Assembly: GCF_003202235.1 (NCBI RefSeq)
Contig: NZ_MASU01000005.1
Location: 1,116,001 to 1,180,000 of the forward strand
Length of the DNA: 64,000 bases
Origin: Prauserella flavalba
GTDB taxonomy: Bacteria; Actinomycetota; Actinomycetes; Mycobacteriales; Pseudonocardiaceae
Reading direction: 5' to 3'
This document shows, piece by piece, positions 1 through 64,000 of the stretch; positions within the stretch are counted from its first letter, which is position 1, and the number at the start of each line of letters is the position of its first letter. The notes beneath the pieces were generated by a model. That model had not been told where the DNA came from and searched no databases. It saw only the letters and a program-made list of their open reading frames with translations. The position numbers were made by a program, and so were the translations under genes.

Positions 1-1077
1 ACGGTCGGCCGCCGGGGTGACGCAGGCGGCGGCGAACTCGGGCTGGTGGTTGACCGCGGGCAGGCAGTCGAGGCCCAGCATCGGATGGATGGCCGGGACG
101 CGGTGCGAGACGTTGCCCAGGTCCGTCGCCGCCCCGGCAAGCGTGCCCCCGGCCGGGAAGCGCCGGCCCAGCGCCTCGGCGTTGGCCCGGTAGAGCGCCA
201 CGATGGCCTCGTCGTGCACGACATCGGCGTAGTCGGGGCACGTGGGCTCCACCGTCAGCTCACAGCCCGAGCCCACCGCACCGGCCTCGAAGCACGCGAG
301 CACCCGTTCCTTGAGCGAGGCCAGTTCCGCGACGCTGTCGGAGCGGACGATCCAGTTGCCGGTGGTGTGGTCCGGGATCACGTTCGCCGCCGCGCCGCCC
401 TCGGTGATGATGCCGTGGACGCGGTCGCCGTCACGGGTCTGCTGGCGCAGCAGGCCGATGGCGACCTGCGCGATGGTCATCGCGTCCGCGGCGTTGACGC
501 CCCGCTCGGGATGCGCGCCCGCGTGCGCGGGGCGGCCCCGGTAGGTCACGTCCAGCACCGAGACGGCGGACCCACGCCAGCTTGCCGCCTCCTGCGCGGC
601 GGGGTGCACCATCAGCACGGCGTCGGCCTCGTCGAACGCGCCGCGGTCGAGCATCAGCACCTTGCCACCGCCGCCCTCCTCGGCAGGTGTGCCCAGGACG
701 GTGACGGTGAGCCCCAGGTCGTCGGCCACGGGGGCGAGGCCGAGCCCGGCCCCGACGGCAGCCGCCGCGATGATGTTGTGGCCGCACGCGTGACCCATCC
801 CGGGCAGGGCGTCGTACTCGGCGCACACGACGACGTGGCAGGGTCCGCTTCCCGCCGTGGCGCGGACCGCGGTGGGCAGGTCGTAGCACCCGTGCTCGAC
901 CGTGAGACCACCGCGGCTCAGGGCCTCGGCGACCCAGCCGCTCGCGAGCGTCTCCTCGAACGCGAGCTCCGGGTTGGCGTGGATGCGATGGGACAGCGCG
1001 AGAAGATCGTCCTCCGCCGCCCGGACCCGCGCGGCGATGTCGCGCTTGGCGGCACCGGACGCCGTCGGTGGGGTCAC
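1..1077 (-). CDS. M20-family amidohydrolase (partial, 3' end off window)
   Basis: Zinc-dependent amidase/carboxypeptidase of the AbgB/PM20D2-like M20 group, which hydrolyses N-acyl or peptide-like amide bonds in the cytoplasm. Reading from the GTG at 1077 gives 359 codons and still no stop at the window edge; family members are usually 390-440 residues, so only the C-terminus is missing. Seen: EYDALPGMGHACGHN at about residues 87-101 (His96 and His100 are likely metal-site residues) and PAEEGGGGK with Glu133/Glu134 as likely catalytic and metal-site acids. The GTG overlaps the TGA of the upstream aldehyde dehydrogenase as GTGA, so the two are translationally coupled. It is the last visible gene of a three-gene operon with an alcohol oxidase-like flavoprotein and an aldehyde dehydrogenase. 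The substrate is unknown. Confidence 0.85.
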   Translation of the reverse strand, partial: MTPPTASGAAKRDIAARVRAAEDDLLALSHRIHANPELAFEETLASGWVAEALSRGGLTVEHGCYDLPTAVRATAGSGPCHVVVCAEYDALPGMGHACGHNIIAAAAVGAGLGLAPVADDLGLTVTVLGTPAEEGGGGKVLMLDRGAFDEADAVLMVHPAAQEAASWRGSAVSVLDVTYRGRPAHAGAHPERGVNAADAMTIAQVAIGLLRQQTRDGDRVHGIITEGGAAANVIPDHTTGNWIVRSDSVAELASLKERVLACFEAGAVGSGCELTVEPTCPDYADVVHDEAIVALYRANAEALGRRFPAGGTLAGAATDLGNVSHRVPAIHPMLGLDCLPAVNHQPEFAAACVTPAADR

Positions 1078-2528
1078 GACGCGGCCACGTGGACGGTCGC
1101 CGGACGCGTCGCGGCGTCGTAGGCCGCGTGCGCGCCGGTGGCGCCCATCCCGCTGTCCCGAGCGGGCTCGTACACGCGGCCGGGACCGCCGCCCTGCCAT
1201 TCGTTCACCCACGTCACCGCGGCCGGGATCGACGCGGCCCCGGCGACGTGCGCCGGATCGCGCGTGTAGACGGTCGCCGCGAGCCCGAACGACGACCGGC
1301 TCGCCTTCTCCACCGCCTCCTCCCACGAGGCGACGACCTGGACGGGAGCGACCGGCCCGAACGTCTCCTCCCGCAGCACGAGCATCGACTCGTCCACTCC
1401 GGTGAGCACGGTGGCGGGGTAGAAGAACCCCGGGCCCGGCGGGATCGCGCCGCCGACGCGCACGGTCGCGCCGCGCTCGACGGCATCGGTCACGTGCCGG
1501 TGCACGACGTCCCGCTGGCGGCCGTCGACAAGCGGGCCGAGGACGGTCTTGGCGTCGTGCCCGTCGCCGGTGGTGTAGGTGGCGGCCGCCTCGCAGAGTG
1601 CCGTGACGAACTCCTCGGCGACCTCGGCGTGCACGTAGATGCGTTCCATCGAGGTGCAGATCTGGCCGGAGTTGACGAACGCGCCGAACGCGACGGCCTG
1701 CGCGGTGGCGACCGGGTCGACGCCGGCGTCCACGATGACCGGGTCCTTGCCGCCCAGCTCGAGGATCGCCCGGTGCAGGCCACGGCCCGCTGCCGCACCG
1801 ACCTCTCTGCCCGCCGCGACCGAGCCGGTGAAGTGCACCAGCTCGACACCCGGGTGGGCCGCGAGCGGCGCCCCGGCACGGCCGTCGCCGTGGATGAGGT
1901 TGAGCACGCCGTCCGGCAGGGTGAGCAGCTCCACGAGCCTGGTCACTGACAGCGGGCACCGCTCCGAAGGCTTGAGCACCACGGTGTTTCCCGCGGCGAG
2001 CAGCGGGCCGAGGGCGATCAGGACATTCAGGACCGGGAAGTTCCACGGCGTGATGAGCGCGGTGACGCCGAGCGGGTGGCGCAGGACCCTGGTGCGGCTG
2101 CCGTCGTCGTGTTCGGTGGTGACGTCGAAGGAGTACGTCCGCGCCTCCGCGCAGGCGCCGCGGAGCGCGGCGACCCCGGACTCGATGAAGGTCCGGCCGA
2201 GGGCCACCGGCTTGCCCATCTCGCGGCACTGCAGCTCGGCGAGCTCCCCGGCGTGCTCGGCGATCGTGGCCGCCGCGCTTTCCAGGTGGCCGAGCCGCTC
2301 ATCGAGCGTGAGGGCGGCCCAGGACCGCTGCGCGGCCGTGGCCGCCGCCACGGCGCGGTCGACATCGGCGGCGCAGCCTGCCGGCCAGTGCGCGATCACC
2401 TCGCCGGTCGCGGGGTTCACCAGCCCGCCGACCGTGTCGGTGGCGGAGGGCTCCCACCGGCCGCCGATGTGGTTGCGCAGGATCGTCACGGGCTTGTCTC
2501 CTTGGCAGCTGGGGGTTGTGGTGGTCAT
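1074..2528 (-). CDS. NAD(P)+-dependent aldehyde dehydrogenase
   Basis: Oxidises an aldehyde to the carboxylate. The 484-residue length is normal for the family. Visible motifs are TPWNFPV in the Rossmann region, ELGGKDP with the general base Glu257, NSGQICT with the catalytic Cys291, and EETFGPVAPV towards the C-terminus. The ATG at 2528 overlaps the stop of the preceding GMC oxidoreductase (ATGA), which fixes the start; the reading frame is open much further upstream, but that part is the shadow of the oxidoreductase gene. Coupled to an alcohol-oxidising flavoprotein and a GbsR-like regulator, it resembles a betaine-aldehyde-dehydrogenase arrangement. The neighbouring amidohydrolase suggests a different, amide-linked amino-alcohol substrate, which is inference. 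Confidence 0.93.
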   Translation of the reverse strand: MTTTTPSCQGDKPVTILRNHIGGRWEPSATDTVGGLVNPATGEVIAHWPAGCAADVDRAVAAATAAQRSWAALTLDERLGHLESAAATIAEHAGELAELQCREMGKPVALGRTFIESGVAALRGACAEARTYSFDVTTEHDDGSRTRVLRHPLGVTALITPWNFPVLNVLIALGPLLAAGNTVVLKPSERCPLSVTRLVELLTLPDGVLNLIHGDGRAGAPLAAHPGVELVHFTGSVAAGREVGAAAGRGLHRAILELGGKDPVIVDAGVDPVATAQAVAFGAFVNSGQICTSMERIYVHAEVAEEFVTALCEAAATYTTGDGHDAKTVLGPLVDGRQRDVVHRHVTDAVERGATVRVGGAIPPGPGFFYPATVLTGVDESMLVLREETFGPVAPVQVVASWEEAVEKASRSSFGLAATVYTRDPAHVAGAASIPAAVTWVNEWQGGGPGRVYEPARDSGMGATGAHAAYDAATRPATVHVAAS

Positions 2529-4096
2529 GCGCGCGCGATCCGGTCGGCCATCAGCTCGCCCGCCATGATCGCGGTGAGGTTGGTGTTGGCGCGGGGAACG
2601 GACGGGAGGATCGAGGCGTCGACCACCCGGAGCCCGTCCACACCGAGGACGCGGCACTCCGGATCCACCACGGTCCTGGCGTCGCCCGGGTCGCCCATGC
2701 GGCACGTGCTGGTGGCGTGCTGCGCGTCGGCGGCGGTGGCGAGCAGGTGATCGTCGAGCCGCGCGTCGTCGTCCAGCACCGACAGCAGCGTGGTGTTGAC
2801 GCGGTCGACCGGCCCGTCCGCGATCGCGGCCACCGCGTCGCCGCGGGCCAGCTCCACCAGTGCCCGGATCCCGGCGCGCAGCCGGGCGAGGTCGCGTTCG
2901 TCGGAGAGCATCGCCTCGCGCACCTCGGGCTGGGCTGTGGGGTCCGGCGACGTCAGGCTCACCGTTCCGCGCGAGAACGCCTGGTTGACCCACACTCCGA
3001 ACGCACCGGCCCCGAAGCGCAGGTCGGCGGTCTCCATGGACAGCACGTTCTGGTTGAGGGACACGAACATCATGTCCAGCGGTTGCGCGTCCGGACCGTC
3101 GCTCGTGTAGCGGACGCAGACGTTGGTGTGCCGGTCGTCCGGGGTGCGGATGGCCGCCTCCTCGTTGAGCGGGATCGCGACGCCCACCATGGGGTGGTCC
3201 TGCAGCCCCTGTCCCACGGGAAGGTCCGCGACCACGTCGATGCCCAGTGCGCGCAGCGGGCCCGCGGGACCGATCCCGGAGCGGAGCAGCACGGCCGGGG
3301 AGTGCACGGCGCCCGCGCTGAGCACCACGAGGTCCGCCCGTTCCTCCGCCGGGCCGTCCTCGGTCAGGTACCGCACTCCCACCACCCGGCCACCGCTGAT
3401 CAGCACGCGGTCGACGAGGGCATCACCGCGGACGGTCAGGTTCGCCAGGTCGCGCGCGGGCTCGAGGTAGCCGTCGTTGACGGTGACCCGCCTGCCCTCT
3501 CGCGAGTTGATCGGGTACGGGGAGACACCGGTCGCGCCGGGCGCGTTGACGTCCTCCGCCCAGGCGTGACCGGCTCCGAGCGCGGCCGCGCGCAACGCGG
3601 TGTCGACGGAACCCCAGGCGTCCCTTGGCATCCGGTGGATCGGCGTCGGACCACCCCGGCCGTGGTAGGGGGCGTCGCCGAACTGCTCGTCGTCCTCTGA
3701 GCGGCTGAAGTACGGCAGCACGTCCTCCGGCGACCAGCCGTCACAACCCCAGGCGACCCAGTCGGCGAAGTCCTCCATCGGCGGGCGGATCGCGATCTGA
3801 CCGTTGATCGACGAGCTGCCACCGGTCCCCCGGCCCCGCCAGTACAGAGCGGCGTCCTGCTTGTCGGTCCTGGTCGCCAGCAGGTCGGGCCACACCAGCT
3901 TCCCGGTCGCCGCGGGGTCGAGCAGCGCGCGCACAGGGTTCGGCGAGCGCCACACCTCGGGCAGTTCGGCCGAACGCCAGTCCGGCCCTGCCTCCAGCAA
4001 CAGCACCCGCCGTCCGCTCGCCGCGAGCCTGCTGGCGAGCGGTGCTCCGGCGGAGCCCGCCCCCACCACGATCACGTCCCAGCCGTTCTTCGTCAT
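2525..4096 (-). CDS. GMC-family FAD-dependent alcohol oxidoreductase (choline dehydrogenase-like)
   Basis: Glucose-methanol-choline oxidoreductase that converts an alcohol to an aldehyde with bound FAD. The 523-residue protein begins with the dinucleotide fold GAGSAG (residues 12-17) followed by LLLEAGP. It has the family signature around GTGGSSSINGQ near residue 90, and ends with the C-terminal FAD/substrate region containing a conserved His in QHATSTCRMG and PRANTN. It is the first gene of the operon and hands its product to the overlapping aldehyde dehydrogenase. About 120 bp separates it from the divergent regulator at 4218. BetA-type choline dehydrogenases are the best-known relatives, but substrate specificity cannot be read from the sequence, so no symbol is given. 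Confidence 0.93.
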   Translation of the reverse strand: MTKNGWDVIVVGAGSAGAPLASRLAASGRRVLLLEAGPDWRSAELPEVWRSPNPVRALLDPAATGKLVWPDLLATRTDKQDAALYWRGRGTGGSSSINGQIAIRPPMEDFADWVAWGCDGWSPEDVLPYFSRSEDDEQFGDAPYHGRGGPTPIHRMPRDAWGSVDTALRAAALGAGHAWAEDVNAPGATGVSPYPINSREGRRVTVNDGYLEPARDLANLTVRGDALVDRVLISGGRVVGVRYLTEDGPAEERADLVVLSAGAVHSPAVLLRSGIGPAGPLRALGIDVVADLPVGQGLQDHPMVGVAIPLNEEAAIRTPDDRHTNVCVRYTSDGPDAQPLDMMFVSLNQNVLSMETADLRFGAGAFGVWVNQAFSRGTVSLTSPDPTAQPEVREAMLSDERDLARLRAGIRALVELARGDAVAAIADGPVDRVNTTLLSVLDDDARLDDHLLATAADAQHATSTCRMGDPGDARTVVDPECRVLGVDGLRVVDASILPSVPRANTNLTAIMAGELMADRIARA

Positions 4097-4217
4097 GCCG
4101 GACCTCCGGGAATCCTCAGCGGCAGCCAGAATTCGGCCGCTGGTGTCCGGTACTATGACCCCGGCAACAACTCTCAGTCAATAGTGAATTCTCAATTTGG
4201 AGTGAAACGAGGCTCGC

Positions 4218-4688
4218 GTGTCCGACACCAGCACCCGCTCCGATGTCGCCGAGCTCCTGTCCGACGACTTCGCCACCGTCATCGGACAGACCATGGGCTG
4301 GCCTCCGATGGCTGGGAGGACGGCGGCCGTCCTGCTGCTCAGCGCGGAGCCGATGACCGTCCAGCAACTGCAGGACGAGCTCGGCGCCAGCGCGGGATCG
4401 GTGTCGGAGATGACCCGGCTGCTGATCACCAATGGGGTCGTCCGCCGGTTCAAGGCACCGGGAACGCGGCACTTCGTCCATGAATGGCGCCCGGACGCAT
4501 GGGCGGGCTGCCTGCAGCACCAGCTCCGCCAGACCGAACAGCTGCGGGAGCTCGCCCACCGCACCGAGCGCCAGGGCCGGGCACTGGCCGAACAGCAACA
4601 ACGCAGGCTGCGCGACATGGCCGCCTACTACGACTTCATGGTCGCGCGGCTCGGCGCACTACTCGAGGACTACCGCTCCGGGCTCTGA
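4218..4688 (+). CDS. GbsR/MarR-type transcriptional regulator
   Basis: A 156-residue winged-helix DNA-binding protein of the GbsR subgroup. The helix-turn-helix lies around residues 45-70 (TVQQLQDELGASAGSVSEMTR), followed by a wing with VVRRFKAPGTR and a C-terminal helical dimerisation region rich in Gln and Arg. The start is a GTG at 4218 with a purine-rich ACGAGG upstream. It is divergent from the GMC/aldehyde dehydrogenase/M20 operon. In Bacillus, GbsR represses choline-to-glycine-betaine genes, so control of the neighbouring dehydrogenases is the natural inference. The 121-bp gap is AT-rich around 4170-4200, including AATAGTGAATTCTCAATT, a plausible place for the operator, although no perfect palindrome stands out. 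Confidence 0.88.
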   Translation: MSDTSTRSDVAELLSDDFATVIGQTMGWPPMAGRTAAVLLLSAEPMTVQQLQDELGASAGSVSEMTRLLITNGVVRRFKAPGTRHFVHEWRPDAWAGCLQHQLRQTEQLRELAHRTERQGRALAEQQQRRLRDMAAYYDFMVARLGALLEDYRSGL

Positions 4689-4698
4689 GCGCCGCTGC

Positions 4699-5928
4699 TC
4701 ACAGCTCCCCGAGTGCGGTCAGGGGCGACTCGACACAGTCGGCGACGAACCGCAGGAACCCGCCCGCCGTGCCGCCGTCGCACACGCGGTGGTCGAAGGC
4801 CAGGGTCAGCTGGCACACCTTGCGCGGCACCACTTCGCCACCGACCACCCACGGGCGCTCGACGATCCGGCCCATGCCGAGTATCGCGGCCTCGGGGTGG
4901 TTGATGATCGCGGCCGAACCGTCCACACCGAACACCCCGTAGTTGTTCACGGTGAAGGTGCCGCCGGTCAGCTCCGCCGGGCTCAGCGTGCCCTCCCTGG
5001 CGGCCGCGGTGCGCGCGCCGATCGCCTCCGCGAGCTCGCGGGTGCTCAGGCGATGGGCGTCGGGCACGACGGGCACCACGAGACCGCGTTCTGTCTGTGC
5101 CGCCAGCCCCAGGTGCACCGCGCCGAGCACGACGATCTCCTCGCCCTCGACACGCGAGTTCAGTTCCGGGTAGCGGCGCAGGCCCGCGACCGTGAACCGG
5201 GCCAGCAGTGCCAGCACGCTCACCGGCCGCGCGGGGTCCTTCGCGTTGAGCGCCGCCCGCGCGGCGAGCAGCTCGGTCGCGTCGGCGTCCACCCACACCG
5301 TCGCCTCGGGAATCTCCCTGCGCGAGGTACTGAGCTTGTCGGCGACGGCCTTGCGCAGTCCCCGCAACGGGATCCGCCGCTCGTCACCGTTCTCGCGCGG
5401 CGCGAGCACCTCGGCCGTTCGCGCGGTGAGCACCGCCTCGACGTCGGTCCTGCGGATGACGCCCGCGGGTCCGGTGCCGGTCACGGAGGCCAGGTCGATC
5501 CCGTTCTCGCGCGCGAGCTTCCGCACGAGCGGGGAGATCACGGCGGGCCGCCGCGGGGCGGGGCGGTCCGGCACCGCCGCGCCCCGCCCGCTACGCCGCC
5601 GCCGGGGCGCGGCGCTGGGTGTGCCGTAGCCGATCAGCACGTTCCCGCTGCCCTGCTTCTCCGTCACCACGCCGGGTTCGGTGAGCCCACCGCCCTGTGG
5701 CTCGACGGTGATGAGCGGTGAGCCCACCGTCAGCGTCTGGCCTTCCTCGCCGTGCCGCGTCGTGACCACACCCGCGAACGGCGCCGGCACCTCCACGGCC
5801 GCCTTGGCGGTCTCCACCTCCACCACGGGCTGGTCGACGACGATCTCCTCGCCGACCTCCACGAGCCAGCGCACGATCTCCGCCTCGGTCAGGCCCTCGC
5901 CGAGGTCCGGCAACAGGAAGTCAGGCAT
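4699..5928 (-). CDS. bkdC: 2-oxoacid dehydrogenase E2 (dihydrolipoyl acyltransferase)
   Basis: Core acyltransferase of a 2-oxoacid dehydrogenase complex. It moves the acyl group from E1-bound thiamine to lipoyl-E2 and then to CoA. The 409 residues contain an N-terminal lipoyl domain (VEVETAKAAVEV, lipoylated Lys near residue 42), an Arg/Pro-rich linker, an E1/E3-binding domain (SPLVRKLARENGID), and the catalytic domain ending in FDHRVCDGG, which carries the active-site His and Asp. Its ATG at 5928 lies 8 nt inside the end of the E1 beta gene. Together with a divergent Lrp regulator, the order matches branched-chain keto acid dehydrogenase operons of mycobacteria. A pyruvate-type substrate cannot be excluded. 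Confidence 0.92.
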   Translation of the reverse strand: MPDFLLPDLGEGLTEAEIVRWLVEVGEEIVVDQPVVEVETAKAAVEVPAPFAGVVTTRHGEEGQTLTVGSPLITVEPQGGGLTEPGVVTEKQGSGNVLIGYGTPSAAPRRRRSGRGAAVPDRPAPRRPAVISPLVRKLARENGIDLASVTGTGPAGVIRRTDVEAVLTARTAEVLAPRENGDERRIPLRGLRKAVADKLSTSRREIPEATVWVDADATELLAARAALNAKDPARPVSVLALLARFTVAGLRRYPELNSRVEGEEIVVLGAVHLGLAAQTERGLVVPVVPDAHRLSTRELAEAIGARTAAAREGTLSPAELTGGTFTVNNYGVFGVDGSAAIINHPEAAILGMGRIVERPWVVGGEVVPRKVCQLTLAFDHRVCDGGTAGGFLRFVADCVESPLTALGEL

Positions 5929-6937
5929 CGCGCACGCTCCCCCCTGCCGCGAGCACGACCTCGTCGTCCCACTGCAGGCGGTCGATGGTGTCCAGGATCC
6001 GGTCCACGCTCGGCAACTGACCGGACTCGAGTTTCGGAGGCGGATAGGGGACGTCGAACCCGGTCACCCGCAGCACCGGCGCCGCCAGGTGGTGGAAGCA
6101 CTGCTCGCTCACCCGCGCGGCGATCTCGGCGCCGTAGCCGCAGAACCCGGCCGCCTCGTGCACCACCACGGCGCGGCCGGTGCGGCGCACCGACTCGACG
6201 ATCGTCTCGTCGTCCACAGGGGACAGTGTGCGGAGGTCCACCACCTCGATGTCCCTGCCCTCCTCCGCCGCGGCCTCGGCGGTCTCCAGCGCCGTGGCCA
6301 CCATCGGGCCGTAGGCGATCAGCGTGACGTCCGTGCCGCGCCGCCGGATCGCCGCCCTGTCGAACGGGGTTCCGGTGCGGCCGAACGACACCGGTTCCCT
6401 GGCCCAGTACCGGCACTTCGGTTCGAGGAACACCACGGGATCCGGCGACTCGATCGCGTCGCGCAGCAGGTCGTAGGCGTCCTGGGGCGTACCCGGCGTC
6501 ACGACCTTCAGGCCGGGCGTGTGGGTGTAGTAGACCTCACTGGAGTCGCAGTGGTGCTCCACCCCGCCGATCCCGCCCGCGTAGGGAATGCGGATCACCA
6601 AAGGCAGCTCGACCCGGCCACGGGTACGGTTGCGCAGCTTCACCACGTGCGACGTGATCTGCTCGAACGCCGGGTAGGCGAACGCGTCGAACTGCATCTC
6701 CACCACCGGCCGGAACCCGCCCAGCGCGAGCCCGATCGCATGCCCGACGATCCCGGACTCCGCGAGCGGTGTGTCGAAGCACCGGTCCTCGCCGAAGTCA
6801 CGCGTGAGCCCGTCGGTCACCCGGAACACACCGCCGAGCGGGCCGACGTCCTCACCGGACACCAGCACCCGGTCGTCCTGCTTGAGTGCGTCCCTCAGCG
6901 CGGCGTTGAGCGCCTGCGCCATCGTGAGCTGCTCCAC
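5921..6937 (-). CDS. bkdB: 2-oxoacid dehydrogenase E1 component, beta subunit
   Basis: Beta subunit of the heterotetrameric thiamine-diphosphate decarboxylase that starts the complex reaction. From the GTG at 6937 the protein has 338 residues, normal for E1 beta. It shows SGEDVG near the N-terminus, FDTPLAESGIVGHAIGLA with the ThDP-activating Glu, EMQFDAFAYPAFEQI, and the HSQSLE-like loop region HHCDSSEVYYTHTPGLKVV. The start is chosen because an AGGAGG lies 6 nt upstream of the GTG, which begins 1 nt after the TGA of the alpha gene. Longer readings run back into the alpha subunit and an ATG at 6922 has no Shine-Dalgarno. It is translationally coupled to both neighbours. Confidence 0.92.
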   Translation of the reverse strand: MEQLTMAQALNAALRDALKQDDRVLVSGEDVGPLGGVFRVTDGLTRDFGEDRCFDTPLAESGIVGHAIGLALGGFRPVVEMQFDAFAYPAFEQITSHVVKLRNRTRGRVELPLVIRIPYAGGIGGVEHHCDSSEVYYTHTPGLKVVTPGTPQDAYDLLRDAIESPDPVVFLEPKCRYWAREPVSFGRTGTPFDRAAIRRRGTDVTLIAYGPMVATALETAEAAAEEGRDIEVVDLRTLSPVDDETIVESVRRTGRAVVVHEAAGFCGYGAEIAARVSEQCFHHLAAPVLRVTGFDVPYPPPKLESGQLPSVDRILDTIDRLQWDDEVVLAAGGSVRDA

Positions 6938-6938
6938 G

Positions 6939-8039
6939 TCATCCCTCCTGTGCGGCGAGTTCGGCGCGCAGCGTCTCGCGCTGCGCGGCCAGCTGACGGG
7001 TCGGTTCGGCGTAGACGTGCGCGAACAACTCAAGCGGATCCACCTCGGGCTCGGCGTTCATGCGGGCACGGAACCCGGCCGCGAACTCCTCGGCCTCCGC
7101 CGCGTCGGCGGCCACGTCCTCCTCGGTCAGGACCCCGCGCTCACGCAGGTGTTTCTCCAGGCGCCGCACCGGATCCGCGGCCCGCCAGCGCTCGACCTCG
7201 GCCGCATCGCGGTAGCGGGTCGCGTCGTCGGCGTTGGTGTGCGCGTCCATCCGGTAGGTGTGCGCCTCGACGAGGAACGGCCCGCCGCCGCGCCGGGCGT
7301 GCGCGACCGCGTGGTCGAGCACCGACAGCACCGCGACGAGGTCGTTGCCGTCGACCTGTTCCGAGGCGATGCCGTACCCGACGCCCTTGTAGGCGAGCGC
7401 GGGCGCCCTGGTCTGCTTGGCCAGCGGCACCGAGATCGCGAATCCGTTGTTCTGCACGAAGAACACCACCGGGGCGTCGAACACGGCGGCGAAGTTCAGT
7501 GCCTCGTGGAAGTCGCCCTCGCTCGTGCCGCCGTCGCCGATGAGCGCCAGCACCACCCGCTCCTCCCTGCGCCGCCGGAGCGCGTCGGCGAGCCCGGCCG
7601 CGTGCAGCGTCTGCGTGGCGAGCGGGGTGCACTGCGGTGCGGTGAAGGTGGCGTGCGGGTCGTAGCCGCAGTGCCAGGTGCCGCGCAGCAGTTCCATTAG
7701 CTGCACGGGGTCCAGGCCGCGGGCGACGAGCGCCATCGAGTCGCGGTAGGTCGGGAACAGCCAGTCGTCCTCGCGCACGGCGAGGGCCGCGGCGATCTGG
7801 CACGCCTCCTGCCCCGCCGCCGACGGGTACACGGCCAGTCTGCCCTGCTTCGTCAGTGCCGTGGCCTGCGTGTCGAAGCGCCTGCCCAGCACCATCCGCC
7901 GGTAGGCCTCCCGCAACCGCTCCGCCGACGGCTCGGCGTAGCCGGCCGGAGGCGGGCCCGCGGTACCGTCCTCGGCCACGAACCGGACCGGCTCCCCAGC
8001 GGGCAGCAGACCGGTGACGTTCTGGGGCTGAGCAGCCAT
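6939..8039 (-). CDS. bkdA: 2-oxoacid dehydrogenase E1 component, alpha subunit
   Basis: Alpha subunit of the ThDP-dependent 2-oxoacid decarboxylase. Visible landmarks are YPSAAGQEACQI, the ThDP/Mg-binding stretch GDGGTSEGDFHEALNFAAV, and the phosphorylation-loop-like region containing YRMDAHTNADDATRYR. These resemble bacterial branched-chain enzymes more than pyruvate dehydrogenase alpha subunits. The ATG at 8039 (366 residues) is preferred; an in-frame upstream start at 8090 would add 17 unconserved residues lying in the promoter region. First gene of the three-gene operon. No E3 gene is present nearby, so the complex probably borrows the genome's common lipoamide dehydrogenase. Confidence 0.92.
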   Translation of the reverse strand: MAAQPQNVTGLLPAGEPVRFVAEDGTAGPPPAGYAEPSAERLREAYRRMVLGRRFDTQATALTKQGRLAVYPSAAGQEACQIAAALAVREDDWLFPTYRDSMALVARGLDPVQLMELLRGTWHCGYDPHATFTAPQCTPLATQTLHAAGLADALRRRREERVVLALIGDGGTSEGDFHEALNFAAVFDAPVVFFVQNNGFAISVPLAKQTRAPALAYKGVGYGIASEQVDGNDLVAVLSVLDHAVAHARRGGGPFLVEAHTYRMDAHTNADDATRYRDAAEVERWRAADPVRRLEKHLRERGVLTEEDVAADAAEAEEFAAGFRARMNAEPEVDPLELFAHVYAEPTRQLAAQRETLRAELAAQEG

Positions 8040-8157
8040 CCCACACCGCCTTCCGTCGTTCTCGGTGTCGAGAATGCTGCCCAGTGACACACCGGATGTT
8101 CAATGACCTGGCAGAATCAGCAACAAACGGTCGACATGGAAGGCACGAGGCGACAAC

Positions 8158-8655
8158 ATGTCCAGATCCGATCGGCCAACGGCCCTGCCCGCTGGACGAA
8201 CGGCGGCGGCACTCGACGCCGTCGACCGCGCCATGCTGGACGTGCTCGCCGACGACGCCCGGATCTCCGTCCGCGCACTGGCCGAGCGGCTGTCCATCTC
8301 GCGCGCCAACGCCTATTCGCGGCTGGACCGGCTACTGCGCGACGGCGTGGTCACCGGCTTCGCCGCGCGGATCGATCCACAGCGAGCCGGACTGGGCACC
8401 AGCGCCTACGTGCTGGTCACCGTCGAGCAGACGGCGTGGCGGGCGCTGAAGGACGCGCTGGGGGCGATCCCCCACGTCGAGCACATCGCGCTGGTCGGCG
8501 GCGACGTCGACGTGCTGCTGCTGGTCCGCACCCCCGACAACGCGACCCTGCGCGACGTGGTGCTGGGCCGGATCCAGGCCGTGGACGGCGTGCGGGCGAC
8601 CCGGACGTGGCTCGTGTTCGACGAGTTCCCCGGCGCGGGCTCCCCGCTGAGCTAG
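8158..8655 (+). CDS. Lrp/AsnC-family transcriptional regulator
   Basis: A 165-residue regulator with an N-terminal helix-turn-helix (about residues 28-75, RALAERLSISRANAYSRLDR) and a C-terminal RAM/ligand-binding domain (about residues 85-155). It is divergent from the 2-oxoacid dehydrogenase operon with a roughly 118-bp gap, the usual position of BkdR-type regulators that sense branched-chain amino acids. Role inferred from family and position. The TAG stop overlaps the stop of the convergent MOSC gene by a shared CTAG, so there is no room for a terminator between them. Confidence 0.9.
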   Translation: MSRSDRPTALPAGRTAAALDAVDRAMLDVLADDARISVRALAERLSISRANAYSRLDRLLRDGVVTGFAARIDPQRAGLGTSAYVLVTVEQTAWRALKDALGAIPHVEHIALVGGDVDVLLLVRTPDNATLRDVVLGRIQAVDGVRATRTWLVFDEFPGAGSPLS

Positions 8656-9194
8656 GAGTCCTCGGGCAGGAGGGTGAGGGTGGCTTCGCCGCGGCGGAGG
8701 GCGCCGTCGTCGAGGGGTACGCAGCGCACGCCGCCCCGGCCGCGCAGCGCACGGAACGCGCCCGGCGCCAGCACGACGTCCATCCACGCGCACGGGTTCG
8801 CGGGCCGGTGCGCCCGGAACCGCACCGGCCCGTCCCCCGAGTCCAGGCTGAACACGGCGCCGCGCCGGCCGCGGCGAGCGGCGAGCCCGTCGACGGGGAA
8901 CCCGCGCAGCACGATGTTGCGCCGGACGAACGAGGGATCGAGCCGGCTCGCGAGCGCGAGTTCGCGTTCGACGTCGTCGAGCGACTCGGCCGCGAACACG
9001 CTGACCGCGGCCTGCCGGTGTGCCCGGTGGTTGAAGTAGCGGTCACCGACCAGGCCGAGCCCGGCACGCACCTCCACGCGCTCGCGGCTCACCGGCCCGG
9101 GATCGGGCCGTGGGCCTTCCGAAGGGCGGCCCTCGTAGGCGTGCACGGGCGAGATCACCAGCGTCACGATCTCCACCGCCGCCCGCTCGCTCAT
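8652..9194 (-). CDS. MOSC domain-containing protein
   Basis: A protein of about 180 residues with a MOSC fold (molybdenum cofactor sulfurase C-terminal-like). The conserved Cys sits in RPANPCAWMDV at about residue 140, and GDRYFNHRAH and SVFAAESLD match the start of the domain. Family members handle sulfur or the molybdenum cofactor, or detoxify N-hydroxylated compounds; this one is a stand-alone domain of unknown substrate. Start: ATG at 9194; an in-frame ATG at 9212 would add six residues. It runs downstream of the split-barrel flavoprotein gene with a 24-bp gap and is probably in its transcript. Confidence 0.82.
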   Translation of the reverse strand: MSERAAVEIVTLVISPVHAYEGRPSEGPRPDPGPVSRERVEVRAGLGLVGDRYFNHRAHRQAAVSVFAAESLDDVERELALASRLDPSFVRRNIVLRGFPVDGLAARRGRRGAVFSLDSGDGPVRFRAHRPANPCAWMDVVLAPGAFRALRGRGGVRCVPLDDGALRRGEATLTLLPEDS

Positions 9195-9218
9195 GGCAGC
9201 CACGGTACCCACGCCGGC

Positions 9219-9713
9219 TCAGCCCGCCCCGCGACCGTTGCCCTCGATCCGGCGCGAGTCGTGGCTCGCGGCCACCGCCACGGGCCGCACCTCGAAGACC
9301 ACGCGGTTCGGACTGTCGAGCACCCGCGTGAACGCCTCCCGTGCGTCCGGCTGATGCCGCGCGGTGAACCGCTCGAAGAACCAGCGTTTCGTCTCCGCGT
9401 CGCGATGGACGGTCGCCACACCGCGGATGGCCAGCATCCGCCTGCCCTCGAGCCCGGTTCCGGCGTTCGACACCACCAGCGTGACCCGGGGATCGCGGGC
9501 GAGCGCCTTCGTGTGCGCGCGTCCCTCCACGGCGGTGAGCCAGAACGTTCCCTCCACTTCGACGTAGCTCATCACGACGCCGCCGGGCCATCCGTGCTCC
9601 CCCGCGAACACGAACGTGCACTCGGTCTGCGCGTCCAGCAGTTCCGCCTGCCCGCCCCTGGCCAGCCGCGCGCCCTGCATCGCCTCGAGATCGTCCACGC
9701 CGAGTCGTCCCAT
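9219..9713 (-). CDS. Pyridoxamine 5'-phosphate oxidase-like split-barrel flavoprotein
   Basis: A 164-residue protein with the FMN/F420-binding split beta-barrel fold. TFVFAGEHGWPGGVVMSYVEVEGTFWLT near the N-terminus and RDPRVTLVVSN in the middle are typical of PPOX-class proteins in actinomycetes, several of which use F420. The specific reaction is unknown. The ATG at 9713 is preferred; an upstream in-frame ATG at 9755 has no better ribosome-binding site. The gap to the divergent beta-lactamase start (9923) is 209 bp. It holds promoters for both genes and a weak inverted repeat TACCC/GGGTA at about 9823-9841, with no further gene. Confidence 0.82.
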   Translation of the reverse strand: MGRLGVDDLEAMQGARLARGGQAELLDAQTECTFVFAGEHGWPGGVVMSYVEVEGTFWLTAVEGRAHTKALARDPRVTLVVSNAGTGLEGRRMLAIRGVATVHRDAETKRWFFERFTARHQPDAREAFTRVLDSPNRVVFEVRPVAVAASHDSRRIEGNGRGAG

Positions 9714-9922
9714 GACACCACCGATATCTCTGATGATGATTACGTTCCATTGCACCTTATCTGGATTGTGCCCGCGATGGCGGAACGTGCGCCGGACGAG
9801 AGCAGGGCGGCACCTGGCTCTATACCCGCACGGTATGGGTACGGCCGGGATCCGCCTTGGACGCGATCACCGCAGGTCGGGAGACTGGCGTGGCACGACC
9901 CGCAAGATCGAGAGGACCACTA

Positions 9923-10846
9923 GTGCCCATCCAGTCCACCCGTCGCCTCGCGGCCGCCGCCGTCGCGTTGCTGGCGCTCACCGCCTGTACCGCCAGTGGC
10001 GAACCACCGGTTCGCGAGTCGGCGGCGTCGTCCGCCCCGGCGGCGAGCACGGCGGCGGCAGCCACGGCCCACCGCGAGTTCGGCGAGCTGGAACAGCGGT
10101 TCGACGCGCGGCTCGGCGTCTATGCGATCGACACCGGCACCGGCCGGGAGATCGCGCACCGAGCCGGCGAGCGCTTCGCCTACTGCTCGACGTTCAAGGC
10201 GCTCGCCACCGCGGCCCTGCTCAGCGAGCGCACGGTCGCCGAGCTCGACGTGGTGGTGCCCTACACCGAGGCCGACCTGGTGACCTACTCCCCCGTCACC
10301 GAGAAGCACGCCGGGGCGGGCCTTCCCCTGCGCGAGGTGATGGACGCCGCGGTGCGCTACAGCGACAACACGGCGGGCAACCTGCTGCTGCGCGAACTGG
10401 GCGGCCCGAAGGGCCTGCAGGCCGCGCTGCGCGAGGTCGGCGACGAGACCACGCACGTCGACCGCTACGAGCCCGAGCTCAACGAGGCCACACCCGGCGA
10501 CATCCGTGACACCAGCACGCCCAGGGCGATGGCGGGCACCCTGCGCGCCTACGCACTCGCCGACGCGCTGACCGCCGAGAAGCGGGCGATCTTCGTCGAC
10601 ATGCTGCGCCGCAACCTCACCGGCGACGAGCTGATCCGTGCCGGGGTGCCGGACGGCTGGGTGGTCGGCGACAAGACCGGCAACGGCGACTACGCGACGC
10701 GCAACGACATCGCCGTCGTGTGGCCGCCGGACCGCGCCCCGATCGTGCTCGCGCTCATGTCGAGCCGCTCCGAGAAGGAGGCCGAGCACGACAACGCTCT
10801 CCTCGCCGAGGCCACGAAAACCGTGGTGGAGGCACTGCAGCCCTAG
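9923..10846 (+). CDS. bla: Class A beta-lactamase (serine, lipoprotein)
   Basis: Serine beta-lactamase that opens the beta-lactam ring. The 307-residue precursor starts with a lipoprotein signal ending in a lipobox (LLALTAC), so it should be anchored outside the cytoplasmic membrane. All class A motifs are present: STFK with Ser89, SDN at 147-149, EPELN with the deacylation Glu183, and KTG at 251-253. The GTG at 9923 is preferred because AGAGGA lies just upstream; the frame is open 22 codons further. The TAG stop overlaps the convergent SnoaL-like gene by CTAG. It has no linked BlaI/BlaR-type regulator, so expression is probably constitutive or controlled elsewhere. Confidence 0.95.
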
Positions 10847-11352
10847 CCGGCGGCGAGAGCGCGCGTGAGCGACGCGGCCGGGTCCGCCTCGCCGCGGGCG
10901 CCCCGCTTCCAGCTCGCCGGGCTCGGCGTGGCCGGGCCCGGCGGGGCCGCGTGTTCCCAGTCGAGGATCACCGTGCGCCGGGCGATCAGCCAGCGGCTCG
11001 TCCTGCGCTCGAACACGTCGAAATAGCGCAGACCCTGGAACACCGCTTCGGCGCCGGGGTCCTTGAATTCCCTGCGGTAGAGGCAGTACGTCTCCACCTC
11101 GGCCCGGTCCCCGGCCAGCGCGATCGTGGGCACGCCGAGGAAGTGGTAGGTGCTCGCGAGCGTCGCACCGTAGGACTCGAAGAACGCGAACAGCTCGTCC
11201 ACGGTGCCGCTGAACCGGCCGTGGTCGTCGGTGGCGTCGGCGTGGTAGCACGTGCGGGCGAGGGCCCGGTCGCCCCGGTCGATCGCGTGCGCGTACCGGC
11301 ACAGCACGTCGGTGATCTCGGCGCGGGCGAGCAGGTCGTCGAGCGCGGTCAT
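10843..11352 (-). CDS. SnoaL-like (NTF2-fold) protein
   Basis: A 169-residue protein of the SnoaL/NTF2-like alpha+beta barrel superfamily. The N-terminal helices [18 protein letters not shown] and the [11 protein letters not shown] segment are typical of the SnoaL_4 group, whose members act as cyclases, dehydratases or ring-modifying enzymes. The exact reaction is not deducible. The ATG at 11352 sits only 5 bp from the shared palindromic promoter/operator at 11357-11389. On the minus strand the predicted transcription start falls almost on the ATG, so a leaderless message is likely. It is divergent from the first SDR and presumably belongs to the same TetR regulon as the genes at 12956-23479. 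Confidence 0.8.
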
Positions 11353-11356
11353 AGCA

Positions 11357-11389
11357 TTGACAATGACGCACGCGTCATGTTTGAGTCAA
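11357..11389. promoter_or_regulatory. Divergent promoter with palindromic operator, copy 1
   Basis: Plus strand: TTGACA (11357-11362), a 17-bp spacer and TTTGAG (11380-11385). The spacer contains the palindrome ATGACGCACGCGTCAT (11363-11378). An outer TTGAC/GTCAA pair makes the site nearly symmetrical, so a second -35 (TTGACT) faces the SnoaL-like gene. The same element recurs at 17470-17501 with two changes in the palindrome that keep most of the symmetry. Probably bound by the TetR protein at 18684 (inference). Copy between SnoaL-like gene and SDR 1. Confidence 0.75.
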
Positions 11390-11443
11390 GAGGCTTTCGC
11401 TGCTGTTCCTCCACTGTGGACGATGGACGGAGAGGTCGTTGTC

Positions 11444-12202
11444 ATGAAGGGAGAAGACCGGCGGGTCGCCGTTGTCACCGGTGCCGCATCGGGGATCGGC
11501 GCCGCCATCGCCCGGCAGTTCAGCGGCGAGGGGCTGGACGTCGCCCTCCTCGACCGCGACGACGCCGGGCCGGTGCGCGACTGCCGCCCCGGCGAGACCC
11601 TCGCGCTCCGGTGCGACGTGCGCGACGACGCGGAGGTCGAGGCCGCGGTGGCCGAGACCGCGCGGTGGCGCGGCCGCATCGACGTCGTCGTCAACGCCGC
11701 CGGCGTGCTCGCCCGCGCGGGAATCCGGGACACCAGCTGGGAAACCTGGCAGTCGGTGCTCGACATCAACCTCACCGGCACGTTCCGCGTGGTGCGTGCG
11801 GCGCTGCCGTACCTCACAGACCCGGCCACGGCGGGCGCGAAACGCGTGGTCAACATCGGCTCCGGCGCGGCCGACCGCGGCTACGCCTACCCCGCCTACA
11901 CCGCGTCCAAGGGCGGCGTCGTGGCTCTGACCAGGGAGCTCGCCGCGGAGCTCGCTCCGGAGAACGTCACCGTCAACGCCGTCAACCCCGGATTCGTCCG
12001 CACGGCGATCAACGACGACGCGTGGTCCGACGATACCGCGCGGCACCGCTGGGAGCGAACCATGCCCCTTGGCCGCATGGGCCTGCCGGAGGAGGTGGCC
12101 GCGGTCGCGTGTTTCCTGGCCTCCCCCGCCGCGAGCTATCTCACGGGGCAGGTGATCCGGGTGGACGGTGGCCGCTCGGCGATCTCGGCGCGGCCGGCAT
12201 GA
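11444..12202 (+). CDS. Short-chain dehydrogenase/reductase 1
   Basis: Classical SDR of 252 residues that oxidises or reduces an alcohol/ketone with NAD(P). Motifs are TGAASGIG (cofactor loop), VVNAAG, a Ser in NIGSGAADRG, and the catalytic YTASK. The ATG at 11444 has AGAGG 8 nt upstream and is preferred over an ATG at 11423. It follows the palindromic promoter at 11357 directly and overlaps the second SDR gene by ATGA. Two consecutive SDRs suggest two successive alcohol oxidations, or reactions on stereoisomers, at the top of the catabolic pathway (inference). Confidence 0.92.
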   Translation: MKGEDRRVAVVTGAASGIGAAIARQFSGEGLDVALLDRDDAGPVRDCRPGETLALRCDVRDDAEVEAAVAETARWRGRIDVVVNAAGVLARAGIRDTSWETWQSVLDINLTGTFRVVRAALPYLTDPATAGAKRVVNIGSGAADRGYAYPAYTASKGGVVALTRELAAELAPENVTVNAVNPGFVRTAINDDAWSDDTARHRWERTMPLGRMGLPEEVAAVACFLASPAASYLTGQVIRVDGGRSAISARPA

Positions 12203-12933
12203 GCGGCGGCGAGCGGGTCGCGGGCAAGGTCTGCGTGGTCACCGGTGCCGCGGCGGGACTCGGTGCCGCGATCCGGAGGCTGCTGGCCGAGCACGGCGGC
12301 ACCGTGATCGGGCTGGACGTCACCCCGGCAGGCGACGACGGGCTGTGGCAGGTGGACATCCGCGACGAGACCGAGGTGGCCGGGGCGATGCGGCGCGTCG
12401 TGGCCGCACACGGCCGCATCGACGTGCTCGTGAACAACGCCGGGATCGCGGGCCCGCGCAAGCCCGCCCACGAGGTGACCGCCGAGGAGTTCGACGACGT
12501 CTTCGCCGTCAACGTCCGCGGCACCTGGCTGTGCACCAAGCACGCGGTCCCGCACATGCCCGAGGGCGGCAGCATCGTCAACATGTCGTCGATGTACGGG
12601 CTCGTGGGCAACTCGATGCTGCCGGTCTACCACGCCAGCAAGGGTGCCGTTCGGCTGATGTCCAAAGCGGACGCGGCGACCTACGCGTCACGCGGCATCC
12701 GCGTCAACTCGGTGCATCCCGGCTCGATCGAGACCGGTTCGACCGCCTCCGTGCGCGCCGACGTCACCGAGGCCGCGCGCCGGTACAACGAGCGCACGCT
12801 GGCGGCCATCCCGCTGGGTCACCGCGGTGAGCCGCTCGACGTCGCCTACGGCGTGCTGTACCTGACGTCCGACGAGTCGCGTTACGTCACGGGTACCGAG
12901 CTGGTCATCGACGGCGGCTACACGGCACTGTGA
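12199..12933 (+). CDS. Short-chain dehydrogenase/reductase 2
   Basis: A second classical SDR, 244 residues, with TGAAAGLG, NNAGIAG, NMSSMYGL and the catalytic YHASK, then HPGSIETG. This is similar in design to 3-alpha/beta-hydroxysteroid or cyclohexanol-type dehydrogenases, though the substrate is not determined. Its ATG overlaps the stop of SDR 1 (ATGA), so the pair is co-translated. It ends 22 bp from the convergent acyl-CoA ligase gene; the short gap holds only a 5-bp inverted repeat (TGACC/GGTCA). Confidence 0.92.
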   Translation: MSGGERVAGKVCVVTGAAAGLGAAIRRLLAEHGGTVIGLDVTPAGDDGLWQVDIRDETEVAGAMRRVVAAHGRIDVLVNNAGIAGPRKPAHEVTAEEFDDVFAVNVRGTWLCTKHAVPHMPEGGSIVNMSSMYGLVGNSMLPVYHASKGAVRLMSKADAATYASRGIRVNSVHPGSIETGSTASVRADVTEAARRYNERTLAAIPLGHRGEPLDVAYGVLYLTSDESRYVTGTELVIDGGYTAL

Positions 12934-12955
12934 GCCGCCGCCGGTGACCGCCCGG

Positions 12956-14974
12956 TCAGCCGAACCTGGTCGCGACAGCGTCGGCGGCCCAGCACTCCGT
13001 CGGCGTGACGATCAGCGGGTTGATCTCCACCGTCTCGTACTCCCCCAGGGCGGGGCCGGTGAACGCCTCGCACACGCGGGTCAGCGCGTCGACGGCGGCG
13101 GCGTGCCCGGTGACGCCGACCTCCGCCAGCAGGTGCTCGGCCTCCTCGGGGCGCAGGGGCAGCCTGCGGGTGAGCGAGCGGTTGGCCAGCTCGGTCGCCG
13201 TGCCGCCGAGCCCGACCACGACGTAGCGGCCCAGCACCGGATCGGTGTTGAGGCCGACGAGCACCTCCCGGCCGAACACCATCTCCTCGACCAGATAGCC
13301 CTCGATGTCCTCGGGAGAAAGCCCGGCGGCGACCACATTGGACTCGATCTCCTTGGCCGTCGCCGGCAGGTCGCCGGTCTGCGCGATGCCGAGGGCGACC
13401 CCGCCGATCCGGGATTTGTGGCTGATCGGGGCGAGCACCTTCACCGCGAACGGCGGCCGCAGCCCAGCGGCCGCGGAGGCCAGCTCGTCCGCGGCGGCGC
13501 GGACGCCGCGGACGACCGGCACGCCCGCGGCGGCGACCAGGTCGCGGGACGCCGCCTCGCTCAGCACCCTGGCGTCGGTGCCGACGTCGTGCGCCTTCGC
13601 CTCCTTCTCGCCCGCCGGGAACAGCTTGGCCAGCGCGGAGAACGTGAGCCGGAGGTTGTGCAGCACGGCCACGTGCGGGTGCCGTTCGCGGTAGCCTCGG
13701 ACGAACTCCGTGTCGGGCACCGGGGCCATCGAGTTGATAATCAAGGGCATCTCGTTGTCCGTGGACAGCCGGGCGAGATCGCCCCAGTTCCACGTGTGCA
13801 CCGACTCGTGGTCCGTCTCCGAGGGGAACTGCACGCTCCACGGCAGCAGGACCAGACCGGTGTTCGGGTCCTTGAACACGGTGCCGTTGATGCTCTCGTC
13901 GCCCTCGCGGCGCTTCACGCCGATCACGTCGAGTGGGTTGTCGATGAAGGAGCCCGGCCCGGCCAGCTCACGGATCTTCTCCACGGTGGCGTCGGCGAAC
14001 ACGGTGAGGTTGACGCCGTGCTTGTCGGCCAGGTCGCTGCAGAGCGCGGCGGCGCCACCGGAACCGCCGAGCACCGACACCGCGCGCTCGCGGCCGGACT
14101 TGACGCCGAGCAGGCACAACGTCGCCAGGCGCAGCAGTTCGTCGACGCCGTCGGCCCGCAGCACTCCGTGCTCACGCAGCAGCTCGGAGAACACCGAATC
14201 GGTGCCCGCGATGCTCGCGGTGTGGGACAGCACCGCGCGCTGGCCGCGCTCGGACACGCCCGACTTGAGCACGATGATCTGTTTGCCCACCTCCCGGGCG
14301 TAGTCGAACGCGGAGACGAACGCGGGCAGCTGCTGCTCGGAGACGCCCTCCAGGTACACGCAGACGACCTTCGTGGTGTCGCGGCGCAGCGCCAGCTCCA
14401 GCGCCTGCGGGACGCCGAGCACCGCGCCGTTCCCGGTGGAGGCACAGAAGTCCACGCCGAGGTTCTCCTGCGCTGCGGCGGCGAGGAACGCAGAGAGCAG
14501 CGCCCCGCTCTGCGACACGATCGACACCGGTCCCGGCCTCGCCTCCAGCCACGCGGGCTCGGCCACCGCGCACACGCGCTCGGCGAAGTCGGCGAACCCG
14601 ACGCAGTTCGGGCCCCACAACCGTGTCGGCGTGCCGGAGACGATCTCCACCAGCTCGGCCTGCAGCGCCCTGCCGACGTCGTCGCGTTCACCGAAGCCGT
14701 CGGTGACGAGCACGATGTCGCGGGTGCCCGCGGCGGTGAGCGCGCGGACCGCCTCGACGGCGGCCTCCCGCCGGATCGCGACGATCGCGGCGCGCGGGGT
14801 GACCGGCAGAGCGGCGACGTCGGGGACGGTGGCCAGGCCGGCGATGGTCTCGTGGTTGGGCGTCACCGGGACGACGTCGAGGTCCGGGTTGAGCGTGCGG
14901 AGGTTGTGCAGGGCACAGGTGGTCCAGAAGTTGCGGGGCGAGGCGCCGACGACGGCGACGAGGGGTCGGGACAC
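12956..14974 (-). CDS. Acyl-CoA ligase (ADP/NDP-forming), fused alpha-beta
   Basis: A 672-residue single-chain member of the NDP-forming acyl-CoA synthetase superfamily. It joins a carboxylic acid to CoA via an acyl-phosphate and phosphohistidine. Domain order is CoA-binding (residues 1-130, VVGASPRNF), succinyl-CoA-ligase-like (about 150-430) with the phosphorylatable His in LSHTASIAGTD, then an ATP-grasp domain (about 450-672; PFAVKVLAPISHKSRIGG, EINPLIVTP). The GTG at 14974 follows AAGGAGA. Last gene of the minus-strand operon that begins at the second palindromic promoter. It would activate the ring-opened acid before beta-oxidation, a role often taken by AMP-forming ligases instead. Confidence 0.9.
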   Translation of the reverse strand: MSRPLVAVVGASPRNFWTTCALHNLRTLNPDLDVVPVTPNHETIAGLATVPDVAALPVTPRAAIVAIRREAAVEAVRALTAAGTRDIVLVTDGFGERDDVGRALQAELVEIVSGTPTRLWGPNCVGFADFAERVCAVAEPAWLEARPGPVSIVSQSGALLSAFLAAAAQENLGVDFCASTGNGAVLGVPQALELALRRDTTKVVCVYLEGVSEQQLPAFVSAFDYAREVGKQIIVLKSGVSERGQRAVLSHTASIAGTDSVFSELLREHGVLRADGVDELLRLATLCLLGVKSGRERAVSVLGGSGGAAALCSDLADKHGVNLTVFADATVEKIRELAGPGSFIDNPLDVIGVKRREGDESINGTVFKDPNTGLVLLPWSVQFPSETDHESVHTWNWGDLARLSTDNEMPLIINSMAPVPDTEFVRGYRERHPHVAVLHNLRLTFSALAKLFPAGEKEAKAHDVGTDARVLSEAASRDLVAAAGVPVVRGVRAAADELASAAAGLRPPFAVKVLAPISHKSRIGGVALGIAQTGDLPATAKEIESNVVAAGLSPEDIEGYLVEEMVFGREVLVGLNTDPVLGRYVVVGLGGTATELANRSLTRRLPLRPEEAEHLLAEVGVTGHAAAVDALTRVCEAFTGPALGEYETVEINPLIVTPTECWAADAVATRFG

Positions 14975-15002
14975 GGCGATCGGGTCTCCTTCGAAGTGGG
15001 GG

Positions 15003-15821
15003 TCAGCGGGTGAGCGAGCCGCCCTCGGCGTACCAGGCGCGGGCCGCGCGGATGCCCAGCTCGGCGAGCTTGCCGGACATCCAGCGGTTGCCCTCGGAAG
15101 TGTGGATCAGGGCGTCCCAGCCGGCACAGCTGTCCAGGGTCTCGCGGAAGCCCTGCCGGATCAGCACGTCGTTGGCCGCGCGCTTCTTGATCTCCAGCAT
15201 GTCCAGCGGCGTCTTGGCGATCTCGGTGGCGACCTCCCTGGCCTTGGCGAGCACCTGATCCTCCGGCACGGAGTAGTTGGCCCAGCCGCGCCGCTCCGCC
15301 TCGGGTCCCATCATGTGGCTGCCCGCGGTGTAGGACAGCTCCTTGCCCTTCTTCGACCCGACCGCGTACGTCGCCACCGGGCCGAGCATGCCGCCGCCGA
15401 TCGGGAGCACCGGCCACGCGATCTTGGTGTCGTCGCCGACCACGGCCAGGTCCGCGCAGGCGGGGATCAGCGTCGCGCCGCCCATGCAGTAGCCGTGCAC
15501 GCTCGCGACCACGGGCTTCGGCACGTCGAACACCGCCGAGAACGCGCGGATGTGGCCGCGCAGGCGCAGCCAGTCCTCGTGCGCGGCGCGGTGCACGTAC
15601 CCGTTGCCCTCGGACTTCGGCCTGCTCACGTCCCAGCCGACGCTGAACGCACGGCCCTCGCCGCGCACGATGATCACCGACACGCTCGCGTCGGCCCCCA
15701 GCTCGGCCAGCGCCTTCTCGTAGGTGGTGAACAGCTCGTCGTTGAACGCGTTGAGCTTCTCCGGGCGGTTCAGGACCACCTCGGCGATCTTCCCGTTCCG
15801 CTCGGTGCGGACGACACTCAT
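15003..15821 (-). CDS. Enoyl-CoA hydratase/isomerase (crotonase) family protein
   Basis: A 272-residue crotonase. The fold is visible from LNRPEKLNAFND (N-terminus), AFSVGWDV (start of the oxyanion-hole region), SVHGYCMGGATLIPACADLAV (second oxyanion strand) and the long C-terminal helices. The usual hydratase Glu pair cannot be placed with certainty: IGGGMLGPVATYAVG has no obvious Glu, so it may be an isomerase, hydrolase or decarboxylase rather than a plain hydratase. AAAGGAACC precedes the ATG at 15821. Gaps to both neighbours are about 11-28 bp, so it is in the same transcript as the acyl-CoA ligase. Confidence 0.9.
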   Translation of the reverse strand: MSVVRTERNGKIAEVVLNRPEKLNAFNDELFTTYEKALAELGADASVSVIIVRGEGRAFSVGWDVSRPKSEGNGYVHRAAHEDWLRLRGHIRAFSAVFDVPKPVVASVHGYCMGGATLIPACADLAVVGDDTKIAWPVLPIGGGMLGPVATYAVGSKKGKELSYTAGSHMMGPEAERRGWANYSVPEDQVLAKAREVATEIAKTPLDMLEIKKRAANDVLIRQGFRETLDSCAGWDALIHTSEGNRWMSGKLAELGIRAARAWYAEGGSLTR

Positions 15822-15832
15822 GAAGGTTCCTT

Positions 15833-16453
15833 TCAGTGGGCGAGACGGTGGGCGAGGACGCCGGACGCGGTGACCACCGGGACGCCGAAGGACAGCGCCC
15901 AGTCGCGAGCCTCGTCGGGGCCGGCCTCCTGGAGCGGGTCCCGTTCCGACATCAGGCAGGCCCCGGCGGCGGCGAACCCGGCTCCGGCGAGCCGGACCAG
16001 ATCGAAGGCGGCTTCGCGGGCCGTGGCGCGGCCGAGCACGCCGTCGGGGTGGGCGCGGTAGGTGACCACGTGGCCGGGGCGCCGCAGCACCTCCGGGTCG
16101 GTGCCAGGGGTACCGAGCAGCGCGATCGTGCGGGCGCGGGCGTCGGACGAGATCCCGGTGCCGGTGCCCTCGGCATCGACGGCGACCCCGAACGCGGGCG
16201 CGCCGCGGTCGGCGGGCCCCTGCGCGGACAACCGCAGCCGGTCGGCCTCCGGTTCCGGCAGCGCCACGACGAGGAAGCCCGAGGTGTAGCGCACCGCGAG
16301 CGCGACCAGCTCCGTGGTGGCGTGCCGGGCGGCGAACACCAGCTCACAGTCCGGCCTCGCTCCGAGGTCGTCGATCACGACCACCGGCTTTCCTTGCCTC
16401 AGTGCGGAGAACGCGTGCTCGGTGTCCGTTATGGACTCGTGCAGGATCGTCAT
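15833..16453 (-). CDS. RibB-like (3,4-dihydroxy-2-butanone 4-phosphate synthase) homologue with altered active site
   Basis: A 206-residue protein whose whole length follows RibB: GKPVVVIDD, LVFAARHATTELVALAVRYTSGFLVVALP, TGIS, ARTIALL, RPGHV, then EAAFDLVRLAG and a C-terminal PVVTASGVLAHR. In true RibB the acidic metal loop after the two Asp residues reads roughly ENRENEGD. Here residues 30-37 are LGARPDCE, so the key metal-binding Glu is lost while the RPGH His is kept. Riboflavin precursor synthesis is therefore doubtful, and no other riboflavin gene is nearby. The ATG overlaps the phosphotriesterase-family stop (ATGA). It probably has a new role in the catabolic pathway. Confidence 0.75.
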   Translation of the reverse strand: MTILHESITDTEHAFSALRQGKPVVVIDDLGARPDCELVFAARHATTELVALAVRYTSGFLVVALPEPEADRLRLSAQGPADRGAPAFGVAVDAEGTGTGISSDARARTIALLGTPGTDPEVLRRPGHVVTYRAHPDGVLGRATAREAAFDLVRLAGAGFAAAGACLMSERDPLQEAGPDEARDWALSFGVPVVTASGVLAHRLAH

Positions 16454-17421
16454 GCCGCGCTCCGGGAGAAGATCGCGCGCGGGTTGTCCACCAGCATGAC
16501 GTCGATGTCGCGCTGGGACACCCCGGCCGCGAGGAGCGCGGGCACGACGTCCTCGGTGAGGTGTGTGAACCGCCAGTTGGGCAGGTGCTTCGCGCGGAAG
16601 TCGCCGGGGAAGTTGTGGCTGTGGCAGGACGCGTCGTGCGAGAGCACCATGCGCGAGGCGTACCCCCGTTCGGCGAGCGCGGCGACCGTCGCGACGCGCA
16701 TGTCGAAGGCGAGCTTGGTGTCCAGCCCGAACCGGTCCATGCCCAGGTAGGAGCCGTTGTCCAGCAGGCGCTGGAGGTAGTCCAGATCGTCCGAGTCGCC
16801 GCTGTGCCCGACGATCACGGCGCCCAGGTCGACGCCCTCCTCGGCGAAGATCTTCTGTTGGTCGAGGCCGCGCTGAGTGGAGACGTCGGTATGGGTGGAG
16901 ATCGGCACACCGGTCTCCAGGTGCGCCCTGGCCACCGACCGCAGCACGCGCTCGACGTCGGGCGTGACGCCGGGCACGTCGGTCGCGCACTTGAGGATCC
17001 CGGCTCGAATCCCGGTGCCCGCGATGCCCTCGGTGATATCGCGGACGAACATCCCGGTCATCGGCTCGTCACCGCCGATCAGGCGGCCGGGGCCGTGGAA
17101 CTTCAGGTAGTTGGGCAGCTCGGTGAACGTGTAGAAGCCGGTCGCGGCGATGATCCGTACCGGTGACCGTTCGGCCACGGCGCGTACCTTCCGGATGTCC
17201 CGGCCCAGGCCGAGCACGGTGAGGTCGACGATCGTGTCGATGCCGGCTTCCTTCAGCGCGACGAGCTTCGCGACCGCGTCGGCGGTGCGTTCCTCGTCGT
17301 CCCACGTCTCGGGATAGTTGACCGCGTACTCGTGGTTGATCACGAACACGTGCTCGTGCATGAGCACGCGTCCCAGCTGGTCGGTGCCGAGTGCGCCGGT
17401 CACGGTCTGGACGGTGGCCAT
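16450..17421 (-). CDS. Phosphotriesterase-family metal-dependent hydrolase (probable lactonase)
   Basis: Binuclear-metal amidohydrolase-fold enzyme of 323 residues. The metal ligands are in place: HEH at 22-24, the carboxylated Lys144 in GILKCATD, His in STHTDV, His in VIVGHSGD, and the final Asp in LSHDAS. Members of this family in actinomycetes are usually lactonases rather than true phosphotriesterases. Linked to an LLM-type monooxygenase, a lactonase that opens a Baeyer-Villiger lactone is a sensible guess (inference). First gene of the minus operon. Its ATG lies about 50 bp from the palindromic promoter at 17470 and has GAGGGAG upstream. Confidence 0.9.
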   Translation of the reverse strand: MATVQTVTGALGTDQLGRVLMHEHVFVINHEYAVNYPETWDDEERTADAVAKLVALKEAGIDTIVDLTVLGLGRDIRKVRAVAERSPVRIIAATGFYTFTELPNYLKFHGPGRLIGGDEPMTGMFVRDITEGIAGTGIRAGILKCATDVPGVTPDVERVLRSVARAHLETGVPISTHTDVSTQRGLDQQKIFAEEGVDLGAVIVGHSGDSDDLDYLQRLLDNGSYLGMDRFGLDTKLAFDMRVATVAALAERGYASRMVLSHDASCHSHNFPGDFRAKHLPNWRFTHLTEDVVPALLAAGVSQRDIDVMLVDNPRAIFSRSAA

Positions 17422-17469
17422 CGATGTGGTTCTCCCTCGGGGCGACGGCGGTGTCGGGGGCTCGCGCCG

Positions 17470-17501
17470 TTGACAATGACGCGCGTGTCATGTTTAGTCA
17501 A
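17470..17501. promoter_or_regulatory. Divergent promoter with palindromic operator, copy 2
   Basis: Plus strand: TTGACA (17470-17475), a 17-bp spacer and TTTAGT (17493-17498). The spacer holds ATGACGCGCGTGTCAT (17476-17491), closely matching copy 1 at 11363-11378. The outer TTGAC/GTCAA symmetry is also kept; on the minus strand TTGACT, 17 bp and CATTGT face the phosphotriesterase-family gene. This controls the LLM/TetR/acyl-CoA dehydrogenase operon to the right and the hydrolase/RibB-like/hydratase/ligase operon to the left. Position between -35 and -10 implies repression by steric exclusion. Confidence 0.78.
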
Positions 17502-17584
17502 GTGCGTCTTCACCCTGCGCTGCAAGGGTTTTCGTCAGCGCAGTGATCTGTCACCGATCTGTCACCGGGTCGCATTGGAGTGCC

Positions 17585-18637
17585 ATGAGCAACGTCGCCA
17601 CACCGCACTACGGGATCTTCAGCCTGTCCAACGTTCCGCCGTGGAACACGCACAACGAGGTCGTCAACAAGGCGCTCGAGCAGATCGTCCACGCGGACAA
17701 GCTCGGCTTCGAGGAGGCCTGGGTCGCCGAGCACAACGGACGCCGCTACGGCATCGTCGCCTCCGCCCAGCTGCTGCTCGCCGCCGCCGCGGCCGCGACC
17801 GAGCGGATCCGCCTCGGCTCCGGCGTGTCCCGCCTGCCCATGCACCACCCGATGCGACTGGCCGAGGACTACGCCTACGTCGACCAGCTCTCGGGCGGAC
17901 GCCTCAACTTCGGCATCGGCAAGGCCTACGACCGACTGGAGTTCCAGGCGTACGGCATCCCGGAGTCCGAACGCGACGAACGCTACGAAGAAGTCTTCGA
18001 GATCGTCACGCAGGCGTGGAAGACCGGGAAGGTCAAGTTCAACGGCAAGCACTACCAGGTCCCCGCCGAGGGTGAGGTGGCCGACGAGATCGAGCTGTTC
18101 CCTGAGGTCTTCCAGAAGCCGGCGCCGCCGGTGTTCGTCATGGTCTCCTCCAGCGAGGAGTCGCTGCGCTCCGCCGCCCGCCGCGGCTTCTCCTTCGTCC
18201 TCGGCCAGCGCCCGACCCGCGACGACGTGCGGCGGCTCGTCGGCGTCTACCGCGAGGAGGCCCGCGCGGCGGGGCACTCGTTCGACACGATCGACGAGAA
18301 CATCGCCCGCGCCTCGCAGCTCAAGGCCATCCACGTCGCCGACAGCCACGAGGAGGCCAGGAAGGAGTACGAGCACGGCTACATGTGGTATGTCAACATC
18401 CTGAGCAACCGCGCCAAGGTGGGCCTCGGCATCGACGAGCTGACCTACGACGAGTACATCGACCGCAAGACCCTGATCCTCGGCAGCGCCGACCAGGTCG
18501 CGGAGGAGCTCGCCTCGTTCCACAGCCACACCGGCCTCGGCGGGCTGGTGGCGTGGTTCGACGCCGGGAGCCAGCCGCAGGAGCAGGTTCTCCGTTCCAT
18601 GACGATGTTCGCGGAGAAGGTGCGCCCGCAGCTGTGA
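17585..18637 (+). CDS. LLM-class flavin-dependent oxidoreductase (monooxygenase)
   Basis: A 350-residue bacterial luciferase-like monooxygenase, TIM-barrel fold. Seen: FEEAWVAEHN near residue 45, RLGSGVSRLPMHHPMRLAEDYAYVDQLSGGRLNFGIGKAY (residues about 78-117) and a C-terminal ILGSADQVAEELASF. Such enzymes use reduced flavin delivered by a separate reductase. A flavin reductase gene lies in the same operon at 21593, so the pair probably forms a two-component monooxygenase acting by Baeyer-Villiger or oxidative cleavage chemistry. F420 use is an alternative. First gene of the plus-strand operon, 84 bp downstream of the palindromic promoter. Confidence 0.92.
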   Translation: MSNVATPHYGIFSLSNVPPWNTHNEVVNKALEQIVHADKLGFEEAWVAEHNGRRYGIVASAQLLLAAAAAATERIRLGSGVSRLPMHHPMRLAEDYAYVDQLSGGRLNFGIGKAYDRLEFQAYGIPESERDERYEEVFEIVTQAWKTGKVKFNGKHYQVPAEGEVADEIELFPEVFQKPAPPVFVMVSSSEESLRSAARRGFSFVLGQRPTRDDVRRLVGVYREEARAAGHSFDTIDENIARASQLKAIHVADSHEEARKEYEHGYMWYVNILSNRAKVGLGIDELTYDEYIDRKTLILGSADQVAEELASFHSHTGLGGLVAWFDAGSQPQEQVLRSMTMFAEKVRPQL

Positions 18638-18683
18638 ATCGCGAGAATGGCGCCGAACTGTCGGCGAGCGAGTTGAGGTGACG

Positions 18684-19400
18684 ATGGCGACCGGCGAGGC
18701 AACGGGTGGTCGGCGGACCGGGTCGAGGGTGGCCCGCGAGCGCGCGGAGACACAGCCGCGCACGGCACGGGGGCAGAAGACCCGGGAACGGCTGCTCACG
18801 GCCGCCCGCACGGTGTTCGAGACCAAGGGGTTCCTGGATACCCGGGTCTCCGACATCTGCGACGAGGCCGGCCTGGCGCACGGCACGTTCTACATCTACT
18901 TCCCGGACAAGGAAGAGATCTTCTACACCCTGGTCGACTCGGTGGTCGCCGATCGCTACCTGCTCACGGCCGTCCCCGAGGACTTCGAGGGCGACGTCGC
19001 CGACCGTTTCGCCTACACGCTCCGGCAGTACTTCGAGGAGATGAAGCGCGCCCGGCACTTCAGCCGCATCGTCGAACAGGTCGCTACCTTCGACGAGCAC
19101 ATGCGCGACCACCGCATGCGGATCCGGCGCAAGTTCCGCGAGCGCATCCAGCACGGCATCGAACGACTGCAGCAGCGGGGCGCCGCCGATCCGGACATCT
19201 CGGCCGAGCTCACGGCCGAGGCCCTCGTCGCGATGATCAACAACTTCGCCTACATCAACTTCATCCTCGGCGAACGCGACGACCTCGACATCGAGCAGGT
19301 CGTCGCCACACTGACCAGCATCTGGGCGCGCGCGGTGGCGCTGGACCTCGACAAGGCCAACGCCAACGACACCAAGCGCCCACCGAAACGAAAGACTTGA
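18684..19400 (+). CDS. TetR-family transcriptional regulator
   Basis: A 238-residue TetR-type regulator. The HTH lies at about residues 35-80 (RERLLTAARTVFETKGFLDTRVSDICDEAGLAHGTFYIYFPDKEEIF), with a helical ligand-binding domain behind it. The ATG at 18684 has GAGG 5 nt upstream and is preferred over a GTG at 18678. It sits inside the operon it probably regulates: 46 bp after the LLM gene and 5 bp before the acyl-CoA dehydrogenase. The two identical-design palindromes at 11363 and 17476 have the size expected for a TetR operator. The inducer is probably a pathway intermediate, perhaps an acyl-CoA (inference). Confidence 0.92.
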   Translation: MATGEATGGRRTGSRVARERAETQPRTARGQKTRERLLTAARTVFETKGFLDTRVSDICDEAGLAHGTFYIYFPDKEEIFYTLVDSVVADRYLLTAVPEDFEGDVADRFAYTLRQYFEEMKRARHFSRIVEQVATFDEHMRDHRMRIRRKFRERIQHGIERLQQRGAADPDISAELTAEALVAMINNFAYINFILGERDDLDIEQVVATLTSIWARAVALDLDKANANDTKRPPKRKT

Positions 19401-19405
19401 ACCGT

Positions 19406-20638
19406 ATGGATTTCACCGTCCCCGACGACGCGAAGGAGACCGCCCAGGCTGTCCTCAGCTTCGTCGAGCGCTACGTGGAGCCGATCGAGCGCGAGTACGC
19501 GGATCTGCTGCAGGATGAGCGCAAGAGCCACGACGAGCGCGGCCTGCTCCAGCCTGAGGTGCTCAAGCTCAAGAAGCAGGTCCGCATGGCCTCCGCCGAG
19601 GCGGGCTTCTACACCATGTTCGGCGACGAGTCGCTCGGCGGCGGCGGGCTCGGCGAGGTCGCGCTCGTCCACATCCAGGAAGAGCTCAACCGGGCATGGG
19701 GACCGCGGCGCACGCTCGTGCACGAGAACGTCGTGCCCTCGGTGTTCACCAACGGCCTGAGCCCGATCCTCACCGAGCTTCGGCCCGCCGTCCGCGAGGC
19801 CCACGTCCCCGGGATCGCGTCCGGGGAGAAGACGCTGTGCTTCGGCCTGTCCGAACCGGGCGCCGGCTCCGACGTCCAGCGCATCCGGACCCGCGCGGTA
19901 CGCGACGGCGACGAGTGGGTCATCAACGGCTCCAAGCAGTGGATCACCAACGCGCCCTACGCGGACTACTGCATCCTGTTCGCGGTTACCGACCCCGAGG
20001 CCAACGCGGCGCGCCGTGGCGGCATCACCGCGTTCTTCGTCGACACCAGCAGCGACGGGTTCGAGTGCACCAGCACGATTCCGATCCTGGGCAACATCGG
20101 CTCGCACATCGGGATCGTCTCGGTGGACGACCTCAGGGTCCCGGACGAGCACGTCATCGGAACCGTCCACAAGGGACTCGCACTCGCGCTGCTCGGGATC
20201 AGCAAGGGCAGGCTGTCGATGTCCGCGATGTGCGTCGGCCTCGCCCGCTGGTCGCTGGAGAAGGCACTCGACTACGCGCGGCAGCGGGAGACCTTCGACA
20301 GCGTCATCGGCGACCACCAGGCCATCCAGATCAAGCTCGCCGAGATGGCGATGGACATCTACGCGGCCAAGTCCGTGGTCGGCCGCACCGCGGCGCTCGT
20401 CGAGAGCAAACAGCGCGCCATCAAGGAAACTTCCATCACGAAGGCCCTGTGCACCGAGATGCTCGGCCGGGTCGCCGACGCCGCGATGCAGGTGCACGGC
20501 GCGATGGGGCTGACCAATGAGCTGCGGCTGCAGGACGTGTGGCGGCACGCGCGCACCCTGCGCATCCCAGACGGCACGTCCGAGATCCAGCGCCGGACCA
20601 TCGCCGGCAGGCTACTCGCCGGCGACAGCGACCTGTGA
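19406..20638 (+). CDS. Acyl-CoA dehydrogenase
   Basis: FAD-dependent acyl-CoA dehydrogenase of 410 residues. It shows FGLSEPGAGSDVQ (FAD/substrate loop), WVINGSKQWITNAPYADY, FDSVIGDHQAIQIKLAEMAMDIYAAK, and the C-terminal VHGAMGLTNELRLQDVWR...RIPDGTSEIQRRTIAGRLL. The position of the catalytic base (usually Glu in the helix before DGT) cannot be assigned securely by eye. The ATG at 19406 is chosen; a TTG at 19397 overlapping the TetR stop is possible. It desaturates the CoA ester made by the ADP-forming ligase and so feeds the crotonase of the opposite operon. Confidence 0.93.
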   Translation: MDFTVPDDAKETAQAVLSFVERYVEPIEREYADLLQDERKSHDERGLLQPEVLKLKKQVRMASAEAGFYTMFGDESLGGGGLGEVALVHIQEELNRAWGPRRTLVHENVVPSVFTNGLSPILTELRPAVREAHVPGIASGEKTLCFGLSEPGAGSDVQRIRTRAVRDGDEWVINGSKQWITNAPYADYCILFAVTDPEANAARRGGITAFFVDTSSDGFECTSTIPILGNIGSHIGIVSVDDLRVPDEHVIGTVHKGLALALLGISKGRLSMSAMCVGLARWSLEKALDYARQRETFDSVIGDHQAIQIKLAEMAMDIYAAKSVVGRTAALVESKQRAIKETSITKALCTEMLGRVADAAMQVHGAMGLTNELRLQDVWRHARTLRIPDGTSEIQRRTIAGRLLAGDSDL

Positions 20639-20645
20639 GGTGGCG

Positions 20646-21578
20646 ATGTCCCCCGACCTCCCCAAGTACTCGGAACTTCCGCGCCTCGACGACTACGGCA
20701 ACCACTCGTGGGGCGTCTTCGGCGCGGACGACGAGCTCGGCACCCTCAACCTGATCGACGCGGACGGGGTGCGGGAGGCCACGAGCCTCGTCCGCACCGG
20801 CGAACGGGCCGGGCTCAGCCTGCCGCTCGACCAGCCGGATCCGCCGCTGTTCCGGCGGGAGCGGTTCCAGCACACCATGAGACGCGCCGGCAGCATGTGG
20901 GACGACCGGCTCGACTCGTTCTTCCCGCAGGGCTCGACCCAGTGGGACGGTTTCCGCCACCACCGCGTGCGCCAGCACGGCTTCTACGGCGGCGTCACCG
21001 ACGATCCGGCGCCGGGCAACCCGAGGCTGAGCATCCACCACTGGGCGAGCTCGGGAATCATCAGCCGAGGGGTGCTGCTCGATGTCGCGCGGCACCTCGG
21101 CGACCTGGACGCGCTGGCCGGGCGGTCGATCACCGCCGACGACCTGTGCGCCGTGGCCGAAGCGCAGCGCGCCGAGATCCGGCCCGGCGACATCCTGTGC
21201 GTGCGCACGGGCTGGCTGGCCGCCTACCGCGGGCTCGGCCCCGACGGCCGGGCGGCGATCTCCGCGCAGAAGTCGTCGTTCACCTCCGCCGGTCTGGCCG
21301 CCGACGAGGCGACCGCGGAACTGTTGTGGGACTGGCACATCGCGGCCGTCACCGCGGACAACCCGGCCGTCGAGGTGACACCAGGCGACGCCGCGGTCGG
21401 CAGCCTGCACCGGCGGCTGCTGGGCATGCTCGGCATCCCGCTCGGCGAGTTGTTCGACTTCGAGACCCTCGCGGCAAGGCTGCACGAGGAGGGACGGACG
21501 GACTTCCTGTTCGTCTCTGTCCCACTGTCCCTCGTGGGCGGGCTCGGCTCGCCCGGCAACGCGGTCGCCGTGCTCTGA
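20646..21578 (+). CDS. Cyclase-family metal-dependent hydrolase (kynurenine formamidase-like)
   Basis: A 310-residue protein of the bacterial cyclase family that includes kynurenine formamidase and isatin hydrolase. The characteristic metal-binding segment appears as GSTQWDGFRHHRVRQHGFYGG near residues 98-118. Compared with the usual HxGTHxDxPxH motif, the first His is replaced by Gln, a variant known in long members of the family. The ATG at 20646 follows GAGG and lies 7 bp after the acyl-CoA dehydrogenase stop. It would hydrolyse a C-N or C-O bond in a ring or lactone. Two hydrolases of different folds in one regulon suggest two ring-opening steps (inference). Confidence 0.88.
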   Translation: MSPDLPKYSELPRLDDYGNHSWGVFGADDELGTLNLIDADGVREATSLVRTGERAGLSLPLDQPDPPLFRRERFQHTMRRAGSMWDDRLDSFFPQGSTQWDGFRHHRVRQHGFYGGVTDDPAPGNPRLSIHHWASSGIISRGVLLDVARHLGDLDALAGRSITADDLCAVAEAQRAEIRPGDILCVRTGWLAAYRGLGPDGRAAISAQKSSFTSAGLAADEATAELLWDWHIAAVTADNPAVEVTPGDAAVGSLHRRLLGMLGIPLGELFDFETLAARLHEEGRTDFLFVSVPLSLVGGLGSPGNAVAVL

Positions 21579-21592
21579 CCCAGGAGAACCTC

Positions 21593-22060
21593 ATGACTGT
21601 CCCCGGTCACGTCATGCGGGACGTGCTCGGCTCCTTCTGCTCGGGAGTCGTGGTCGTCACCGCCGCCACCCCCGAGCCCGTCGGGTTCACCTGCCAGTCG
21701 TTCGCCTCCCTGTCACTCGACCCGCCGCTCGTGACGTTCGCGCCCGGCCGCGGGTCGCGCACCTGGCCGCGCATCAGGCAGGCAGGCGGGTTCTGCGTCA
21801 ACATCCTCGCCGCCGGCCAGCGGCACCTGAGCGACCAGTTCGCGCGGTCCGGCACCGACAAGTTCGCCGGGGTCGGCTGGTCGCCAGGTGAGTCCGGGTC
21901 CCCCGTGCTCGACGGCGTGCTCGCATGGGTCGACTGCACCCTGTGGGCCGAGTACGACGGCGGCGACCACACGATCGTCATCGGCGAGGTCCGGGCGCTG
22001 GCGAGCGATCCACGCCGTGACCCGCTGCTGTTCCACCGCGGCGCGTACCTCGCGTCCTGA
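21593..22060 (+). CDS. Flavin reductase (NAD(P)H:flavin oxidoreductase)
   Basis: A 155-residue flavin reductase-like split-barrel protein. VMRDVLGSFCSGVVVVTA, GFTCQSFASLSLDPPLVTFAP and GGFCVNILAAGQRHLSDQFA are the standard motifs of the reductase component of two-component monooxygenases (HpaC/SnaC type). GGAGAA precedes the ATG at 21593. It probably supplies reduced FMN or FAD to the LLM monooxygenase encoded at the start of the same operon. Confidence 0.92.
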   Translation: MTVPGHVMRDVLGSFCSGVVVVTAATPEPVGFTCQSFASLSLDPPLVTFAPGRGSRTWPRIRQAGGFCVNILAAGQRHLSDQFARSGTDKFAGVGWSPGESGSPVLDGVLAWVDCTLWAEYDGGDHTIVIGEVRALASDPRRDPLLFHRGAYLAS

Positions 22061-22168
22061 CCAGCTGACTGACCCAACACCGTGATCCGGGCCGGGACCT
22101 CCCGGCCGTACCTCCGCCTGCCCGGAGTCCGGGCTCGTCCGTGTCCGCTCTCAACGAAGAGAGAGATC

Positions 22169-23479
22169 ATGTCGCGACTTCAGCCGAAGCGCGCCGCAGC
22201 CGCGAGCGTCATCGGCACCACCATCGAGTACTACGACTTCTTCATCTACGCCACCGCCGCGGCGCTGGTGTTCAACAAGGTCTTCTTCCCCTCGCTGACC
22301 GGGTTGACGGGAACGCTGGTGTCCCTGTCGACCTTCGCCGTGGCGTTCCTGGTGCGCCCGCTCGGCGGTGTCATCATCGGGCACCTCGGCGACAAGGTCG
22401 GGCGCCGCCCGATGCTCGTGCTCACGCTGACCCTCATGGGCGGCGCGACCCTCCTCATCGGACTGTTGCCGGGCTACGCTTCGATCGGCGTCACCGCGCC
22501 GGTGCTGCTGATCCTCCTCCGCATCGTCCAGGGTTTCGCGATGGGCGGGGAGCTCGGCGGCGCCGTGCTGCTGACGATGGAGCACAGCCAGCCGGAGCGC
22601 CGCGGGTTCTACGGCAGCTGGGTCCAGATCGGCGGCCCGCTCGGGCTCGTCGTGGCGACCCTCGTCTTCCTGCCGCTCAACCTGCTGCCCCAGGACGACT
22701 TCCTGGCGTGGGGCTGGCGCATTCCGTTCCTGCTCAGCGCCATCCTGGTCGTCGTGGGCTACGTCCTGCGCCGCACCATCGACGAGAGCCCCACGTTCAC
22801 CGAGATCAAGCGCAAGGGCGCCGTCGACAAGGCACCGGCGCTGACCATCCTGCGCAGGTACCCGGCACGGACGTTGCTCGTGGCCGCGACGACGCTGAGC
22901 GGCGGCGTGGCGTTCTACATGATGTCGGTGTTCGGACTGTCCTACGCGACCGAGGAACTCGGCCTCACCCGGCAGACGATCCTGCTCATCGTGCTGGTCT
23001 CGATGGTGCTGGACTGCCTGATGGTGCTGGCCTCGGGCATCATCTCCGACCGGATCGGCAGGCCGAAGATGATCATGTTCGGCATGGTCGGCAAGGCTGC
23101 GCTGGCGTTCCCGTGGATCTGGCTGCTCGACAGCGGCAACCCCTGGATCGTCTTCCTCGGGTACGTGCTGTTCTGCATTCCGCACGCCGCGGGCCAGGGG
23201 GTGGCAGGCGTCTTCTACGCGGAGACGTTCCCCGCCAAGGTCCGCTACTCGGGCCTCTCGATCGGCTACACCCTCGGCATGATCGGCGGCAGCGCGATCG
23301 CCCCGATGGTCGCGACGAGCCTGGTCGCGGCGTGGGGTACCGGGGCGCTCGGCTGGTACATGCTGACGATGAGCCTGATCTCGACGATCTCGACGACGAT
23401 CATCCTGCGCTCGCCGAAGATCACCGGACGCGATGTCGAGGAGGAGACACCGGTGGCGAAACCGGAATTGGCGGGCTGA
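22169..23479 (+). CDS. MFS transporter, metabolite:H+ symporter type
   Basis: A 436-residue 12-helix transporter. The first helix contains IGTTIEYYDFFIYATAAALV and loop 2-3 contains GHLGDKVGRRPML. These mark the MHS subfamily (proline/betaine, shikimate and dicarboxylate importers). The ATG at 22169 after AGAGAGAGATC is preferred; the frame is open from 22082 but without a ribosome-binding site. Last gene of the operon and the likely uptake system for the substrate of the degradation pathway. A polar, probably acidic substrate is suggested by the subfamily. A weak hairpin at 23492 follows. Confidence 0.92.
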   Translation: MSRLQPKRAAAASVIGTTIEYYDFFIYATAAALVFNKVFFPSLTGLTGTLVSLSTFAVAFLVRPLGGVIIGHLGDKVGRRPMLVLTLTLMGGATLLIGLLPGYASIGVTAPVLLILLRIVQGFAMGGELGGAVLLTMEHSQPERRGFYGSWVQIGGPLGLVVATLVFLPLNLLPQDDFLAWGWRIPFLLSAILVVVGYVLRRTIDESPTFTEIKRKGAVDKAPALTILRRYPARTLLVAATTLSGGVAFYMMSVFGLSYATEELGLTRQTILLIVLVSMVLDCLMVLASGIISDRIGRPKMIMFGMVGKAALAFPWIWLLDSGNPWIVFLGYVLFCIPHAAGQGVAGVFYAETFPAKVRYSGLSIGYTLGMIGGSAIAPMVATSLVAAWGTGALGWYMLTMSLISTISTTIILRSPKITGRDVEEETPVAKPELAG

Positions 23480-23491
23480 GTCCTTCCCGGC

Positions 23492-23514
23492 GCCCGGGGT
23501 GTCCGTGCCCGGGC
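23492..23514. terminator. Candidate bidirectional terminator hairpin
   Basis: GCCCGGG (23492-23498) pairs with CCCGGGC (23508-23514) across a 9-nt loop, in the 45-bp gap between two convergent genes. There is no T tract on either strand, as is usual for actinomycete terminators. Modest strength, so low confidence. Confidence 0.4.
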
Positions 23515-23524
23515 ACCGGGGTCG

Positions 23525-25069
23525 TCAGGTGCCGCCCTCGTGGTCGCCGATGGCCAGCGTGATCAGCATGGCCAGCCGTTTGCCGGGGTCCTCGAGTTCC
23601 AGGTTCGCGATCTCGGCCATCTTGCGCATCCGGTATCGCACCGTGTTCGCGTGCACGCCGAGGCGCGCCGCGGCGATGTTGAGGTCCCCCTGCGCCTCCA
23701 GCCATCCGCGCAGGGTGGCCAGGAAGCGCGTCCCGTGGGCGTCGTCGTGCCGGGCCAGCTCCATGATCGGCCCGCGCGACGGCACCCGGCCCGCCGAGGC
23801 CGCCGTGCGGAGGCGCTGAAGCAGGATCTCGTCCCACGCCTCGTCGTAGCACACCGGCGGGGTGCCGGGCCGGGTCGTGTGCAGGGCCAGGCTCTCGTCG
23901 GCCTCCTGCCTGCTCGCCGGGATCTCGCCGGGCTCGGCGGGCGCACCGATGCCCGCGGCGGGCGTGACGTGGGCGGGCAGGCCGTCAACGAGCGCGCGGA
24001 GCCAGTCGCGGGCGGCGGCCGGATCCTCGTCGCACGGCAGCAGCGTGTAGACGGTGTTGCCGAACAGCGTCGTGCGCCCCGGGCGCGACCAGCCGAAGCC
24101 GGTGGTGGCGCGCTCGAAGGCGAGCAGGATGGCGGCGTGCCGCTCGCCGCGGGTGTGCGCCTGCAGCGCGATCACGCGCAGCGGCCGGGGCGGCAGGCCG
24201 AGCTTGCCGATGACGGCGGTGGCGTCCGGCGTGCCCTCCAGCAGCTGGATCACCAGCTCAGACTCGACCTGCCGTTCGAGGTCGGCGCTCACCCTCGACC
24301 GGAGCAGATGCAGTGCGACGGTGTGGGCTCCGTCGGCGAGCGCGCGGGACCGCGCCGGGTCGAGCGGGCCGTCGCAGGTGACCCACAGTGAGCCCAGCAG
24401 CTCCCTTCCCGCGCGGACGGCCACGACCGTACGCCCGCGCATGCCGTGCTCCGGCGCCGCTTCGACGTAGCGGGGCTCGTCGGAACCGGCGAGGTGGGTG
24501 AACACGCCGCGCCGTTCGAACAGGGCCCGCACCGGCTCCGGCACCCGCCTGCCGAGGATCGTGTCGAGCCGCGCCGGGTCGGCGTCGTTCTGCACGCTGG
24601 AGTACGCCATCACCCGGGACAGCTGGTCCTCGATGGTCACCGGCCCGCCCACGGCGGCCGCGATGGTGTCGGCGAGGGCGAACAGGTCGCTCGGGCCCCT
24701 GCCGGACTCGGTCTCGCGACCCTCCAGCACGAGGCCGTAGACGACCCCGGCCACCTGGCTCCAGGACACGCGCGGGTCCACGAGCAGCAGGCAGAGCTCG
24801 CAGGCCGTCGCCGTGGCGAGCACCTCGGCGGAGGGCTGCTCGTCGGTGCGCACCAGCACCACCCTCGCCTGCCCGCCGACGGCGAGCTCGACGGCGCGGG
24901 CGGCGTCCGGGATCCCCACGGCCAGGAGGGCGTCGCCGACCGCAGGGTCGGCCGCGGTGGGGTCGTGCATGACGACGCTGTGCAGCTCGGTGTCGCGGCC
25001 GCGCCCGTGACCCGCCACGCGAATGCCGTAACCGCCCAGCACGTTGATCAGGTGATCCAGTCTGACCAT
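23525..25069 (-). CDS. PucR/CdaR-family transcriptional regulator
   Basis: A 514-residue regulator. The N-terminal half is a PucR-type sensor region (ADPAVGDALLAVGI, VVLVRTDEQP). The centre is a GAF-like segment (DTIAAAVGGPVTIEDQLSRVMAYS), and the C-terminus carries the PucR helix-turn-helix GDLNIAAARLGVHANTVRYR at about 470-490. The start at 25069 (ATG) gives a protein beginning MVRLDHLINVLGGYG, as in relatives. It is divergent from the DadA-like oxidase at 25229 (159-bp gap with an AT-rich stretch near 25143-25155) and convergent with the MFS gene. PucR proteins commonly act as activators of purine or amino-acid catabolism. Control of the adjacent amine oxidase is the likeliest role (inference). 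Confidence 0.9.
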   Translation of the reverse strand: MVRLDHLINVLGGYGIRVAGHGRGRDTELHSVVMHDPTAADPAVGDALLAVGIPDAARAVELAVGGQARVVLVRTDEQPSAEVLATATACELCLLLVDPRVSWSQVAGVVYGLVLEGRETESGRGPSDLFALADTIAAAVGGPVTIEDQLSRVMAYSSVQNDADPARLDTILGRRVPEPVRALFERRGVFTHLAGSDEPRYVEAAPEHGMRGRTVVAVRAGRELLGSLWVTCDGPLDPARSRALADGAHTVALHLLRSRVSADLERQVESELVIQLLEGTPDATAVIGKLGLPPRPLRVIALQAHTRGERHAAILLAFERATTGFGWSRPGRTTLFGNTVYTLLPCDEDPAAARDWLRALVDGLPAHVTPAAGIGAPAEPGEIPASRQEADESLALHTTRPGTPPVCYDEAWDEILLQRLRTAASAGRVPSRGPIMELARHDDAHGTRFLATLRGWLEAQGDLNIAAARLGVHANTVRYRMRKMAEIANLELEDPGKRLAMLITLAIGDHEGGT

Positions 25070-25228
25070 CCACCGACCCGTCTCACCACGAAGAAGTCCC
25101 CGCTGAGGATACCGCTGGCCGATCCCCACAACGACGGTCGGCCATTTTGTTTGTTCCCGACAACCGGCCGGACGCTGCGTTCGCCCATGCTCGCGATGTG
25201 GGGTTCACACGGACACGGGAAGGTGCTC

Positions 25229-26485
25229 ATGGGTGAGGTCGGTCGGAGCGGGCCGGGCACGGCACTGGTCGTCGGTGCCGGTGTGGTCGGGCTCTCCACC
25301 GCGTGGTTCCTGCAGGAGCGCGGGGTCACGGTCACGGTGGTGGACCGCGCCGGGCCCGCGGCGGGTGCGTCCTGGGGCAACGCGGGCTGGCTGGCGCCGG
25401 GCCTCGCGCTGCCGCTGAACGAGCCGGGCGTCCTGCGGTTCGGTCTGCGGTCCCTGTTCGACCGCACGGCCCCGCTGCACGTGCCGGCCTCGCCCGATCC
25501 GGGTCTCTGGCGGTTCCTGCTGCGGTTCGCCGCGCGCTGCAACTGGCGGGCCTGGGAACGGGTGGCGCAGGCGAACCTCGCGCTCAACGCCGACTGCCTC
25601 GCCGCCTTCGACGCGCTCGTCGCGGGCGGCGTGCGGGTACAGCCGATGCCGGCGCCGGTCACGGCCGTGTTCGAGTCGGCGGGGCACGCCGCCGGACTGC
25701 TGGCCGAGCTGGCGCGGCTGCGCGACGCCGGCCAGGAGGTGGCGTACCGGGGACTCACCGGTACGGAGCTCGAGCAGTGGCTTCCCCAGGCGTCGGAGGC
25801 GATGGGCAGCGGCGTCCGGGTGGACGGGCAGCGCTACGTCGACCCCGGCGAGTTCGTCGCCGCGCTGGCGGAGTCGGTCCGGGCCAGGGGCGGCAGCATC
25901 CGCAGCGGCTTCGACGTCGTCGAGGTGCGGCCCCAGCGCCACGCCGCCACGGTGCGGTCGGCCTCGGCCGGCTCGCTGTCCGCGCAGGTCGTGGTGCTCG
26001 CCACCGGGGCGTGGCTCGGCAGGCTGGGGCGCCGTCTCGGGGTCCGGGTTCCCGTGCGGGCGGGCCGCGGCTACTCGTTCACCGTCGACACGGACGAGCC
26101 CGTGCCCGGGCCCGTGTACCTGCCCGGCGCAAGGGTGGCGTGCACGCCGTACCAGGGCGCGCTCCGCGTCGCCGGAACGATGGAGTTCCGCGCTCCGGAC
26201 GCCCCGCTCGACCGCGCCCGGATCGACGCGATCGTCGCCTCGGCGAGGCCGTACCTCACCGGGGTCCACTGGGAGGACCGACGCGACGAGTGGGTCGGTC
26301 CGCGCCCCGTGACTCACGACGGCATCCCGCTGATCGGCGCGACGGCGGCGCCGGGGGTCTACGTCGCCGCCGGGCACGGTATGTGGGGACTCACGCAGGG
26401 ACCGGTGACGGGCCGCCTGCTCGCCGAGCAGATCACCACGGGCAAACAGCCGGACGCGCTGCGCGAGTTCGACCCGCTGCGCTGA
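25229..26485 (+). CDS. FAD-dependent D-amino acid dehydrogenase-like oxidoreductase
   Basis: A 418-residue DAO/DadA-type flavoprotein. The N-terminal dinucleotide fold is VVGAGVVGLSTAWFLQERG (residues about 13-31). This is followed by GASWGNAGWLAPGLALPLNEPGV, typical of DadA, and the C-terminal FAD-contact region HDGIPLIGATAAPGVYVAAGHGMWGLTQGP. It oxidatively deaminates D-amino acids or related amines, passing electrons to quinone or O2. The ATG at 25229 has GGGAAGG 5 nt upstream. Divergent from a PucR regulator, which probably controls it. Confidence 0.9.
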   Translation: MGEVGRSGPGTALVVGAGVVGLSTAWFLQERGVTVTVVDRAGPAAGASWGNAGWLAPGLALPLNEPGVLRFGLRSLFDRTAPLHVPASPDPGLWRFLLRFAARCNWRAWERVAQANLALNADCLAAFDALVAGGVRVQPMPAPVTAVFESAGHAAGLLAELARLRDAGQEVAYRGLTGTELEQWLPQASEAMGSGVRVDGQRYVDPGEFVAALAESVRARGGSIRSGFDVVEVRPQRHAATVRSASAGSLSAQVVVLATGAWLGRLGRRLGVRVPVRAGRGYSFTVDTDEPVPGPVYLPGARVACTPYQGALRVAGTMEFRAPDAPLDRARIDAIVASARPYLTGVHWEDRRDEWVGPRPVTHDGIPLIGATAAPGVYVAAGHGMWGLTQGPVTGRLLAEQITTGKQPDALREFDPLR

Positions 26486-26502
26486 ACGGGAGGAGCCACG
26501 TG

Positions 26503-27093
26503 ATGGACGACGACGAGCGCGCCGAACTCGAGTGGCTGCGGGCGGAGAACGCACTGCTGCGCACGCAACGCGACGTGCTGGAGCGCGTCGCCACCGGCTT
26601 CGCCGAGGATGCCAACGCCACTCTGCTCAAGCGGCGCACGATACGAGGGAACACGATGACCGGACAACAACGCACCTGGCTCACCGCCGACGCCTTCGAG
26701 CGGCTGCGGGAGGAGCTGACCGTCCTGCGCCGCCAGGACCGCGGGGCCGAGCAGGACGACGCCGTCGGCGAACAGCGCAGGCAGGCGCGCATCCGGCGGC
26801 TGGAGGAGATCCTGCACAGCGCCGTGGTCGGCGAGGCACCGCCCGACGACGGCATCGCCGAACCCGGCATGGTCCTGACCGTCCGGTTCGACGACGACCC
26901 CGGCACGGAGACGTTCCTGCTGGGCGTGCGCGACGGCGGCGATGCCGACGGGCTGGAGGTGTACTCCCCCGAGTCCCCGCTGGGCCGCGCGCTGGCGGGA
27001 GCCCGGCAGGGCGAGTCGCGCACCTACCAGGTGCCCAGCGGGGCCACGGTGCGGGTGACCCTGGTGCGCGCGGTCCCCTATGGACAGCACTGA
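26503..27093 (+). CDS. GreA/Rnk-like factor with N-terminal coiled-coil extension
   Basis: One open frame of 196 codons with two parts. Residues 1-51 form a leucine-zipper-like coiled coil (ERAELEWLRAENALLRTQRD) resembling the tail of small transposase-associated or helper proteins. From Met52 (ATG at 26656, GAGGG 6 nt upstream) runs a Gre-type protein: a short coiled coil, then a GreA/GreB C-terminal FKBP-like domain (GIAEPGMVLTVRFDDD, YSPESPLGRAL, TYQVPSGATVRVTL). The coiled coil is much shorter than in GreA and lacks the DLRENxxY tip, so transcript-cleavage stimulation is unlikely. GGGAGGAG precedes the first start. Either a fusion or two overlapping starts: 26503 gives 196 residues and 26656 gives 145. 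Confidence 0.75.
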   Translation: MDDDERAELEWLRAENALLRTQRDVLERVATGFAEDANATLLKRRTIRGNTMTGQQRTWLTADAFERLREELTVLRRQDRGAEQDDAVGEQRRQARIRRLEEILHSAVVGEAPPDDGIAEPGMVLTVRFDDDPGTETFLLGVRDGGDADGLEVYSPESPLGRALAGARQGESRTYQVPSGATVRVTLVRAVPYGQH

Positions 27094-27123
27094 GGTCCCG
27101 GTGGGCACTGTCCCACCGGGACC
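27094..27123. terminator. Bidirectional terminator hairpin
   Basis: Perfect 12-bp stem GGTCCCGGTGGG / CCCACCGGGACC with loop CACTGT. It starts directly after the stop of the Gre-like gene and ends 12 bp before the stop of the convergent aztD-like gene, so it can serve both. Confidence 0.8.
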
Positions 27124-27135
27124 CCCGGCCGGCCG

Positions 27136-28338
27136 TCAGTGAGCCTGGGCCAGCACGCCGCTCAGCTCGTTCGGCGCCTGCTCCAGCTCCACCGTGGCCG
27201 TCTTCTCACCGGTGGCGAGATCGACGGCGTGCAGCTTCCGCTCGCCCGGATCGGACACGTACGCCGTGCCGCCGCGCACGAAGATCGCCGGCCGCGGCTG
27301 CTGCCACTCCAGCGGCTCCTGCCACTCGCCGATCACCGGGATGGTCCGCACCACCTCGGCGCGCACCGGGTCGAGGACGTGGATCGCGCCGTCGGTCCCG
27401 AGCACCAGCGCCTCACCCTCCGGGCCCCTGGCGAGCGAACGGAAGGTGTAGCTCGTGCCGAGGTCGACCAGGCGCAGGCTCCCGGTCTCGGTGTCGATGA
27501 GTGACACCTGCGTCGGGCGTTCCAGTTCGGCGTCCTTGTCCTGCTTGTAGTCGCCGAGCACCACCGGGGAGACGTCGGTGCCCGCCTGGTTGCCGATGCG
27601 GCCGTACTCGGTGGGGCTGTCGACCTTGGTGATGGTGCCGTCGCGGTACACGAGCACGCCGTCCTCGCAGCCGATCACCACGGCCTCGCCCTGCGCGGTA
27701 GCCTCACCGTGCACGCCGGGGCACTGCTCGCTCCGGGTGATCTCCTTGCGCTGCGCGTCAAGGACCATGATGCCCGTGCGCTCCTCCTCGTTGCCGAGGG
27801 TCACCACGAGCTCGCCGTTCTCCAGCTCGATCGCGACGCCGTGGTGGGGCTCCGCGGTCGTGTACGACTCGGTCTCCGGCTTGCCCTCGCCGAGCTGCGC
27901 CGGGTCGAAGCTGAGCACCTCCCCGGTGCCGTCGGAGAACAGCACCGTCCGCCCCGCGTGCCGGACGACGTGCCCTGGCTCCGGGCCGGGGAACGTCACG
28001 TCGGTCAGCTCGGCGCCCGCGGCGTCCAGCACCTGGAAACCGTCCGAGGTGGACACCATCACGTGCCGGTCGTCGCCGGCCGGGTTGAGCCGGTTGAAGC
28101 CCTCCAGCTGGAGATCGGCCTTCACCTCGAGCGTGGTGCCGTCGAGCACGTAGATGCCGCCGTCGTAGGTCGTCACCACCGGTTCGGCGACCGTGGTCGC
28201 GGGCTGCCCCTGCTGCCCGCCTCCGCCCTCCTGCCCGGCCTGCTGCTCGGTCCCGGTGCCGCACGCACCGAGCGCCAGCATCGCGGCGGCCACTGTGGAC
28301 AATCCGGCGGCGCGCCGATATCGCGGGCTGTTTCTCAT
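27136..28338 (-). CDS. aztD: Zinc metallochaperone AztD-like lipoprotein
   Basis: Extracytoplasmic beta-propeller-like protein of 400 residues. A lipobox (LALGAC) follows the signal helix, so it is a membrane-anchored lipoprotein. The mature part has a Gly/Gln-rich linker then repeated strands (GGIYVLDGTTLEVKADL, GAIHVLDPVRAEVVRTI). The motifs EPHHGVAIE and CPGVHGEA hold His residues likely to bind zinc. In AztABCD systems AztD hands zinc to the binding protein AztC. Start: ATG 28338 with GGAG 5 nt upstream; GTG 28344 is an alternative. Last gene of the operon, 29 bp after the aztC-like gene. Confidence 0.85.
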   Translation of the reverse strand: MRNSPRYRRAAGLSTVAAAMLALGACGTGTEQQAGQEGGGGQQGQPATTVAEPVVTTYDGGIYVLDGTTLEVKADLQLEGFNRLNPAGDDRHVMVSTSDGFQVLDAAGAELTDVTFPGPEPGHVVRHAGRTVLFSDGTGEVLSFDPAQLGEGKPETESYTTAEPHHGVAIELENGELVVTLGNEEERTGIMVLDAQRKEITRSEQCPGVHGEATAQGEAVVIGCEDGVLVYRDGTITKVDSPTEYGRIGNQAGTDVSPVVLGDYKQDKDAELERPTQVSLIDTETGSLRLVDLGTSYTFRSLARGPEGEALVLGTDGAIHVLDPVRAEVVRTIPVIGEWQEPLEWQQPRPAIFVRGGTAYVSDPGERKLHAVDLATGEKTATVELEQAPNELSGVLAQAH

Positions 28339-28372
28339 TCTCACTCCATATCCTCTTCTCTTGTGCGACTGC

Positions 28373-29284
28373 TCAGTTCCGGCCGAGGCCGTCGACGATC
28401 GTGTTCGTGTTGGCGCGCATCATGTCCAGATAGGTCGGTGCTCCCCCGCCGGGCTCGCTGAGCGACTCCGAGAACAGCGGCAGCACGCGCACGTGCACCC
28501 CGGCCTGGTCGGCGAGCACGCGAGCGAGGCGGTCGGGCTGGGAGGAGTCGGCGAAGATCGCGCCGACCCCCGCGGCGCGGATGGTGGACGCGAGGTCGCT
28601 GAGGTCGGACGCGCTCGGCGAGGCCAGCGTGGTGCCGCTGGGCACCACGGCGCCCACCACCTCGAAGTCGTAGCGCTCGGCGAGGTAGCCGAAGACGTGG
28701 TGGTTGGTGACGAGCTTGCGCCGCTCGGCGGGAATCGCCGCGAATCGCTCCGTCATCCAGCGGCCGAGCTCGTCCACCCGCTCCAGGTACGCGGCGGCGT
28801 TGGCCCTCACCGCGGCCTCGTCGACGCCGTCGACGTGCTCGACGAGCCGGTCGGTGATCACCTCCACCGCGGTGTGCACCCGCCGGGGATCGGTCCAGAA
28901 GTGCGGGTCGGGCTCGCCGTCCTGCTCCGCGCCGCGGTAGCGGATCGGATCGACCTGTTCGCCGACCGCCACCGCGGGCACCCCGGCGTCCACGGCGGCG
29001 CCGACGTTGCGCGCCACGCCCTCTTCCAGGCCGAGTCCGTTGTGGATGATCAGGTCGGCCCGTTCCAGGCGGGCGGCCTCCTGCGCGGAGATCGCGAAGG
29101 AGTGCGGGTCGGCGTTGGGTCGCATGAGGACGGTCACCGGCACGGCGTCGCCCGCGACGGCACGGGTGAGGTCGCCGAGGATGTTGGTGGTCACCACCAC
29201 GCCGCCGTTACCGTCCCCGGCGGCCGAGCAACCCGTGAGCACGAGCAGCAGTGCCGCGGCGGCAGCGCGCAGCCCGGCCCTCAC
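28373..29284 (-). CDS. aztC: Zinc ABC transporter substrate-binding lipoprotein AztC-like
   Basis: A 303-residue cluster A-I (ZnuA/TroA-type) solute-binding protein with lipobox LLVLTGC. Likely metal ligands are His in PNADPHSF, His in PDPHFWTDP or NHHVFGYLA, and the late Asp in FADSSQPDR. The His-rich loop of ZnuA is absent, as in AztC, which relies on a separate chaperone. The GTG at 29284 overlaps the upstream lipoprotein stop (GTGA). It delivers zinc (manganese is possible on fold alone) to the AztB/AztA importer. The Zur-like box upstream of the operon supports zinc. Confidence 0.9.
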   Translation of the reverse strand: MRAGLRAAAAALLLVLTGCSAAGDGNGGVVVTTNILGDLTRAVAGDAVPVTVLMRPNADPHSFAISAQEAARLERADLIIHNGLGLEEGVARNVGAAVDAGVPAVAVGEQVDPIRYRGAEQDGEPDPHFWTDPRRVHTAVEVITDRLVEHVDGVDEAAVRANAAAYLERVDELGRWMTERFAAIPAERRKLVTNHHVFGYLAERYDFEVVGAVVPSGTTLASPSASDLSDLASTIRAAGVGAIFADSSQPDRLARVLADQAGVHVRVLPLFSESLSEPGGGAPTYLDMMRANTNTIVDGLGRN

Positions 29285-30444
29285 CGGCCCGTCTCCACCA
29301 GGTGCGACGGCGTGATGTCGAGGTCGAAGGTGCGGGCGACGCGCAGGTCGTCGTTGTAGTCCACCTCGTACACGCGGCGGCCCGCCGGATCGTTGACGTA
29401 GGCGCGGCTGGTGTCGACCTGGATCACCGGCGTCGTCCCTGCCTCGACCGGGGCGCTCAGCAGCGGCCTGCTCGCCAGCCGCTCCCCGGTGGCGGAGTCG
29501 TAGGCGTGCAGCACCCCGTCGGCCGTGAGGGTCAGCAGCGGGCCGCCCTCGCCGACGGCGTTGACGGCCACCACGGGTCCCGTCTCGACGCGGCTCCACG
29601 ACCGCTGCGACACGTCGAGCGACCACACCCCGCGCTCCCCCGCGGTCGCCGCGAGTGTCGCGCTGCCGGGCCGGTGGGTGAACCCGGCCGCCCGCTCGGT
29701 GTCCGGAACGGGGCCGGGGTACGGGATCTTCTCGCCCGTGAACGTGCCGTCGTCCTCGCTCACCAGCAGCGCGCCGTCGGCGCAGCCGAACACGACCCCG
29801 CGCCGCGTCACCGCGGTGCCCTCCGGGTCGGGACACGGCTCGCCGATCGCGCGCCCGCCCTCGCCGTCGCGCTCGCGCACGGCGATCCCGTCGCCGGTGG
29901 CGACGAGCAGCCGCTGCCCGTAGGGCACGGCGACACCGTTCACCGGCTGCCGGGCGCGAGTGTCGCCGTCCTCCAGTGCCGGGCGGTCCAGCAGCGCCGA
30001 CGTGCCGTCCTCCAGCACCACGGCGGTGACGGCCGAGTCGCTGTGCGCCGCGACGGCGTTGCCGTCGATCCGGCCTGCGCCCCGGATGTCGGCGCGGTAG
30101 TAGTGCACGTGGTCGCCGTGGTCGACCATCCACGATCCACTGTCGACGACGTGGGTCGACCGCCCCGCCGCCAGGTAGGCGAACCGGCCGTCGGTGCTGA
30201 TGCCCTCGACCCCGGGCACGTCGTCGAGGCGCGTGACCTCCTCGGTGATCAGGTCGAGGACCCTGACCGCCCCGCTCGGGTCGGCGAGGACGAGGCGGGA
30301 CTGCGCCTCCGCGGTCTCCTCGGCACCCTCCACGTAGCCGTGCGGCGTGGGCTCGGACTGTTCGGGCCGGGTTTCACCGCCGCACGCGGTGAGCAGCAGC
30401 CCGGCGGACACCACCAGCACGGCGGCCTTGGTGTGTGCTCTCAC
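29281..30444 (-). CDS. Second AztD-like lipoprotein (putative metal-binding propeller protein)
   Basis: A 387-residue lipoprotein (lipobox LLLTAC) with seven or so propeller-like repeats (AVRVLDLITEEVTRL, VWSLDVSQRSW, VLHAYDSATGERL). It resembles the AztD gene at 27136 in architecture but with low identity. It has its own His-containing sites: PTPHGYVEGAEE at the mature N-terminus, and the cluster DHGDHVHYYRAD around residue 110. The cysteine pair EPCPDPEG and FGCADG matches a similar pair in AztD. GTG at 30444 overlaps the aztB stop. Two propeller lipoproteins in one zinc operon suggest sequential or alternative chaperones. Confidence 0.8.
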   Translation of the reverse strand: MRAHTKAAVLVVSAGLLLTACGGETRPEQSEPTPHGYVEGAEETAEAQSRLVLADPSGAVRVLDLITEEVTRLDDVPGVEGISTDGRFAYLAAGRSTHVVDSGSWMVDHGDHVHYYRADIRGAGRIDGNAVAAHSDSAVTAVVLEDGTSALLDRPALEDGDTRARQPVNGVAVPYGQRLLVATGDGIAVRERDGEGGRAIGEPCPDPEGTAVTRRGVVFGCADGALLVSEDDGTFTGEKIPYPGPVPDTERAAGFTHRPGSATLAATAGERGVWSLDVSQRSWSRVETGPVVAVNAVGEGGPLLTLTADGVLHAYDSATGERLASRPLLSAPVEAGTTPVIQVDTSRAYVNDPAGRRVYEVDYNDDLRVARTFDLDITPSHLVETGR

Positions 30445-31298
30445 GATGACTGTGGGATCCCCTCTTCAGTGGTGGTGCGGCTCGCGTGCTCGCGCACGCG
30501 AGCGGCCAGTGCGGACAGAAAGAACAGGGCCACGGCGACGGCGGCGATCGTGGCTCCGGCGGCGGTGCCCCAGTACCACGAGACGAGCAGTCCGGTGCCC
30601 GTCGCGACGCAGCCGAGCACGGCGGCGCCGAGCATGATCAGCGGGATGCGGCTCGCCCAGAGCATCGCCGCGGCGGGCGGTGCGATGAGCAGCCCGAACA
30701 CCAGCAGCGTGCCGACGACGTGGAATGAGGCGACGATCGCGAGGGTGAGCAGCCCCAGCAGCGCGGCGTGGGCGAGGCGCGGGCGCAACCCCAGGGTGTG
30801 TGCCCTCCGCGCGTCGAAGGTGAGGGCCACGAACGCGCGGTAGCCCAGCAGGGACACCACCACGGCGACGGCCAGCGCGGCGGCGAGGAAGCCGAGGTCC
30901 CGCTCGCGCACCGCGAGCACGTCGCCGAACAGGAAGCCGGTGAGGTCCACGGCGAAGGACCGCGAATGCGACACGATGATCACGCCGATCGCGAGCATGC
31001 CCACGAACAGCAGGCCGATCGCCGTGTCCTGCGAGAACCGGCGCGAGCGGCCGAGCGCCGTCACCCCGAGTGCCATCACCCCGGCGCTGAGCGCGGCGCC
31101 CAGCAGCAGGTTGCCGCCCGCGAGCGAACCGAGCGCGACCCCGGGCAGCATCCCGTGCGACATCGCGTCACCGAGGAAGGCCATGCCGCGTAGCACGACC
31201 CAGGTGCCGACGAGCGCGCAGATGAGCGATACGAGAACCCCGCCCCACAACGCCCGCTGCACGAAGGACACGTCGAACGGGGCGATCAACCACTCCAC
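30441..31298 (-). CDS. aztB: Zinc ABC transporter permease AztB-like
   Basis: A 285-residue ABC-3 family permease with about eight hydrophobic helices. It contains the conserved ALWGGVLVSLICALVGTWVVLRGMAF...DAMSHGMLPGVALG segment near the N-terminus and DARRAHTLGLRP in a cytoplasmic loop. The start is uncertain: the GTG at 31298 keeps the start outside the Zur-like box, whereas an in-frame ATG lies at about 31350 and would place the box inside the gene. First gene of the minus operon, divergent from the ATPase gene. Confidence 0.9.
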   Translation of the reverse strand: MEWLIAPFDVSFVQRALWGGVLVSLICALVGTWVVLRGMAFLGDAMSHGMLPGVALGSLAGGNLLLGAALSAGVMALGVTALGRSRRFSQDTAIGLLFVGMLAIGVIIVSHSRSFAVDLTGFLFGDVLAVRERDLGFLAAALAVAVVVSLLGYRAFVALTFDARRAHTLGLRPRLAHAALLGLLTLAIVASFHVVGTLLVFGLLIAPPAAAMLWASRIPLIMLGAAVLGCVATGTGLLVSWYWGTAAGATIAAVAVALFFLSALAARVREHASRTTTEEGIPQSS

Positions 31299-31315
31299 GG
31301 CGAGTGACCCTATAG

Positions 31316-31335
31316 TGAAAACGATTGTCGTTTCA
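31316..31335. promoter_or_regulatory. Zur-like zinc-responsive operator
   Basis: TGAAAACGATTGTCGTTTCA: GAAA(A)CGA and TCGTTTC are mirror halves around TTG, in the only AT-rich gap of this region. It lies between the divergent aztB and aztA genes, where a Zur box is expected. Actinobacterial Zur sites are of the form TGAAAAT-N-ATTTTCA; this is a close but not perfect match. Confidence 0.7.
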
Positions 31336-31347
31336 ATTTGAGGTGTC

Positions 31348-32097
31348 ATGACACACAGTGATGGGTCGAGCGGTATCGAACTCGATGGGGTGGCCGCCGG
31401 GTACGCGGGAAGGACGGTGCTGCACGCGATCACCGCGCGCCTTCCGCGCGCGGGCGTGACGGCGATCGTGGGCCCGAACGGCTCGGGCAAGTCAACGCTG
31501 CTGTCCGTCGTCGCGGGCGTCCTCCGCGCGGACGCGGGCTCGGTGACGCTGCCGGCAGGCGTACGGCCGGCCTTCGTGGTGCAGCGCAGCGCCGTGTCCG
31601 ACAGCCTGCCGATCACCGTGCACGAGACCGTCGCGATGGGCCGGTGGGCCCACCGGGGACCGTGGCGCCGGCTGTCCGAAGAGGACCGTGAGATCGTCGC
31701 CGAGGAACTGCACCGCCTCGAGATCACCGGCCTCTCCCGCCGACGGCTGGGTTCCTTGTCCGGCGGGCAGCGGCAGCGGGCGTTGGTCGCGCAGGGTCTC
31801 GCCCAACGGTCGCGGGTGCTGCTGCTCGACGAGCCCACCACGGGTCTCGACATACCTGCCCGGAGGACGATCGCCGCAGCGCTCGCCGACGCGGCCGCGG
31901 CGGGAACGGCCGTCGTCCACGTGACGCACGACCTCGCGGAGGCCGACCGTGCCGACCACTGCCTGCTGCTGCGGGACGGCCGCCTGCTCGCCGAGGGTCC
32001 GCCCACGGCCGTGCTCACCCAGGACGCGCTCGACACCGCGTGGGGGCTGCGACGCCCGACCGCGACCGTTATGAACGAAACCTCCGGCGGGCGGTGA
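31348..32097 (+). CDS. aztA: Zinc ABC transporter ATP-binding protein AztA-like
   Basis: A 249-residue ABC ATPase with Walker A GPNGSGKST (residues about 42-50), Q-loop VVQRSAVSD, signature LSGGQRQR, Walker B LLLDEPTTGLD and switch His in HVTHDL. It energises the AztB permease encoded divergently across the Zur-like box, so importer halves are co-regulated from one site. ATG at 31348; the leader is only 12 bp after the box, so the promoter elements must overlap the operator. Confidence 0.93.
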   Translation: MTHSDGSSGIELDGVAAGYAGRTVLHAITARLPRAGVTAIVGPNGSGKSTLLSVVAGVLRADAGSVTLPAGVRPAFVVQRSAVSDSLPITVHETVAMGRWAHRGPWRRLSEEDREIVAEELHRLEITGLSRRRLGSLSGGQRQRALVAQGLAQRSRVLLLDEPTTGLDIPARRTIAAALADAAAAGTAVVHVTHDLAEADRADHCLLLRDGRLLAEGPPTAVLTQDALDTAWGLRRPTATVMNETSGGR

Positions 32098-32157
32098 CCC
32101 GCGCCTAGCATCTCAGGGCCCGGCGCAAGGGTGCGCCGGAGACCGAAGGAGGTCGTC

Positions 32158-33576
32158 GTGCACCGGAGCCAGTCACCACGCCGCCGAGCGCTGGCGAGCG
32201 GACTCGCCGTCGCCGCCCTGGCGGGCAGCCTGCTCGCCGGCGGCCCTCCGCGGGCGGCCGCCGCGGAATGCCCGGCCGAGCTCGCCGAGGTGGCGACCTG
32301 CCACACCGGGCAGGACTCGAACGGGGCCTACTACGCGATCGCCATCCCGCACGACTGGAACGGCTCGCTGGTGCTGCACGCCCACGGCGGACCCGACCTC
32401 GGCGAAGGCTCCGACCCGGACCGCAGCGTGGAGGACCTCGCCCGCTGGTCGGTGATGGTGCGTGAAGGCTATGCCTGGGCGGGCTCGTCCTACCGGCGCG
32501 GCGGCTACGGAGCACGCATGGCCGCCGCGGACACCGAGAACCTGCGGCGGCTGTTCGTGACCGAATTCGGACGGCCGCGGTACACGTTCGTGCACGGCCA
32601 GTCCTGGGGCGGCGACGTCGCCGCGAAGGTGGCCGAGGTCTACGGGGCAGGCCCGCGCGGGCCCTACGACGGCGCGCTGCTCACCAACGGGGTGCTCGCC
32701 GGCGGCTCCCGCGGCTACGACTACCGCGTCGATCTGCGCGTGGTGTACCAGTACTACTGCGGTAACCACCCGCGCCCCGAAGAACCGCAGTATCCACTGT
32801 GGATGGGGCTGCCCGAGGACTCCACGATGACCTCGGCCGACCTGCGCTCCCGCTTGCAGGAATGCACCGGCTACCAGTCCGCACCAGCAGAGCGCACGGC
32901 TGAGCAACGGCGGAACCTCGACGACATCCTCGCGGTGACCCGGATCCCGGAGCGCACGCTCGAGTCGCACCTGCGCTTCGCGACGTTCACCTTCCGCGAC
33001 ATCGTCCACCACCGGCTCGGCGGGCGGAACCCGTTCGGCAACAAGCTCGTGCGCTACACCGGCTCGCACGACGACGCGGCACTCAACGCCGGGGTCCAGC
33101 GGTTCTCCCCGGACCCGTCCGCGGTGCGCGACCTGTCCTTCGACAGCGACCCGACCGGCGCCGTGTCGATCCCCGTGCTCACGCTGCACGCCATCGACGA
33201 TCCCACCGCGTTCGTCGAGCACGAGTCGGCCTATCGCGCAAGCCTCAAAGGCGCCGGGGCCGGGCGGTGGCTGGTGCAGACCTTCACCACCGAGGCCGAC
33301 CACAGCTCGCTGAGCGACGCCGGGTACGCCACGGCGTTGTCGGCACTGTCGGAGTGGGCGCGGACCGGCCGCGCGCCGAACCCGGAGTCGGTCGCGCGAG
33401 CGTGCCCGGCGTTCGACGCCCGCTACGGCACGGGCTGCTTCTTCGCACCCGCCTACCAGCCCGCCGATTATGAGTCGCGCGTGTACCCGCGGCGTGCCGG
33501 TCAGCGCTGGCCCGCCCTCAGCACGGCGGAGGAGCGGGCCCTGCGCCACGTCCCGGGCGTGGGCATCGCCCCGTGA
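32158..33576 (+). CDS. Secreted alpha/beta hydrolase
   Basis: A 472-residue exported hydrolase. It has an Arg-rich N-terminus and a hydrophobic signal ending near AAAAEC, and the catalytic parts of an alpha/beta hydrolase: HAHGGPD (oxyanion loop), the nucleophile elbow HGQSWGG, a late Asp in HAIDDPT and His in EADHSSLS. A Cys-rich pattern (PAELAEVATC, YYCGNHP, LQECTG, ACPAFDARYGTGC) suggests disulfides outside the cell. The GTG at 32158 is fixed by AAGGAGG 5 nt upstream. The substrate is unknown; the domain is wider than simple esterases and is found in extracellular tannase- or peptidase-like proteins. Confidence 0.85.
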   Translation: MHRSQSPRRRALASGLAVAALAGSLLAGGPPRAAAAECPAELAEVATCHTGQDSNGAYYAIAIPHDWNGSLVLHAHGGPDLGEGSDPDRSVEDLARWSVMVREGYAWAGSSYRRGGYGARMAAADTENLRRLFVTEFGRPRYTFVHGQSWGGDVAAKVAEVYGAGPRGPYDGALLTNGVLAGGSRGYDYRVDLRVVYQYYCGNHPRPEEPQYPLWMGLPEDSTMTSADLRSRLQECTGYQSAPAERTAEQRRNLDDILAVTRIPERTLESHLRFATFTFRDIVHHRLGGRNPFGNKLVRYTGSHDDAALNAGVQRFSPDPSAVRDLSFDSDPTGAVSIPVLTLHAIDDPTAFVEHESAYRASLKGAGAGRWLVQTFTTEADHSSLSDAGYATALSALSEWARTGRAPNPESVARACPAFDARYGTGCFFAPAYQPADYESRVYPRRAGQRWPALSTAEERALRHVPGVGIAP

Positions 33577-33582
33577 GTACCC

Positions 33583-33635
33583 GCCCCCAAGGCCACCTTG
33601 GGTGCGCTCAACGCAACAAAGGTGGCCTTGGGGGC
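33583..33635. repeat. Long hairpin, CCAAGG-armed member of an interspersed repeat family
   Basis: A 53-nt inverted repeat starting 7 bp after the hydrolase stop. The outer 17 bp (GCCCCCAAGGCCACCTT / AAGGTGGCCTTGGGGGC) pair perfectly and the inner part less well around GCGCTCAACGC. Core and loop match the palindrome at 44512-44572. It can also act as terminator for the hydrolase. The rest of the 292-bp gap up to the next gene holds a LacI-type operator but no gene. Confidence 0.85.
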
Positions 33636-33820
33636 GGTCTCGGCGTGCGGTGAAGGCTCCTTACGAGCCACAGCCCGGGAATCAGGATGACGTTCATGGC
33701 CCGGGACAGTAGGGCACGGCACCGACATCCGTGGCCGGAACCGGTCACCGTGGTGCGGCCGCCCCGCTGGAGGCTTGCCGCATGATCGGCCGCTGGGTAC
33801 CGTCACGGCACCCGTTCGAA

Positions 33821-33832
33821 TGAAACGTTTCA
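33821..33832. promoter_or_regulatory. LacI-type operator
   Basis: Perfect 12-bp palindrome TGAAACGTTTCA with the central CpG typical of LacI/GalR-family operators, flanked by TTCGA and TCGAA that extend the symmetry. It lies 36 bp upstream of the glycosidase-like gene. No LacI-family gene is present in this window. Confidence 0.7.
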
Positions 33833-33868
33833 TCGAACGTCACACCCGATCCAAGGAGGGACCGGTAC

Positions 33869-36091
33869 GTGACCGAGCAGCGCAGGCTTTCCCGCAGAAC
33901 CGTCGTCAAGGGAGCCGCCGCGGTGGCCTCCGCGACCCTGATGTCCCGCGTACTCCAGGCGGAGGCCGCCGCGGCTCCTCGCGGCGAGAGCCGGCCCGGC
34001 ACCCGCATCGACCGCTTCGCGCTGGTGTCCCGGCACCGGGTGGTGCGCCACCACAGTGATCTCGAACTGCCGATCCAGGTGGGCAACGGCCGCTTCGCCT
34101 TCGGCGCCGACGTCACCGGCCTGCAGACCTTCGTGCCGTTCAACACCCTCTCCGACTGGGGCTGGCACGTGGACGCATTGCCCCCGGGCAAGCAGATCTC
34201 CGACTACCGGGGCACGATCTGGGACACCTACGGCCGCGACGTCTACTACTGGACCGACGACGACAACGAGCCGGAGCTGCACAACTGGCTGCGCGAGAAC
34301 CCGCACCGGGCCAACCTCGGCCGGCTCGGCCTGCGACTGCTCAAAGAGGACGGCGGCGAGGCGGTCGAGGCCGACCTCACCGACGTCGTCCAGGAACTGG
34401 ACCCGTGGACGGGCGTGCTCCGAAGCTCCTTCCGGCTGGAGGGCCACCGCGTCACTGTCGAAACCGCGTGCCACCCCGGCGAGGACGTGGTGGCCGCGCG
34501 GATCAGCTCCGCTCTCGTCCGGCTCGGCCGCCTGACGGCGTTCCTGGAGTTCCCCTACGCCACGGCGGCGGGCCGCAACAAGTTCGAGGCGCCCTACGTC
34601 GGCTTCTACGACCGCCCCGAGCTGCACGCCACCAGCCTGCGCAGGCGCGGCCGCACCGTGATCGTCACGCACACGATGGACGCCACGCGCTACCAGGTCG
34701 GCCTCAACCTCTCGGCGGGCGCGCAGCTGCGCCGCACCGATCCGGCCCGGCACCGCTACGAGATCACCGGCAGCGGCGACCACCTCGACGTGGCCGCCCT
34801 CTTCGCCCCCGAGGTCAGCGGTGCCGTGCCGGCCGCGGCCGAGGTGGTGCGACAGAGCGAGCACTGGTGGCCCCGGCACTGGCGCACCGGCGGTGCGGTC
34901 GATCTCTCAGGCAGCAGCGATCCGCGCTGGCGCGAGCTGGAGCGCCGGATCGTGCTGAGCCAGTACCACCTGGCGGTCAACGACGCCGGCAACGACCCCG
35001 CGCAGGAGTCCGGGCTGGTCAACAACGGCTGGTACGGCAAGTTCCACATGGAGATGTACTGGTGGCACGCCTTCCAGTACGCGCTATGGAACCGCTGGCC
35101 CCTGCTCGACCGCAGCACCGACGTCTACGAGCGATTCCTGCCGAACGCGCGCAGGCTGGCGAAGTCGCAGGGCTTCAGGGGCGCGCGGTGGCCGAAGATG
35201 ACGACGACGCATGGCGACGCCATCGGCCGCGAGTCGCCGGGAACCCCGACGTGCCTGCTGATCTGGCAGCAGCCGCATCCGATCTTCCTCGCCGAGCTCG
35301 ACTACCAGGCCCATCCGGGCAGGCGCACGCTGCTGAAGTGGCGTGAGGTCGTCCACGAGAGCGCCGAGTTCATCGCCTCGTTCGCCAACCGCGAGGAGAG
35401 CGGGCGGTTCGTGATCGGCCCGCCGATCATGTGCTGCAACGAGCGCAACCCGTCCGCGGAGACGTTGAATCCGGCCTTCGAGCTGTCGTACTGGCGGTTC
35501 GGCCTGCGCATCGCCCAGGCCTGGCGCGAACGGCTCGGCACTGGCCGCGAGCCGTACTGGGACGAGGTGCTCGACGGCCTCGCGCCGCTGCCCGTCGAGG
35601 ACGGCGTCTATGTGCTCTACGAGGGCGTGCCGAACATGTGGACCGAGCGCAACACCAACCATCCGGACCCGATCGCGCCGTTCGGGATGCTGCCGGGCGA
35701 CGGCGTCGACGTGGAGACCATGCGGGCCACGACGCGCAAGGTGTACGAGACGTGGCCGGTGACCGACCTCTACAGCTGGGACTTCCCGCTGCTGGCCATG
35801 AACGCGGCGCGCCTGGGCGATCCGGCGACCGCCGTGGACTACCTGCTGCACGAACGGCTCGGCTTCACCGGCACCGGCCTGCCCGCCAGCGGCAAGAGCG
35901 GCGTGCCCTCGCCGTACTTCCCCTCCGCGGGCGGGCTGCTCTACGCCGTCGCGATGATGTGCGCGGGCTGGGGCGAATCCCCTGGCGGTCCCTCCGGCGT
36001 GTCCGGCAGGCCGGGGCCGGACGGCACGGCGCCCGGGTTCCCGGACCAGGGCTGGGTGGTGCGGTGGGAGGATCTCGCGCCCGCGCTCTAG
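33869..36091 (+). CDS. Tat-exported glycoside hydrolase-like (six-hairpin) protein
   Basis: A 740-residue protein with a twin-arginine signal (SRRTVVKG, residues 8-15, then an Ala-rich hydrophobic stretch to about 37). The N-terminal third is beta-rich with NGRFAFGADVTGLQTF, as in GH65/GH95-like proteins. The rest looks like an (alpha/alpha)6 barrel with WYGKFHMEMYWWHAFQYALW, WPKMTTTHGD, LIWQQPHPIFLAEL and MWTERNTNHPDP, where an acid pair could be catalytic. The family assignment is by feel for architecture, not a recognised signature. GTG at 33869 with AAGGAGGG 8 nt upstream. Control by a LacI regulator acting at 33821 fits a carbohydrate role. Confidence 0.75.
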   Translation: MTEQRRLSRRTVVKGAAAVASATLMSRVLQAEAAAAPRGESRPGTRIDRFALVSRHRVVRHHSDLELPIQVGNGRFAFGADVTGLQTFVPFNTLSDWGWHVDALPPGKQISDYRGTIWDTYGRDVYYWTDDDNEPELHNWLRENPHRANLGRLGLRLLKEDGGEAVEADLTDVVQELDPWTGVLRSSFRLEGHRVTVETACHPGEDVVAARISSALVRLGRLTAFLEFPYATAAGRNKFEAPYVGFYDRPELHATSLRRRGRTVIVTHTMDATRYQVGLNLSAGAQLRRTDPARHRYEITGSGDHLDVAALFAPEVSGAVPAAAEVVRQSEHWWPRHWRTGGAVDLSGSSDPRWRELERRIVLSQYHLAVNDAGNDPAQESGLVNNGWYGKFHMEMYWWHAFQYALWNRWPLLDRSTDVYERFLPNARRLAKSQGFRGARWPKMTTTHGDAIGRESPGTPTCLLIWQQPHPIFLAELDYQAHPGRRTLLKWREVVHESAEFIASFANREESGRFVIGPPIMCCNERNPSAETLNPAFELSYWRFGLRIAQAWRERLGTGREPYWDEVLDGLAPLPVEDGVYVLYEGVPNMWTERNTNHPDPIAPFGMLPGDGVDVETMRATTRKVYETWPVTDLYSWDFPLLAMNAARLGDPATAVDYLLHERLGFTGTGLPASGKSGVPSPYFPSAGGLLYAVAMMCAGWGESPGGPSGVSGRPGPDGTAPGFPDQGWVVRWEDLAPAL

Positions 36092-36576
36092 GTGAGCACG
36101 TTCCTCCTGCGCATCCGGTGACAGTAGCCCCAGACGAGGAAGGTCAGCAGCAGAACACCGAGGTCCTGGAGCGACAGCCGCGGCCCGAGCACGCTCCAGC
36201 GGTCCATGAACCCGAAGGTGATGATCTGCAGGCACAGCTGCGCGAGCGCGGCGGTCGCGACCGCGGCGAGCGACCACCGCGAGCGCAGCAGCAACAGCAC
36301 GGCCGCAGCCAGACCGGCCACGATGTTCACGGTCCAGAACACCAGCGGCACGACGGGATAGTCCGTGAAGTAGTCGCGTTGCTCGGGTCCGTATCCCTGC
36401 GACTGGAAGTACGCGGCGTCCTGGGCCTGGGTCAGCACGTAGTCGTACGCGCCGATGGCGTACAACAGCAGCAACACCACGCCCACGACCCACAGGTGCC
36501 ACGGAGCCGCCGTGCGAACGGAAGAGGAACTCGCCTTCACGATCGTCAGCATCGCGCGCACGCCGTCATCGCGCAT
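36088..36576 (-). CDS. Small four-helix membrane protein of unknown function
   Basis: About 162 residues with four predicted membrane helices: HLWVVGVVLLLLYAIGAYDY, VPLVFWTVNIVAGLAAAVLL, LAAVATAALAQLCLQIITFGF and DLGVLLLTFLVWGY. The first helix ending in IGAYDYVLTQ and the periplasmic PEQRDYFTDYP resemble a family of small bacterial proteins sometimes labelled sugar transporter without experimental support. Start uncertain: ATG 36576 or ATG 36552, neither with a strong ribosome-binding site. The stop lies 3 bp inside the end of the convergent glycosidase gene (overlap 36088-36091). Confidence 0.7.
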   Translation of the reverse strand: MRDDGVRAMLTIVKASSSSVRTAAPWHLWVVGVVLLLLYAIGAYDYVLTQAQDAAYFQSQGYGPEQRDYFTDYPVVPLVFWTVNIVAGLAAAVLLLLRSRWSLAAVATAALAQLCLQIITFGFMDRWSVLGPRLSLQDLGVLLLTFLVWGYCHRMRRRNVLT

Positions 36577-36614
36577 CCGACCAGGGTCGCACCAAAGGAG
36601 GAAAACCGGCCTCG

Positions 36615-37340
36615 TCAGTCCCCCGCGGTGAGCAGGCCGCGCACGATGGCGGCCAGCCCGCCGAGAAGCGCGACCACGACCACCAGCCGGTGCGCCACCC
36701 TGCGGTCGATCCGGTTCGCGACCCGCTCCCCCAGCACGGCGCCGAGCAGCAGAATCACCACGGCCGCCGCGAGCGTCCAGAGCGGAATGGCCGGCAGCCC
36801 CTTCGCGGCCAGCGACGCACAGTTGACCACCAGCAGGTACGCCTGGGCGGTCGCCACGAACCGGGCGGGCTCCCAGCGCTCCGACAGCGCGTGCACCGTG
36901 ATCATCGGACCGCCCAGCCCGGCGGTGACGTTCATGAAGCCCGACAAGGCGCCCGCGACGACCGCGCCCACCCGGCCGCGCAGGACCGCCGCCCGCTCGC
37001 TGCCAGCCACGAGCAGCATCGCCACCACGGCGAGACCGCCCACCAGCACCAGCAGCATCGACTGCGGCAGGGTGCGGACCACGTACGCGCCGAACGGGAT
37101 CACCACGAGCGCGGGCACGGCCAGCAGCGCCGCGCGGCGCACGTCGAGGTGCCGCCACGTGCGGGTGAGCACCAGCGCGCACAACGACGCCGAGAGCAGG
37201 TTCCCCAGCGTCACGCCGGTCTGCGGACCGAGCACGAGCACCAGGAAGGGCGTGGCCACGAGCGCGAAGCCGAGTCCGGTGGTGCGCTGGGTGGCGGCGC
37301 CGAAGAGCACTCCGGCGGAGGCGAGGAGTAGCTGCAGCAC
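36615..37340 (-). CDS. TauE/SafE-family (TSUP) membrane permease
   Basis: A 241-residue membrane protein with seven or eight hydrophobic helices. The duplicated TSUP motif is present: GAATQRTTGLGFALVATPF in the first half and GALSGFMNVTAGLGGPMITVHAL in the second. The family exports or imports sulfur-containing or organic anions such as sulfite, sulfoacetate or taurine-derived compounds. The substrate here is unknown. It ends 39 bp before the small four-helix gene and may be co-transcribed with it. Confidence 0.87.
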   Translation of the reverse strand: MLQLLLASAGVLFGAATQRTTGLGFALVATPFLVLVLGPQTGVTLGNLLSASLCALVLTRTWRHLDVRRAALLAVPALVVIPFGAYVVRTLPQSMLLVLVGGLAVVAMLLVAGSERAAVLRGRVGAVVAGALSGFMNVTAGLGGPMITVHALSERWEPARFVATAQAYLLVVNCASLAAKGLPAIPLWTLAAAVVILLLGAVLGERVANRIDRRVAHRLVVVVALLGGLAAIVRGLLTAGD

Positions 37341-37413
37341 GCGCTACCCGCCCGCGCGGGAAACCAGGCTCGGCACGCCTCTCGTTGTACACCCCCGCCG
37401 CCGACCACCGCGC

Positions 37414-37468
37414 GAGTCGTGCGCTCCCGACCGCGAGTCGTGCGCTCCGGACGCCGAGTCGTGCGCTC
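37414..37468. repeat. Three direct copies of a 13-bp core at 21-bp spacing
   Basis: GAGTCGTGCGCTC occurs at 37414, 37435 and 37456, exactly 21 bp apart with 8-bp variable linkers (C/G-rich). It lies in the 134-bp gap between the TSUP gene start (37340) and the esterase gene end (37475). Two helical turns per unit would put the copies on one DNA face. No function is evident. Confidence 0.85.
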
Positions 37469-37474
37469 GCGGCG

Positions 37475-38122
37475 TCAGCCCGCGGCGGGCAGGGTGACCC
37501 GTTGGCTCAGCCACTCCCCGAGCTGTTCGAGTGCGGCCTGGCCGATGCCGTGCCCCACCGCGTCGCGGCGGGCGGTGCACAGCGCGCCGGACTCGGCGTT
37601 CAGGTACGTCCAGGTGCGGTCGAGCAGCTCGCGCGGGATCACCGTGTCCTCGGTGCCCTGCGCGACGAACACCGGCAGCCCGGCCAGCCGCCCGTGGCCT
37701 GCCGGCACCCCGGCGTCCCACGGCAGCGTGCCGTAGAGCACGGCGGCACCGGCGAAGCGCGCGGGGTCGTCCAGGATCAGCCCGCCCGCGAAAGCGGCCC
37801 CGCCGCTGAACCCGATCAGCACCACGGGGCGGCCGTCCGGGGCGGCGGCGTCGAGCCAGGTCCGGAACCAGTCCATCGTCGCGCGCAGGGACTCGGCGAC
37901 GGGGCGCCCGATCCCCCGGTTGGCGAACCACGCGTACCCGCCGCCCTCGGCGATCGGCGCGCGGACCGCTGCGTACTCCGGCCCCTGCGGCAACGCGCGG
38001 GCGAGGCCGACGATGCTGTTCTCGTCGGCACCGCGGCCGTGCAGCAGCACCACCAGCGGGGCACGCGGATCGGCGCTGCCCGCCGTCACCACCACCGGCT
38101 CGGCGAACGTGCCCGCGCTCAC
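37475..38122 (-). CDS. Phospholipase/carboxylesterase-type alpha/beta hydrolase
   Basis: A 215-residue cytoplasmic serine hydrolase. LLHGRGADENS (oxyanion loop), nucleophile GFSGGA at about residue 110, Asp in QGTEDTVIP and His in GHGIGQ give the full triad order of the carboxylesterase/lysophospholipase family. The GTG at 38122 overlaps the VOC gene stop (GTGA), so the two are coupled. In several actinomycetes such pairs handle small aromatic or lactone electrophiles, which is speculation here. Confidence 0.9.
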   Translation of the reverse strand: MSAGTFAEPVVVTAGSADPRAPLVVLLHGRGADENSIVGLARALPQGPEYAAVRAPIAEGGGYAWFANRGIGRPVAESLRATMDWFRTWLDAAAPDGRPVVLIGFSGGAAFAGGLILDDPARFAGAAVLYGTLPWDAGVPAGHGRLAGLPVFVAQGTEDTVIPRELLDRTWTYLNAESGALCTARRDAVGHGIGQAALEQLGEWLSQRVTLPAAG

Positions 38123-38634
38123 CGGCCTTTCTCCCCGGTCACGATCCGGCCGGCCGTGGGGACGCCGCCCCACCGGCGCAGCTCCGCGGCGAGGTCCAGC
38201 CGGTCGACGGGAGCCGCGTTCTCGTAGGCGCCCCATTCCGACCTCGGGAGCATCCACATCACCTCGAACTCGTTGCCGTCGGGATCGGCGCCGTAGATGC
38301 TCTTCGTGGCGCCGTGGCTGGACTCGCCCGTGTAGGCGCCGAGGTTCGCGAGCGTCGTCCGCGCCTGCTCGAGCTCCTCGATGGTGTCGACCTGCCAGGC
38401 GAGGTGGTACAGCCCCACCGAGCCGCGTGGCCGCGCGGGCGCGGCGGCACCGAGCCCGAACAGGCCGAGGTCGTGGTGGTTGCCCGAACGGCGCAGGCGC
38501 AGGAACGCCGCGTTCGCCCTCGGCTCCCTCGTCACCACCTCCATGTCGAAGGCCCGGGTCCAGAAGGTCACGGCGCGTTCGAGGTCGCTGACGAACAGCA
38601 CCGCGTGGTTGAGGCGGACGGCCGCGATCGTCAT
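38119..38634 (-). CDS. VOC-family (glyoxalase/extradiol dioxygenase-like) protein
   Basis: A 171-residue two-module vicinal-oxygen-chelate protein. LNHAVLFVSDLERAVTFW (first metal His), GLYHLAWQVDTIEELEQA (second His) and the closing DPDGNEFEVMW (Glu ligand) form the usual H-H-E metal site. ATG 38634 with GAGGAG 8 nt upstream. It is the first gene of the pair with the downstream esterase. A near-palindrome at 38689 sits in the promoter gap shared with the divergent DGPF gene. Confidence 0.9.
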   Translation of the reverse strand: MTIAAVRLNHAVLFVSDLERAVTFWTRAFDMEVVTREPRANAAFLRLRRSGNHHDLGLFGLGAAAPARPRGSVGLYHLAWQVDTIEELEQARTTLANLGAYTGESSHGATKSIYGADPDGNEFEVMWMLPRSEWGAYENAAPVDRLDLAAELRRWGGVPTAGRIVTGEKGR

Positions 38635-38688
38635 GGTGCGTTCTCCTCGCTGTACGACTGACCGGCTGATGCCGACCGTACGCCGATA

Positions 38689-38706
38689 TAGATGAAAGTT
38701 CAACTA
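38689..38706. promoter_or_regulatory. Near-palindromic operator candidate
   Basis: TAGATGAA-AG-TTCAACTA: arms match at 7 of 8 positions. It lies in the AT-rich part of the gap between the VOC gene (minus) and the DGPF gene (plus). The shape suits a MarR- or HxlR-type repressor, which is not encoded nearby. Confidence 0.5.
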
Positions 38707-38739
38707 AATCATGTCTTGGTAGAAAAAACCTCGAGGCCG

Positions 38740-38767
38740 TGTCGATCCGCGCTCTGTCCCGTTCGAC
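38740..38767 (+). promoter_or_regulatory. Candidate ECF42 autoregulated promoter
   Basis: TGTCGA at 38740-38745, then 18 bp, then CGAC at 38764-38767, about 55 bp upstream of the DGPF gene. ECF42 sigma factors are known to recognise TGTCGA -35 elements and a CGA/TC -10 and to activate their own operon. Spacing is slightly long, so medium confidence. Confidence 0.5.
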
Positions 38768-38821
38768 CTGTGCGGTGAAAGGGTCCGGACAGGGCCCACC
38801 GATCCGAGGAGACGAGGAACC

Positions 38822-39241
38822 ATGAAGTACATGCTGATCATGCGCGCCACCGACGAGGGCCTCGCGCAGATGCAGAACGCCGACTTCACCGAGATGCTCG
38901 AGACCGTCGGCAGGTTCAACGACGAGCTGATCCGCGCCGGGGTGCTGCTGGCGGCCGAGGGACTCGAGGACGCCGCCGAGAGCGTTGTGGTCGACCACTC
39001 CTCCGAGCCTCCCGTGGTCACCGACGGCCCCTACGGCGAAACCAAGGAGCTGTTCGGCGGCTTCTACCTCCTCAACGTGGCGTCGAAGGAGGAGGCGATC
39101 GAGTGGGCCAAGCGGCTGCCCGCCGCCGGCCCCGGCTTCAAGACCGAGATCCGCCGGGTCCCCACGATCGACGAGTTCCCGCAGGACAACGAGTGGATCA
39201 AGAAGGAGCGGGCGTGGCGTGAGTCCACGGGTCAGCTCTGA
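38822..39241 (+). CDS. DGPF/YCII-related domain protein
   Basis: A 139-residue protein of the YCII-related group with a DGPF-like motif, here DGPYGETKELFGGFYLL. DGPF proteins are the conserved genomic partners of ECF42 sigma factors; their biochemical role is unsettled. The fold is ferredoxin-like, similar to muconolactone isomerase. ATG at 38822 follows GAGGAGACGAGG. It overlaps or abuts the sigma gene at 39243, so the two form an operon under the candidate promoter at 38740. Confidence 0.9.
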   Translation: MKYMLIMRATDEGLAQMQNADFTEMLETVGRFNDELIRAGVLLAAEGLEDAAESVVVDHSSEPPVVTDGPYGETKELFGGFYLLNVASKEEAIEWAKRLPAAGPGFKTEIRRVPTIDEFPQDNEWIKKERAWRESTGQL

Positions 39242-39242
39242 C

Positions 39243-40508
39243 ATGGGTGGCCGGGAGGCCGTCGCCGCCGTCTGGCGGATCGAGTCCGCGCGGATCGTCG
39301 GGGCACTCGCGCGCTACACCGGCGACTTCGCGCTGGCCGAGGACCTCGCCCAGGAGGCGCTGGCGGAGGCGCTCGTGAACTGGCCGCGTGAGGGCGTGCC
39401 CCGCAACCCCGCGGGGTGGCTGCTCACCGTCGGCAGGCGCCGCGCGATCGACACGTTCCGCAGGCGGTCCGCGCTCGACGAGCGGTACGCCGTCCTCGCC
39501 CAGGAGCTGGGCGAGGGCGGCGCCGCCTCGGGCCGCCCGCAGGCCGACGACGGGGACGTGCCGTGGGACCCGGACCAGATCGACGACGACGTGCTCGCGC
39601 TGATGTTCGTCTCGTGCCATCCCGTGCTCTCGCGGGAGGCGCGGGTGGCGCTCACCCTCCGGGTGGTCGGCGGCCTGACGAGCGACGAGATCGCCAGGGC
39701 GTTCCTCGTCCCGACCGCCACCGTGCAGGCCCGGATCACGAGGGCGAAGAAGACGCTGGGCGCGGCGAAGGTGCCGTTCGCGGTGCCGCCCGCGAGCGAA
39801 CGGGCCGAGCGGCTCGGCTCCGTGCTCAGCGTGCTCTACCTGATCTTCACCGAGGGTTCCTCGGCCAGCTCCGGTGACGAGCTGATCCGGTTCGACCTCG
39901 CGGGCGAGGCCCAGCGCCTTGCCAGGGTGCTGACCCGGCTGGTCCCCGACGAGCCCGAGGTGCACAGCCTGCTGGCACTGCTGGAGCTCACTGCCGCGCG
40001 CTTCCCCGCCCGCACCGGGCCGGACGGCGAGCCGGTGCTGCTGGAACACCAGGACCGCCGCCGCTGGGATCAGGCGGCGATCCGCCGGGGCCGGGCGGCA
40101 CTGGCGCGCGCGGAACGGGCGGGCCGGGGCCTCGGCGCCTACGGCCTGCAGGCCGCGATCGCGGAATGCCACGCCGTGGCCCCTTCGGTCGAGGAGACCG
40201 ACTGGGATCGCGTCGTGCTGCTCTACGAGGCACTCGGCAGGCTCGCGCCGTCACCGGTGGTGGATCTCAACCGGGCGGTGGCCGTCGCGATGGCCAGTGG
40301 CCCGGCCGCGGCGTTGTCGATCGTCGACGAACTCGCGGCCTCGGGCGCGCTCGCCGGGTCGCAGCTGCTGCCGACGGTACGGGGCGAGCTGCTGACCCGC
40401 CTCGGGCGTACGGACGAAGCCCGCGCCGAGCTGGAGCTCGCCGCGAGCCTGTGCGGCAACGAGCGCGAGCGCGCGGTGCTGGAACGCAAGCTCGCCGATC
40501 TCGGTTAG
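39243..40508 (+). CDS. ECF42-type sigma factor with C-terminal extension
   Basis: A 421-residue extracytoplasmic-function sigma factor. Region 2 is within residues 8-75 (RIVGALARYTGDFALAEDLAQEALAEAL, ends at RRRAIDTFRR). Region 4 is at about 120-175 (LSREARVALTLRVVGGLTSDEIARAFLVPTATVQARITRAKKTL). A long helical, TPR-like extension of roughly 230 residues follows (LIFTEGSSASSGDELIRFDLAGEAQRLA, LYEALGRLAPSPVVDLNRAVAVAM). This layout plus the DGPF partner defines the ECF42 group, in which the extension replaces an anti-sigma factor. ATG 39243 is 1 bp after the DGPF stop; GTG 39219 is possible. Confidence 0.92.
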   Translation: MGGREAVAAVWRIESARIVGALARYTGDFALAEDLAQEALAEALVNWPREGVPRNPAGWLLTVGRRRAIDTFRRRSALDERYAVLAQELGEGGAASGRPQADDGDVPWDPDQIDDDVLALMFVSCHPVLSREARVALTLRVVGGLTSDEIARAFLVPTATVQARITRAKKTLGAAKVPFAVPPASERAERLGSVLSVLYLIFTEGSSASSGDELIRFDLAGEAQRLARVLTRLVPDEPEVHSLLALLELTAARFPARTGPDGEPVLLEHQDRRRWDQAAIRRGRAALARAERAGRGLGAYGLQAAIAECHAVAPSVEETDWDRVVLLYEALGRLAPSPVVDLNRAVAVAMASGPAAALSIVDELAASGALAGSQLLPTVRGELLTRLGRTDEARAELELAASLCGNERERAVLERKLADLG

Positions 40509-40510
40509 GT

Positions 40511-40539
40511 CCGGTGCGGACGGAGCCCCTCCGCACCGG
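40511..40539. terminator. Bidirectional terminator hairpin
   Basis: Perfect 10-bp stem CCGGTGCGGA / TCCGCACCGG with a 9-nt loop, in the 38-bp gap between the convergent sigma factor and flavoprotein genes. Confidence 0.75.
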
Positions 40540-40546
40540 TGGTTCG

Positions 40547-41917
40547 TCACGGCCGGATGTTCTGGTTCAGGTGGAACAGGTTGTCCGGGTCGTAGCGGCG
40601 CTTGACGCTCACCAGCCGGTCGTAGTTGCCGCCGTAGTTGGCGCGGATGCGGCCCTGGTCGTCGCCGGCCATGAAGTTGATGTACCCGCCCTCCTCCGAG
40701 TGCGGCGCCGTGGCCTCGTAGTAGTCCCGCACCCACCGGATGTTGGCCTCGTTGTCCGCCGGGTCCGGCCACATGCCCGCGATCACCGTCGCGAAGTTGG
40801 CGTCGCGGTAGGCGAACGCGGTCTCGTCCGAGGCGACGCGGTGGCAGGCGCCGTTGATCGGATAGATGTGCATCGTCGAGTTGACGGCCGGTACCTTCGG
40901 GCCGTGCTCCAGGTGCGCCGCGATCGCGTCGTCGGTGAGCTCGGTGACGAAGTTGGCCTTCCAGTAGTGCTGCAGCCCCGGCGGCACGAGCGCGTCGAAC
41001 GCGCTGTTCAGCGCCGGGTACGGCATCGGTCCGACGTGCTCGGCCACGGTCGGCGCGACGTCCCGGATGGGCGCCAGCGCGCGCTCGGCCTCGTCCATCG
41101 GTCCCGTCCAGCACGCCACGAACGCGATGAACGGCTCGCCGTGCCGCTCCTCCGGGATGAACGGCAGCGGTGGTGCGATCTGGAACGCGGGGAAGCCACC
41201 GAGCTGTTCCGGCGCGGTGGCGATGTACTCGCGGTACGTGCGCAGCAGGTCTCCTGCCGCGTCGAGCTCGAAGAACATCGGGCCGCCGTAGATGTCGGCC
41301 ACCGGGTGCAGCCGGAACTCGAACGACACCACCACGCCGAAGTTGCCGCCCCCGCCCCGCAGCGCCCAGTACAGGTCCGCGTTCTCCTCGGCGCTGGCCA
41401 CCTGGAACCGGCCGTCCGCGGTGACGACGCCCGCCGACAGGAGGTTGTCGCAGGACAGCCCGAACCCGCGGTCGAGGTAGCCGATGCCGCCGCCGAGGGT
41501 GAGCCCGCCGACGCCGGTGGTGGAGATGATGCCGCCCGTCGTCGCCAGGCCGAAGGCGTTGGTCGCGGCGTTGAAGTCGCCCCAGGTGGCGCCGCCCTCC
41601 GCGCGGGCAGTTCGCGCGGAGGGATCGACCCACACGCTGTGCATGCCGGACAGGTCGAGCACCACGCCGTCGTCGCACGTACCGAAGCCGGGGACGCTGT
41701 GCCCGCCGCCACGGACCGAGAGGGCGAGCGAGTTCTCGCGCGCGAAGTCGACCGCCGCCATCACGTCGCCGACGTTGGCGGCCCGCACGATCGCCCGAGG
41801 GCGCCGGTCGATCATCGCGTTGTGGACCTTGCGAGCCTCGTCGTACCCCTCGTCATCGGCGGTGATCACCGGACCGCGTACTCGATCATGCAGGGTCGCG
41901 ATGGTGGGAGCGGCCAT
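40547..41917 (-). CDS. Berberine-bridge-type FAD-linked oxidoreductase
   Basis: A 456-residue flavoprotein of the PCMH/BBE type. FAD domain: VRGGGHSVPGFG with His73 (the covalent 8-alpha-histidyl position) and GVGGLTLGGGIGYLDRGFGLSCDNLL. C-terminal BBE motif: NYGGNYDRLVSVKRRYDPDNLFHLNQNI. The Cys of bicovalent enzymes in the stretch before VGG is not there (ISTTGVGG), so FAD is probably bound by His only. It oxidises an alcohol or a hydride donor such as a sugar or aromatic natural product. It is convergent with the ECF42 operon but separately transcribed. Confidence 0.9.
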   Translation of the reverse strand: MAAPTIATLHDRVRGPVITADDEGYDEARKVHNAMIDRRPRAIVRAANVGDVMAAVDFARENSLALSVRGGGHSVPGFGTCDDGVVLDLSGMHSVWVDPSARTARAEGGATWGDFNAATNAFGLATTGGIISTTGVGGLTLGGGIGYLDRGFGLSCDNLLSAGVVTADGRFQVASAEENADLYWALRGGGGNFGVVVSFEFRLHPVADIYGGPMFFELDAAGDLLRTYREYIATAPEQLGGFPAFQIAPPLPFIPEERHGEPFIAFVACWTGPMDEAERALAPIRDVAPTVAEHVGPMPYPALNSAFDALVPPGLQHYWKANFVTELTDDAIAAHLEHGPKVPAVNSTMHIYPINGACHRVASDETAFAYRDANFATVIAGMWPDPADNEANIRWVRDYYEATAPHSEEGGYINFMAGDDQGRIRANYGGNYDRLVSVKRRYDPDNLFHLNQNIRP

Positions 41918-41989
41918 GATGCCTCCTCACGAGCAGTCGACGTCATCATGGACGCCCGTAGCTCACTCCCCCCGGCCCGCGCGCCGATA

Positions 41990-42003
41990 GGGTCGCAAGA
42001 CCC
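41990..42003 (-). terminator. Small hairpin, possible weak terminator of the cupin operon
   Basis: GGGTC-GCAA-GACCC, a 5-bp stem with a stable GNRA-type tetraloop, 38 bp beyond the stop of the cupin gene. Short, so only a candidate. Confidence 0.3.
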
Positions 42004-42040
42004 ACGGTGCCGCGGGTTTTGTGGCCGGGGTGGCCCGCCG

Positions 42041-42376
42041 TCAGCGCAGGGCGACGGTCAGCAGCACCACCGTGTCGGTGACCGCGTGCAGCCCGTGCCG
42101 CTCCGGCGGGATCGGCAGCAGGTCGCCGGAGCCGAGCTCCCACGCCTGGTCGGCGGTTTCCAGGCGGGCCTTGCCGGAAAGCACCTGGAGCGTGGCGGCC
42201 GGGGGCGCGTCGTGTTTGCCCAGGTCCGCACCCTCGGCCAGTGCGATCACCGTCGCGCGTTGCGACGAGCGGGAGGCGACCGTCCGCGCGGCGCGGCGCG
42301 AGTCCTGCCGCCGCGCCTCCGCGAGCAGCTCCGCGGCCAGGCCGGGCAGCGCGACGGGGTCGTGGTGGCCGGTCAT
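42041..42376 (-). CDS. Cupin-domain protein
   Basis: A 111-residue protein with a single cupin: VIALAEGADLGKHDAPPAATLQVLSGKARLE is motif 1 with the intermotif, and GDLLPIPPERHGLHAVTDTVVLLTVAL is motif 2. The N-terminus is helical (LPGLAAELLAEARRQDS). The ATG overlaps the stop of the NarK::NarI chimera (ATGA). Cupins of this kind appear next to nitrate-reductase genes in other actinomycetes, from memory, consistent with the neighbour being a remnant of a nar locus. Confidence 0.85.
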   Translation of the reverse strand: MTGHHDPVALPGLAAELLAEARRQDSRRAARTVASRSSQRATVIALAEGADLGKHDAPPAATLQVLSGKARLETADQAWELGSGDLLPIPPERHGLHAVTDTVVLLTVALR

Positions 42377-42768
42377 TGCACCGGCTCCCAGCCTCGGCGG
42401 GGTTCGCGGCTGCCGAGCCGTTCGTCCCGGCTGCGGTAGACGATGTAGGGCCTGGTCAGGTAGCCCAGTGGCACGGAGAACACGTGCACGAGCCTGCTGA
42501 ACGGCCAGAACGCGAACAGCAGCCACGCCCCGAGCGCGTGCGCGCGGAAGCCCCACGGCGCGGCGGCCATCAGCTCCGGCTTCGGCTGCAGGGAGAAGAT
42601 CGAGCGGAACCACGGCGACACCGTCTGACGGTAGCCGAGCGGGCTCAACAGCGCCCACGCCCAGAAGTTCACGGCGAAGCCGATCGTCGCCAGCACCAGC
42701 ATCAGCACGGGATGGCCGGGCGGCGCGGTTCTTCCCTCGGGGTCCTGCCTCGGCTCGTTCACGTCCAC
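42373..42768 (-). CDS. Chimeric membrane protein: NarK first helix fused to NarI C-terminal third
   Basis: A 131-residue protein. Residues about 20-45 (LMLVLATIGFAVNFWAWALLSPLG) look like the N-terminal helix of a NarK-type nitrate transporter. From about residue 46 it reads as the end of nitrate reductase gamma subunit NarI: TVSPWFRSIFSLQPKPELM, FRAHALGAWLLFAFWPFSRLVHVFS and GYLTRPYIVYRSRD. His77 and His95 match the two C-terminal haem b ligands of NarI; the N-terminal pair is gone. This is what a deletion from early narK to late narI would leave, with narGHJ lost. Frame, start (GTG 42768) and coupling to the cupin gene are intact. Confidence 0.75.
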   Translation of the reverse strand: MDVNEPRQDPEGRTAPPGHPVLMLVLATIGFAVNFWAWALLSPLGYRQTVSPWFRSIFSLQPKPELMAAAPWGFRAHALGAWLLFAFWPFSRLVHVFSVPLGYLTRPYIVYRSRDERLGSREPRRGWEPVQ

Positions 42769-42970
42769 CGTCCCCTCAGTCGGTGTGTGCTCTGGCCCTT
42801 CTCGTCATCTTTCGGCGGACCACCGGGTTTCGCTACCGGTGCTCGTCTGATCAGGTGAGAGCGCGCTCGCCGAAAACCGTTTGCCGGGGCGGGTGGTGAC
42901 TATGACATTCTTGATCGAGGGCGTCCGACGTCGCGGCCCATCGACCGTTCCTTTCTCCCGAGGTGCTTCC

Positions 42971-44413
42971 TTGATCGACACTGCCCACACCACGGCAGCG
43001 GCGTCCGACAATCGGCCCGCCGCGCCGCGCGCCACCCTCCTGATCGGCGTGCTGGTGGTCTCGGCCTTCGTGATGATCCTCAACGAGACGATCCTGAGCG
43101 TCGCGCTACGGGACCTCACCGTCGATCTCGGGGTCTCCACCACCACCGTCCAGTGGCTGACGAGCGGGTTCCTGCTCACCATGGCGGTGGTCATCCCGAC
43201 CACGGGATTCCTGCTCGAACGGTTCACGCCGCGGCAGGTGTTCCTGGCCTCGCTGACGATGTTCAGCGTCGGCACACTCGTCAGCGGTCTGGCTCCCGGC
43301 TTCGGTGTGCTGCTGGCGGGCCGGGTCGTGCAGGCGTGCGGCACCGCCGTGATGCTGCCGCTGCTGATGACCACGGTGATGCGCCTCGTTCCGCCGCAGC
43401 GGCGGGGCGCGACGATGGGCACGATCACCATCGTCATCGCCGTGGCCCCGGCGCTCGGGCCGACCATCGGCGGCGCGGTGCTGTCGTCGCTCGGCTGGCG
43501 CTGGATGTTCTGGATCGTCCTGCCGCTGTCGGTGGCCGCGCTCGTGATCGGCGCCATCTGGCTGCGGCTGGACAGCGAGACCAGGTCCGTGCCGCTCGAC
43601 GTGCCCTCGGTGCTGCTGTCCGCGCTCGGCTTCGGTGGCGTGCTCTACGGCCTGTCCTCCATCGGCGAGTCCGGTGCTGGTGAGCATCCGGTGCCGCCGT
43701 GGGCGCCGATCGTTGTCGGGCTCGCCGCGCTCGCGGCGTTCGTGTGGCGGCAGACGCGACTCCAGCGCGCCGACCGGGCACTGCTCGACCTGCGCCCGTT
43801 CACGCACCGCACGTTCGTGGTCTCGCTGATCCTGACCGCGCTGCTGTTCATGTGCCTGCTGGGCGTCGCGGCGATCCTGCTGCCGCTCTACCTGCAGACC
43901 GTCCTGAACACCACCACTTTCGTCAGCGGGCTCGCGGTGCTGCCCGGCGGCCTCGTCCTCGGCCTGCTCGGCCGCCCCGTGGGGGCACTGTTCGACCGGT
44001 TCGGGGCCCGGCCCCTCGTGCTGCCGGGAACGGTGGCGATGGCGGGCTCGCTCTGGCTGTTCACCACGCTCGGCCCGGGTTCGCCGCTGGCCGCGGCCAT
44101 CGCGTTCCACGTGCTGTTCATGGCGGGCCTCGGGCTGATGATGACGCCGCTCATGACCGAGTCGCTCGGCGTGCTGCCCGACCACCTCTACTCCCACGGC
44201 AGCGCGATCCTCTCGACGTTGCAGCAGGTGGCCGGGGCGTTCGGCACCGCCGTGTTCGTCACCGTCGCGGCGGTCGGCAGCGCCGCCGGTTCCGGCGCCC
44301 CGGACGCCGACGGCCTGCGCACCGCGTTCGTCGCCGCCGGCTGCATCGGGCTGCTCGCACTGGTCGCCGCGCCGTTCGTCCGCGGGCGCACCACCGCAGC
44401 CGAGGAGGGCTGA
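42971..44413 (+). CDS. MFS drug exporter, DHA2 (EmrB/QacA) family
   Basis: A 480-residue transporter with 14 predicted helices. Motifs: LNETILSVALRDL in helix 1, the 2-3 loop LERFTPRQVFLASL, motif C-like VIAVAPALGPTIGGAVLSSLGWRWMFWI in helix 5, and a long hydrophilic-to-hydrophobic central region. It exports hydrophobic drugs or metabolites with protons. The TTG at 42971 is chosen for its GAGG 7 nt upstream. An ATG at 42902 in frame would give a longer, Arg-rich N-terminus. The 202-bp gap upstream holds no other gene. Confidence 0.9.
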   Translation: MIDTAHTTAAASDNRPAAPRATLLIGVLVVSAFVMILNETILSVALRDLTVDLGVSTTTVQWLTSGFLLTMAVVIPTTGFLLERFTPRQVFLASLTMFSVGTLVSGLAPGFGVLLAGRVVQACGTAVMLPLLMTTVMRLVPPQRRGATMGTITIVIAVAPALGPTIGGAVLSSLGWRWMFWIVLPLSVAALVIGAIWLRLDSETRSVPLDVPSVLLSALGFGGVLYGLSSIGESGAGEHPVPPWAPIVVGLAALAAFVWRQTRLQRADRALLDLRPFTHRTFVVSLILTALLFMCLLGVAAILLPLYLQTVLNTTTFVSGLAVLPGGLVLGLLGRPVGALFDRFGARPLVLPGTVAMAGSLWLFTTLGPGSPLAAAIAFHVLFMAGLGLMMTPLMTESLGVLPDHLYSHGSAILSTLQQVAGAFGTAVFVTVAAVGSAAGSGAPDADGLRTAFVAAGCIGLLALVAAPFVRGRTTAAEEG

Positions 44414-44511
44414 CCGGGTCAGAGCAGGGCGGCGAACACGCCTCCGCCCAGAACCGCGCCTGCGATCGTTCCGGCGGCGACGCCCATGTGCATGGAGAGC
44501 GGCCACGGTCG

Positions 44512-44572
44512 GACTGCAGTGAAGGCCACCTTCACTGCGTTGAACGCAGTGAAGGTGGCCTTCACTGCAGTC
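44512..44572. repeat. 61-bp near-perfect palindrome (nested hairpins), likely bidirectional terminator
   Basis: Thirty-base arms with one central base (44542) are fully complementary. Each arm begins GACTGCAGTGAAGG. Each arm also folds alone: CAGTGAAGG-CCA-CCTTCACTG on the left and the matching stem with TGG loop on the right. It lies between convergent genes and ends inside the stop codon of the FGGY kinase (44571-44573). Core and centre match the hairpin at 33583-33635. The rest of the gap (44414-44511) has no supportable gene. Confidence 0.92.
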
Positions 44573-46067
44573 AGGTGTCTCGCTGCCAGGCGGCCAGGTC
44601 GTGGATCACCGGCCGGGTCGCCGGGTAGAGGTCCAGGTAGAGGCGGTGCAGCCGGTCGTACCGTTCCCGCACGGCCGGATCGGGCGTGCGGACCTCGCTG
44701 ACCGGGTTCCACCGCTCCGCGTCGGCGTCGCCGATGGCCTGCGCGGCGAACAGCGCCGCACCGTAGCTCGCGCCCAGTGTCACCGACGGAATCTCCTGCT
44801 CCATCCCGGTGATGTCGCTGACGATCTGGGTCCACAGCCCGCCCTGCGTACCCCCGCCGACGGCGACGATCCGGCGCAGGTCGGCACCCGCCTCGCGCAG
44901 CGCCGCGATGTTGTGCCGCACCCCGTGCGCGGTCGCCTCCAGCGCCGCGCGGTGCAGGTCGCCGCGCGTGTGCTCCAGCGTCAGTCCGGCGATGACGCCG
45001 CGGGCATCCGGGTCGGCGATCGGCGTCCGCTCCCCCGCGAAGTACGGCAGCATCAGCAGGCCGCGCGCGCCGGGGCCGGAGCGCCGCGCCTCCGCCAGCA
45101 GTTCGCCGTGATCGGGCGCACCGGCGATGCCGCGCAGCCATTCGGTGACCGCCCCCGACGTGGCCATGCCACCGGCCAGGCTGCGGGTGCCGGGGTAGGC
45201 ACCGAGCGTGCCCCACAGGTTCGGCACCGTCAGCCGCTCCCCGGTGGTGGCGACGAGGAACATCGTCGTGCCGTACATGATCATCAGGTCGCCGGGACGT
45301 TGCGCGCCCACGCTGGCCGCCTCCGACCAGGCGTCGACCGTGCCCGTGATCACCGGCACGCCCTCGGGCAGCCCGGTCTCGCCGGCCGCCCGCGCCGTGA
45401 CGGCGCCCGCGATCTCACCCGGCCAGCGCAGGGGCGGCAGCTCCAGCCGCGGCGCGATGTGCCGCGCCCAGGGTTCGTACCACTCCAGGGCCCGCGAGTC
45501 GTAGAGCGGCACCGACTGGCTCGCCGAGTGGTGGTCGAGCACGTACTCGCCGGTGAGCCGCGAGGCGAGCCACGAGCTCGGCATGTACAGCCTGCGGGCC
45601 CGGTCCGCGACGGCGGGCTCGTGCTCGGCCACCCACGCCAGCTTCGGGCCCACGGCCTGCGTCGACAGCAGCGACCCGCAGCGCTCCAGGACGGCATCGG
45701 CGCCGAGCTCGTCGCTCAGCCGCGCGATCTGCTCGGTGGCGCGCGTGTCGACGCCGTACAGGATCGCCGGGCGCAACGGTTCCTCCGCGCCCGCGGGGCC
45801 GTCGCCGGTGAGCACGACGCACGGGCCCATGCCGCTGACGCCGACCGCCTCGACGCGTCCGTCGGCGCCGTTCAGCAGCTCGGCGGCGATCTCCCGGAAC
45901 TCCGCCCACCACACGCGCGGGTCCATCTCGACGTGCCCCTGCCGCGGCCGCGACACCTCGTGTGCCCGCACCGCCGTGCGCAGCACAATCCCGCTCGCCC
46001 GCTCGACGAGCACGCCCTTCGTGCTGGAGGTGCCGACGTCGACGCCGAGCACCAGTGAACCGGTCAC
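44571..46067 (-). CDS. FGGY-family carbohydrate kinase (xylulokinase-like)
   Basis: A 498-residue sugar kinase. GVDVGTSSTKGVLVE (phosphate-1 loop), VSGMGPCVVLT, TGTVDAWSEAASVGA (substrate region) and IVAVGGGTQGGLWTQIVSDITG (adenosine region) place it in the xylulokinase/ribulokinase branch. It phosphorylates a ketose. The GTG at 46067 overlaps the isomerase stop by GTGA, so isomerase and kinase act in sequence. Last gene of the GntR-DapA-isomerase-kinase operon. The specific ketose (rhamnulose, fuculose or xylulose) is not decided by sequence. Confidence 0.92.
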   Translation of the reverse strand: MTGSLVLGVDVGTSSTKGVLVERASGIVLRTAVRAHEVSRPRQGHVEMDPRVWWAEFREIAAELLNGADGRVEAVGVSGMGPCVVLTGDGPAGAEEPLRPAILYGVDTRATEQIARLSDELGADAVLERCGSLLSTQAVGPKLAWVAEHEPAVADRARRLYMPSSWLASRLTGEYVLDHHSASQSVPLYDSRALEWYEPWARHIAPRLELPPLRWPGEIAGAVTARAAGETGLPEGVPVITGTVDAWSEAASVGAQRPGDLMIMYGTTMFLVATTGERLTVPNLWGTLGAYPGTRSLAGGMATSGAVTEWLRGIAGAPDHGELLAEARRSGPGARGLLMLPYFAGERTPIADPDARGVIAGLTLEHTRGDLHRAALEATAHGVRHNIAALREAGADLRRIVAVGGGTQGGLWTQIVSDITGMEQEIPSVTLGASYGAALFAAQAIGDADAERWNPVSEVRTPDPAVRERYDRLHRLYLDLYPATRPVIHDLAAWQRDT

Positions 46068-47698
46068 AGCGCCACGTCACCACAGAGGTGGACGTTCACG
46101 CCCAGCCGCTCGAACAGCGCGGCCTTCGCGGTGAGCGCGGCGTCGGCGGTGGCCCCGTCGGGGGCGTAGGCGAGCTGGGCGTGGTTGGCCTTGTGCCGCG
46201 CCATGAACTGGTCACGGCCGATGCCGTGCAGGACGACGTGCGCGATCGGCCACTCCGGGTTGGTGGCGGCGGAGCGCCGCGCGGTCTCCTCGGCCGGCAG
46301 TTCCACGACCGTGGCCCTGCCCAGGTCGAGGTGCAGCTCGCCGTCGGCGAGGTAGAGCCGGGACCAGACGATCTCCCCGGGTTTGCTCACGCCCTGGATC
46401 GTGCCGCCGCCGGCCGGGAAGTACACCGGGTCCTGGCGCATGCTCACGGCGCCCGCATAGCCGCCGGTGAGGTGCGAGGGCGGCACCGAGCCGCTGATCT
46501 CCCACACCCACACGAAGTCGTCGCCGTAGCGCTCGCCCCAGCGCACGTCGTGCAGGGTGGTGGCCGGGTCGAGGCCCATCGCCGACCAGATCCGGTTGGT
46601 CACCAGCGCGTCGACCGCGACGCCCTCGTCGGCCTCGTTGAAGTGCGGCAGCGGCGCGCCGTCGTAGAGGACGCGGGCGCCGTCGCGGCTTGTCACCGGT
46701 GGACGGTCGACGTTGTTGAGTAGTCCCTCGGCGAGGTCCGAGGCGGGAGCGAGGTCCTTGAGCCCCTGCTGGTACTGGATTCCCACGGCGTCGAGGCCGA
46801 AGTCGTCGGCGATCCGCAGCGCGGCGACGTACATCTTCAGCTGCTCCCGGACCTGGCGGTCGGTGAGTTCGGTGGCCTCGTCGGTGCCGGTCTCGAAGCG
46901 CATGCCCGCCGACTCCAGCCACGCGCGCGCGGCGTCGGCCTCGTCGTCCGGCACGCGCAGCATCTCGGCGTAGAGCGCGCTCTGCGACAACCGTTCCTTG
47001 TAGATGCCGAGCGGGTTGAGCAGCTCGTCGTCGATGATCGCGTTGTACATGCCCATGCAGCCCTCGTCGAACACGCCGACGATCGCCTTGTCGGCGAGCA
47101 GCTGTTCGGCCAGCGCGACGCCGAGGTCCCGTTCCTCGCTCGGCGGCAGGTCTGGCAGCGCGCGCACGTGGCTCGCGTCGTGCGTGATGCGGCCGGTGCC
47201 GGTCCACTCGCGCAGCCCGTCGAGGAAGAAGTCGTCGGTGAAGTCGACCGACCACAGGGTCGAGTAGTCCCGGCCCATCTTGGTCAGCCCGGCGTTGAGG
47301 CCGAGCAGGCCGACCAGCCCGGGCCAGCTGCCGTCGAAGTTCGCCACCGTGAGGATCGGGCCGCGATGGGTGCGTAGCCCGGCGAGCACGTGGTGGCTGT
47401 ACTGCCAGACCGCCTCGGCGACGACGAGCGGCGCTTCCGGCGGGATGGTGCGGAAGGCCTCTAGTCCCCGGCGCTGGCTGTCGATGAACCCATGCCCCTT
47501 CTCCGGCTCGGGTTCGTGGGCGCGGACAACGGTCCAGCCGAGGTCGCCGAGCGCGGCGGTGACGGCCTTCTCGAGCTGCTGCTGCAGCGGCCAGCCCGCG
47601 ACGTTCGCGGCGGGGCGCAGGTCGCCGCTGGCGACGAGGTAAGCGGTGCGCGGTGGGGCTTTCGGCTCGGTGCGGGGTTCGGGGAAGCGGTAGGGCAA
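46064..47698 (-). CDS. L-fucose/L-arabinose isomerase-family protein
   Basis: A 544-residue sugar isomerase-fold protein. FDEGCMGMYNAIIDDELLNPLGIYKERLSQSALYAEM (around residues 210-245) carries the first acidic metal ligand; the later AGGG and HGIGRDQFMARHKANHAQLAYAP region carries the His cluster of FucI/AraA enzymes. It converts an aldose to a ketose. The start is TTG 47698 with GAGGAG 5 nt upstream. The 23 bp to the DapA-family gene and the 4-bp overlap with the kinase show an operon. Aldose identity is unknown; linkage to an alpha-L-rhamnosidase suggests a 6-deoxyhexose. Confidence 0.85.
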   Translation of the reverse strand: MPYRFPEPRTEPKAPPRTAYLVASGDLRPAANVAGWPLQQQLEKAVTAALGDLGWTVVRAHEPEPEKGHGFIDSQRRGLEAFRTIPPEAPLVVAEAVWQYSHHVLAGLRTHRGPILTVANFDGSWPGLVGLLGLNAGLTKMGRDYSTLWSVDFTDDFFLDGLREWTGTGRITHDASHVRALPDLPPSEERDLGVALAEQLLADKAIVGVFDEGCMGMYNAIIDDELLNPLGIYKERLSQSALYAEMLRVPDDEADAARAWLESAGMRFETGTDEATELTDRQVREQLKMYVAALRIADDFGLDAVGIQYQQGLKDLAPASDLAEGLLNNVDRPPVTSRDGARVLYDGAPLPHFNEADEGVAVDALVTNRIWSAMGLDPATTLHDVRWGERYGDDFVWVWEISGSVPPSHLTGGYAGAVSMRQDPVYFPAGGGTIQGVSKPGEIVWSRLYLADGELHLDLGRATVVELPAEETARRSAATNPEWPIAHVVLHGIGRDQFMARHKANHAQLAYAPDGATADAALTAKAALFERLGVNVHLCGDVAL

Positions 47699-47721
47699 CG
47701 GTGCTCCTCAGGCTGTCGGGC

Positions 47722-48603
47722 TCAGGGCCGCTCGGCGGCGACGAGGCGGGCGATGGCGGCGTCGGTGCCGGGTCCGGTCAGCGGTGCGGGCATGCGCATG
47801 GTGTCCGCGCCGATCTCCTGCTGGCGCAGGGCGTTCTTGATGCCTTCGGGGGAGCCGCCGAGGGCGGCCAGTACGGCGTCGGCCCGGGCCTGCGCGGCGC
47901 GTTCGGCGTCCGCGTCACCGTCGGCGACGGCGTCGGCGAGCGCGGCGAACGGTTCGGCGAAGGCCGCCGAGAGCCCGGAGACGATCCCGGTCCCGCCCGC
48001 GCGCACGACGCCTGCGAGAGCGGTGTCGGCGCCCGACCACAGGCGGACGTGCTCGGGCAGCGCCCGGCGGAAGTCGGAGAAGCGGTCCGCGGCGGCGCCG
48101 CTGAGCTTTGCTCCGGCGAGCCCGGTGGTCTCGCTCAACCGCGCGTAGTCGGCCGGTTCGACGACGACTCCGGTGCGTTCGGGAAACAGGTAACCGTAGA
48201 CATGCGCGTCCCCGGCCGCCGTGGTGATGGCGGCGAAATGCCGTTCCACGGCGCCGAGGTCCACCGGCAGGTAGTAGGGCGTCAGGGCGGCGAGCCGCCG
48301 TACGCCGAGCGCGAGGGCGTCCTCGGTGAGGCGCACCGAGTCGCGGGTGCTCGCCGCGCCGACGTGGAACACCACCCGGTTCGCACCGGCCGTGTCGACG
48401 GCCGCGCGGGCGAGCGCGATCCGCTCGCCGTGGTCGAGCGCGGGGAACTCACCGGTCGTGCCCGCGACGAACAGGCCGTCGACACGGTCGCCGAGTGCTC
48501 GGTACAGCCGGATGTTGGCCGCGAGGTCCAGTTCGCCCCGCTCGTCGAACAAGGTGGGAACCGCGGCCAGGATCTCGGCGCGCGGAAAGGAAGACTCCGG
48601 CAT
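47722..48603 (-). CDS. DapA-family (dihydrodipicolinate synthase/aldolase) protein
   Basis: A 293-residue class I aldolase-fold enzyme. VDGLFVAGTTGEFPALDHGER holds the GTTGE motif. The Schiff-base Lys is in TGLAGAKLSGAA at about residue 162, and VYGYLFPERTG is the conserved Tyr segment. Members include 2-keto-3-deoxy sugar-acid aldolases, so it may cleave a keto-deoxy acid derived from the sugar; true lysine biosynthesis is unlikely given the operon. Between the GntR regulator and the isomerase, with 24-50 bp gaps. Confidence 0.9.
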   Translation of the reverse strand: MPESSFPRAEILAAVPTLFDERGELDLAANIRLYRALGDRVDGLFVAGTTGEFPALDHGERIALARAAVDTAGANRVVFHVGAASTRDSVRLTEDALALGVRRLAALTPYYLPVDLGAVERHFAAITTAAGDAHVYGYLFPERTGVVVEPADYARLSETTGLAGAKLSGAAADRFSDFRRALPEHVRLWSGADTALAGVVRAGGTGIVSGLSAAFAEPFAALADAVADGDADAERAAQARADAVLAALGGSPEGIKNALRQQEIGADTMRMPAPLTGPGTDAAIARLVAAERP

Positions 48604-48653
48604 CTGCTGCTCTCTGTGTGGGTCGCGCGGTGTGTCGCGGGGCGCGGGTGGGG

Positions 48654-49328
48654 TCAGGACGCCGGGCGCTCGGCGAGCTCGGCCAGGGAGGCGCGCATGC
48701 GGTCGCGTGAGCCGTCGAGGTGCTCGGTGAGCTGCGCGAGCGCGTCCCGCTCGGTGCCGTCCTTGACGGTGCCGGCCAGCTCCGCGTGATCGTCGGCGAT
48801 CGGACGCAGGTCGCGGTCGCGGGTGTTGGTGACGTCGAGCATGGCGGCGAAGATCGGCCGGTGCATCGCCCACGTGGCCGCGAGCCTGCGGTTGCCCGCG
48901 AGCTCGAAGAACGCGCTGTGGAAATCGAGGTCGGCGGCGGCGAACCGGGCCGGATCGCCCTGCTCGGCGTGTTCGCGCATCCTGGCGAGCACGTCGTCGA
49001 CGACCGACCAGTCCACTGTGGACCTGTTGGCGCGCACGGTCCGGATGGCGAGCCCTTCCAGTGCGCCGCGCAGGGAGTACAGCTCGACGAGGTCGGTGTC
49101 GGTGAGTCCGCGCACGAACACGCCGCGCCGCCGGGTCTCCACGAGCCCCTCCAGCTCGAGCTGGCGCAGCGCATCGCGGACCGGGCCGCGGCTCACGCCG
49201 AAGTTCTCGGCGACCCAGCCTTCGACCAGGTGCGTTCCCGCCGCCAGCTCTCCGCGAACGATGAGCGCCCTGAGCTGATCGAGCAGCTGTTCCCCCAGCG
49301 GCGAGTGGCGGACCGGGCTGACCAACAT
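48654..49328 (-). CDS. GntR-family regulator, FadR/FCD subgroup
   Basis: A 224-residue regulator. The winged HTH is at residues 12-70 (LGEQLLDQLRALIVRGELAAGTHLVE, VSRGPVRDALRQLELEGLVETRRRGVFV). The FCD effector domain has the metal-type pattern DLDFHSAFFELAGNRR, ADDHAEL and LTEHLDG. It is the first gene of the minus operon and shares the 49391-49457 region with the POT transporter gene. The 14-bp-arm palindrome there (GTTAACCGTCAAC halves) is almost certainly its operator. An aldonic or ketodeoxy sugar acid is a typical effector for this subgroup. Confidence 0.92.
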   Translation of the reverse strand: MLVSPVRHSPLGEQLLDQLRALIVRGELAAGTHLVEGWVAENFGVSRGPVRDALRQLELEGLVETRRRGVFVRGLTDTDLVELYSLRGALEGLAIRTVRANRSTVDWSVVDDVLARMREHAEQGDPARFAAADLDFHSAFFELAGNRRLAATWAMHRPIFAAMLDVTNTRDRDLRPIADDHAELAGTVKDGTERDALAQLTEHLDGSRDRMRASLAELAERPAS

Positions 49329-49390
49329 CGTGTCGTTCCCCCACAGAGTTCGGTGTCAGGACAGGCTGCCGCGACCGGCGGCCACGGGCA

Positions 49391-49457
49391 ACTCTAGGCC
49401 CCGCTCGGTTAACCGTCAACATCAACCGTTGACGGTTAACCGTAAACGGGTCATAGT
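49391..49457. promoter_or_regulatory. Divergent GntR-controlled promoters around a 35-bp palindrome
   Basis: GGTTAACCGTCAAC (49407-49420) and GTTGACGGTTAACC (49428-49441) are perfect mirror arms with 7 bp between. Plus strand: TTGACG (49429-49434), 17 bp, CATAGT (49452-49457) towards the transporter. Minus strand: TTGACG (49419-49414), 17 bp, TAGAGT (49396-49391) towards gntR. Both -35 boxes lie in the operator arms, so one bound dimer would block both promoters. Confidence 0.82.
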
Positions 49458-49527
49458 GCTTTCCAGCCTCGTCAGGCCCGGGCTCACCGGACGCGCAGAA
49501 TGCGCACGTCGTTGCAATGGAGGAACC

Positions 49528-51009
49528 GTGCAGGTCAACGCCGCCCCAGCGGCAGGGGGATCCACCGCTGCCCAGCTTCGCCAGCCCCCTGGGTTCGGCA
49601 CGCTCTTCTTCACCGAACTGTGGGAGCGGTTCAGCTTCGCCGGGATGCGGGCGATCCTCGTGCTGTTCATGGCCGCGCCCATCGCGGAGGGCGGGCTCGG
49701 GCTCGGCGCGGTCACCGCGGCCAGCCTCTACGCCGTGTACAACTCGATGGTCTACATGCTGTCACTGCCCGGCGGCTGGATCGCCGACCGGCTCTGGGGC
49801 TCCCAGAAGGCCGTGTTCGTCGGCGGCTGCACGATCGCGGCGGGCCATCTGGTGCTCACCATCCCGGCGGTGCCCACCTCCTACGCCGCGCTCGTGCTGA
49901 TCGCCATCGGCACCGGCACGCTCAAGGCCAGCGTGCCGACCATTCTCGGCGGCCTCTACGCGCCGGACGACCCGCGCCGGGACCCCGGCTTCACGCTCTA
50001 CTACCTGTCCATCCAGATCGGCGGCTTCACCGCGCCGTTCGTCACCGGTGCCCTCGCCGTGGCGTTCAACTGGCACGTCGCCTTCGCCGCCGCCGGGATC
50101 GGGATGCTGCTCGGTCTCGCCGTCTATACCGTCGGCCGCAAGAAGTTCGGCGACGTCGGCGCCACCGCACCGCAGCCGGCCACGCCCGAGGAACGGCGCA
50201 AGGTCGGCCGCAAGGCGCTGCTCTGGGGCGGGGCCGCCGCGGCGCTGCTCGCGATCGACATCCTGCTCGGCTGGTTCAGCCTGGGCCAGCTGATCAACAT
50301 CATGAGCATCGTCGGGCTCGTCGTGCCGGTCGTGTACTTCGCCGCGATGTTCCGCACGCCCGAGGTGACGGCGGCGGAGAAGTCCCGGCTGTGGGCGTTC
50401 GTCTGGTTCTTCGTCGCCGCGGCCCTGTTCTGGCTCGTCTACGACCAGGCGGGCTCCACGGTCAGCCTGTTCATCAAGGACAGCACCGATCGCACGATGT
50501 TCGGCTGGGAGGTTCCGGTCGGCTTCTTCCAGTCCGCGCACGCCGCGTTCATGATCACGCTCGGCAGCGCGTTCGTGCTCATCTGGGCAAAGATGGGTCG
50601 CCGCCAGCCGAAAACGCCGGCGAAGTTCGGTATCAGCCTGACCTTCATCGGCGCGTCCTTCCTGCTGCTCGGCCTCGCCGCGACCACGGCGACCGACGGC
50701 GACAAGGCGCTCGTCTGGTGGATCGTCGGGTTCTTCTTCCTGCAGGGCGTCGCTGAGACCCACCTCGGACCGGTCGGCCTGAGCGCGTCGAGCAAGCTCG
50801 CGCCCGCGCGGTTCGCCACGCAGACCATCGGCCTGTGGTACCTCTCCACGGCCACCGGCGGCGCGATCCAGGGCCAGGTCGTGAAGCTGCAGAACGTGCT
50901 GAGCCCGCCGGTGTACTTCGCGTCGCAGGGCCTGTTGCTCGTGCTCGCGGGCGTGATCCTCTTCCTGGCGGCGCGCCGGATCAAGGGCCTCATGGGTGAG
51001 GCCGCGTGA
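49528..51009 (+). CDS. POT/PTR-family transporter (peptide:H+ symporter type)
   Basis: A 493-residue proton-coupled oligopeptide transporter-type protein. FFTELWERFSFAGMRAILVLFMA near the N-terminus contains the ExxER motif, followed by GGWIADRLWGSQKAVFVGG and the PTR signature around GLYAPDDPRRDPGFTLYYLSIQIGGFTAPFVTGALA. About 12-14 helices. GTG 49528 with GGAGG 4-5 nt upstream. POT proteins normally carry di- and tripeptides, but some plant members carry glycosides. Here, coupled to a rhamnosidase by GTGA overlap, it may import a rhamnosylated compound (inference). Confidence 0.9.
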   Translation: MQVNAAPAAGGSTAAQLRQPPGFGTLFFTELWERFSFAGMRAILVLFMAAPIAEGGLGLGAVTAASLYAVYNSMVYMLSLPGGWIADRLWGSQKAVFVGGCTIAAGHLVLTIPAVPTSYAALVLIAIGTGTLKASVPTILGGLYAPDDPRRDPGFTLYYLSIQIGGFTAPFVTGALAVAFNWHVAFAAAGIGMLLGLAVYTVGRKKFGDVGATAPQPATPEERRKVGRKALLWGGAAAALLAIDILLGWFSLGQLINIMSIVGLVVPVVYFAAMFRTPEVTAAEKSRLWAFVWFFVAAALFWLVYDQAGSTVSLFIKDSTDRTMFGWEVPVGFFQSAHAAFMITLGSAFVLIWAKMGRRQPKTPAKFGISLTFIGASFLLLGLAATTATDGDKALVWWIVGFFFLQGVAETHLGPVGLSASSKLAPARFATQTIGLWYLSTATGGAIQGQVVKLQNVLSPPVYFASQGLLLVLAGVILFLAARRIKGLMGEAA

Positions 51010-53675
51010 CCCCGCTGCACGCCGTCGACCTCCGCTGCGAGCACCTCGCCGGAGTGCCCTGTGTGGACACTCCCGCACCGCGGCTGCGCTGGGCACTGCG
51101 CGCCGAGGGCCGGGGGCGGGCGCAGAGCGCGTACCGGGTCCTCGTCTCCACCGATCCCGCGGACCTCGCCGCCGAGCGCGGCACCGTGTGGGACTCGGGC
51201 ACGGTCCCGTCCGCCGACCACATCGAGGTGCCCTACGGGGGCCCGCCGCTCACACCGGGCGGCACGTACCACTGGACGGTGCGGGTGCACGACGAGTACG
51301 GCATCCCCGGCCCCTGGAGCACGCCCGCCTCGTGGCGGACCGGCATCACGTGGTCCGCGCCGTGGATCGCCCACGACCGGCGCCACGACCCCGGTGTTGT
51401 CGACCCGGCGTTCCGCTACGGGCCCACCAACCGGCGTGGTATGCCACCCGCTCCCCTGCTCCGCCGGGAGTTCGCCGTCGACGGTCGACCGCGCTCGGCA
51501 ACCCTGTACGTGACGGCGCGCGGCCTCGCCGTGGTGGAGCTGAACGGGGCCGCCGTGGACGACGCCGAGCTGGTGCCCGGCTGGACCGACTACACGAAGC
51601 GCCAGCCGTATCACGCCGTCGACGTCACCGCGCTGCTGAAGCCGGGCGCGAACGTGCTCGGCGCGACGCTCGCCGACGGCTGGTTCTCGGGTTTCGTCGG
51701 CAGCGACCCCCGCAGGCCGGGCAACCTCTACGGCCGCAGGCCGTGGCTGCGCTGCGAACTGCACGTCGTCGGCGCCGACGGCGAGCGCACCGTCATCGGC
51801 ACCGACGAGCGGTGGCGCAGCGCGTACGGGCCCGTGCGCGGGGCGGACCTGTTGCGCGGCGAGTCCTACGACGCCCGCCTGGAGCGGCCCGGCTGGTCGG
51901 CGCCCGGTCCCGCCTGTGAGGACTGGCGGCCGGTGCTCGTCGAGCCGCACGACGGCGTGCCCATGGTGGCCGACCGCGGCGAGCCGGTGCGCGTCGTCGA
52001 GGAGCTGCCCGCGCTGCGGTGCGAGCGGCTCGCCGACGGCAGGCACATCGTCGACTTCGGACAGAACCTCGTCGGCCGCCTGCGCCTGCGGGTCCGCGCG
52101 GCCGAGGGCACCGTGGTGCGGCTGCGGCACGCCGAAGCGCTCGACACCGGCGGCGAGCTGTACCGGGAGAACCTGCGCACCGCCGACGCCGAGGACGTCT
52201 ACGTCGCCGCGGGCAGACCGGAGGAGACCTACGAGCCACGGTTTACCGTCCACGGTTTCCGCTACGCCGAGATCACCGGACCGCCCGAGCTGTCCACCAC
52301 GGACGTGGTGGCCCGGGTGCTGCACACCGACATGCCGTCGGCGGGCCGGTTCCGCTGCTCGGACGAGCTGGTGAACCGGTTGTGGAGCAACATCGTCTGG
52401 GGCCTGCGCGGCAACGTCGTGGGGCTGCCCACCGACTGCCCGCAGCGCGACGAGCGGATGGGCTGGCTCGCCGACGCGCAGGTGTTCGCGCCCACCGCGG
52501 CGCTGATCATGGACACCTCGGCGTTCTTCACCCGGTGGCTCGCCGACGTCGCCGACGCCCAGTCCGAGGAGGGCGTGTACGCGGACGTGGCGCCCAAGGT
52601 GCCCACCACCCGCGACGGCGCCCCGGCCTGGGCCGACGCGGGAGTGATCCTGCCGTGGCTGCTGTACCGCACCTACGGCGACACCGCGATCCTGCGTGAG
52701 CACTGGACGGCGATGCACCGCTACCTCACGTTCCTGCGGCGCACCAACCCGGATCTGCGCTGGCGGCACCGCAGGCACAACGACTACGGGGACTGGCTCT
52801 CGGCTGGGGAGGAGACCTCCCGCGAGCTGGTGGCGGCGGCGTACTGGGCCCACGACGCGCGGCTGATGGCCGAGATCGCGGGGGTGCTCGGGCTCGCCGA
52901 GGAGGCGGCCGACTACGCCGAGCTGCGGACCCGCCTGGTCGAGGCGTTCCGCGCCGATCATCTGGACGCCGAGGGAAAGGTCACCGGCGACACCCAGACC
53001 GGCTACGCGCTGGCGCTCGGCATGGATCTCGTGCCAGGTCACCTGCGTGAGCGTTGCGTGGCGCACCTCGTCGCCAACGTCGAGCGCCACGGCTGGCACC
53101 TCACCACCGGTTTTCTCGGCGTCGCCCTGCTGTGCCCCGTGCTCGCGGACACCGGGCACGCCGACGTCGCCCACCGGCTGCTGACCCAGCGCGGCTACCC
53201 CTCGTGGGGCTACACGATCGACCGCGGCGCCACCACCATCTGGGAACGCTGGAACGGCTGGACCGACGAGGACGGGTTCGCCTCGGCGCGGATGAACTCG
53301 CTCAACCACTACTCGCTCGGCTCGGTCGGCGCCTGGCTCGTCGAGGGCGTTGCCGGCCTTGCCGCGGCCGAGCCCGGGTACGCGCGGCTGCGGATCGCTC
53401 CCCGGCCGGGACCGCTGCGGTGGGCCGAGGCCGAGTACCGCTCGGTGCGCGGCACGGTCCGCTGCGGGTGGCAGCGCACGGATGACCGTATTCGGTTGGC
53501 GTTGACGGTGCCGCCCGGAGTGACCGCGACCGTGTGTCTGCCGGGCACCGGTGCCGTGTTCGAGGACGGCCGTCCGGCCGGGGGCGCCGACGGGGTCCTC
53601 GCTGCGGAGCCGGACGGGAGCGCACTGACCGTCAGCAGCGGGACCTACGTCCTCGAGCGAGTCCTCCCCGGGTGA
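51006..53675 (+). CDS. Alpha-L-rhamnosidase, GH78
   Basis: An 889-residue family 78 glycosidase that removes terminal alpha-L-rhamnose. N-terminal fibronectin-like and beta-jelly-roll domains (PRLRWALRAEGRGRAQSAYRVLVS, LNGAAVDDAELVPGWTDYTKR) precede the (alpha/alpha)6 catalytic barrel. GLPTDCPQRDERMGWLADAQ carries the general acid Glu483 and ATTIWERWNGW carries the likely base Glu747. No signal peptide, so it works on imported rhamnosides. GTG 51006 overlaps the transporter stop (GTGA). Under the GntR operator at 49407; L-rhamnose released could feed the isomerase-kinase operon opposite. Confidence 0.94.
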   Translation: MTPLHAVDLRCEHLAGVPCVDTPAPRLRWALRAEGRGRAQSAYRVLVSTDPADLAAERGTVWDSGTVPSADHIEVPYGGPPLTPGGTYHWTVRVHDEYGIPGPWSTPASWRTGITWSAPWIAHDRRHDPGVVDPAFRYGPTNRRGMPPAPLLRREFAVDGRPRSATLYVTARGLAVVELNGAAVDDAELVPGWTDYTKRQPYHAVDVTALLKPGANVLGATLADGWFSGFVGSDPRRPGNLYGRRPWLRCELHVVGADGERTVIGTDERWRSAYGPVRGADLLRGESYDARLERPGWSAPGPACEDWRPVLVEPHDGVPMVADRGEPVRVVEELPALRCERLADGRHIVDFGQNLVGRLRLRVRAAEGTVVRLRHAEALDTGGELYRENLRTADAEDVYVAAGRPEETYEPRFTVHGFRYAEITGPPELSTTDVVARVLHTDMPSAGRFRCSDELVNRLWSNIVWGLRGNVVGLPTDCPQRDERMGWLADAQVFAPTAALIMDTSAFFTRWLADVADAQSEEGVYADVAPKVPTTRDGAPAWADAGVILPWLLYRTYGDTAILREHWTAMHRYLTFLRRTNPDLRWRHRRHNDYGDWLSAGEETSRELVAAAYWAHDARLMAEIAGVLGLAEEAADYAELRTRLVEAFRADHLDAEGKVTGDTQTGYALALGMDLVPGHLRERCVAHLVANVERHGWHLTTGFLGVALLCPVLADTGHADVAHRLLTQRGYPSWGYTIDRGATTIWERWNGWTDEDGFASARMNSLNHYSLGSVGAWLVEGVAGLAAAEPGYARLRIAPRPGPLRWAEAEYRSVRGTVRCGWQRTDDRIRLALTVPPGVTATVCLPGTGAVFEDGRPAGGADGVLAAEPDGSALTVSSGTYVLERVLPG

Positions 53676-53689
53676 CCGTCATTGGTTGA

Positions 53690-54001
53690 CGATCGCTCCA
53701 GCGCCCCGGTCTCGACGGGCCAGGTCGCGCCGGCCCGGCCGACATCGGGGATTCCGCGTGGGAGACGGCTCTCGACGGGCTCCGCTTCCGTGAGCGCGCC
53801 GAGCGCACCCCGCCGCCGTCCGCGGTCACCGCCTCGAAGGAGAGCGCACCGGGAACCGCGTGCCTGCTCGGGGCGGCGACCGAGGCGGTGTCCGCGTTCG
53901 TGGAACTGATCGACCGGCCCGCGCCCCACGGCATTGCCGTCGAACCCGGTGGTGTGCCGCCGGCGCCGCTCTGCCAGCAAGCCGGTCACGCCACCGGCTG
54001 A
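53690..54001 (+). pseudogene. Probable gene remnant (no start codon), unknown function
   Basis: The 354-bp gap between the rhamnosidase and the next gene contains one open frame with coding-like third-position G/C bias, running from just after an in-frame TGA at 53687 to a TGA at 53999. It reads like the C-terminal part of a protein (DSAWETALDGLRFRERAE, ACLLGAATEAVSAFVELIDR). It has no plausible start codon or ribosome-binding site and I recognise no family. A decayed 3' end is the simplest explanation. Opposite-strand readings here look like shadows. Confidence 0.4.
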
Positions 54002-54029
54002 GCAGCGTGGCACGCACCCTGCCCCGGCC

Positions 54030-54650
54030 TCACACCAGCTCGGGCACCCTCAGGTGCGCGATGGCCAGCTCGAACTCCGAGACGTCGAGGCGCTCCGCGC
54101 CCGACTCTCGGATCACGCCCGCCCTGACCTCGTCGGCGCGTTCGCGGCTGCGCCGCATGGCGTCGACGCTGTCGTAGGCGACCGAGCCCACGCAGCGGCC
54201 GGAGCTCCGGTCGGTCAGCAGGCTCGCGCTGCAGAACCCCTCGAACGACTCGAGCGAGGGCAGGACGGTGTCGGTGAAGACGCCGGTCATCCGGTCGATC
54301 TGGCCGGGGTCCACGCGCAGCCAGGTGACCCGCGCGCAGGCACCGTCGCCGGCACGGTGGTCGCGGTGCAGCACCGCGATCTCCCACTCGTCGACCGTCA
54401 TGTCGCCGCCCATCAGGTCGTGGGCGCGCTCACGGAGCGCGGCGGCCGCCTCGGCGCTGGCGCGCATGGCCTCCGCCGTTTGCCAGGCGGTCGTGACGAT
54501 ACAGCGGCCGTCCTCCCGGTTGACGAGCATCGACAGGCCGATGCAGCCGTCCATGTCCAGTACCGCGGGCATCGCCGTGTCGCGGATGTTCGCCACCCCG
54601 TCGTCGACCGACGCCGTCCTCGCCCAGATCGTCGTGGACCGTGCGTACAC
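54030..54650 (-). CDS. Tandem ABM-like (dimeric alpha+beta barrel) protein
   Basis: A 206-residue protein that looks like two copies of an antibiotic-biosynthesis-monooxygenase-type domain. The first (YARSTTIWARTASVDDGVANIRDTAMPAVLDMDGCIGLSMLVNREDGRCIVTTAWQTAEAMRASAE) and second (VTWLRVDPGQIDRMTGVFTDTVLPSLESFEGFCSASLLTDRSSGRCVGSVAYDSVDAMRRSRE) halves align in pattern: helix, GF/GC turn, DR-SGRC, W/Y-D-S-xx-AM. A single chain would mimic the usual homodimer. The GTG at 54650 has AGGAGG 6 nt upstream. Function unknown; may be a monooxygenase or stress protein. Confidence 0.75.
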   Translation of the reverse strand: MYARSTTIWARTASVDDGVANIRDTAMPAVLDMDGCIGLSMLVNREDGRCIVTTAWQTAEAMRASAEAAAALRERAHDLMGGDMTVDEWEIAVLHRDHRAGDGACARVTWLRVDPGQIDRMTGVFTDTVLPSLESFEGFCSASLLTDRSSGRCVGSVAYDSVDAMRRSRERADEVRAGVIRESGAERLDVSEFELAIAHLRVPELV

Positions 54651-54775
54651 GATGCACCTCCTGCCGTCCGGGGGCGGCGTCCCGGTGACGCCACCGACAG
54701 GCCAACGCTCCTCCCCCCGCCCCGGCGCGGACAAGACCGCGCCGGAACGGAGTTTTGCATCGGGACCCTGGCCGG

Positions 54776-55531
54776 TCAGACCCGCTTCTCCCAGCGGAAG
54801 AGCCGCTTCGCCGCGAAGGCGCCGAGCAGCGTCCACGCCACCAGAACACCGACGGCGGGAGCCGCGTCCGCGAACTGCGAGCCGACGCCGAGCGAGGAGT
54901 CGTAGGCCAGGCGGGTGAGGTCGAGCAGCGCGCCACCGGGCAGCAGCAGCTGTACCACGTCCGGCCCCTCCACCCCGCCGGTCGCGGCCCAGATGACCGT
55001 CCCGATCAGAAACAAGAAGAACGGCATCGCCGCCATGTCCGCCTGCTGCGTGGTGGACACGAGGCCCGTGGTGGCGATCGCGAGCACGGTGCACATGCCG
55101 ACGGCGAGCAGGATTCCCAGCAGCAGCAACGGCACGTTCGAGGGCGCGGCCGGACCGAACGCCCACACGATCGCCACCACCACGAGGCACTGCACGAGGC
55201 CGAGCAGGAACGGCGGCGAGCTGAGCCCCGCGAGGATCGTCGCGTCCGAGCACTCGCTCGTGCGCAGCCGCTTCAGATAGAGGTCCTCCCGGCGCGTCGT
55301 CAGGGTCAGCGTGGTGGTGATGTAGACGGTCATCCCGCACATCAACGCGAGCTGCATCGCCACCGGCAGCGCCCAGCCCAGCCCGCCCAGCGTGTCCCTG
55401 CTGAACAGCACGAGCAACACGGCCATGCCGACCGGGAACAGTGTCGCGGTGCCGGCGACCGTCGCGTTGCGTCCGACGAGTTTCACCTCGGTGCGCAGCA
55501 GTGCCAGCAGTTGACGGCTGACGAGGTTCAT
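54776..55531 (-). CDS. ABC-2 type transporter permease
   Basis: A 251-residue membrane protein with six predicted helices, such as ATVAGTATLFPVGMAVLLVLF, ALPVAMQLALMCGMTVYIT and MAAMPFFLFLIGTVIWAA, and the linker TTRREDLYLKRLRTSECSD typical of ABC-2 exporters. The ATG overlaps the ATPase stop (ATGA). Works with the ATPase at 55528 as an exporter of unknown substrate; the pair sits next to a DesK/DesR-like two-component system, a common arrangement for lipid- or antibiotic-stress exporters. Confidence 0.9.
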   Translation of the reverse strand: MNLVSRQLLALLRTEVKLVGRNATVAGTATLFPVGMAVLLVLFSRDTLGGLGWALPVAMQLALMCGMTVYITTTLTLTTRREDLYLKRLRTSECSDATILAGLSSPPFLLGLVQCLVVVAIVWAFGPAAPSNVPLLLLGILLAVGMCTVLAIATTGLVSTTQQADMAAMPFFLFLIGTVIWAATGGVEGPDVVQLLLPGGALLDLTRLAYDSSLGVGSQFADAAPAVGVLVAWTLLGAFAAKRLFRWEKRV

Positions 55532-56493
55532 CGGGCCTCTCCTCCGTGCGACTCGGTGAGCGCGAAGGGCTCCGCGAGCTCGACGCGGTTGCGGTCGACC
55601 ACGCCGTGGAAGACGTCGTCGAGCGACGCGTGCTGGGCGCGGAACCGCAGCAGCGGCACCTGGCGAGCGCTGCGCCACTGCACGACGGCGGTCAGGTCGT
55701 GGTCGAGGTCGGTGGTCTGCAACTCCACTCGCCCCTGAGCGAGCCGGTCGCGGTCCAGCTCGCCGACAAAGTCCGGCAGCGTGCTGACCGGCGTCTCCCT
55801 CGGCAGGTCGAAGCCGATGCGGGCGCGTTCGGCGGCGAGGACGTCCACGAGGCTGCCCGAGACGGCGATCCGCCCCTCGTGCATGATCGCCAGCCGGTGA
55901 GCGAGGCTCTCCGCCTCGTCCAGGTAGTGCGTGGTCAGCACCATCGTCACGCCCTCGGCGAGCAGGGTCCTGATGACGTCCCAGGCCGCCTTGCGCGACT
56001 CCGGGTCCAGCCCGGTGGTCGGCTCGTCGAGGAACAGCAGCTCCGGTTTACCGAGTACGGCCAACAGCAGGTCCAGCCGCCGGCGTTCCCCGCCGGAGAG
56101 CTGCTTGACGCGCACATCGCGGCGGTGGGCCAGGTCGAGCAGCTGCATGGCCTCGTCGGCGTCGGAGCGTTTGCTGCTGAGGTCCTGCCACAGCGCGACG
56201 GTCTCGGTGACGGTGAGGTCGCCCGCGAAGCCGCTCTCCTGCAGCATCATGCCGACCCTGCTCGACAGCCTGCGCCGCTCGGCGTAGGGCTCCATGCCCA
56301 GCACGCGCACCGTTCCCGACGTGGGTCTGCGCAGGCCCTCCAGTGTCTCCAGCGTCGTCGTCTTCCCGGCCCCGTTGGTGCCGAGCAGCGCGAACAACTC
56401 GCCCCGCCGGACCTCGAAGTCGATCCCGCGCACGGCCTCGAACGAACCGTAGGAGCAGCGCAGTCCCGCTGCCTCGATCACTGGTGTGAGCAC
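55528..56493 (-). CDS. ABC transporter ATP-binding protein
   Basis: A 321-residue ABC ATPase with GTNGAGKTTT (Walker A), LQESGFAGDLTV (Q-loop), KQLSGGERRRLD (signature), LLFLDEPTTGLDP (Walker B) and LTTHYLDEAESLAHR (switch His). A C-terminal domain of about 90 residues (LQTTDLDHDLTAVVQWRSARQVPL) is typical of drug- or lipid-export ATPases. GTG 56493 is preferred; GTG 56481 is possible. Divergent from the histidine kinase, with ATGACAAATGTCAT between them. Confidence 0.92.
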   Translation of the reverse strand: MLTPVIEAAGLRCSYGSFEAVRGIDFEVRRGELFALLGTNGAGKTTTLETLEGLRRPTSGTVRVLGMEPYAERRRLSSRVGMMLQESGFAGDLTVTETVALWQDLSSKRSDADEAMQLLDLAHRRDVRVKQLSGGERRRLDLLLAVLGKPELLFLDEPTTGLDPESRKAAWDVIRTLLAEGVTMVLTTHYLDEAESLAHRLAIMHEGRIAVSGSLVDVLAAERARIGFDLPRETPVSTLPDFVGELDRDRLAQGRVELQTTDLDHDLTAVVQWRSARQVPLLRFRAQHASLDDVFHGVVDRNRVELAEPFALTESHGGEAR

Positions 56494-56574
56494 GCTGCCA
56501 CGGTAGGAAGCGCGGGGCGTGCACCACCAGTGCCGCCGATCACCGGTCGGCTCCCCGATTCGCAGGCAGAACCC

Positions 56575-56588
56575 ATGACAAATGTCAT
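56575..56588. promoter_or_regulatory. Palindromic response-regulator site candidate
   Basis: ATGACA-AA-TGTCAT, perfect 6-bp arms, in the 145-bp gap between the ABC exporter (minus) and the histidine kinase (plus). A NarL/DesR-type regulator is encoded in the kinase operon and would bind such a site to switch the exporter and itself. Confidence 0.6.
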
Positions 56589-56638
56589 CGCCCACCCCGT
56601 GGTGCGCGCCGGTCACCCGCGCACGGCATCCTGTAGCC

Positions 56639-57832
56639 ATGAGTGACGCCCCGCCGGTCGCCGCCCCCAACCCGGCGGGCATGCGCTGGCTGCGCCGCTA
56701 CATCTGGTTCTCGCTCGCACTGGTCGGGCTGTTCCCGCTCGCGGTCATGCCCGACCTGTTCACCGCCGATTTCGGCACGGTCAACCGCATACTGCTGACC
56801 GCGCTGGTGGTGCTCGCCGTCGTGCAGCGGACCCGTTTCATCGGCTACGCCGCGCGGGCCGTCGAGTTCACGCGGCGCCGCCCGGTCGAGCAGATCCTCA
56901 CCACGAGCGTCGCGGTGGTCGCGTGGGCGCACGCCGCGCGGTACACCTCGAATCCGGCGCTGTGGGCGCTGCTGCCCGCGGTCGTGGGCGGGGCCGGGGT
57001 GATCAGCGCGCCGCCCGAGTACCGGCGCAGGCTCTCGGGCGGGCTGGTGCTGGCGACGGCGGTGACGGGCGCGCTCGCGCTCTCGTGGCGCCGGGTCGAC
57101 GGTGTGCTCGTGCCGAACAGCGTGGTGGCCGCGGTGCTCATCGTGCTGGGGCTGGTGCTGGTGGACGTCACGTCGGCCCGCTTCTGGGAGCTGGTGCTCG
57201 AGCTGGACCGGGCCCGCGAGCTGGCCGGTGAGCTGGCGACGGCGCGGGAGCGGCTGCGGTTCGCCGCGGACCTGCACGACATCCAGGGGCACTCGCTGCA
57301 GGCGATCGTCCTCAAAGGCCAGTTGGCGGAGCGGCTGGTCGGCAAGGACGACGACGCGGCCCGCAGGCACGCGGCGGAGCTGACGGAGCTGGCGCGCTCG
57401 GCGCTGGCCGACACGCGCAAGCTCGCGCACGGCTACCGGGAGATCGGGCTGGTGACCGAGGCTGGCAACGCCGCCGAGCTGATGCGCGCGGCCGGTATCG
57501 ACGTCGAGGTCCGGGGCGACCCCGCCGCGATCGCGCCGCCGTTGCAGCAGCCGTTCAGCGCGCTCGTGCGCGAGGGCACGACGAACGTGCTGCGGCACAG
57601 CAGGGCGCAGCGGTGCGTGCTGGCGATCGAGGTGACGGACGGGGAGGTGACGGTGCGCATCGGCAACGACGGCGTGCGCCATCTCGGCGAGCCGGACGGT
57701 ACGGGCACCGGCGTGCACGGCCTGCGTGAACGGTTCGCCGTCGTCGGCGGCGCGGTGACGGCCGGGCGGGCCGGCGAGGACTGGTTCGAGCTCGCGGGCA
57801 CGGCCAGGGAACCGGGAGGTGGACCGCGATGA
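56639..57832 (+). CDS. Sensor histidine kinase, DesK/HisKA_3 type
   Basis: A 397-residue kinase with five or six N-terminal membrane helices (to about residue 185). Then come a coiled linker and the HisKA_3 dimerisation motif FAADLHDIQGHSLQAI (phospho-His213), and a degenerate HATPase with LREGTTNVLRHSRAQRC and GTGTGVHGLRERFAVVGG. ATG 56639 may be leaderless, as there is no clear ribosome-binding site. It overlaps the response regulator by ATGA. A membrane-state sensor by family resemblance. Confidence 0.92.
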   Translation: MSDAPPVAAPNPAGMRWLRRYIWFSLALVGLFPLAVMPDLFTADFGTVNRILLTALVVLAVVQRTRFIGYAARAVEFTRRRPVEQILTTSVAVVAWAHAARYTSNPALWALLPAVVGGAGVISAPPEYRRRLSGGLVLATAVTGALALSWRRVDGVLVPNSVVAAVLIVLGLVLVDVTSARFWELVLELDRARELAGELATARERLRFAADLHDIQGHSLQAIVLKGQLAERLVGKDDDAARRHAAELTELARSALADTRKLAHGYREIGLVTEAGNAAELMRAAGIDVEVRGDPAAIAPPLQQPFSALVREGTTNVLRHSRAQRCVLAIEVTDGEVTVRIGNDGVRHLGEPDGTGTGVHGLRERFAVVGGAVTAGRAGEDWFELAGTAREPGGGPR

Positions 57833-58431
57833 TCAGGGTCGTCCTTGCCGACGACGAGGACCTGGTGCGGGGAGCGCTGGCGAGCCTGCTGGAGCTGGAG
57901 GCGGACATCGAGGTGGTCGCGCAGGCCGGTGACGGCGCCACGGCGGTGGAGCTCGTGCGCGAGCACGAGCCGGATCTCGTGGTGCTGGACCTGGAGATGG
58001 CGGGCATGGACGGGCTCGCCGCCGCCGAGGCCATCCGCGGCGAGACGGACGTGCCGATCGTGATGGTCACCCGGCACGCCCGGCACGGGGTGCTCAAGCG
58101 CGCGCTGACGATCGGCGTCCGCGCGTTCGTGCCGAAGGTGACGCCCGCGCCGAAGCTCTCGGCGATACTGCGGGACGTGCACGCCGGAGGCCGCTACGTC
58201 GACCCTGAGCTGGCCGCGTCGGCACTGTCGGCGCGGGAGTGCCCGCTGAGCGAGCGCGAGCTGGAACTGTTGCGGCACAGCCACAACGGCGAGACGATCG
58301 CGGCCATCGCCGCGGCCACGCACCTCGCGCAGGGCACCGTGCGCAACTACCTCTCCTCGGCGATGGCGAAGCTGGGCGCCGAGACGCGCTACGCCGCCGC
58401 GCGCAGGGCGTGGGAGGAAGGCTGGCTCTGA
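57829..58431 (+). CDS. Response regulator, NarL/LuxR type
   Basis: A 200-residue two-domain regulator. The receiver domain has DDEDLVR near the N-terminus, phospho-acceptor Asp54 in VVLDLEM, Thr in MVTRHA and Lys in VPKVT. The C-terminal LuxR-type HTH is at about 140-195 (LSERELELLRHSHNGETIAAIAAATHLAQGTVRNYLSSAMAKLG). Cognate to the overlapping kinase and likely controller of the ABC exporter through the palindrome at 56575. Confidence 0.93.
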   Translation: MIRVVLADDEDLVRGALASLLELEADIEVVAQAGDGATAVELVREHEPDLVVLDLEMAGMDGLAAAEAIRGETDVPIVMVTRHARHGVLKRALTIGVRAFVPKVTPAPKLSAILRDVHAGGRYVDPELAASALSARECPLSERELELLRHSHNGETIAAIAAATHLAQGTVRNYLSSAMAKLGAETRYAAARRAWEEGWL

Positions 58432-58511
58432 GCCCGATGATGGATACCGGCGCCCACAGATACACCATGTGACTGAGGCACATCGGACGAACGACGCATA
58501 ACGTCGCGGCA

Positions 58512-58961
58512 ATGACAGCGCAGCCGTCGCACCTCGACACCGGGCTCGACCGGGTCGCGCCGGGTACGCTCATCGAGCTCGACGAGCACGCCGATCCCCG
58601 GGGCAGCCTCGCCGTCGTCGAGACGGGCAAGGACATCGACTTCGAGATCAAACGCGTCTACTACCTCTACGACCTTCCGGTGGCGACGGTGCGGGGCGCG
58701 CACGGCCACCGGTGCCTGCGCCAGCTGGTCATCGCGGTGCACGGGCAGTTCGAGATCACCGTCGACGACGGGTTCCGGCGCGCCCGCTACCTGCTGGACA
58801 ACCCGCGAAGGGGCCTGCTCATCGGCCCGATGACGTGGCGCAACCTGATCAACTTCTCGCCGGGCGCGGTCGGGTTGGTGCTCGCGTCGGAGCACTACGA
58901 CGAGTCGGACTACTTCCGCGACTACGACGAGTTCCTCGCGGCCGCGCGGAGCGCCGCGTGA
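58512..58961 (+). CDS. dTDP-4-keto-6-deoxyhexose 3,4-ketoisomerase (FdtA/Tyl1a-like cupin)
   Basis: A 149-residue cupin of the WxcM/FdtA sugar-ketoisomerase family. [29 protein letters not shown] and [27 protein letters not shown] are the family signatures; the His in AHGH is catalytic. It moves the keto group from C4 to C3 of dTDP-4-keto-6-deoxyglucose, giving the substrate of the next enzyme. Whether the product is gluco- (Tyl1a) or galacto-configured (FdtA) cannot be read by eye. First gene of the sugar pathway block; ATG 58512 has no strong ribosome-binding site, so possibly leaderless. Confidence 0.88.
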
Positions 58962-60055
58962 CGGTGCCGTTTCTCGACCTCCACGCCGGGTACACCGAGC
59001 TGCGTGCCGAGCTCGACGCCGCCGTCACCGGCGTGCTGGGCTCGGGCCGGTACCTGGCGGGCGCCGAGGTGGAGGCGTTCGAGGCCGAGTTCGCGCGCTA
59101 CTGCGGCGCCGCGCACTGCGTGACGGTCGGCAGCGGCTTCGCCGCGCTGGAGCTCACCCTGCGCGCACTGGGCATCGGCGCGGGCGACGAGGTGGTAGTG
59201 CCCTCGCACACGTTCATCGCGACGTGGCTCGCGGTGTCGGCGACCGGGGCCACGCCGGTGCCCGCGGAGCCGGACGCGCGCACGGCCACCCTCGATCCGG
59301 CGAGCGTGGCCGCCGCGATCACGCCGCGCACGGCCGCGATCGTGCCGGTGCACCTCTACGGCCACCCGGCGGATCTCGACGCGCTGCACGACCTCGCCCG
59401 CAGGCACGGGCTGACCGTGCTCGAGGACGCCGCGCAGGCCCACGGCGCGGGGTACCGGGGGCGGCGGATCGGCTCGGGCACCGCGGCGTTCTCCTTCTAC
59501 CCCGGCAAGAACCTCGGCGCGTTCGGTGACGGCGGGGCTGTCACCACCGGCGACACGGACCTCGCACAGCGGCTGCGCCTGCTGCGCAACTACGGCTCGA
59601 AGGTCAAGTACCGGCACGAGATCCAGGGCACCAACTCGCGGCTCGATGAGCTGCAGGCGGCGGCGCTGCGGGTGAAGCTGCGGCGGCTCGACGACTGGAA
59701 CGCGCGCAGGGCCGGCGTCGCGAAGGCCTACGCCGACGGACTGGCGGGCGCACCCGGGCTGGTCCTGCCGTCCGTGGCGCCGTGGGCCGAGCCGGCGTGG
59801 CACCTCTACGCCGTCCGCCACCCCGAACGGGACCGGTTACAGGCCGCGCTGCGGCAGGCCGGCGTCGAGACGCTCATCCACTACCCGGTGCCGCCGCACC
59901 GCGCACCCGCCTACGCCGGACATCCGCACGCCCGCACGCGCCTGCCCGTCGCGGAACGCTTCGCCGCGGAGGTGCTCAGCCTGCCGCTCGGGCCGCACCT
60001 CTCCGGTAAGCACGTGGCGTGCGTGGTCGACGCGGTCAACGCCGCCGTGCGATGA
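58958..60055 (+). CDS. PLP-dependent sugar aminotransferase (DegT/DnrJ/EryC1 family, TylB-like)
   Basis: A 365-residue DegT-family aminotransferase. [19 protein letters not shown] at the N-terminus is typical of C3-aminating members. [27 protein letters not shown] and [17 protein letters not shown] with PLP-Lys184 complete the pattern. It aminates the 3-keto sugar made by the ketoisomerase. GTG 58958 overlaps the preceding stop (GTGA). Its stop lies 20 bp inside the end of the convergent methyltransferase gene. Confidence 0.93.
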
Positions 60056-60734
60056 ACAGCCCCCGCCCGCTCGGTCCGCCCTCGACGTAGTCCACCGCGC
60101 AGCCCGCCGTGGCGAACGCGGCCTCGTACTGGGCCCGCTCGAACAGCGTGATGTGGTGGACGTCGAGGAACGACCGGATACCCCACGGCTCGGCGACCAC
60201 GTAGTGCACCTCGACCCGGCTGTACCGTCCGTCCAGAGTGGAGTGCGAGACGCGCGAGATCGTCCGCTGCCCGGCCTTGACGATGTCGGCCGCGACGTAG
60301 CCGGGCAGGAAGTTCTCCGGGAACCACCACGGCTCCACCACGAGTGTCCCGCCTGGCGCCAGGTGCCCGGCCATCGCCGTGAGCGCGGCCGAGAGCTCGG
60401 CCTCGTCGCTCAGGTGGCCGATCGAGCTGAACAGGCACGTGACGACGTCGAACCGGCCGGGCAGTTCGAAGCCGCGCATGTCGCCGTGGTGCAGCGGTAC
60501 CCCCGGCAGGCGTTCCCGTGCGACCGCGAGCATGTCCTCGGACAGCTCCAGCCCCTGGACGTGTGCGCACAACCGCGCGAACTCGGCCAGGTGCGCCCCG
60601 GTTCCGCAGGCCACGTCCAGCAGGGAGCCACGCGAGCCCGCCAGCTCCACGACGGACGCCGCCTCCGCGGCGTAGTCCTTGCCCCGGCCCCGGTAGCACT
60701 CGTCGTAGACCTGCGCCGCATCCGCTCCGTACAC
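60036..60734 (-). CDS. dTDP-3-amino-3,6-dideoxyhexose N,N-dimethyltransferase (TylM1/DesVI-like)
   Basis: A 232-residue SAM-dependent methyltransferase. [16 protein letters not shown] at the N-terminus, [17 protein letters not shown] (SAM motif I), CLFSSIGHL and [10 protein letters not shown] are hallmarks of the DesVI/TylM1 group, which dimethylates the 3-amino group of TDP-amino sugars. It completes a dimethylamino sugar donor for the neighbouring glycosyltransferase. Stops 3 bp before the glycosyltransferase start region and shares the minus operon with it. Convergent overlap of 20 bp with the aminotransferase. Confidence 0.9.
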
Positions 60735-60736
60735 CC

Positions 60737-62014
60737 TCAGCCCCGTTCCCGCCGGTACTTGCTCGTGAGCCGTTCCAGTTCGCCGACCACGGCGGCGGGT
60801 GCGGGCTGGGCCTGCTGCTCGTCCCGCAACCGCCGGGCCGCCTCGGCGAACGACGGCTCCCCCAGCACCCTGCTCACCTTCGCCCGCAGCGATCCGGGGG
60901 TCAGCTCACCGGCCCGCTGCACCAGCCCGGCGCCGGTGTCGGCCAGCATCGCGGCCTTGAGCGGCGCGTCCCAGATCTCCGGCACGACGACCTGCGGTAC
61001 CGCGTAGCGCATCGCGGTGCCCCACGTGCCCGCGCCGCCGTGGTGCACGATCGCCGAGCAACTCGGCAGCAACGCGTGCAAGGGCACGAACTCCACCAGC
61101 CGTACGTTGCCGGGCACCGACGTCAGTCCTGCTCGCTGCCCTGCGTTCAGCGTGGCGACCACCTCGGCGTCCAGATCGGACAGTCCGTCGAGCAGGTCGC
61201 CCAGCGACACGGTCGAGGTGCCCATGCCGTTGCGCGCCGACACGCCCAGCGACACGCACACGCGGGGCCTGGCGGGCGGCGTCCGCACCCAGCCGGGCAC
61301 CACGGCGGGGCCGTTGTAGGGGACGTAACGCATCGGCACCGTGTGCTGTCCGACGGCGATGCGCACGCTCGGCGGGTCCTGTTCGATCGCCCAGTCGCCG
61401 CGAGTCACCGACTCGTCGAAGTCGAGGCCGTGCCGCCGCAGCGTCCAGCCGAGCCATTCGCCGAGCGGGTCGTCCCTGTGCTCGGGCGGCAGGCGGTCGA
61501 GTGCACGCACGAAGTGCTCGCGGGTGCGGCCGAGCACGTCCGGGCCCCACAGCAGGCGCGCGTGCGCCGCGCCGCTCGCGAGGGCGGCGACGCCGCCCGC
61601 CCACGTCAGGGGCTCCCACACCACGAGGTCGGGCTCCCATTCGCGGGCGAGGGTCACGAGGTCGTCGACCATCGACTCGTTGTTGACGGCGGCGAAGAAC
61701 GTCGGCACGAGCATCGTGTAGAAGCCGAGCAACCAGTCGAAGTCCGGCTCCCCGCTACGGAGCGCACCGAAGTCGATCGTGGGCGCCGAGCCCTCGGCCT
61801 TCGCGGCGAGCACCCGCTCGAGGCCGTGGTCCTCCCCCACCGGAACCGCCGTGAGCCCGGCGCCGGTGATCGTGTCGGCCAGCGCGCCCTGGCTGGCCAC
61901 GCGCACCTCGTGCCCCGCGGCGCGCAGCGCCCACGCGAGGGGAACCATGCTCTGGAAGTGCGTGGGGTGGGCGATGCAGGCGAAGAGCACGCGCAGTGGA
62001 CGGTCGACGGTCAA
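60737..62014 (-). CDS. Macrolide-type glycosyltransferase (TylM2/EryCIII/DesVII family)
   Basis: A 425-residue GT-B fold transferase of family 1. N-terminus VLFACIAHPTHFQSMVPLAWALRAAGHEVRVA. The C-terminal donor-binding motif HHGGAGTWGTAMRYAVPQVVVPEIWDAPLKA is typical of antibiotic glycosyltransferases. It attaches the amino sugar to an aglycone or sugar. Start is TTG 62014, fixed by TTGA overlap with the upstream P450-like gene and GGAGG 7 nt before. Members with an adjacent P450-like partner need that partner for activity. Confidence 0.92.
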   Translation of the reverse strand: MTVDRPLRVLFACIAHPTHFQSMVPLAWALRAAGHEVRVASQGALADTITGAGLTAVPVGEDHGLERVLAAKAEGSAPTIDFGALRSGEPDFDWLLGFYTMLVPTFFAAVNNESMVDDLVTLAREWEPDLVVWEPLTWAGGVAALASGAAHARLLWGPDVLGRTREHFVRALDRLPPEHRDDPLGEWLGWTLRRHGLDFDESVTRGDWAIEQDPPSVRIAVGQHTVPMRYVPYNGPAVVPGWVRTPPARPRVCVSLGVSARNGMGTSTVSLGDLLDGLSDLDAEVVATLNAGQRAGLTSVPGNVRLVEFVPLHALLPSCSAIVHHGGAGTWGTAMRYAVPQVVVPEIWDAPLKAAMLADTGAGLVQRAGELTPGSLRAKVSRVLGEPSFAEAARRLRDEQQAQPAPAAVVGELERLTSKYRRERG

Positions 62015-63027
62015 CCGGTCACCTCCAGCCGGGCCAGCCGCGCGGTGACGGGCGAGCGCGCGTGCCAATGGGTGGTGTGCACGAGCGGACGGGGACACCG
62101 CTCGTGCAGGGCCGCCAGCCCGGCCGTGACGGTCGACCGCAGCAAGGGCAGCATCATCGCGTAGCGCCGGTCGGCCTCGGGGAGATCCGCACCGTCGGGG
62201 ACGGTCACCCGCACCACGATCTCGCTGCCTTCCTCCAGCAACACGTCACCGAGCACGACGTCGCGGTGCGCGACCCTCGGCAGCAACCTCAGCGGCGGGT
62301 AGTGCCGGAGCGCTTGGTCAACGGCATACGGTTCACCGGAACGCACGGCGTTGCCCAGGAGGGTCGGTGCGGTCGCCAGGAACAGCACCGACCCGGCGAC
62401 CTTCCCGGCGAGCACGTCGTCCTCGCCGGCGCGGGTGGGCGTGCCGCGAAGCCGCCTGCACGCGGCGGTCAGCGCGAGCGCCTGGTCGAGCGTGGGCGGG
62501 GTCAGCATCGCGTCGGGGACCAACGCCAGCGGAGCCAATGCCGCCGGGTCGGCGTCCCAGCCGAGCACCTCGGCGAGCACGCGCCGGGCGAGTGGCTCGG
62601 CGTAGCCGGTGATGACGTCGAACGCGGAGCCCAGTCCGTCGAGCAGCGCCTCGGCGTGCTCGCGCACCCTGGTCTCACGCGAGAACAGCGGCTCCATCAC
62701 CCGCGCGATCCGCCGCTGGTCGGCGGCCTCCAGCCCGAGCCCTGCCTCGTCAACGGGCAGGATCTGCAGGTGTGGCTTGGTCCCGTCGGCGCGGCGGACA
62801 CCGAACCGCTCGTCGGTGAGCACGTGCCTGCCGAGGTCCGCGTCGGCGCACACCCACGCGCCCGTGGTGCTGCGCCACAGCCCGGCGGCACCCGGCCGTC
62901 CCGGCTTGGCGGGCAGCCCGCGCAGGAGGTCGGCGTAGGCGTCGCCCGACGTCGCGGCCTCCTGCCAGATCGCACCGCGCACGAGCTGGAGCCGCCAGCC
63001 GAGCTCGGAGGGGCTCAACGTGCCCAT
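62011..63027 (-). CDS. P450-like glycosyltransferase activator (EryCII/DesVIII/TylM3-like, haem-less)
   Basis: A 338-residue cytochrome-P450-fold protein. RVLAEVLGW, ITGYAEPLARRV, ALRHYPPLRLLPRVAHRDVVLGD and the closing part resemble P450, but the Cys-haem-ligand signature FGxGxHxC is missing and the chain stops early. This is the pattern of EryCII-type proteins that stabilise their glycosyltransferase partner. The neighbour is such a transferase, coupled by TTGA. ATG 63027. Not an oxidase. Confidence 0.9.
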   Translation of the reverse strand: MGTLSPSELGWRLQLVRGAIWQEAATSGDAYADLLRGLPAKPGRPGAAGLWRSTTGAWVCADADLGRHVLTDERFGVRRADGTKPHLQILPVDEAGLGLEAADQRRIARVMEPLFSRETRVREHAEALLDGLGSAFDVITGYAEPLARRVLAEVLGWDADPAALAPLALVPDAMLTPPTLDQALALTAACRRLRGTPTRAGEDDVLAGKVAGSVLFLATAPTLLGNAVRSGEPYAVDQALRHYPPLRLLPRVAHRDVVLGDVLLEEGSEIVVRVTVPDGADLPEADRRYAMMLPLLRSTVTAGLAALHERCPRPLVHTTHWHARSPVTARLARLEVTG

Positions 63028-63178
63028 CGACTCACCTCCGTCGCGTCCAGTTCACCAGACAAATCGGACCGATCGCCTCAGCAGTTGTACTGATCTCTGG
63101 CCGAGTGCGTAGCCGAAGCACGGAGAACGGCACCGTCCACGTGAGACGATCGCGGCACCCGACCGCCAGGAGTGCGCC

Positions 63179-64000
63179 ATGACCGTGAGCCCACCTCGTT
63201 CCGGCGACGTCCGCGCGCTGCTGACCGTGACGGAGCCCGGTCACGTGGCCGACGAGGAGCTGCTCGCGCTCGGTACCGGCCGCGTGGCCCGCACGGCGCT
63301 CGGCGAGCTCCTGCACCGGGCCCGGCTGAGCGACCTGGCGGGCACCCGGGTCACCGTCGAGTTCCGGTGGGGCTGCGGGACCGAGGAGGTCGTGCTGTGC
63401 CTGGTCGTCGAGTCCGGGAAGGCCGAGATCGCCGAGCACCCGCGCGAGGCCCCCGGCGCGATCGTGACCCAGCGGCTGGCCGAGGTCGTGCTCGCGCTGT
63501 ACGGGCCCGCCGACCCGGTGCCGGCCGCGACCCGCGAGCTGCACTGGCCCGGCGCGGAGCTGTTACGGCCCGGCGCGGCCCGCGGCACGGAGTTCGCGAT
63601 CGTGCACCGGCTGCTGGCCGCACTCGACAGGCGCGACCGGCCCGGTCTCGCGGAGCTCGCGGTGCGGCACGGCTCCGACAAATGGGGTCCGCACCAGTAC
63701 ACGCGGCACTACGAACGGCACTTCGCACCGCTGCGCGACCGCAGGCTCACGGTGCTGGAGGTCGGGATCGGCGGCTACGGCGACCCCGCCGAGGGCGGGG
63801 CGTCGCTGCGGATGTGGCGCGACTACTTCCCGCGCGCCGAGGTCTACGGCGTCGACCTGTGGGACAAGAGCGCGCTCGACGGGCCGCGGCTCACCACGGT
63901 GCGCGCCGACCAGTCCGACCGCGCGTCGCTGAGTGCGGTGGCGGAGCGCCACGGCCCTTTCGACATCGTCATCGACGACGGAAGCCACGTCAGCGCGCTG
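63179..64000 (+). CDS. TylE/MycE-like sugar O-methyltransferase (partial, 3' end off window)
   Basis: At least 274 codons, open at the right edge. Residues 1-150 form an N-terminal domain like that of MycE. Then LAVRHGSDKWGPHQYTRHYERHFAPL, LTVLEVGIGGYGDPAEGGASLRMWRDYFPRAEVYGVDLWDKSAL and IVIDDGSHVS match the macrocin/mycinamicin-type methyltransferases that O-methylate a 6-deoxyhexose on a glycosylated macrolide using SAM and Mg2+. ATG 63179 has AGGAG 7 nt upstream. It faces away from the P450-like gene across a 151-bp promoter gap. Confidence 0.9.
   Translation, partial: MTVSPPRSGDVRALLTVTEPGHVADEELLALGTGRVARTALGELLHRARLSDLAGTRVTVEFRWGCGTEEVVLCLVVESGKAEIAEHPREAPGAIVTQRLAEVVLALYGPADPVPAATRELHWPGAELLRPGAARGTEFAIVHRLLAALDRRDRPGLAELAVRHGSDKWGPHQYTRHYERHFAPLRDRRLTVLEVGIGGYGDPAEGGASLRMWRDYFPRAEVYGVDLWDKSALDGPRLTTVRADQSDRASLSAVAERHGPFDIVIDDGSHVSAL

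Follow-up and report, generated by a model that had tools for sequence, protein, structure and literature searches.

An EthR-like, autoregulated TetR-family protein of Prauserella flavalba probably (an estimated 75%) blocks four transcripts, comprising the 13 genes of a catabolic cluster, by occupying the spacer common to two opposing promoters at each of two sites. This reading is derived from the sequence of a 64,000-nt stretch of contig NZ_MASU01000005.1 (the window), to which all coordinates refer. Genes and transcription units (13 and four, respectively) were counted from open reading frames and Pfam matches, and this count agreed with the regulon of about 13 genes proposed in a first-pass annotation of the same DNA. 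The relevant features are:

10843..11352, minus strand, SnoaL_4-domain protein; start codon 8 nt past the proposed -10, probably leaderless
11357..11389, no strand assigned, site 1, putative two-way promoter/operator block, flanked by SnoaL_4 (minus) and SDR1 (plus)
11363..11378, no strand assigned, putative operator core of site 1, ATGACGCACGCGTCAT, 7 of 8 dyad pairs
11444..12202, plus strand, short-chain dehydrogenase SDR1
12199..12933, plus strand, short-chain dehydrogenase SDR2
12956..14974, minus strand, acyl-CoA ligase, ADP-forming type (Succ_CoA_lig, ATP-grasp_5, CoA_binding_2)
15003..15821, minus strand, enoyl-CoA hydratase/isomerase family protein (ECH)
15833..16453, minus strand, RibB-like protein (DHBP synthase domain)
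16450..17421, minus strand, phosphotriesterase-family hydrolase (PTE), likely lactonase (PTE 6.4e-96; PDB 4if2 7.1e-114)
17470..17501, no strand assigned, site 2, putative two-way promoter/operator block, flanked by PTE (minus) and LLM (plus)
17476..17491, no strand assigned, putative operator core of site 2, ATGACGCGCGTGTCAT, 7 of 8 dyad pairs
17585..18637, plus strand, luciferase-like monooxygenase (LLM; Bac_luciferase 1.9e-57)
18684..19400, plus strand, TetR-family regulator, EthR-like, proposed repressor (TetR_N 2.1e-13; EthR_C 2.4e-07)
19397..20638, plus strand, acyl-CoA dehydrogenase (ACAD)
20640..21578, plus strand, cyclase-family hydrolase
21584..22060, plus strand, flavin reductase
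22169..23479, plus strand, MFS transporter

Nine of ten proteins had NCBIfam matches, but no model among the matches listed (for some proteins the best 25) reached its cut-off, and Rfam gave no matches in the window. Terminator-like sites numbered three (mean of shuffles, 3.8). An Lrp/AsnC gene was located at 8158-8655.

Site 1 consists, from position 11357, of TTGACA, ATGACGCACGCGTCAT and GTTTGAGTCAAG; site 2 consists, from position 17470, of TTGACA, ATGACGCGCGTGTCAT and GTTTAGTCAAG. The two combinations of TTGACA with a palindrome reported in the first-pass annotation were thus found, at 11357-11389 and 17470-17501, and each was indeed located between divergent genes (SnoaL_4 on the minus and SDR on the plus strand; PTE on the minus and luciferase-like monooxygenase on the plus strand). 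The compensating changes that had been claimed for the palindrome were absent: each site retained 7 of 8 pairs, with the dyad mismatch at pair 8/9 in site 1 and at pair 6/11 in site 2. Outer TTGAC/GTCAA arms were present as described, but did not form part of the same palindrome as the operator. Whereas the operator axis was located at 14.5, that of the arms was at 16.5 in the site-2 block and at 17 in site 1, in which the right outer arm was 1 bp further out than in site 2. With a symmetry axis of their own, the arms are better explained as the -35 boxes of two overlapping promoters, one on each strand.

When the genome of 8,093,541 bases was scanned, site 1 and site 2 were the only places with at most three mismatches from TTGACAATGACNCNCGNGTCATGTTT, and a reversed-pattern control yielded none. 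The palindrome alone was much less informative. Of the 16-mers in the window, 83 matched at 7 or all 8 of their dyad pairs; when these were compared with one another, 11 pairs, including that of site 1 and site 2, differed by no more than two mismatches. A search with the core alone, allowing three mismatches, gave four matches versus a mean of 4.61 in 100 shuffles, which is chance level. With two mismatches, a core-only scan of the P. flavalba genome gave 60 forward and 56 reverse matches (control, 37 and 36) and was too unspecific for any further regulon member to be claimed. Palindrome statistics alone were rejected as evidence: the core was at chance level, and many near-palindromic 16-mers occur in this window, which is GC-rich. 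Taken by themselves, these same two facts would fit an origin of the sites by chance, or as a mobile repeat that has no part in regulation. Such an origin has a negligible probability, as it is contradicted by the lack of further copies in the genome and by conservation through rearrangement, at gene starts of this cluster, in five genera. The earlier argument that two palindromes strongly exclude chance was weak in itself; its conclusion is carried by the long shared block and by conservation in relatives.

Each block of 32-33 bp probably contains two overlapping promoters facing opposite ways. In site-2 numbering, the predicted rightward promoter would have its -35 box (TTGACA) at 1-6 and its -10 box (TTTAGT) at 24-29, and the leftward promoter a -35 box (TTGACT) at 32-27 and a -10 box (CATTGT) at 9-4. 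A single putative operator, ATGAC-N6-GTCAT at 7-22, would occupy the spacer common to both promoters. The -10 boxes thus proposed (24-29 and 9-4) are not common to both directions. In P. flavalba, G001 and G253, the start codon of SnoaL was located 8 nt past CATTGT, which suggests that this gene is probably leaderless.

A strict sigma-70 scan of positions 9900-24000 returned no promoters, because the candidate -10 boxes are weak. This weakness is also consistent with an alternative reading, in which TetR does bind, a second dimer uses the outer TTGAC/GTCAA arms as additional half-sites (the arms then not being -35 boxes), and the promoters are located in other parts of the intergenic regions. 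Additional half-sites would likewise fit two further points: the outer boxes show the same invariance as the core, and EthR motifs are described as larger and multi-copy (PMC4482099). This reading is nevertheless unlikely: the 1-bp shift of the right arm between sites is easily accommodated by sigma-factor spacing and less so by a multi-dimer site of fixed geometry, the one-way sites of G183 show decay of one arm, and the presumed leaderless start of SnoaL leaves room only for a promoter within the block.

In the family, 14 sites were found in 7 of 390 genomes, as compared to two control matches in the same 390, and all 14 were located within versions of this gene cluster. Around site 2, 34 consecutive columns were invariant in six genomes, with a mean column identity of 54% for the intergenic region, and site 1 was kept in G001, G253, G267 and G323. 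Sites were kept through rearrangement in five genera of the family, at gene starts of this cluster. Over 16 sites, 5 to 7 of the 8 dyad pairs were retained, and four sites departed from ATGAC/GTCAT, an imperfection of the dyad that speaks against the proposed operator. A TetR at least 60% identical to that of P. flavalba, a cut chosen after the data had been seen, was encoded in exactly the seven genomes with sites; TetR matches (E up to 1e-35) in the remaining 40 genomes that had one were at most 46% identical. The Fisher value of 3.9e-15 for this co-occurrence is overstated, as the cut was post hoc and the genomes are not independent. Absence of the palindromes from related clusters that keep the genes had been put forward as an argument against the regulon; sites were present in all seven clusters with a close TetR, an outcome in favour of the regulon. 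The monooxygenase was found (E up to 1e-90) in nine genomes, two of which, G364 and G411, lacked a close TetR (35-46% identical) and had no detectable site in their monooxygenase-containing clusters.

A TetR search of genome contigs gave 17 loci, of which three were close (72-82%), in Prauserella cavernicola, Saccharopolyspora ipomoeae and P. halophila; these are not independent of the seven site-bearing genomes. In an even sample of 394 genomes across the class, LLM was matched at E 1e-100 by that of P. flavalba alone. When regions around TetR genes were inspected in G364, G344, G329, G371, G024, G381, G051, G118 and G361, a related cluster was seen only in G364; more of the G183 region was also examined, as a tenth added TetR region.

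In rearranged clusters, sites move with the transcription units. G409 has a single site, with the SnoaL and SDR genes joined to the LLM operon, and in G183 the TetR gene was relocated to follow an ABC-transporter operon with a site of its own. G183 also contains two identical copies of the block, one of them ahead of a CoA-transferase gene, and a variant ahead of the ABC-transporter/TetR operon. In G323 the block was kept with a TRAP transporter inserted. TTGACA and AGTCAA were both retained in all sites serving two sides (12/12), while the one-way sites (2/2, both in G183, so that box decay is based on one genome) kept only the gene-facing box. More tentatively, and with somewhat less than even odds, the 33-bp block may be a portable two-way cassette of two interdigitated opposite-strand promoters around a single TetR operator, in which one dimer would silence both strands and polymerases would be mutually exclusive. 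Such a cassette could have been copied before newly recruited operons, kept upon insertion of the TRAP transporter (G323), trimmed to one direction as the unused -35 box decayed (G183), or, after tandem duplication, had its -35 boxes split between copies (G323).

The TetR reading frame is open from a GTG at 18678, and the ATG at 18684 was used as start. The protein contains a TetR_N helix-turn-helix domain (PF00440, 50.3 bits, cut-off 24) and an EthR C-terminal domain (PF21313, 31.5 bits, cut-off 27), for which the G183 homologue scored below the cut-off (21.0 bits). Its best PDB match was EthR (E 9.5e-13); none of the 19 NCBIfam families listed for it reached its cut-off, and no EthR model was among them. 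By sequence, the TetR gene stands behind an operator, in the LLM operon after site 2, and the inverted repeat ATGAC-N6-GTCAT was found at both divergent regions and in relatives. The TetR recognition helix has Gln in G409 and His in the others, with the G409 operator unchanged, which speaks against the proposed repressor.

Since cluster genes co-occur with TetR, and only G364 and G411 separate them from a close TetR, co-occurrence alone cannot single out this protein as the binder. Binding by another regulator, for which the Lrp/AsnC gene at 8158-8655 would be a candidate, is nonetheless very unlikely. TetR is the sole regulator found among the 13 genes, Lrp had no homologue in ten cluster loci (L036-L045), the relocated TetR gene of G183 is again behind a site, and sites are absent where TetR has diverged. 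That one operator recurs at two divergent promoters with the cluster's own TetR as most likely binder, as first suggested, is supported by sites that track a close TetR in seven genomes and follow transcription units.

Repression by TetR, predicted to be tight in the first-pass annotation, would proceed by binding of the protein encoded at 18684-19400 to the operator, as one dimer or as two, with RNA polymerase blocked both ways. The transcripts thereby shut would be SnoaL; SDR1-SDR2; PTE-RibB-ECH-CoA ligase; and LLM-TetR-ACAD-cyclase-flavin reductase-MFS, the last of which would make TetR self-repressing. Release would be triggered by a small compound that probably belongs to the putative catabolic pathway, as substrate, lactone or acyl-CoA intermediate.

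Control of divergent promoters by a single TetR-type repressor is a textbook principle. By sequence, the closest solved structures are those of EthR from Mycobacterium tuberculosis, whose EthR_C domain is also present here. EthR represses the divergent monooxygenase gene ethA. The regulated genes differ from those of the present cluster. According to PMC4482099, the EthR motif is larger, occurs in multiple copies and does not form a simple palindrome. The Tn10 TetR dimer binds palindromic operators between divergent tetR and tetA and represses both (PMC3511530). Palindromic operators between divergent genes and, as predicted, repression of its own gene are shared with the present system; however, both of the 15-bp operators of Tn10 are in the same intergenic region and control an efflux pump, whereas here one operator is located in each of two intergenic regions, beside catabolic genes. 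QsdR of Rhodococcus erythropolis, a TetR-like protein, is described as repressing a phosphotriesterase-like lactonase together with an acyl-CoA ligase and as being released by a lactone ring (PMC6262395). These target types match those of this cluster, a likeness by description. Its gene and qsdA are divergent, at a distance of less than 200 bp, while the TetR gene studied here is inside the LLM operon, more than 1 kb from the PTE gene, with a much larger gene set. In the two-way promoter of PMC12825309, a TetR-family auto-repressor likewise acts both ways from one compact promoter region. There, part of the -10 hexamer is common to both directions, whereas here each predicted -35 overlaps the opposite -10, with the operator in the common spacer; moreover, the regulator gene is not among the two divergent genes here, and the regulated genes differ. 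Open-access literature searches gave no relevant match to the operator strings (one string occurred only in an unrelated plant paper), at best five of six enzyme terms and no such cluster by title or abstract, and nothing on single-operator two-way promoters.

For a catabolic cluster that is as yet uncharacterised, the results indicate a specific, predicted regulator-operator pair, whose inducer, once found, would indicate the cluster's substrate. The G183 and G323 variants amount to a natural experiment of limited size: they bear on the loss of one direction from a two-way promoter and on possible joint changes in a TetR recognition helix and its operator.

Two site blocks were present in the window (11357–11389 and 17470–17501), each separating divergent genes as the first-pass annotation had described. 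Its estimate of about 13 genes behind them agreed with the 13 counted in the four transcription units that start from the two site regions:

Sites and transcription units (PTE, phosphotriesterase-family hydrolase; LLM, luciferase-like monooxygenase; SDR, short-chain dehydrogenase; ECH, enoyl-CoA hydratase/isomerase family; ACAD, acyl-CoA dehydrogenase)
Site 1, start 11357: TTGACA-ATGACGCACGCGTCAT-GTTTGAGTCAAG, flanked by SnoaL_4 (−) and SDR (+)
Site 2, start 17470: TTGACA-ATGACGCGCGTGTCAT-GTTTAGTCAAG, flanked by PTE (−) and LLM (+)
Unit 1: SnoaL_4
Unit 2: SDR1-SDR2
Unit 3: PTE-RibB-like-ECH-CoA ligase
Unit 4: LLM-TetR-ACAD-cyclase-flavin reductase-MFS

Elsewhere in the window, 26-bp stretches at 10624 and 38920 differed by one mismatch, the former lying inside a class A beta-lactamase-like gene (9923–10846).

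The same annotation had held that two sites argue strongly against chance. For the palindrome taken by itself (ATGAC-N6-GTCAT), this argument was not convincing: of the window's 16-mers, 83 had 7 or more of the 8 dyad pairs, among them 11 near-identical pairs of which sites 1 and 2 were one, and the core alone, with 3 mismatches allowed, occurred at chance level. The longer block did sustain it. With up to 3 mismatches, TTGACAATGACNCNCGNGTCATGTTT matched exactly two places in the own genome of 8,093,541 bases, sites 1 and 2 (control matches, 0). The search of relatives' genomes that had been proposed as a check yielded 14 places in 7 of 390 family genomes, own included (control matches in the same 390, 2), all 14 inside the seven fetched versions of this cluster and upstream of cluster genes. 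Allowing 4 mismatches in the fetched loci added two sites (L036 6491; L043 867), giving 16.

Exact ATGAC and GTCAT half-sites occurred in 12 of these 16 sites, the remaining four being three in relative G323 and one in G183, and 5 to 7 of 8 dyad pairs matched. Two further claims about symmetry failed: site 1 was mispaired at 8/9 and site 2 at 6/11, so that changes in the palindrome were not compensating, and the outer arms did not form one palindrome with the operator (axis at 16.5 in the site-2 block versus 14.5 for the operator). Between PTE and LLM, 34 consecutive columns of the intergenic alignment were invariant in own, the same-genus relative G001, G267, G253, G409, and G183 (G323, with its tandem site and inserted transporter, was excluded), against a mean column identity of 54%. 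Between SnoaL and SDR, own, G001, G267, G253, and G323 likewise kept the block, with a few changes confined to the core's right half and the bases immediately past it. By sequence comparison, the site block is real and well conserved.

We consider it fairly probable (about 0.65) that the block is a two-way promoter. Rightward transcription would use TTGACA, followed in site 2 by 17 bp and TTTAGT and in site 1 by 18 bp and TTGAGT. For leftward transcription, the elements would be TTGACT and CATTGT, 17 bp apart in site 2 and 18 bp apart in site 1. In site 2, each proposed −35 shares 3 bp with the −10 of the opposite strand. TTGACA and AGTCAA were kept in all 12 sites flanked by genes on both sides. 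Both one-way sites came from G183 and retained CGTCAA facing the gene, whereas their idle side read GTAACA or CTAACA. The G323 tandem kept the left box in one copy and the right box in the other. Absence of any match in a strict sigma-70 promoter scan counts against a two-way promoter; it arose because the proposed −10s, in which TANNNT is incomplete, are weak. The SnoaL start codon follows CATTGT after 8 nt in own, G001, and G253; by eye, G267 has a GTG start after 7 nt, and in G323 the leader is longer. Such spacing would suit a leaderless mRNA. In Mycobacterium tuberculosis, of the genes with a primary start site, 26% lack a leader, and the −10 is centered 7–12 bp upstream (PMC3898074).

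The sole regulator found among the 13 genes was the EthR-like TetR-family protein (18684–19400, +). Of the 390 family genomes, 47 had a match to it at E up to 1e-35; identity was at least 60% (60 to 100%) in seven, all other listed matches being at most 46%. These seven were also the seven with the operator (Fisher's exact value 3.9e-15, for genomes that are not independent and a 60% cut chosen after the gap was seen). LLM occurred at E up to 1e-90 in nine of the 390 genomes, two of them outside the seven: G364 (LLM 73%, TetR 45–46%) and G411 (LLM 65%; nearest TetR within the fetched 20 kb, 35%). A search for the operator site in these two genomes found none; on these two cases, the site therefore appears to track the regulator rather than the enzymes. 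G364 carried another palindromic block, CTTGACTTTGATATCAAGTCAAG / TTGACTTTGATATCAAGTCAA, between MFS and LLM (L072 8585–8605; single copy in the genome), possibly the same switch with a different operator in a diverged cluster. In G323, CTCAT stood on the right in 3/3 copies and ATGAG also on the left in one, a real paired change, and the recognition helix of the G323 TetR has Asn where five of the others have His. Covariation of helix and operator is only suggested, because G409 has Gln at that position with an unchanged operator.

The sites also followed the operons in rearranged clusters. In G409, which has one site only, the LLM operon ends with SnoaL and the SDRs. With up to 4 mismatches allowed, G183 has four sites; two are identical across the block, and one of these lies between SDR2 and a CoA-transferase gene. 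The G183 TetR gene follows an ABC transporter operon of the branched-chain type that has a site of its own, so that another promoter would preserve autoregulation. A TRAP transporter (DctP, DctQ, DctM) in G323 separates the LLM-side site, a tandem pair (L043 835–900), from PTE and is encoded on the PTE strand. The catabolic operon includes a lone RibB-like domain protein (15833–16453), which recurred in four other clusters (L040, L042, L044, and L045; 56–71%); none was found in clusters L036 and L038. Across genera, identity between window and G267 (L040) was 96% for LLM and 95% for PTE. This identity and the occurrence of the cluster in 7 of 390 family genomes, spanning five genera, suggest its horizontal transfer.

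The proposed switch follows the principle of compact promoters blocked in both directions by TetR-family auto-repressors, as documented for AcrR at PacrA/acrR (PMC12825309) and TetR at tetR-tetA (PMC3511530). Its interdigitated geometry, and the way this is reused as a block, set the switch apart without amounting to a new principle. Among the open-access papers searched, no relevant one contained any of five operator strings.

From its enzyme families (LLM with flavin reductase, PTE-family hydrolase with best PDB match 4if2, ADP-forming type CoA ligase, ACAD, ECH, and SDRs), the encoded pathway is suggested to comprise ketone or ring oxygenation, lactone or ester opening, and then CoA steps. 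The transporters, which differ between clusters (MFS in own, 22169–23479; ABC in G183; TRAP in G323), point to an imported substrate, probably acidic. The nearest functional analogue found was QsdR, a TetR-like repressor that acts on a PTE-like lactonase together with an acyl-CoA ligase and is released by a lactone ring (PMC6262395). For the inducer, a lactone would be a sensible first candidate.
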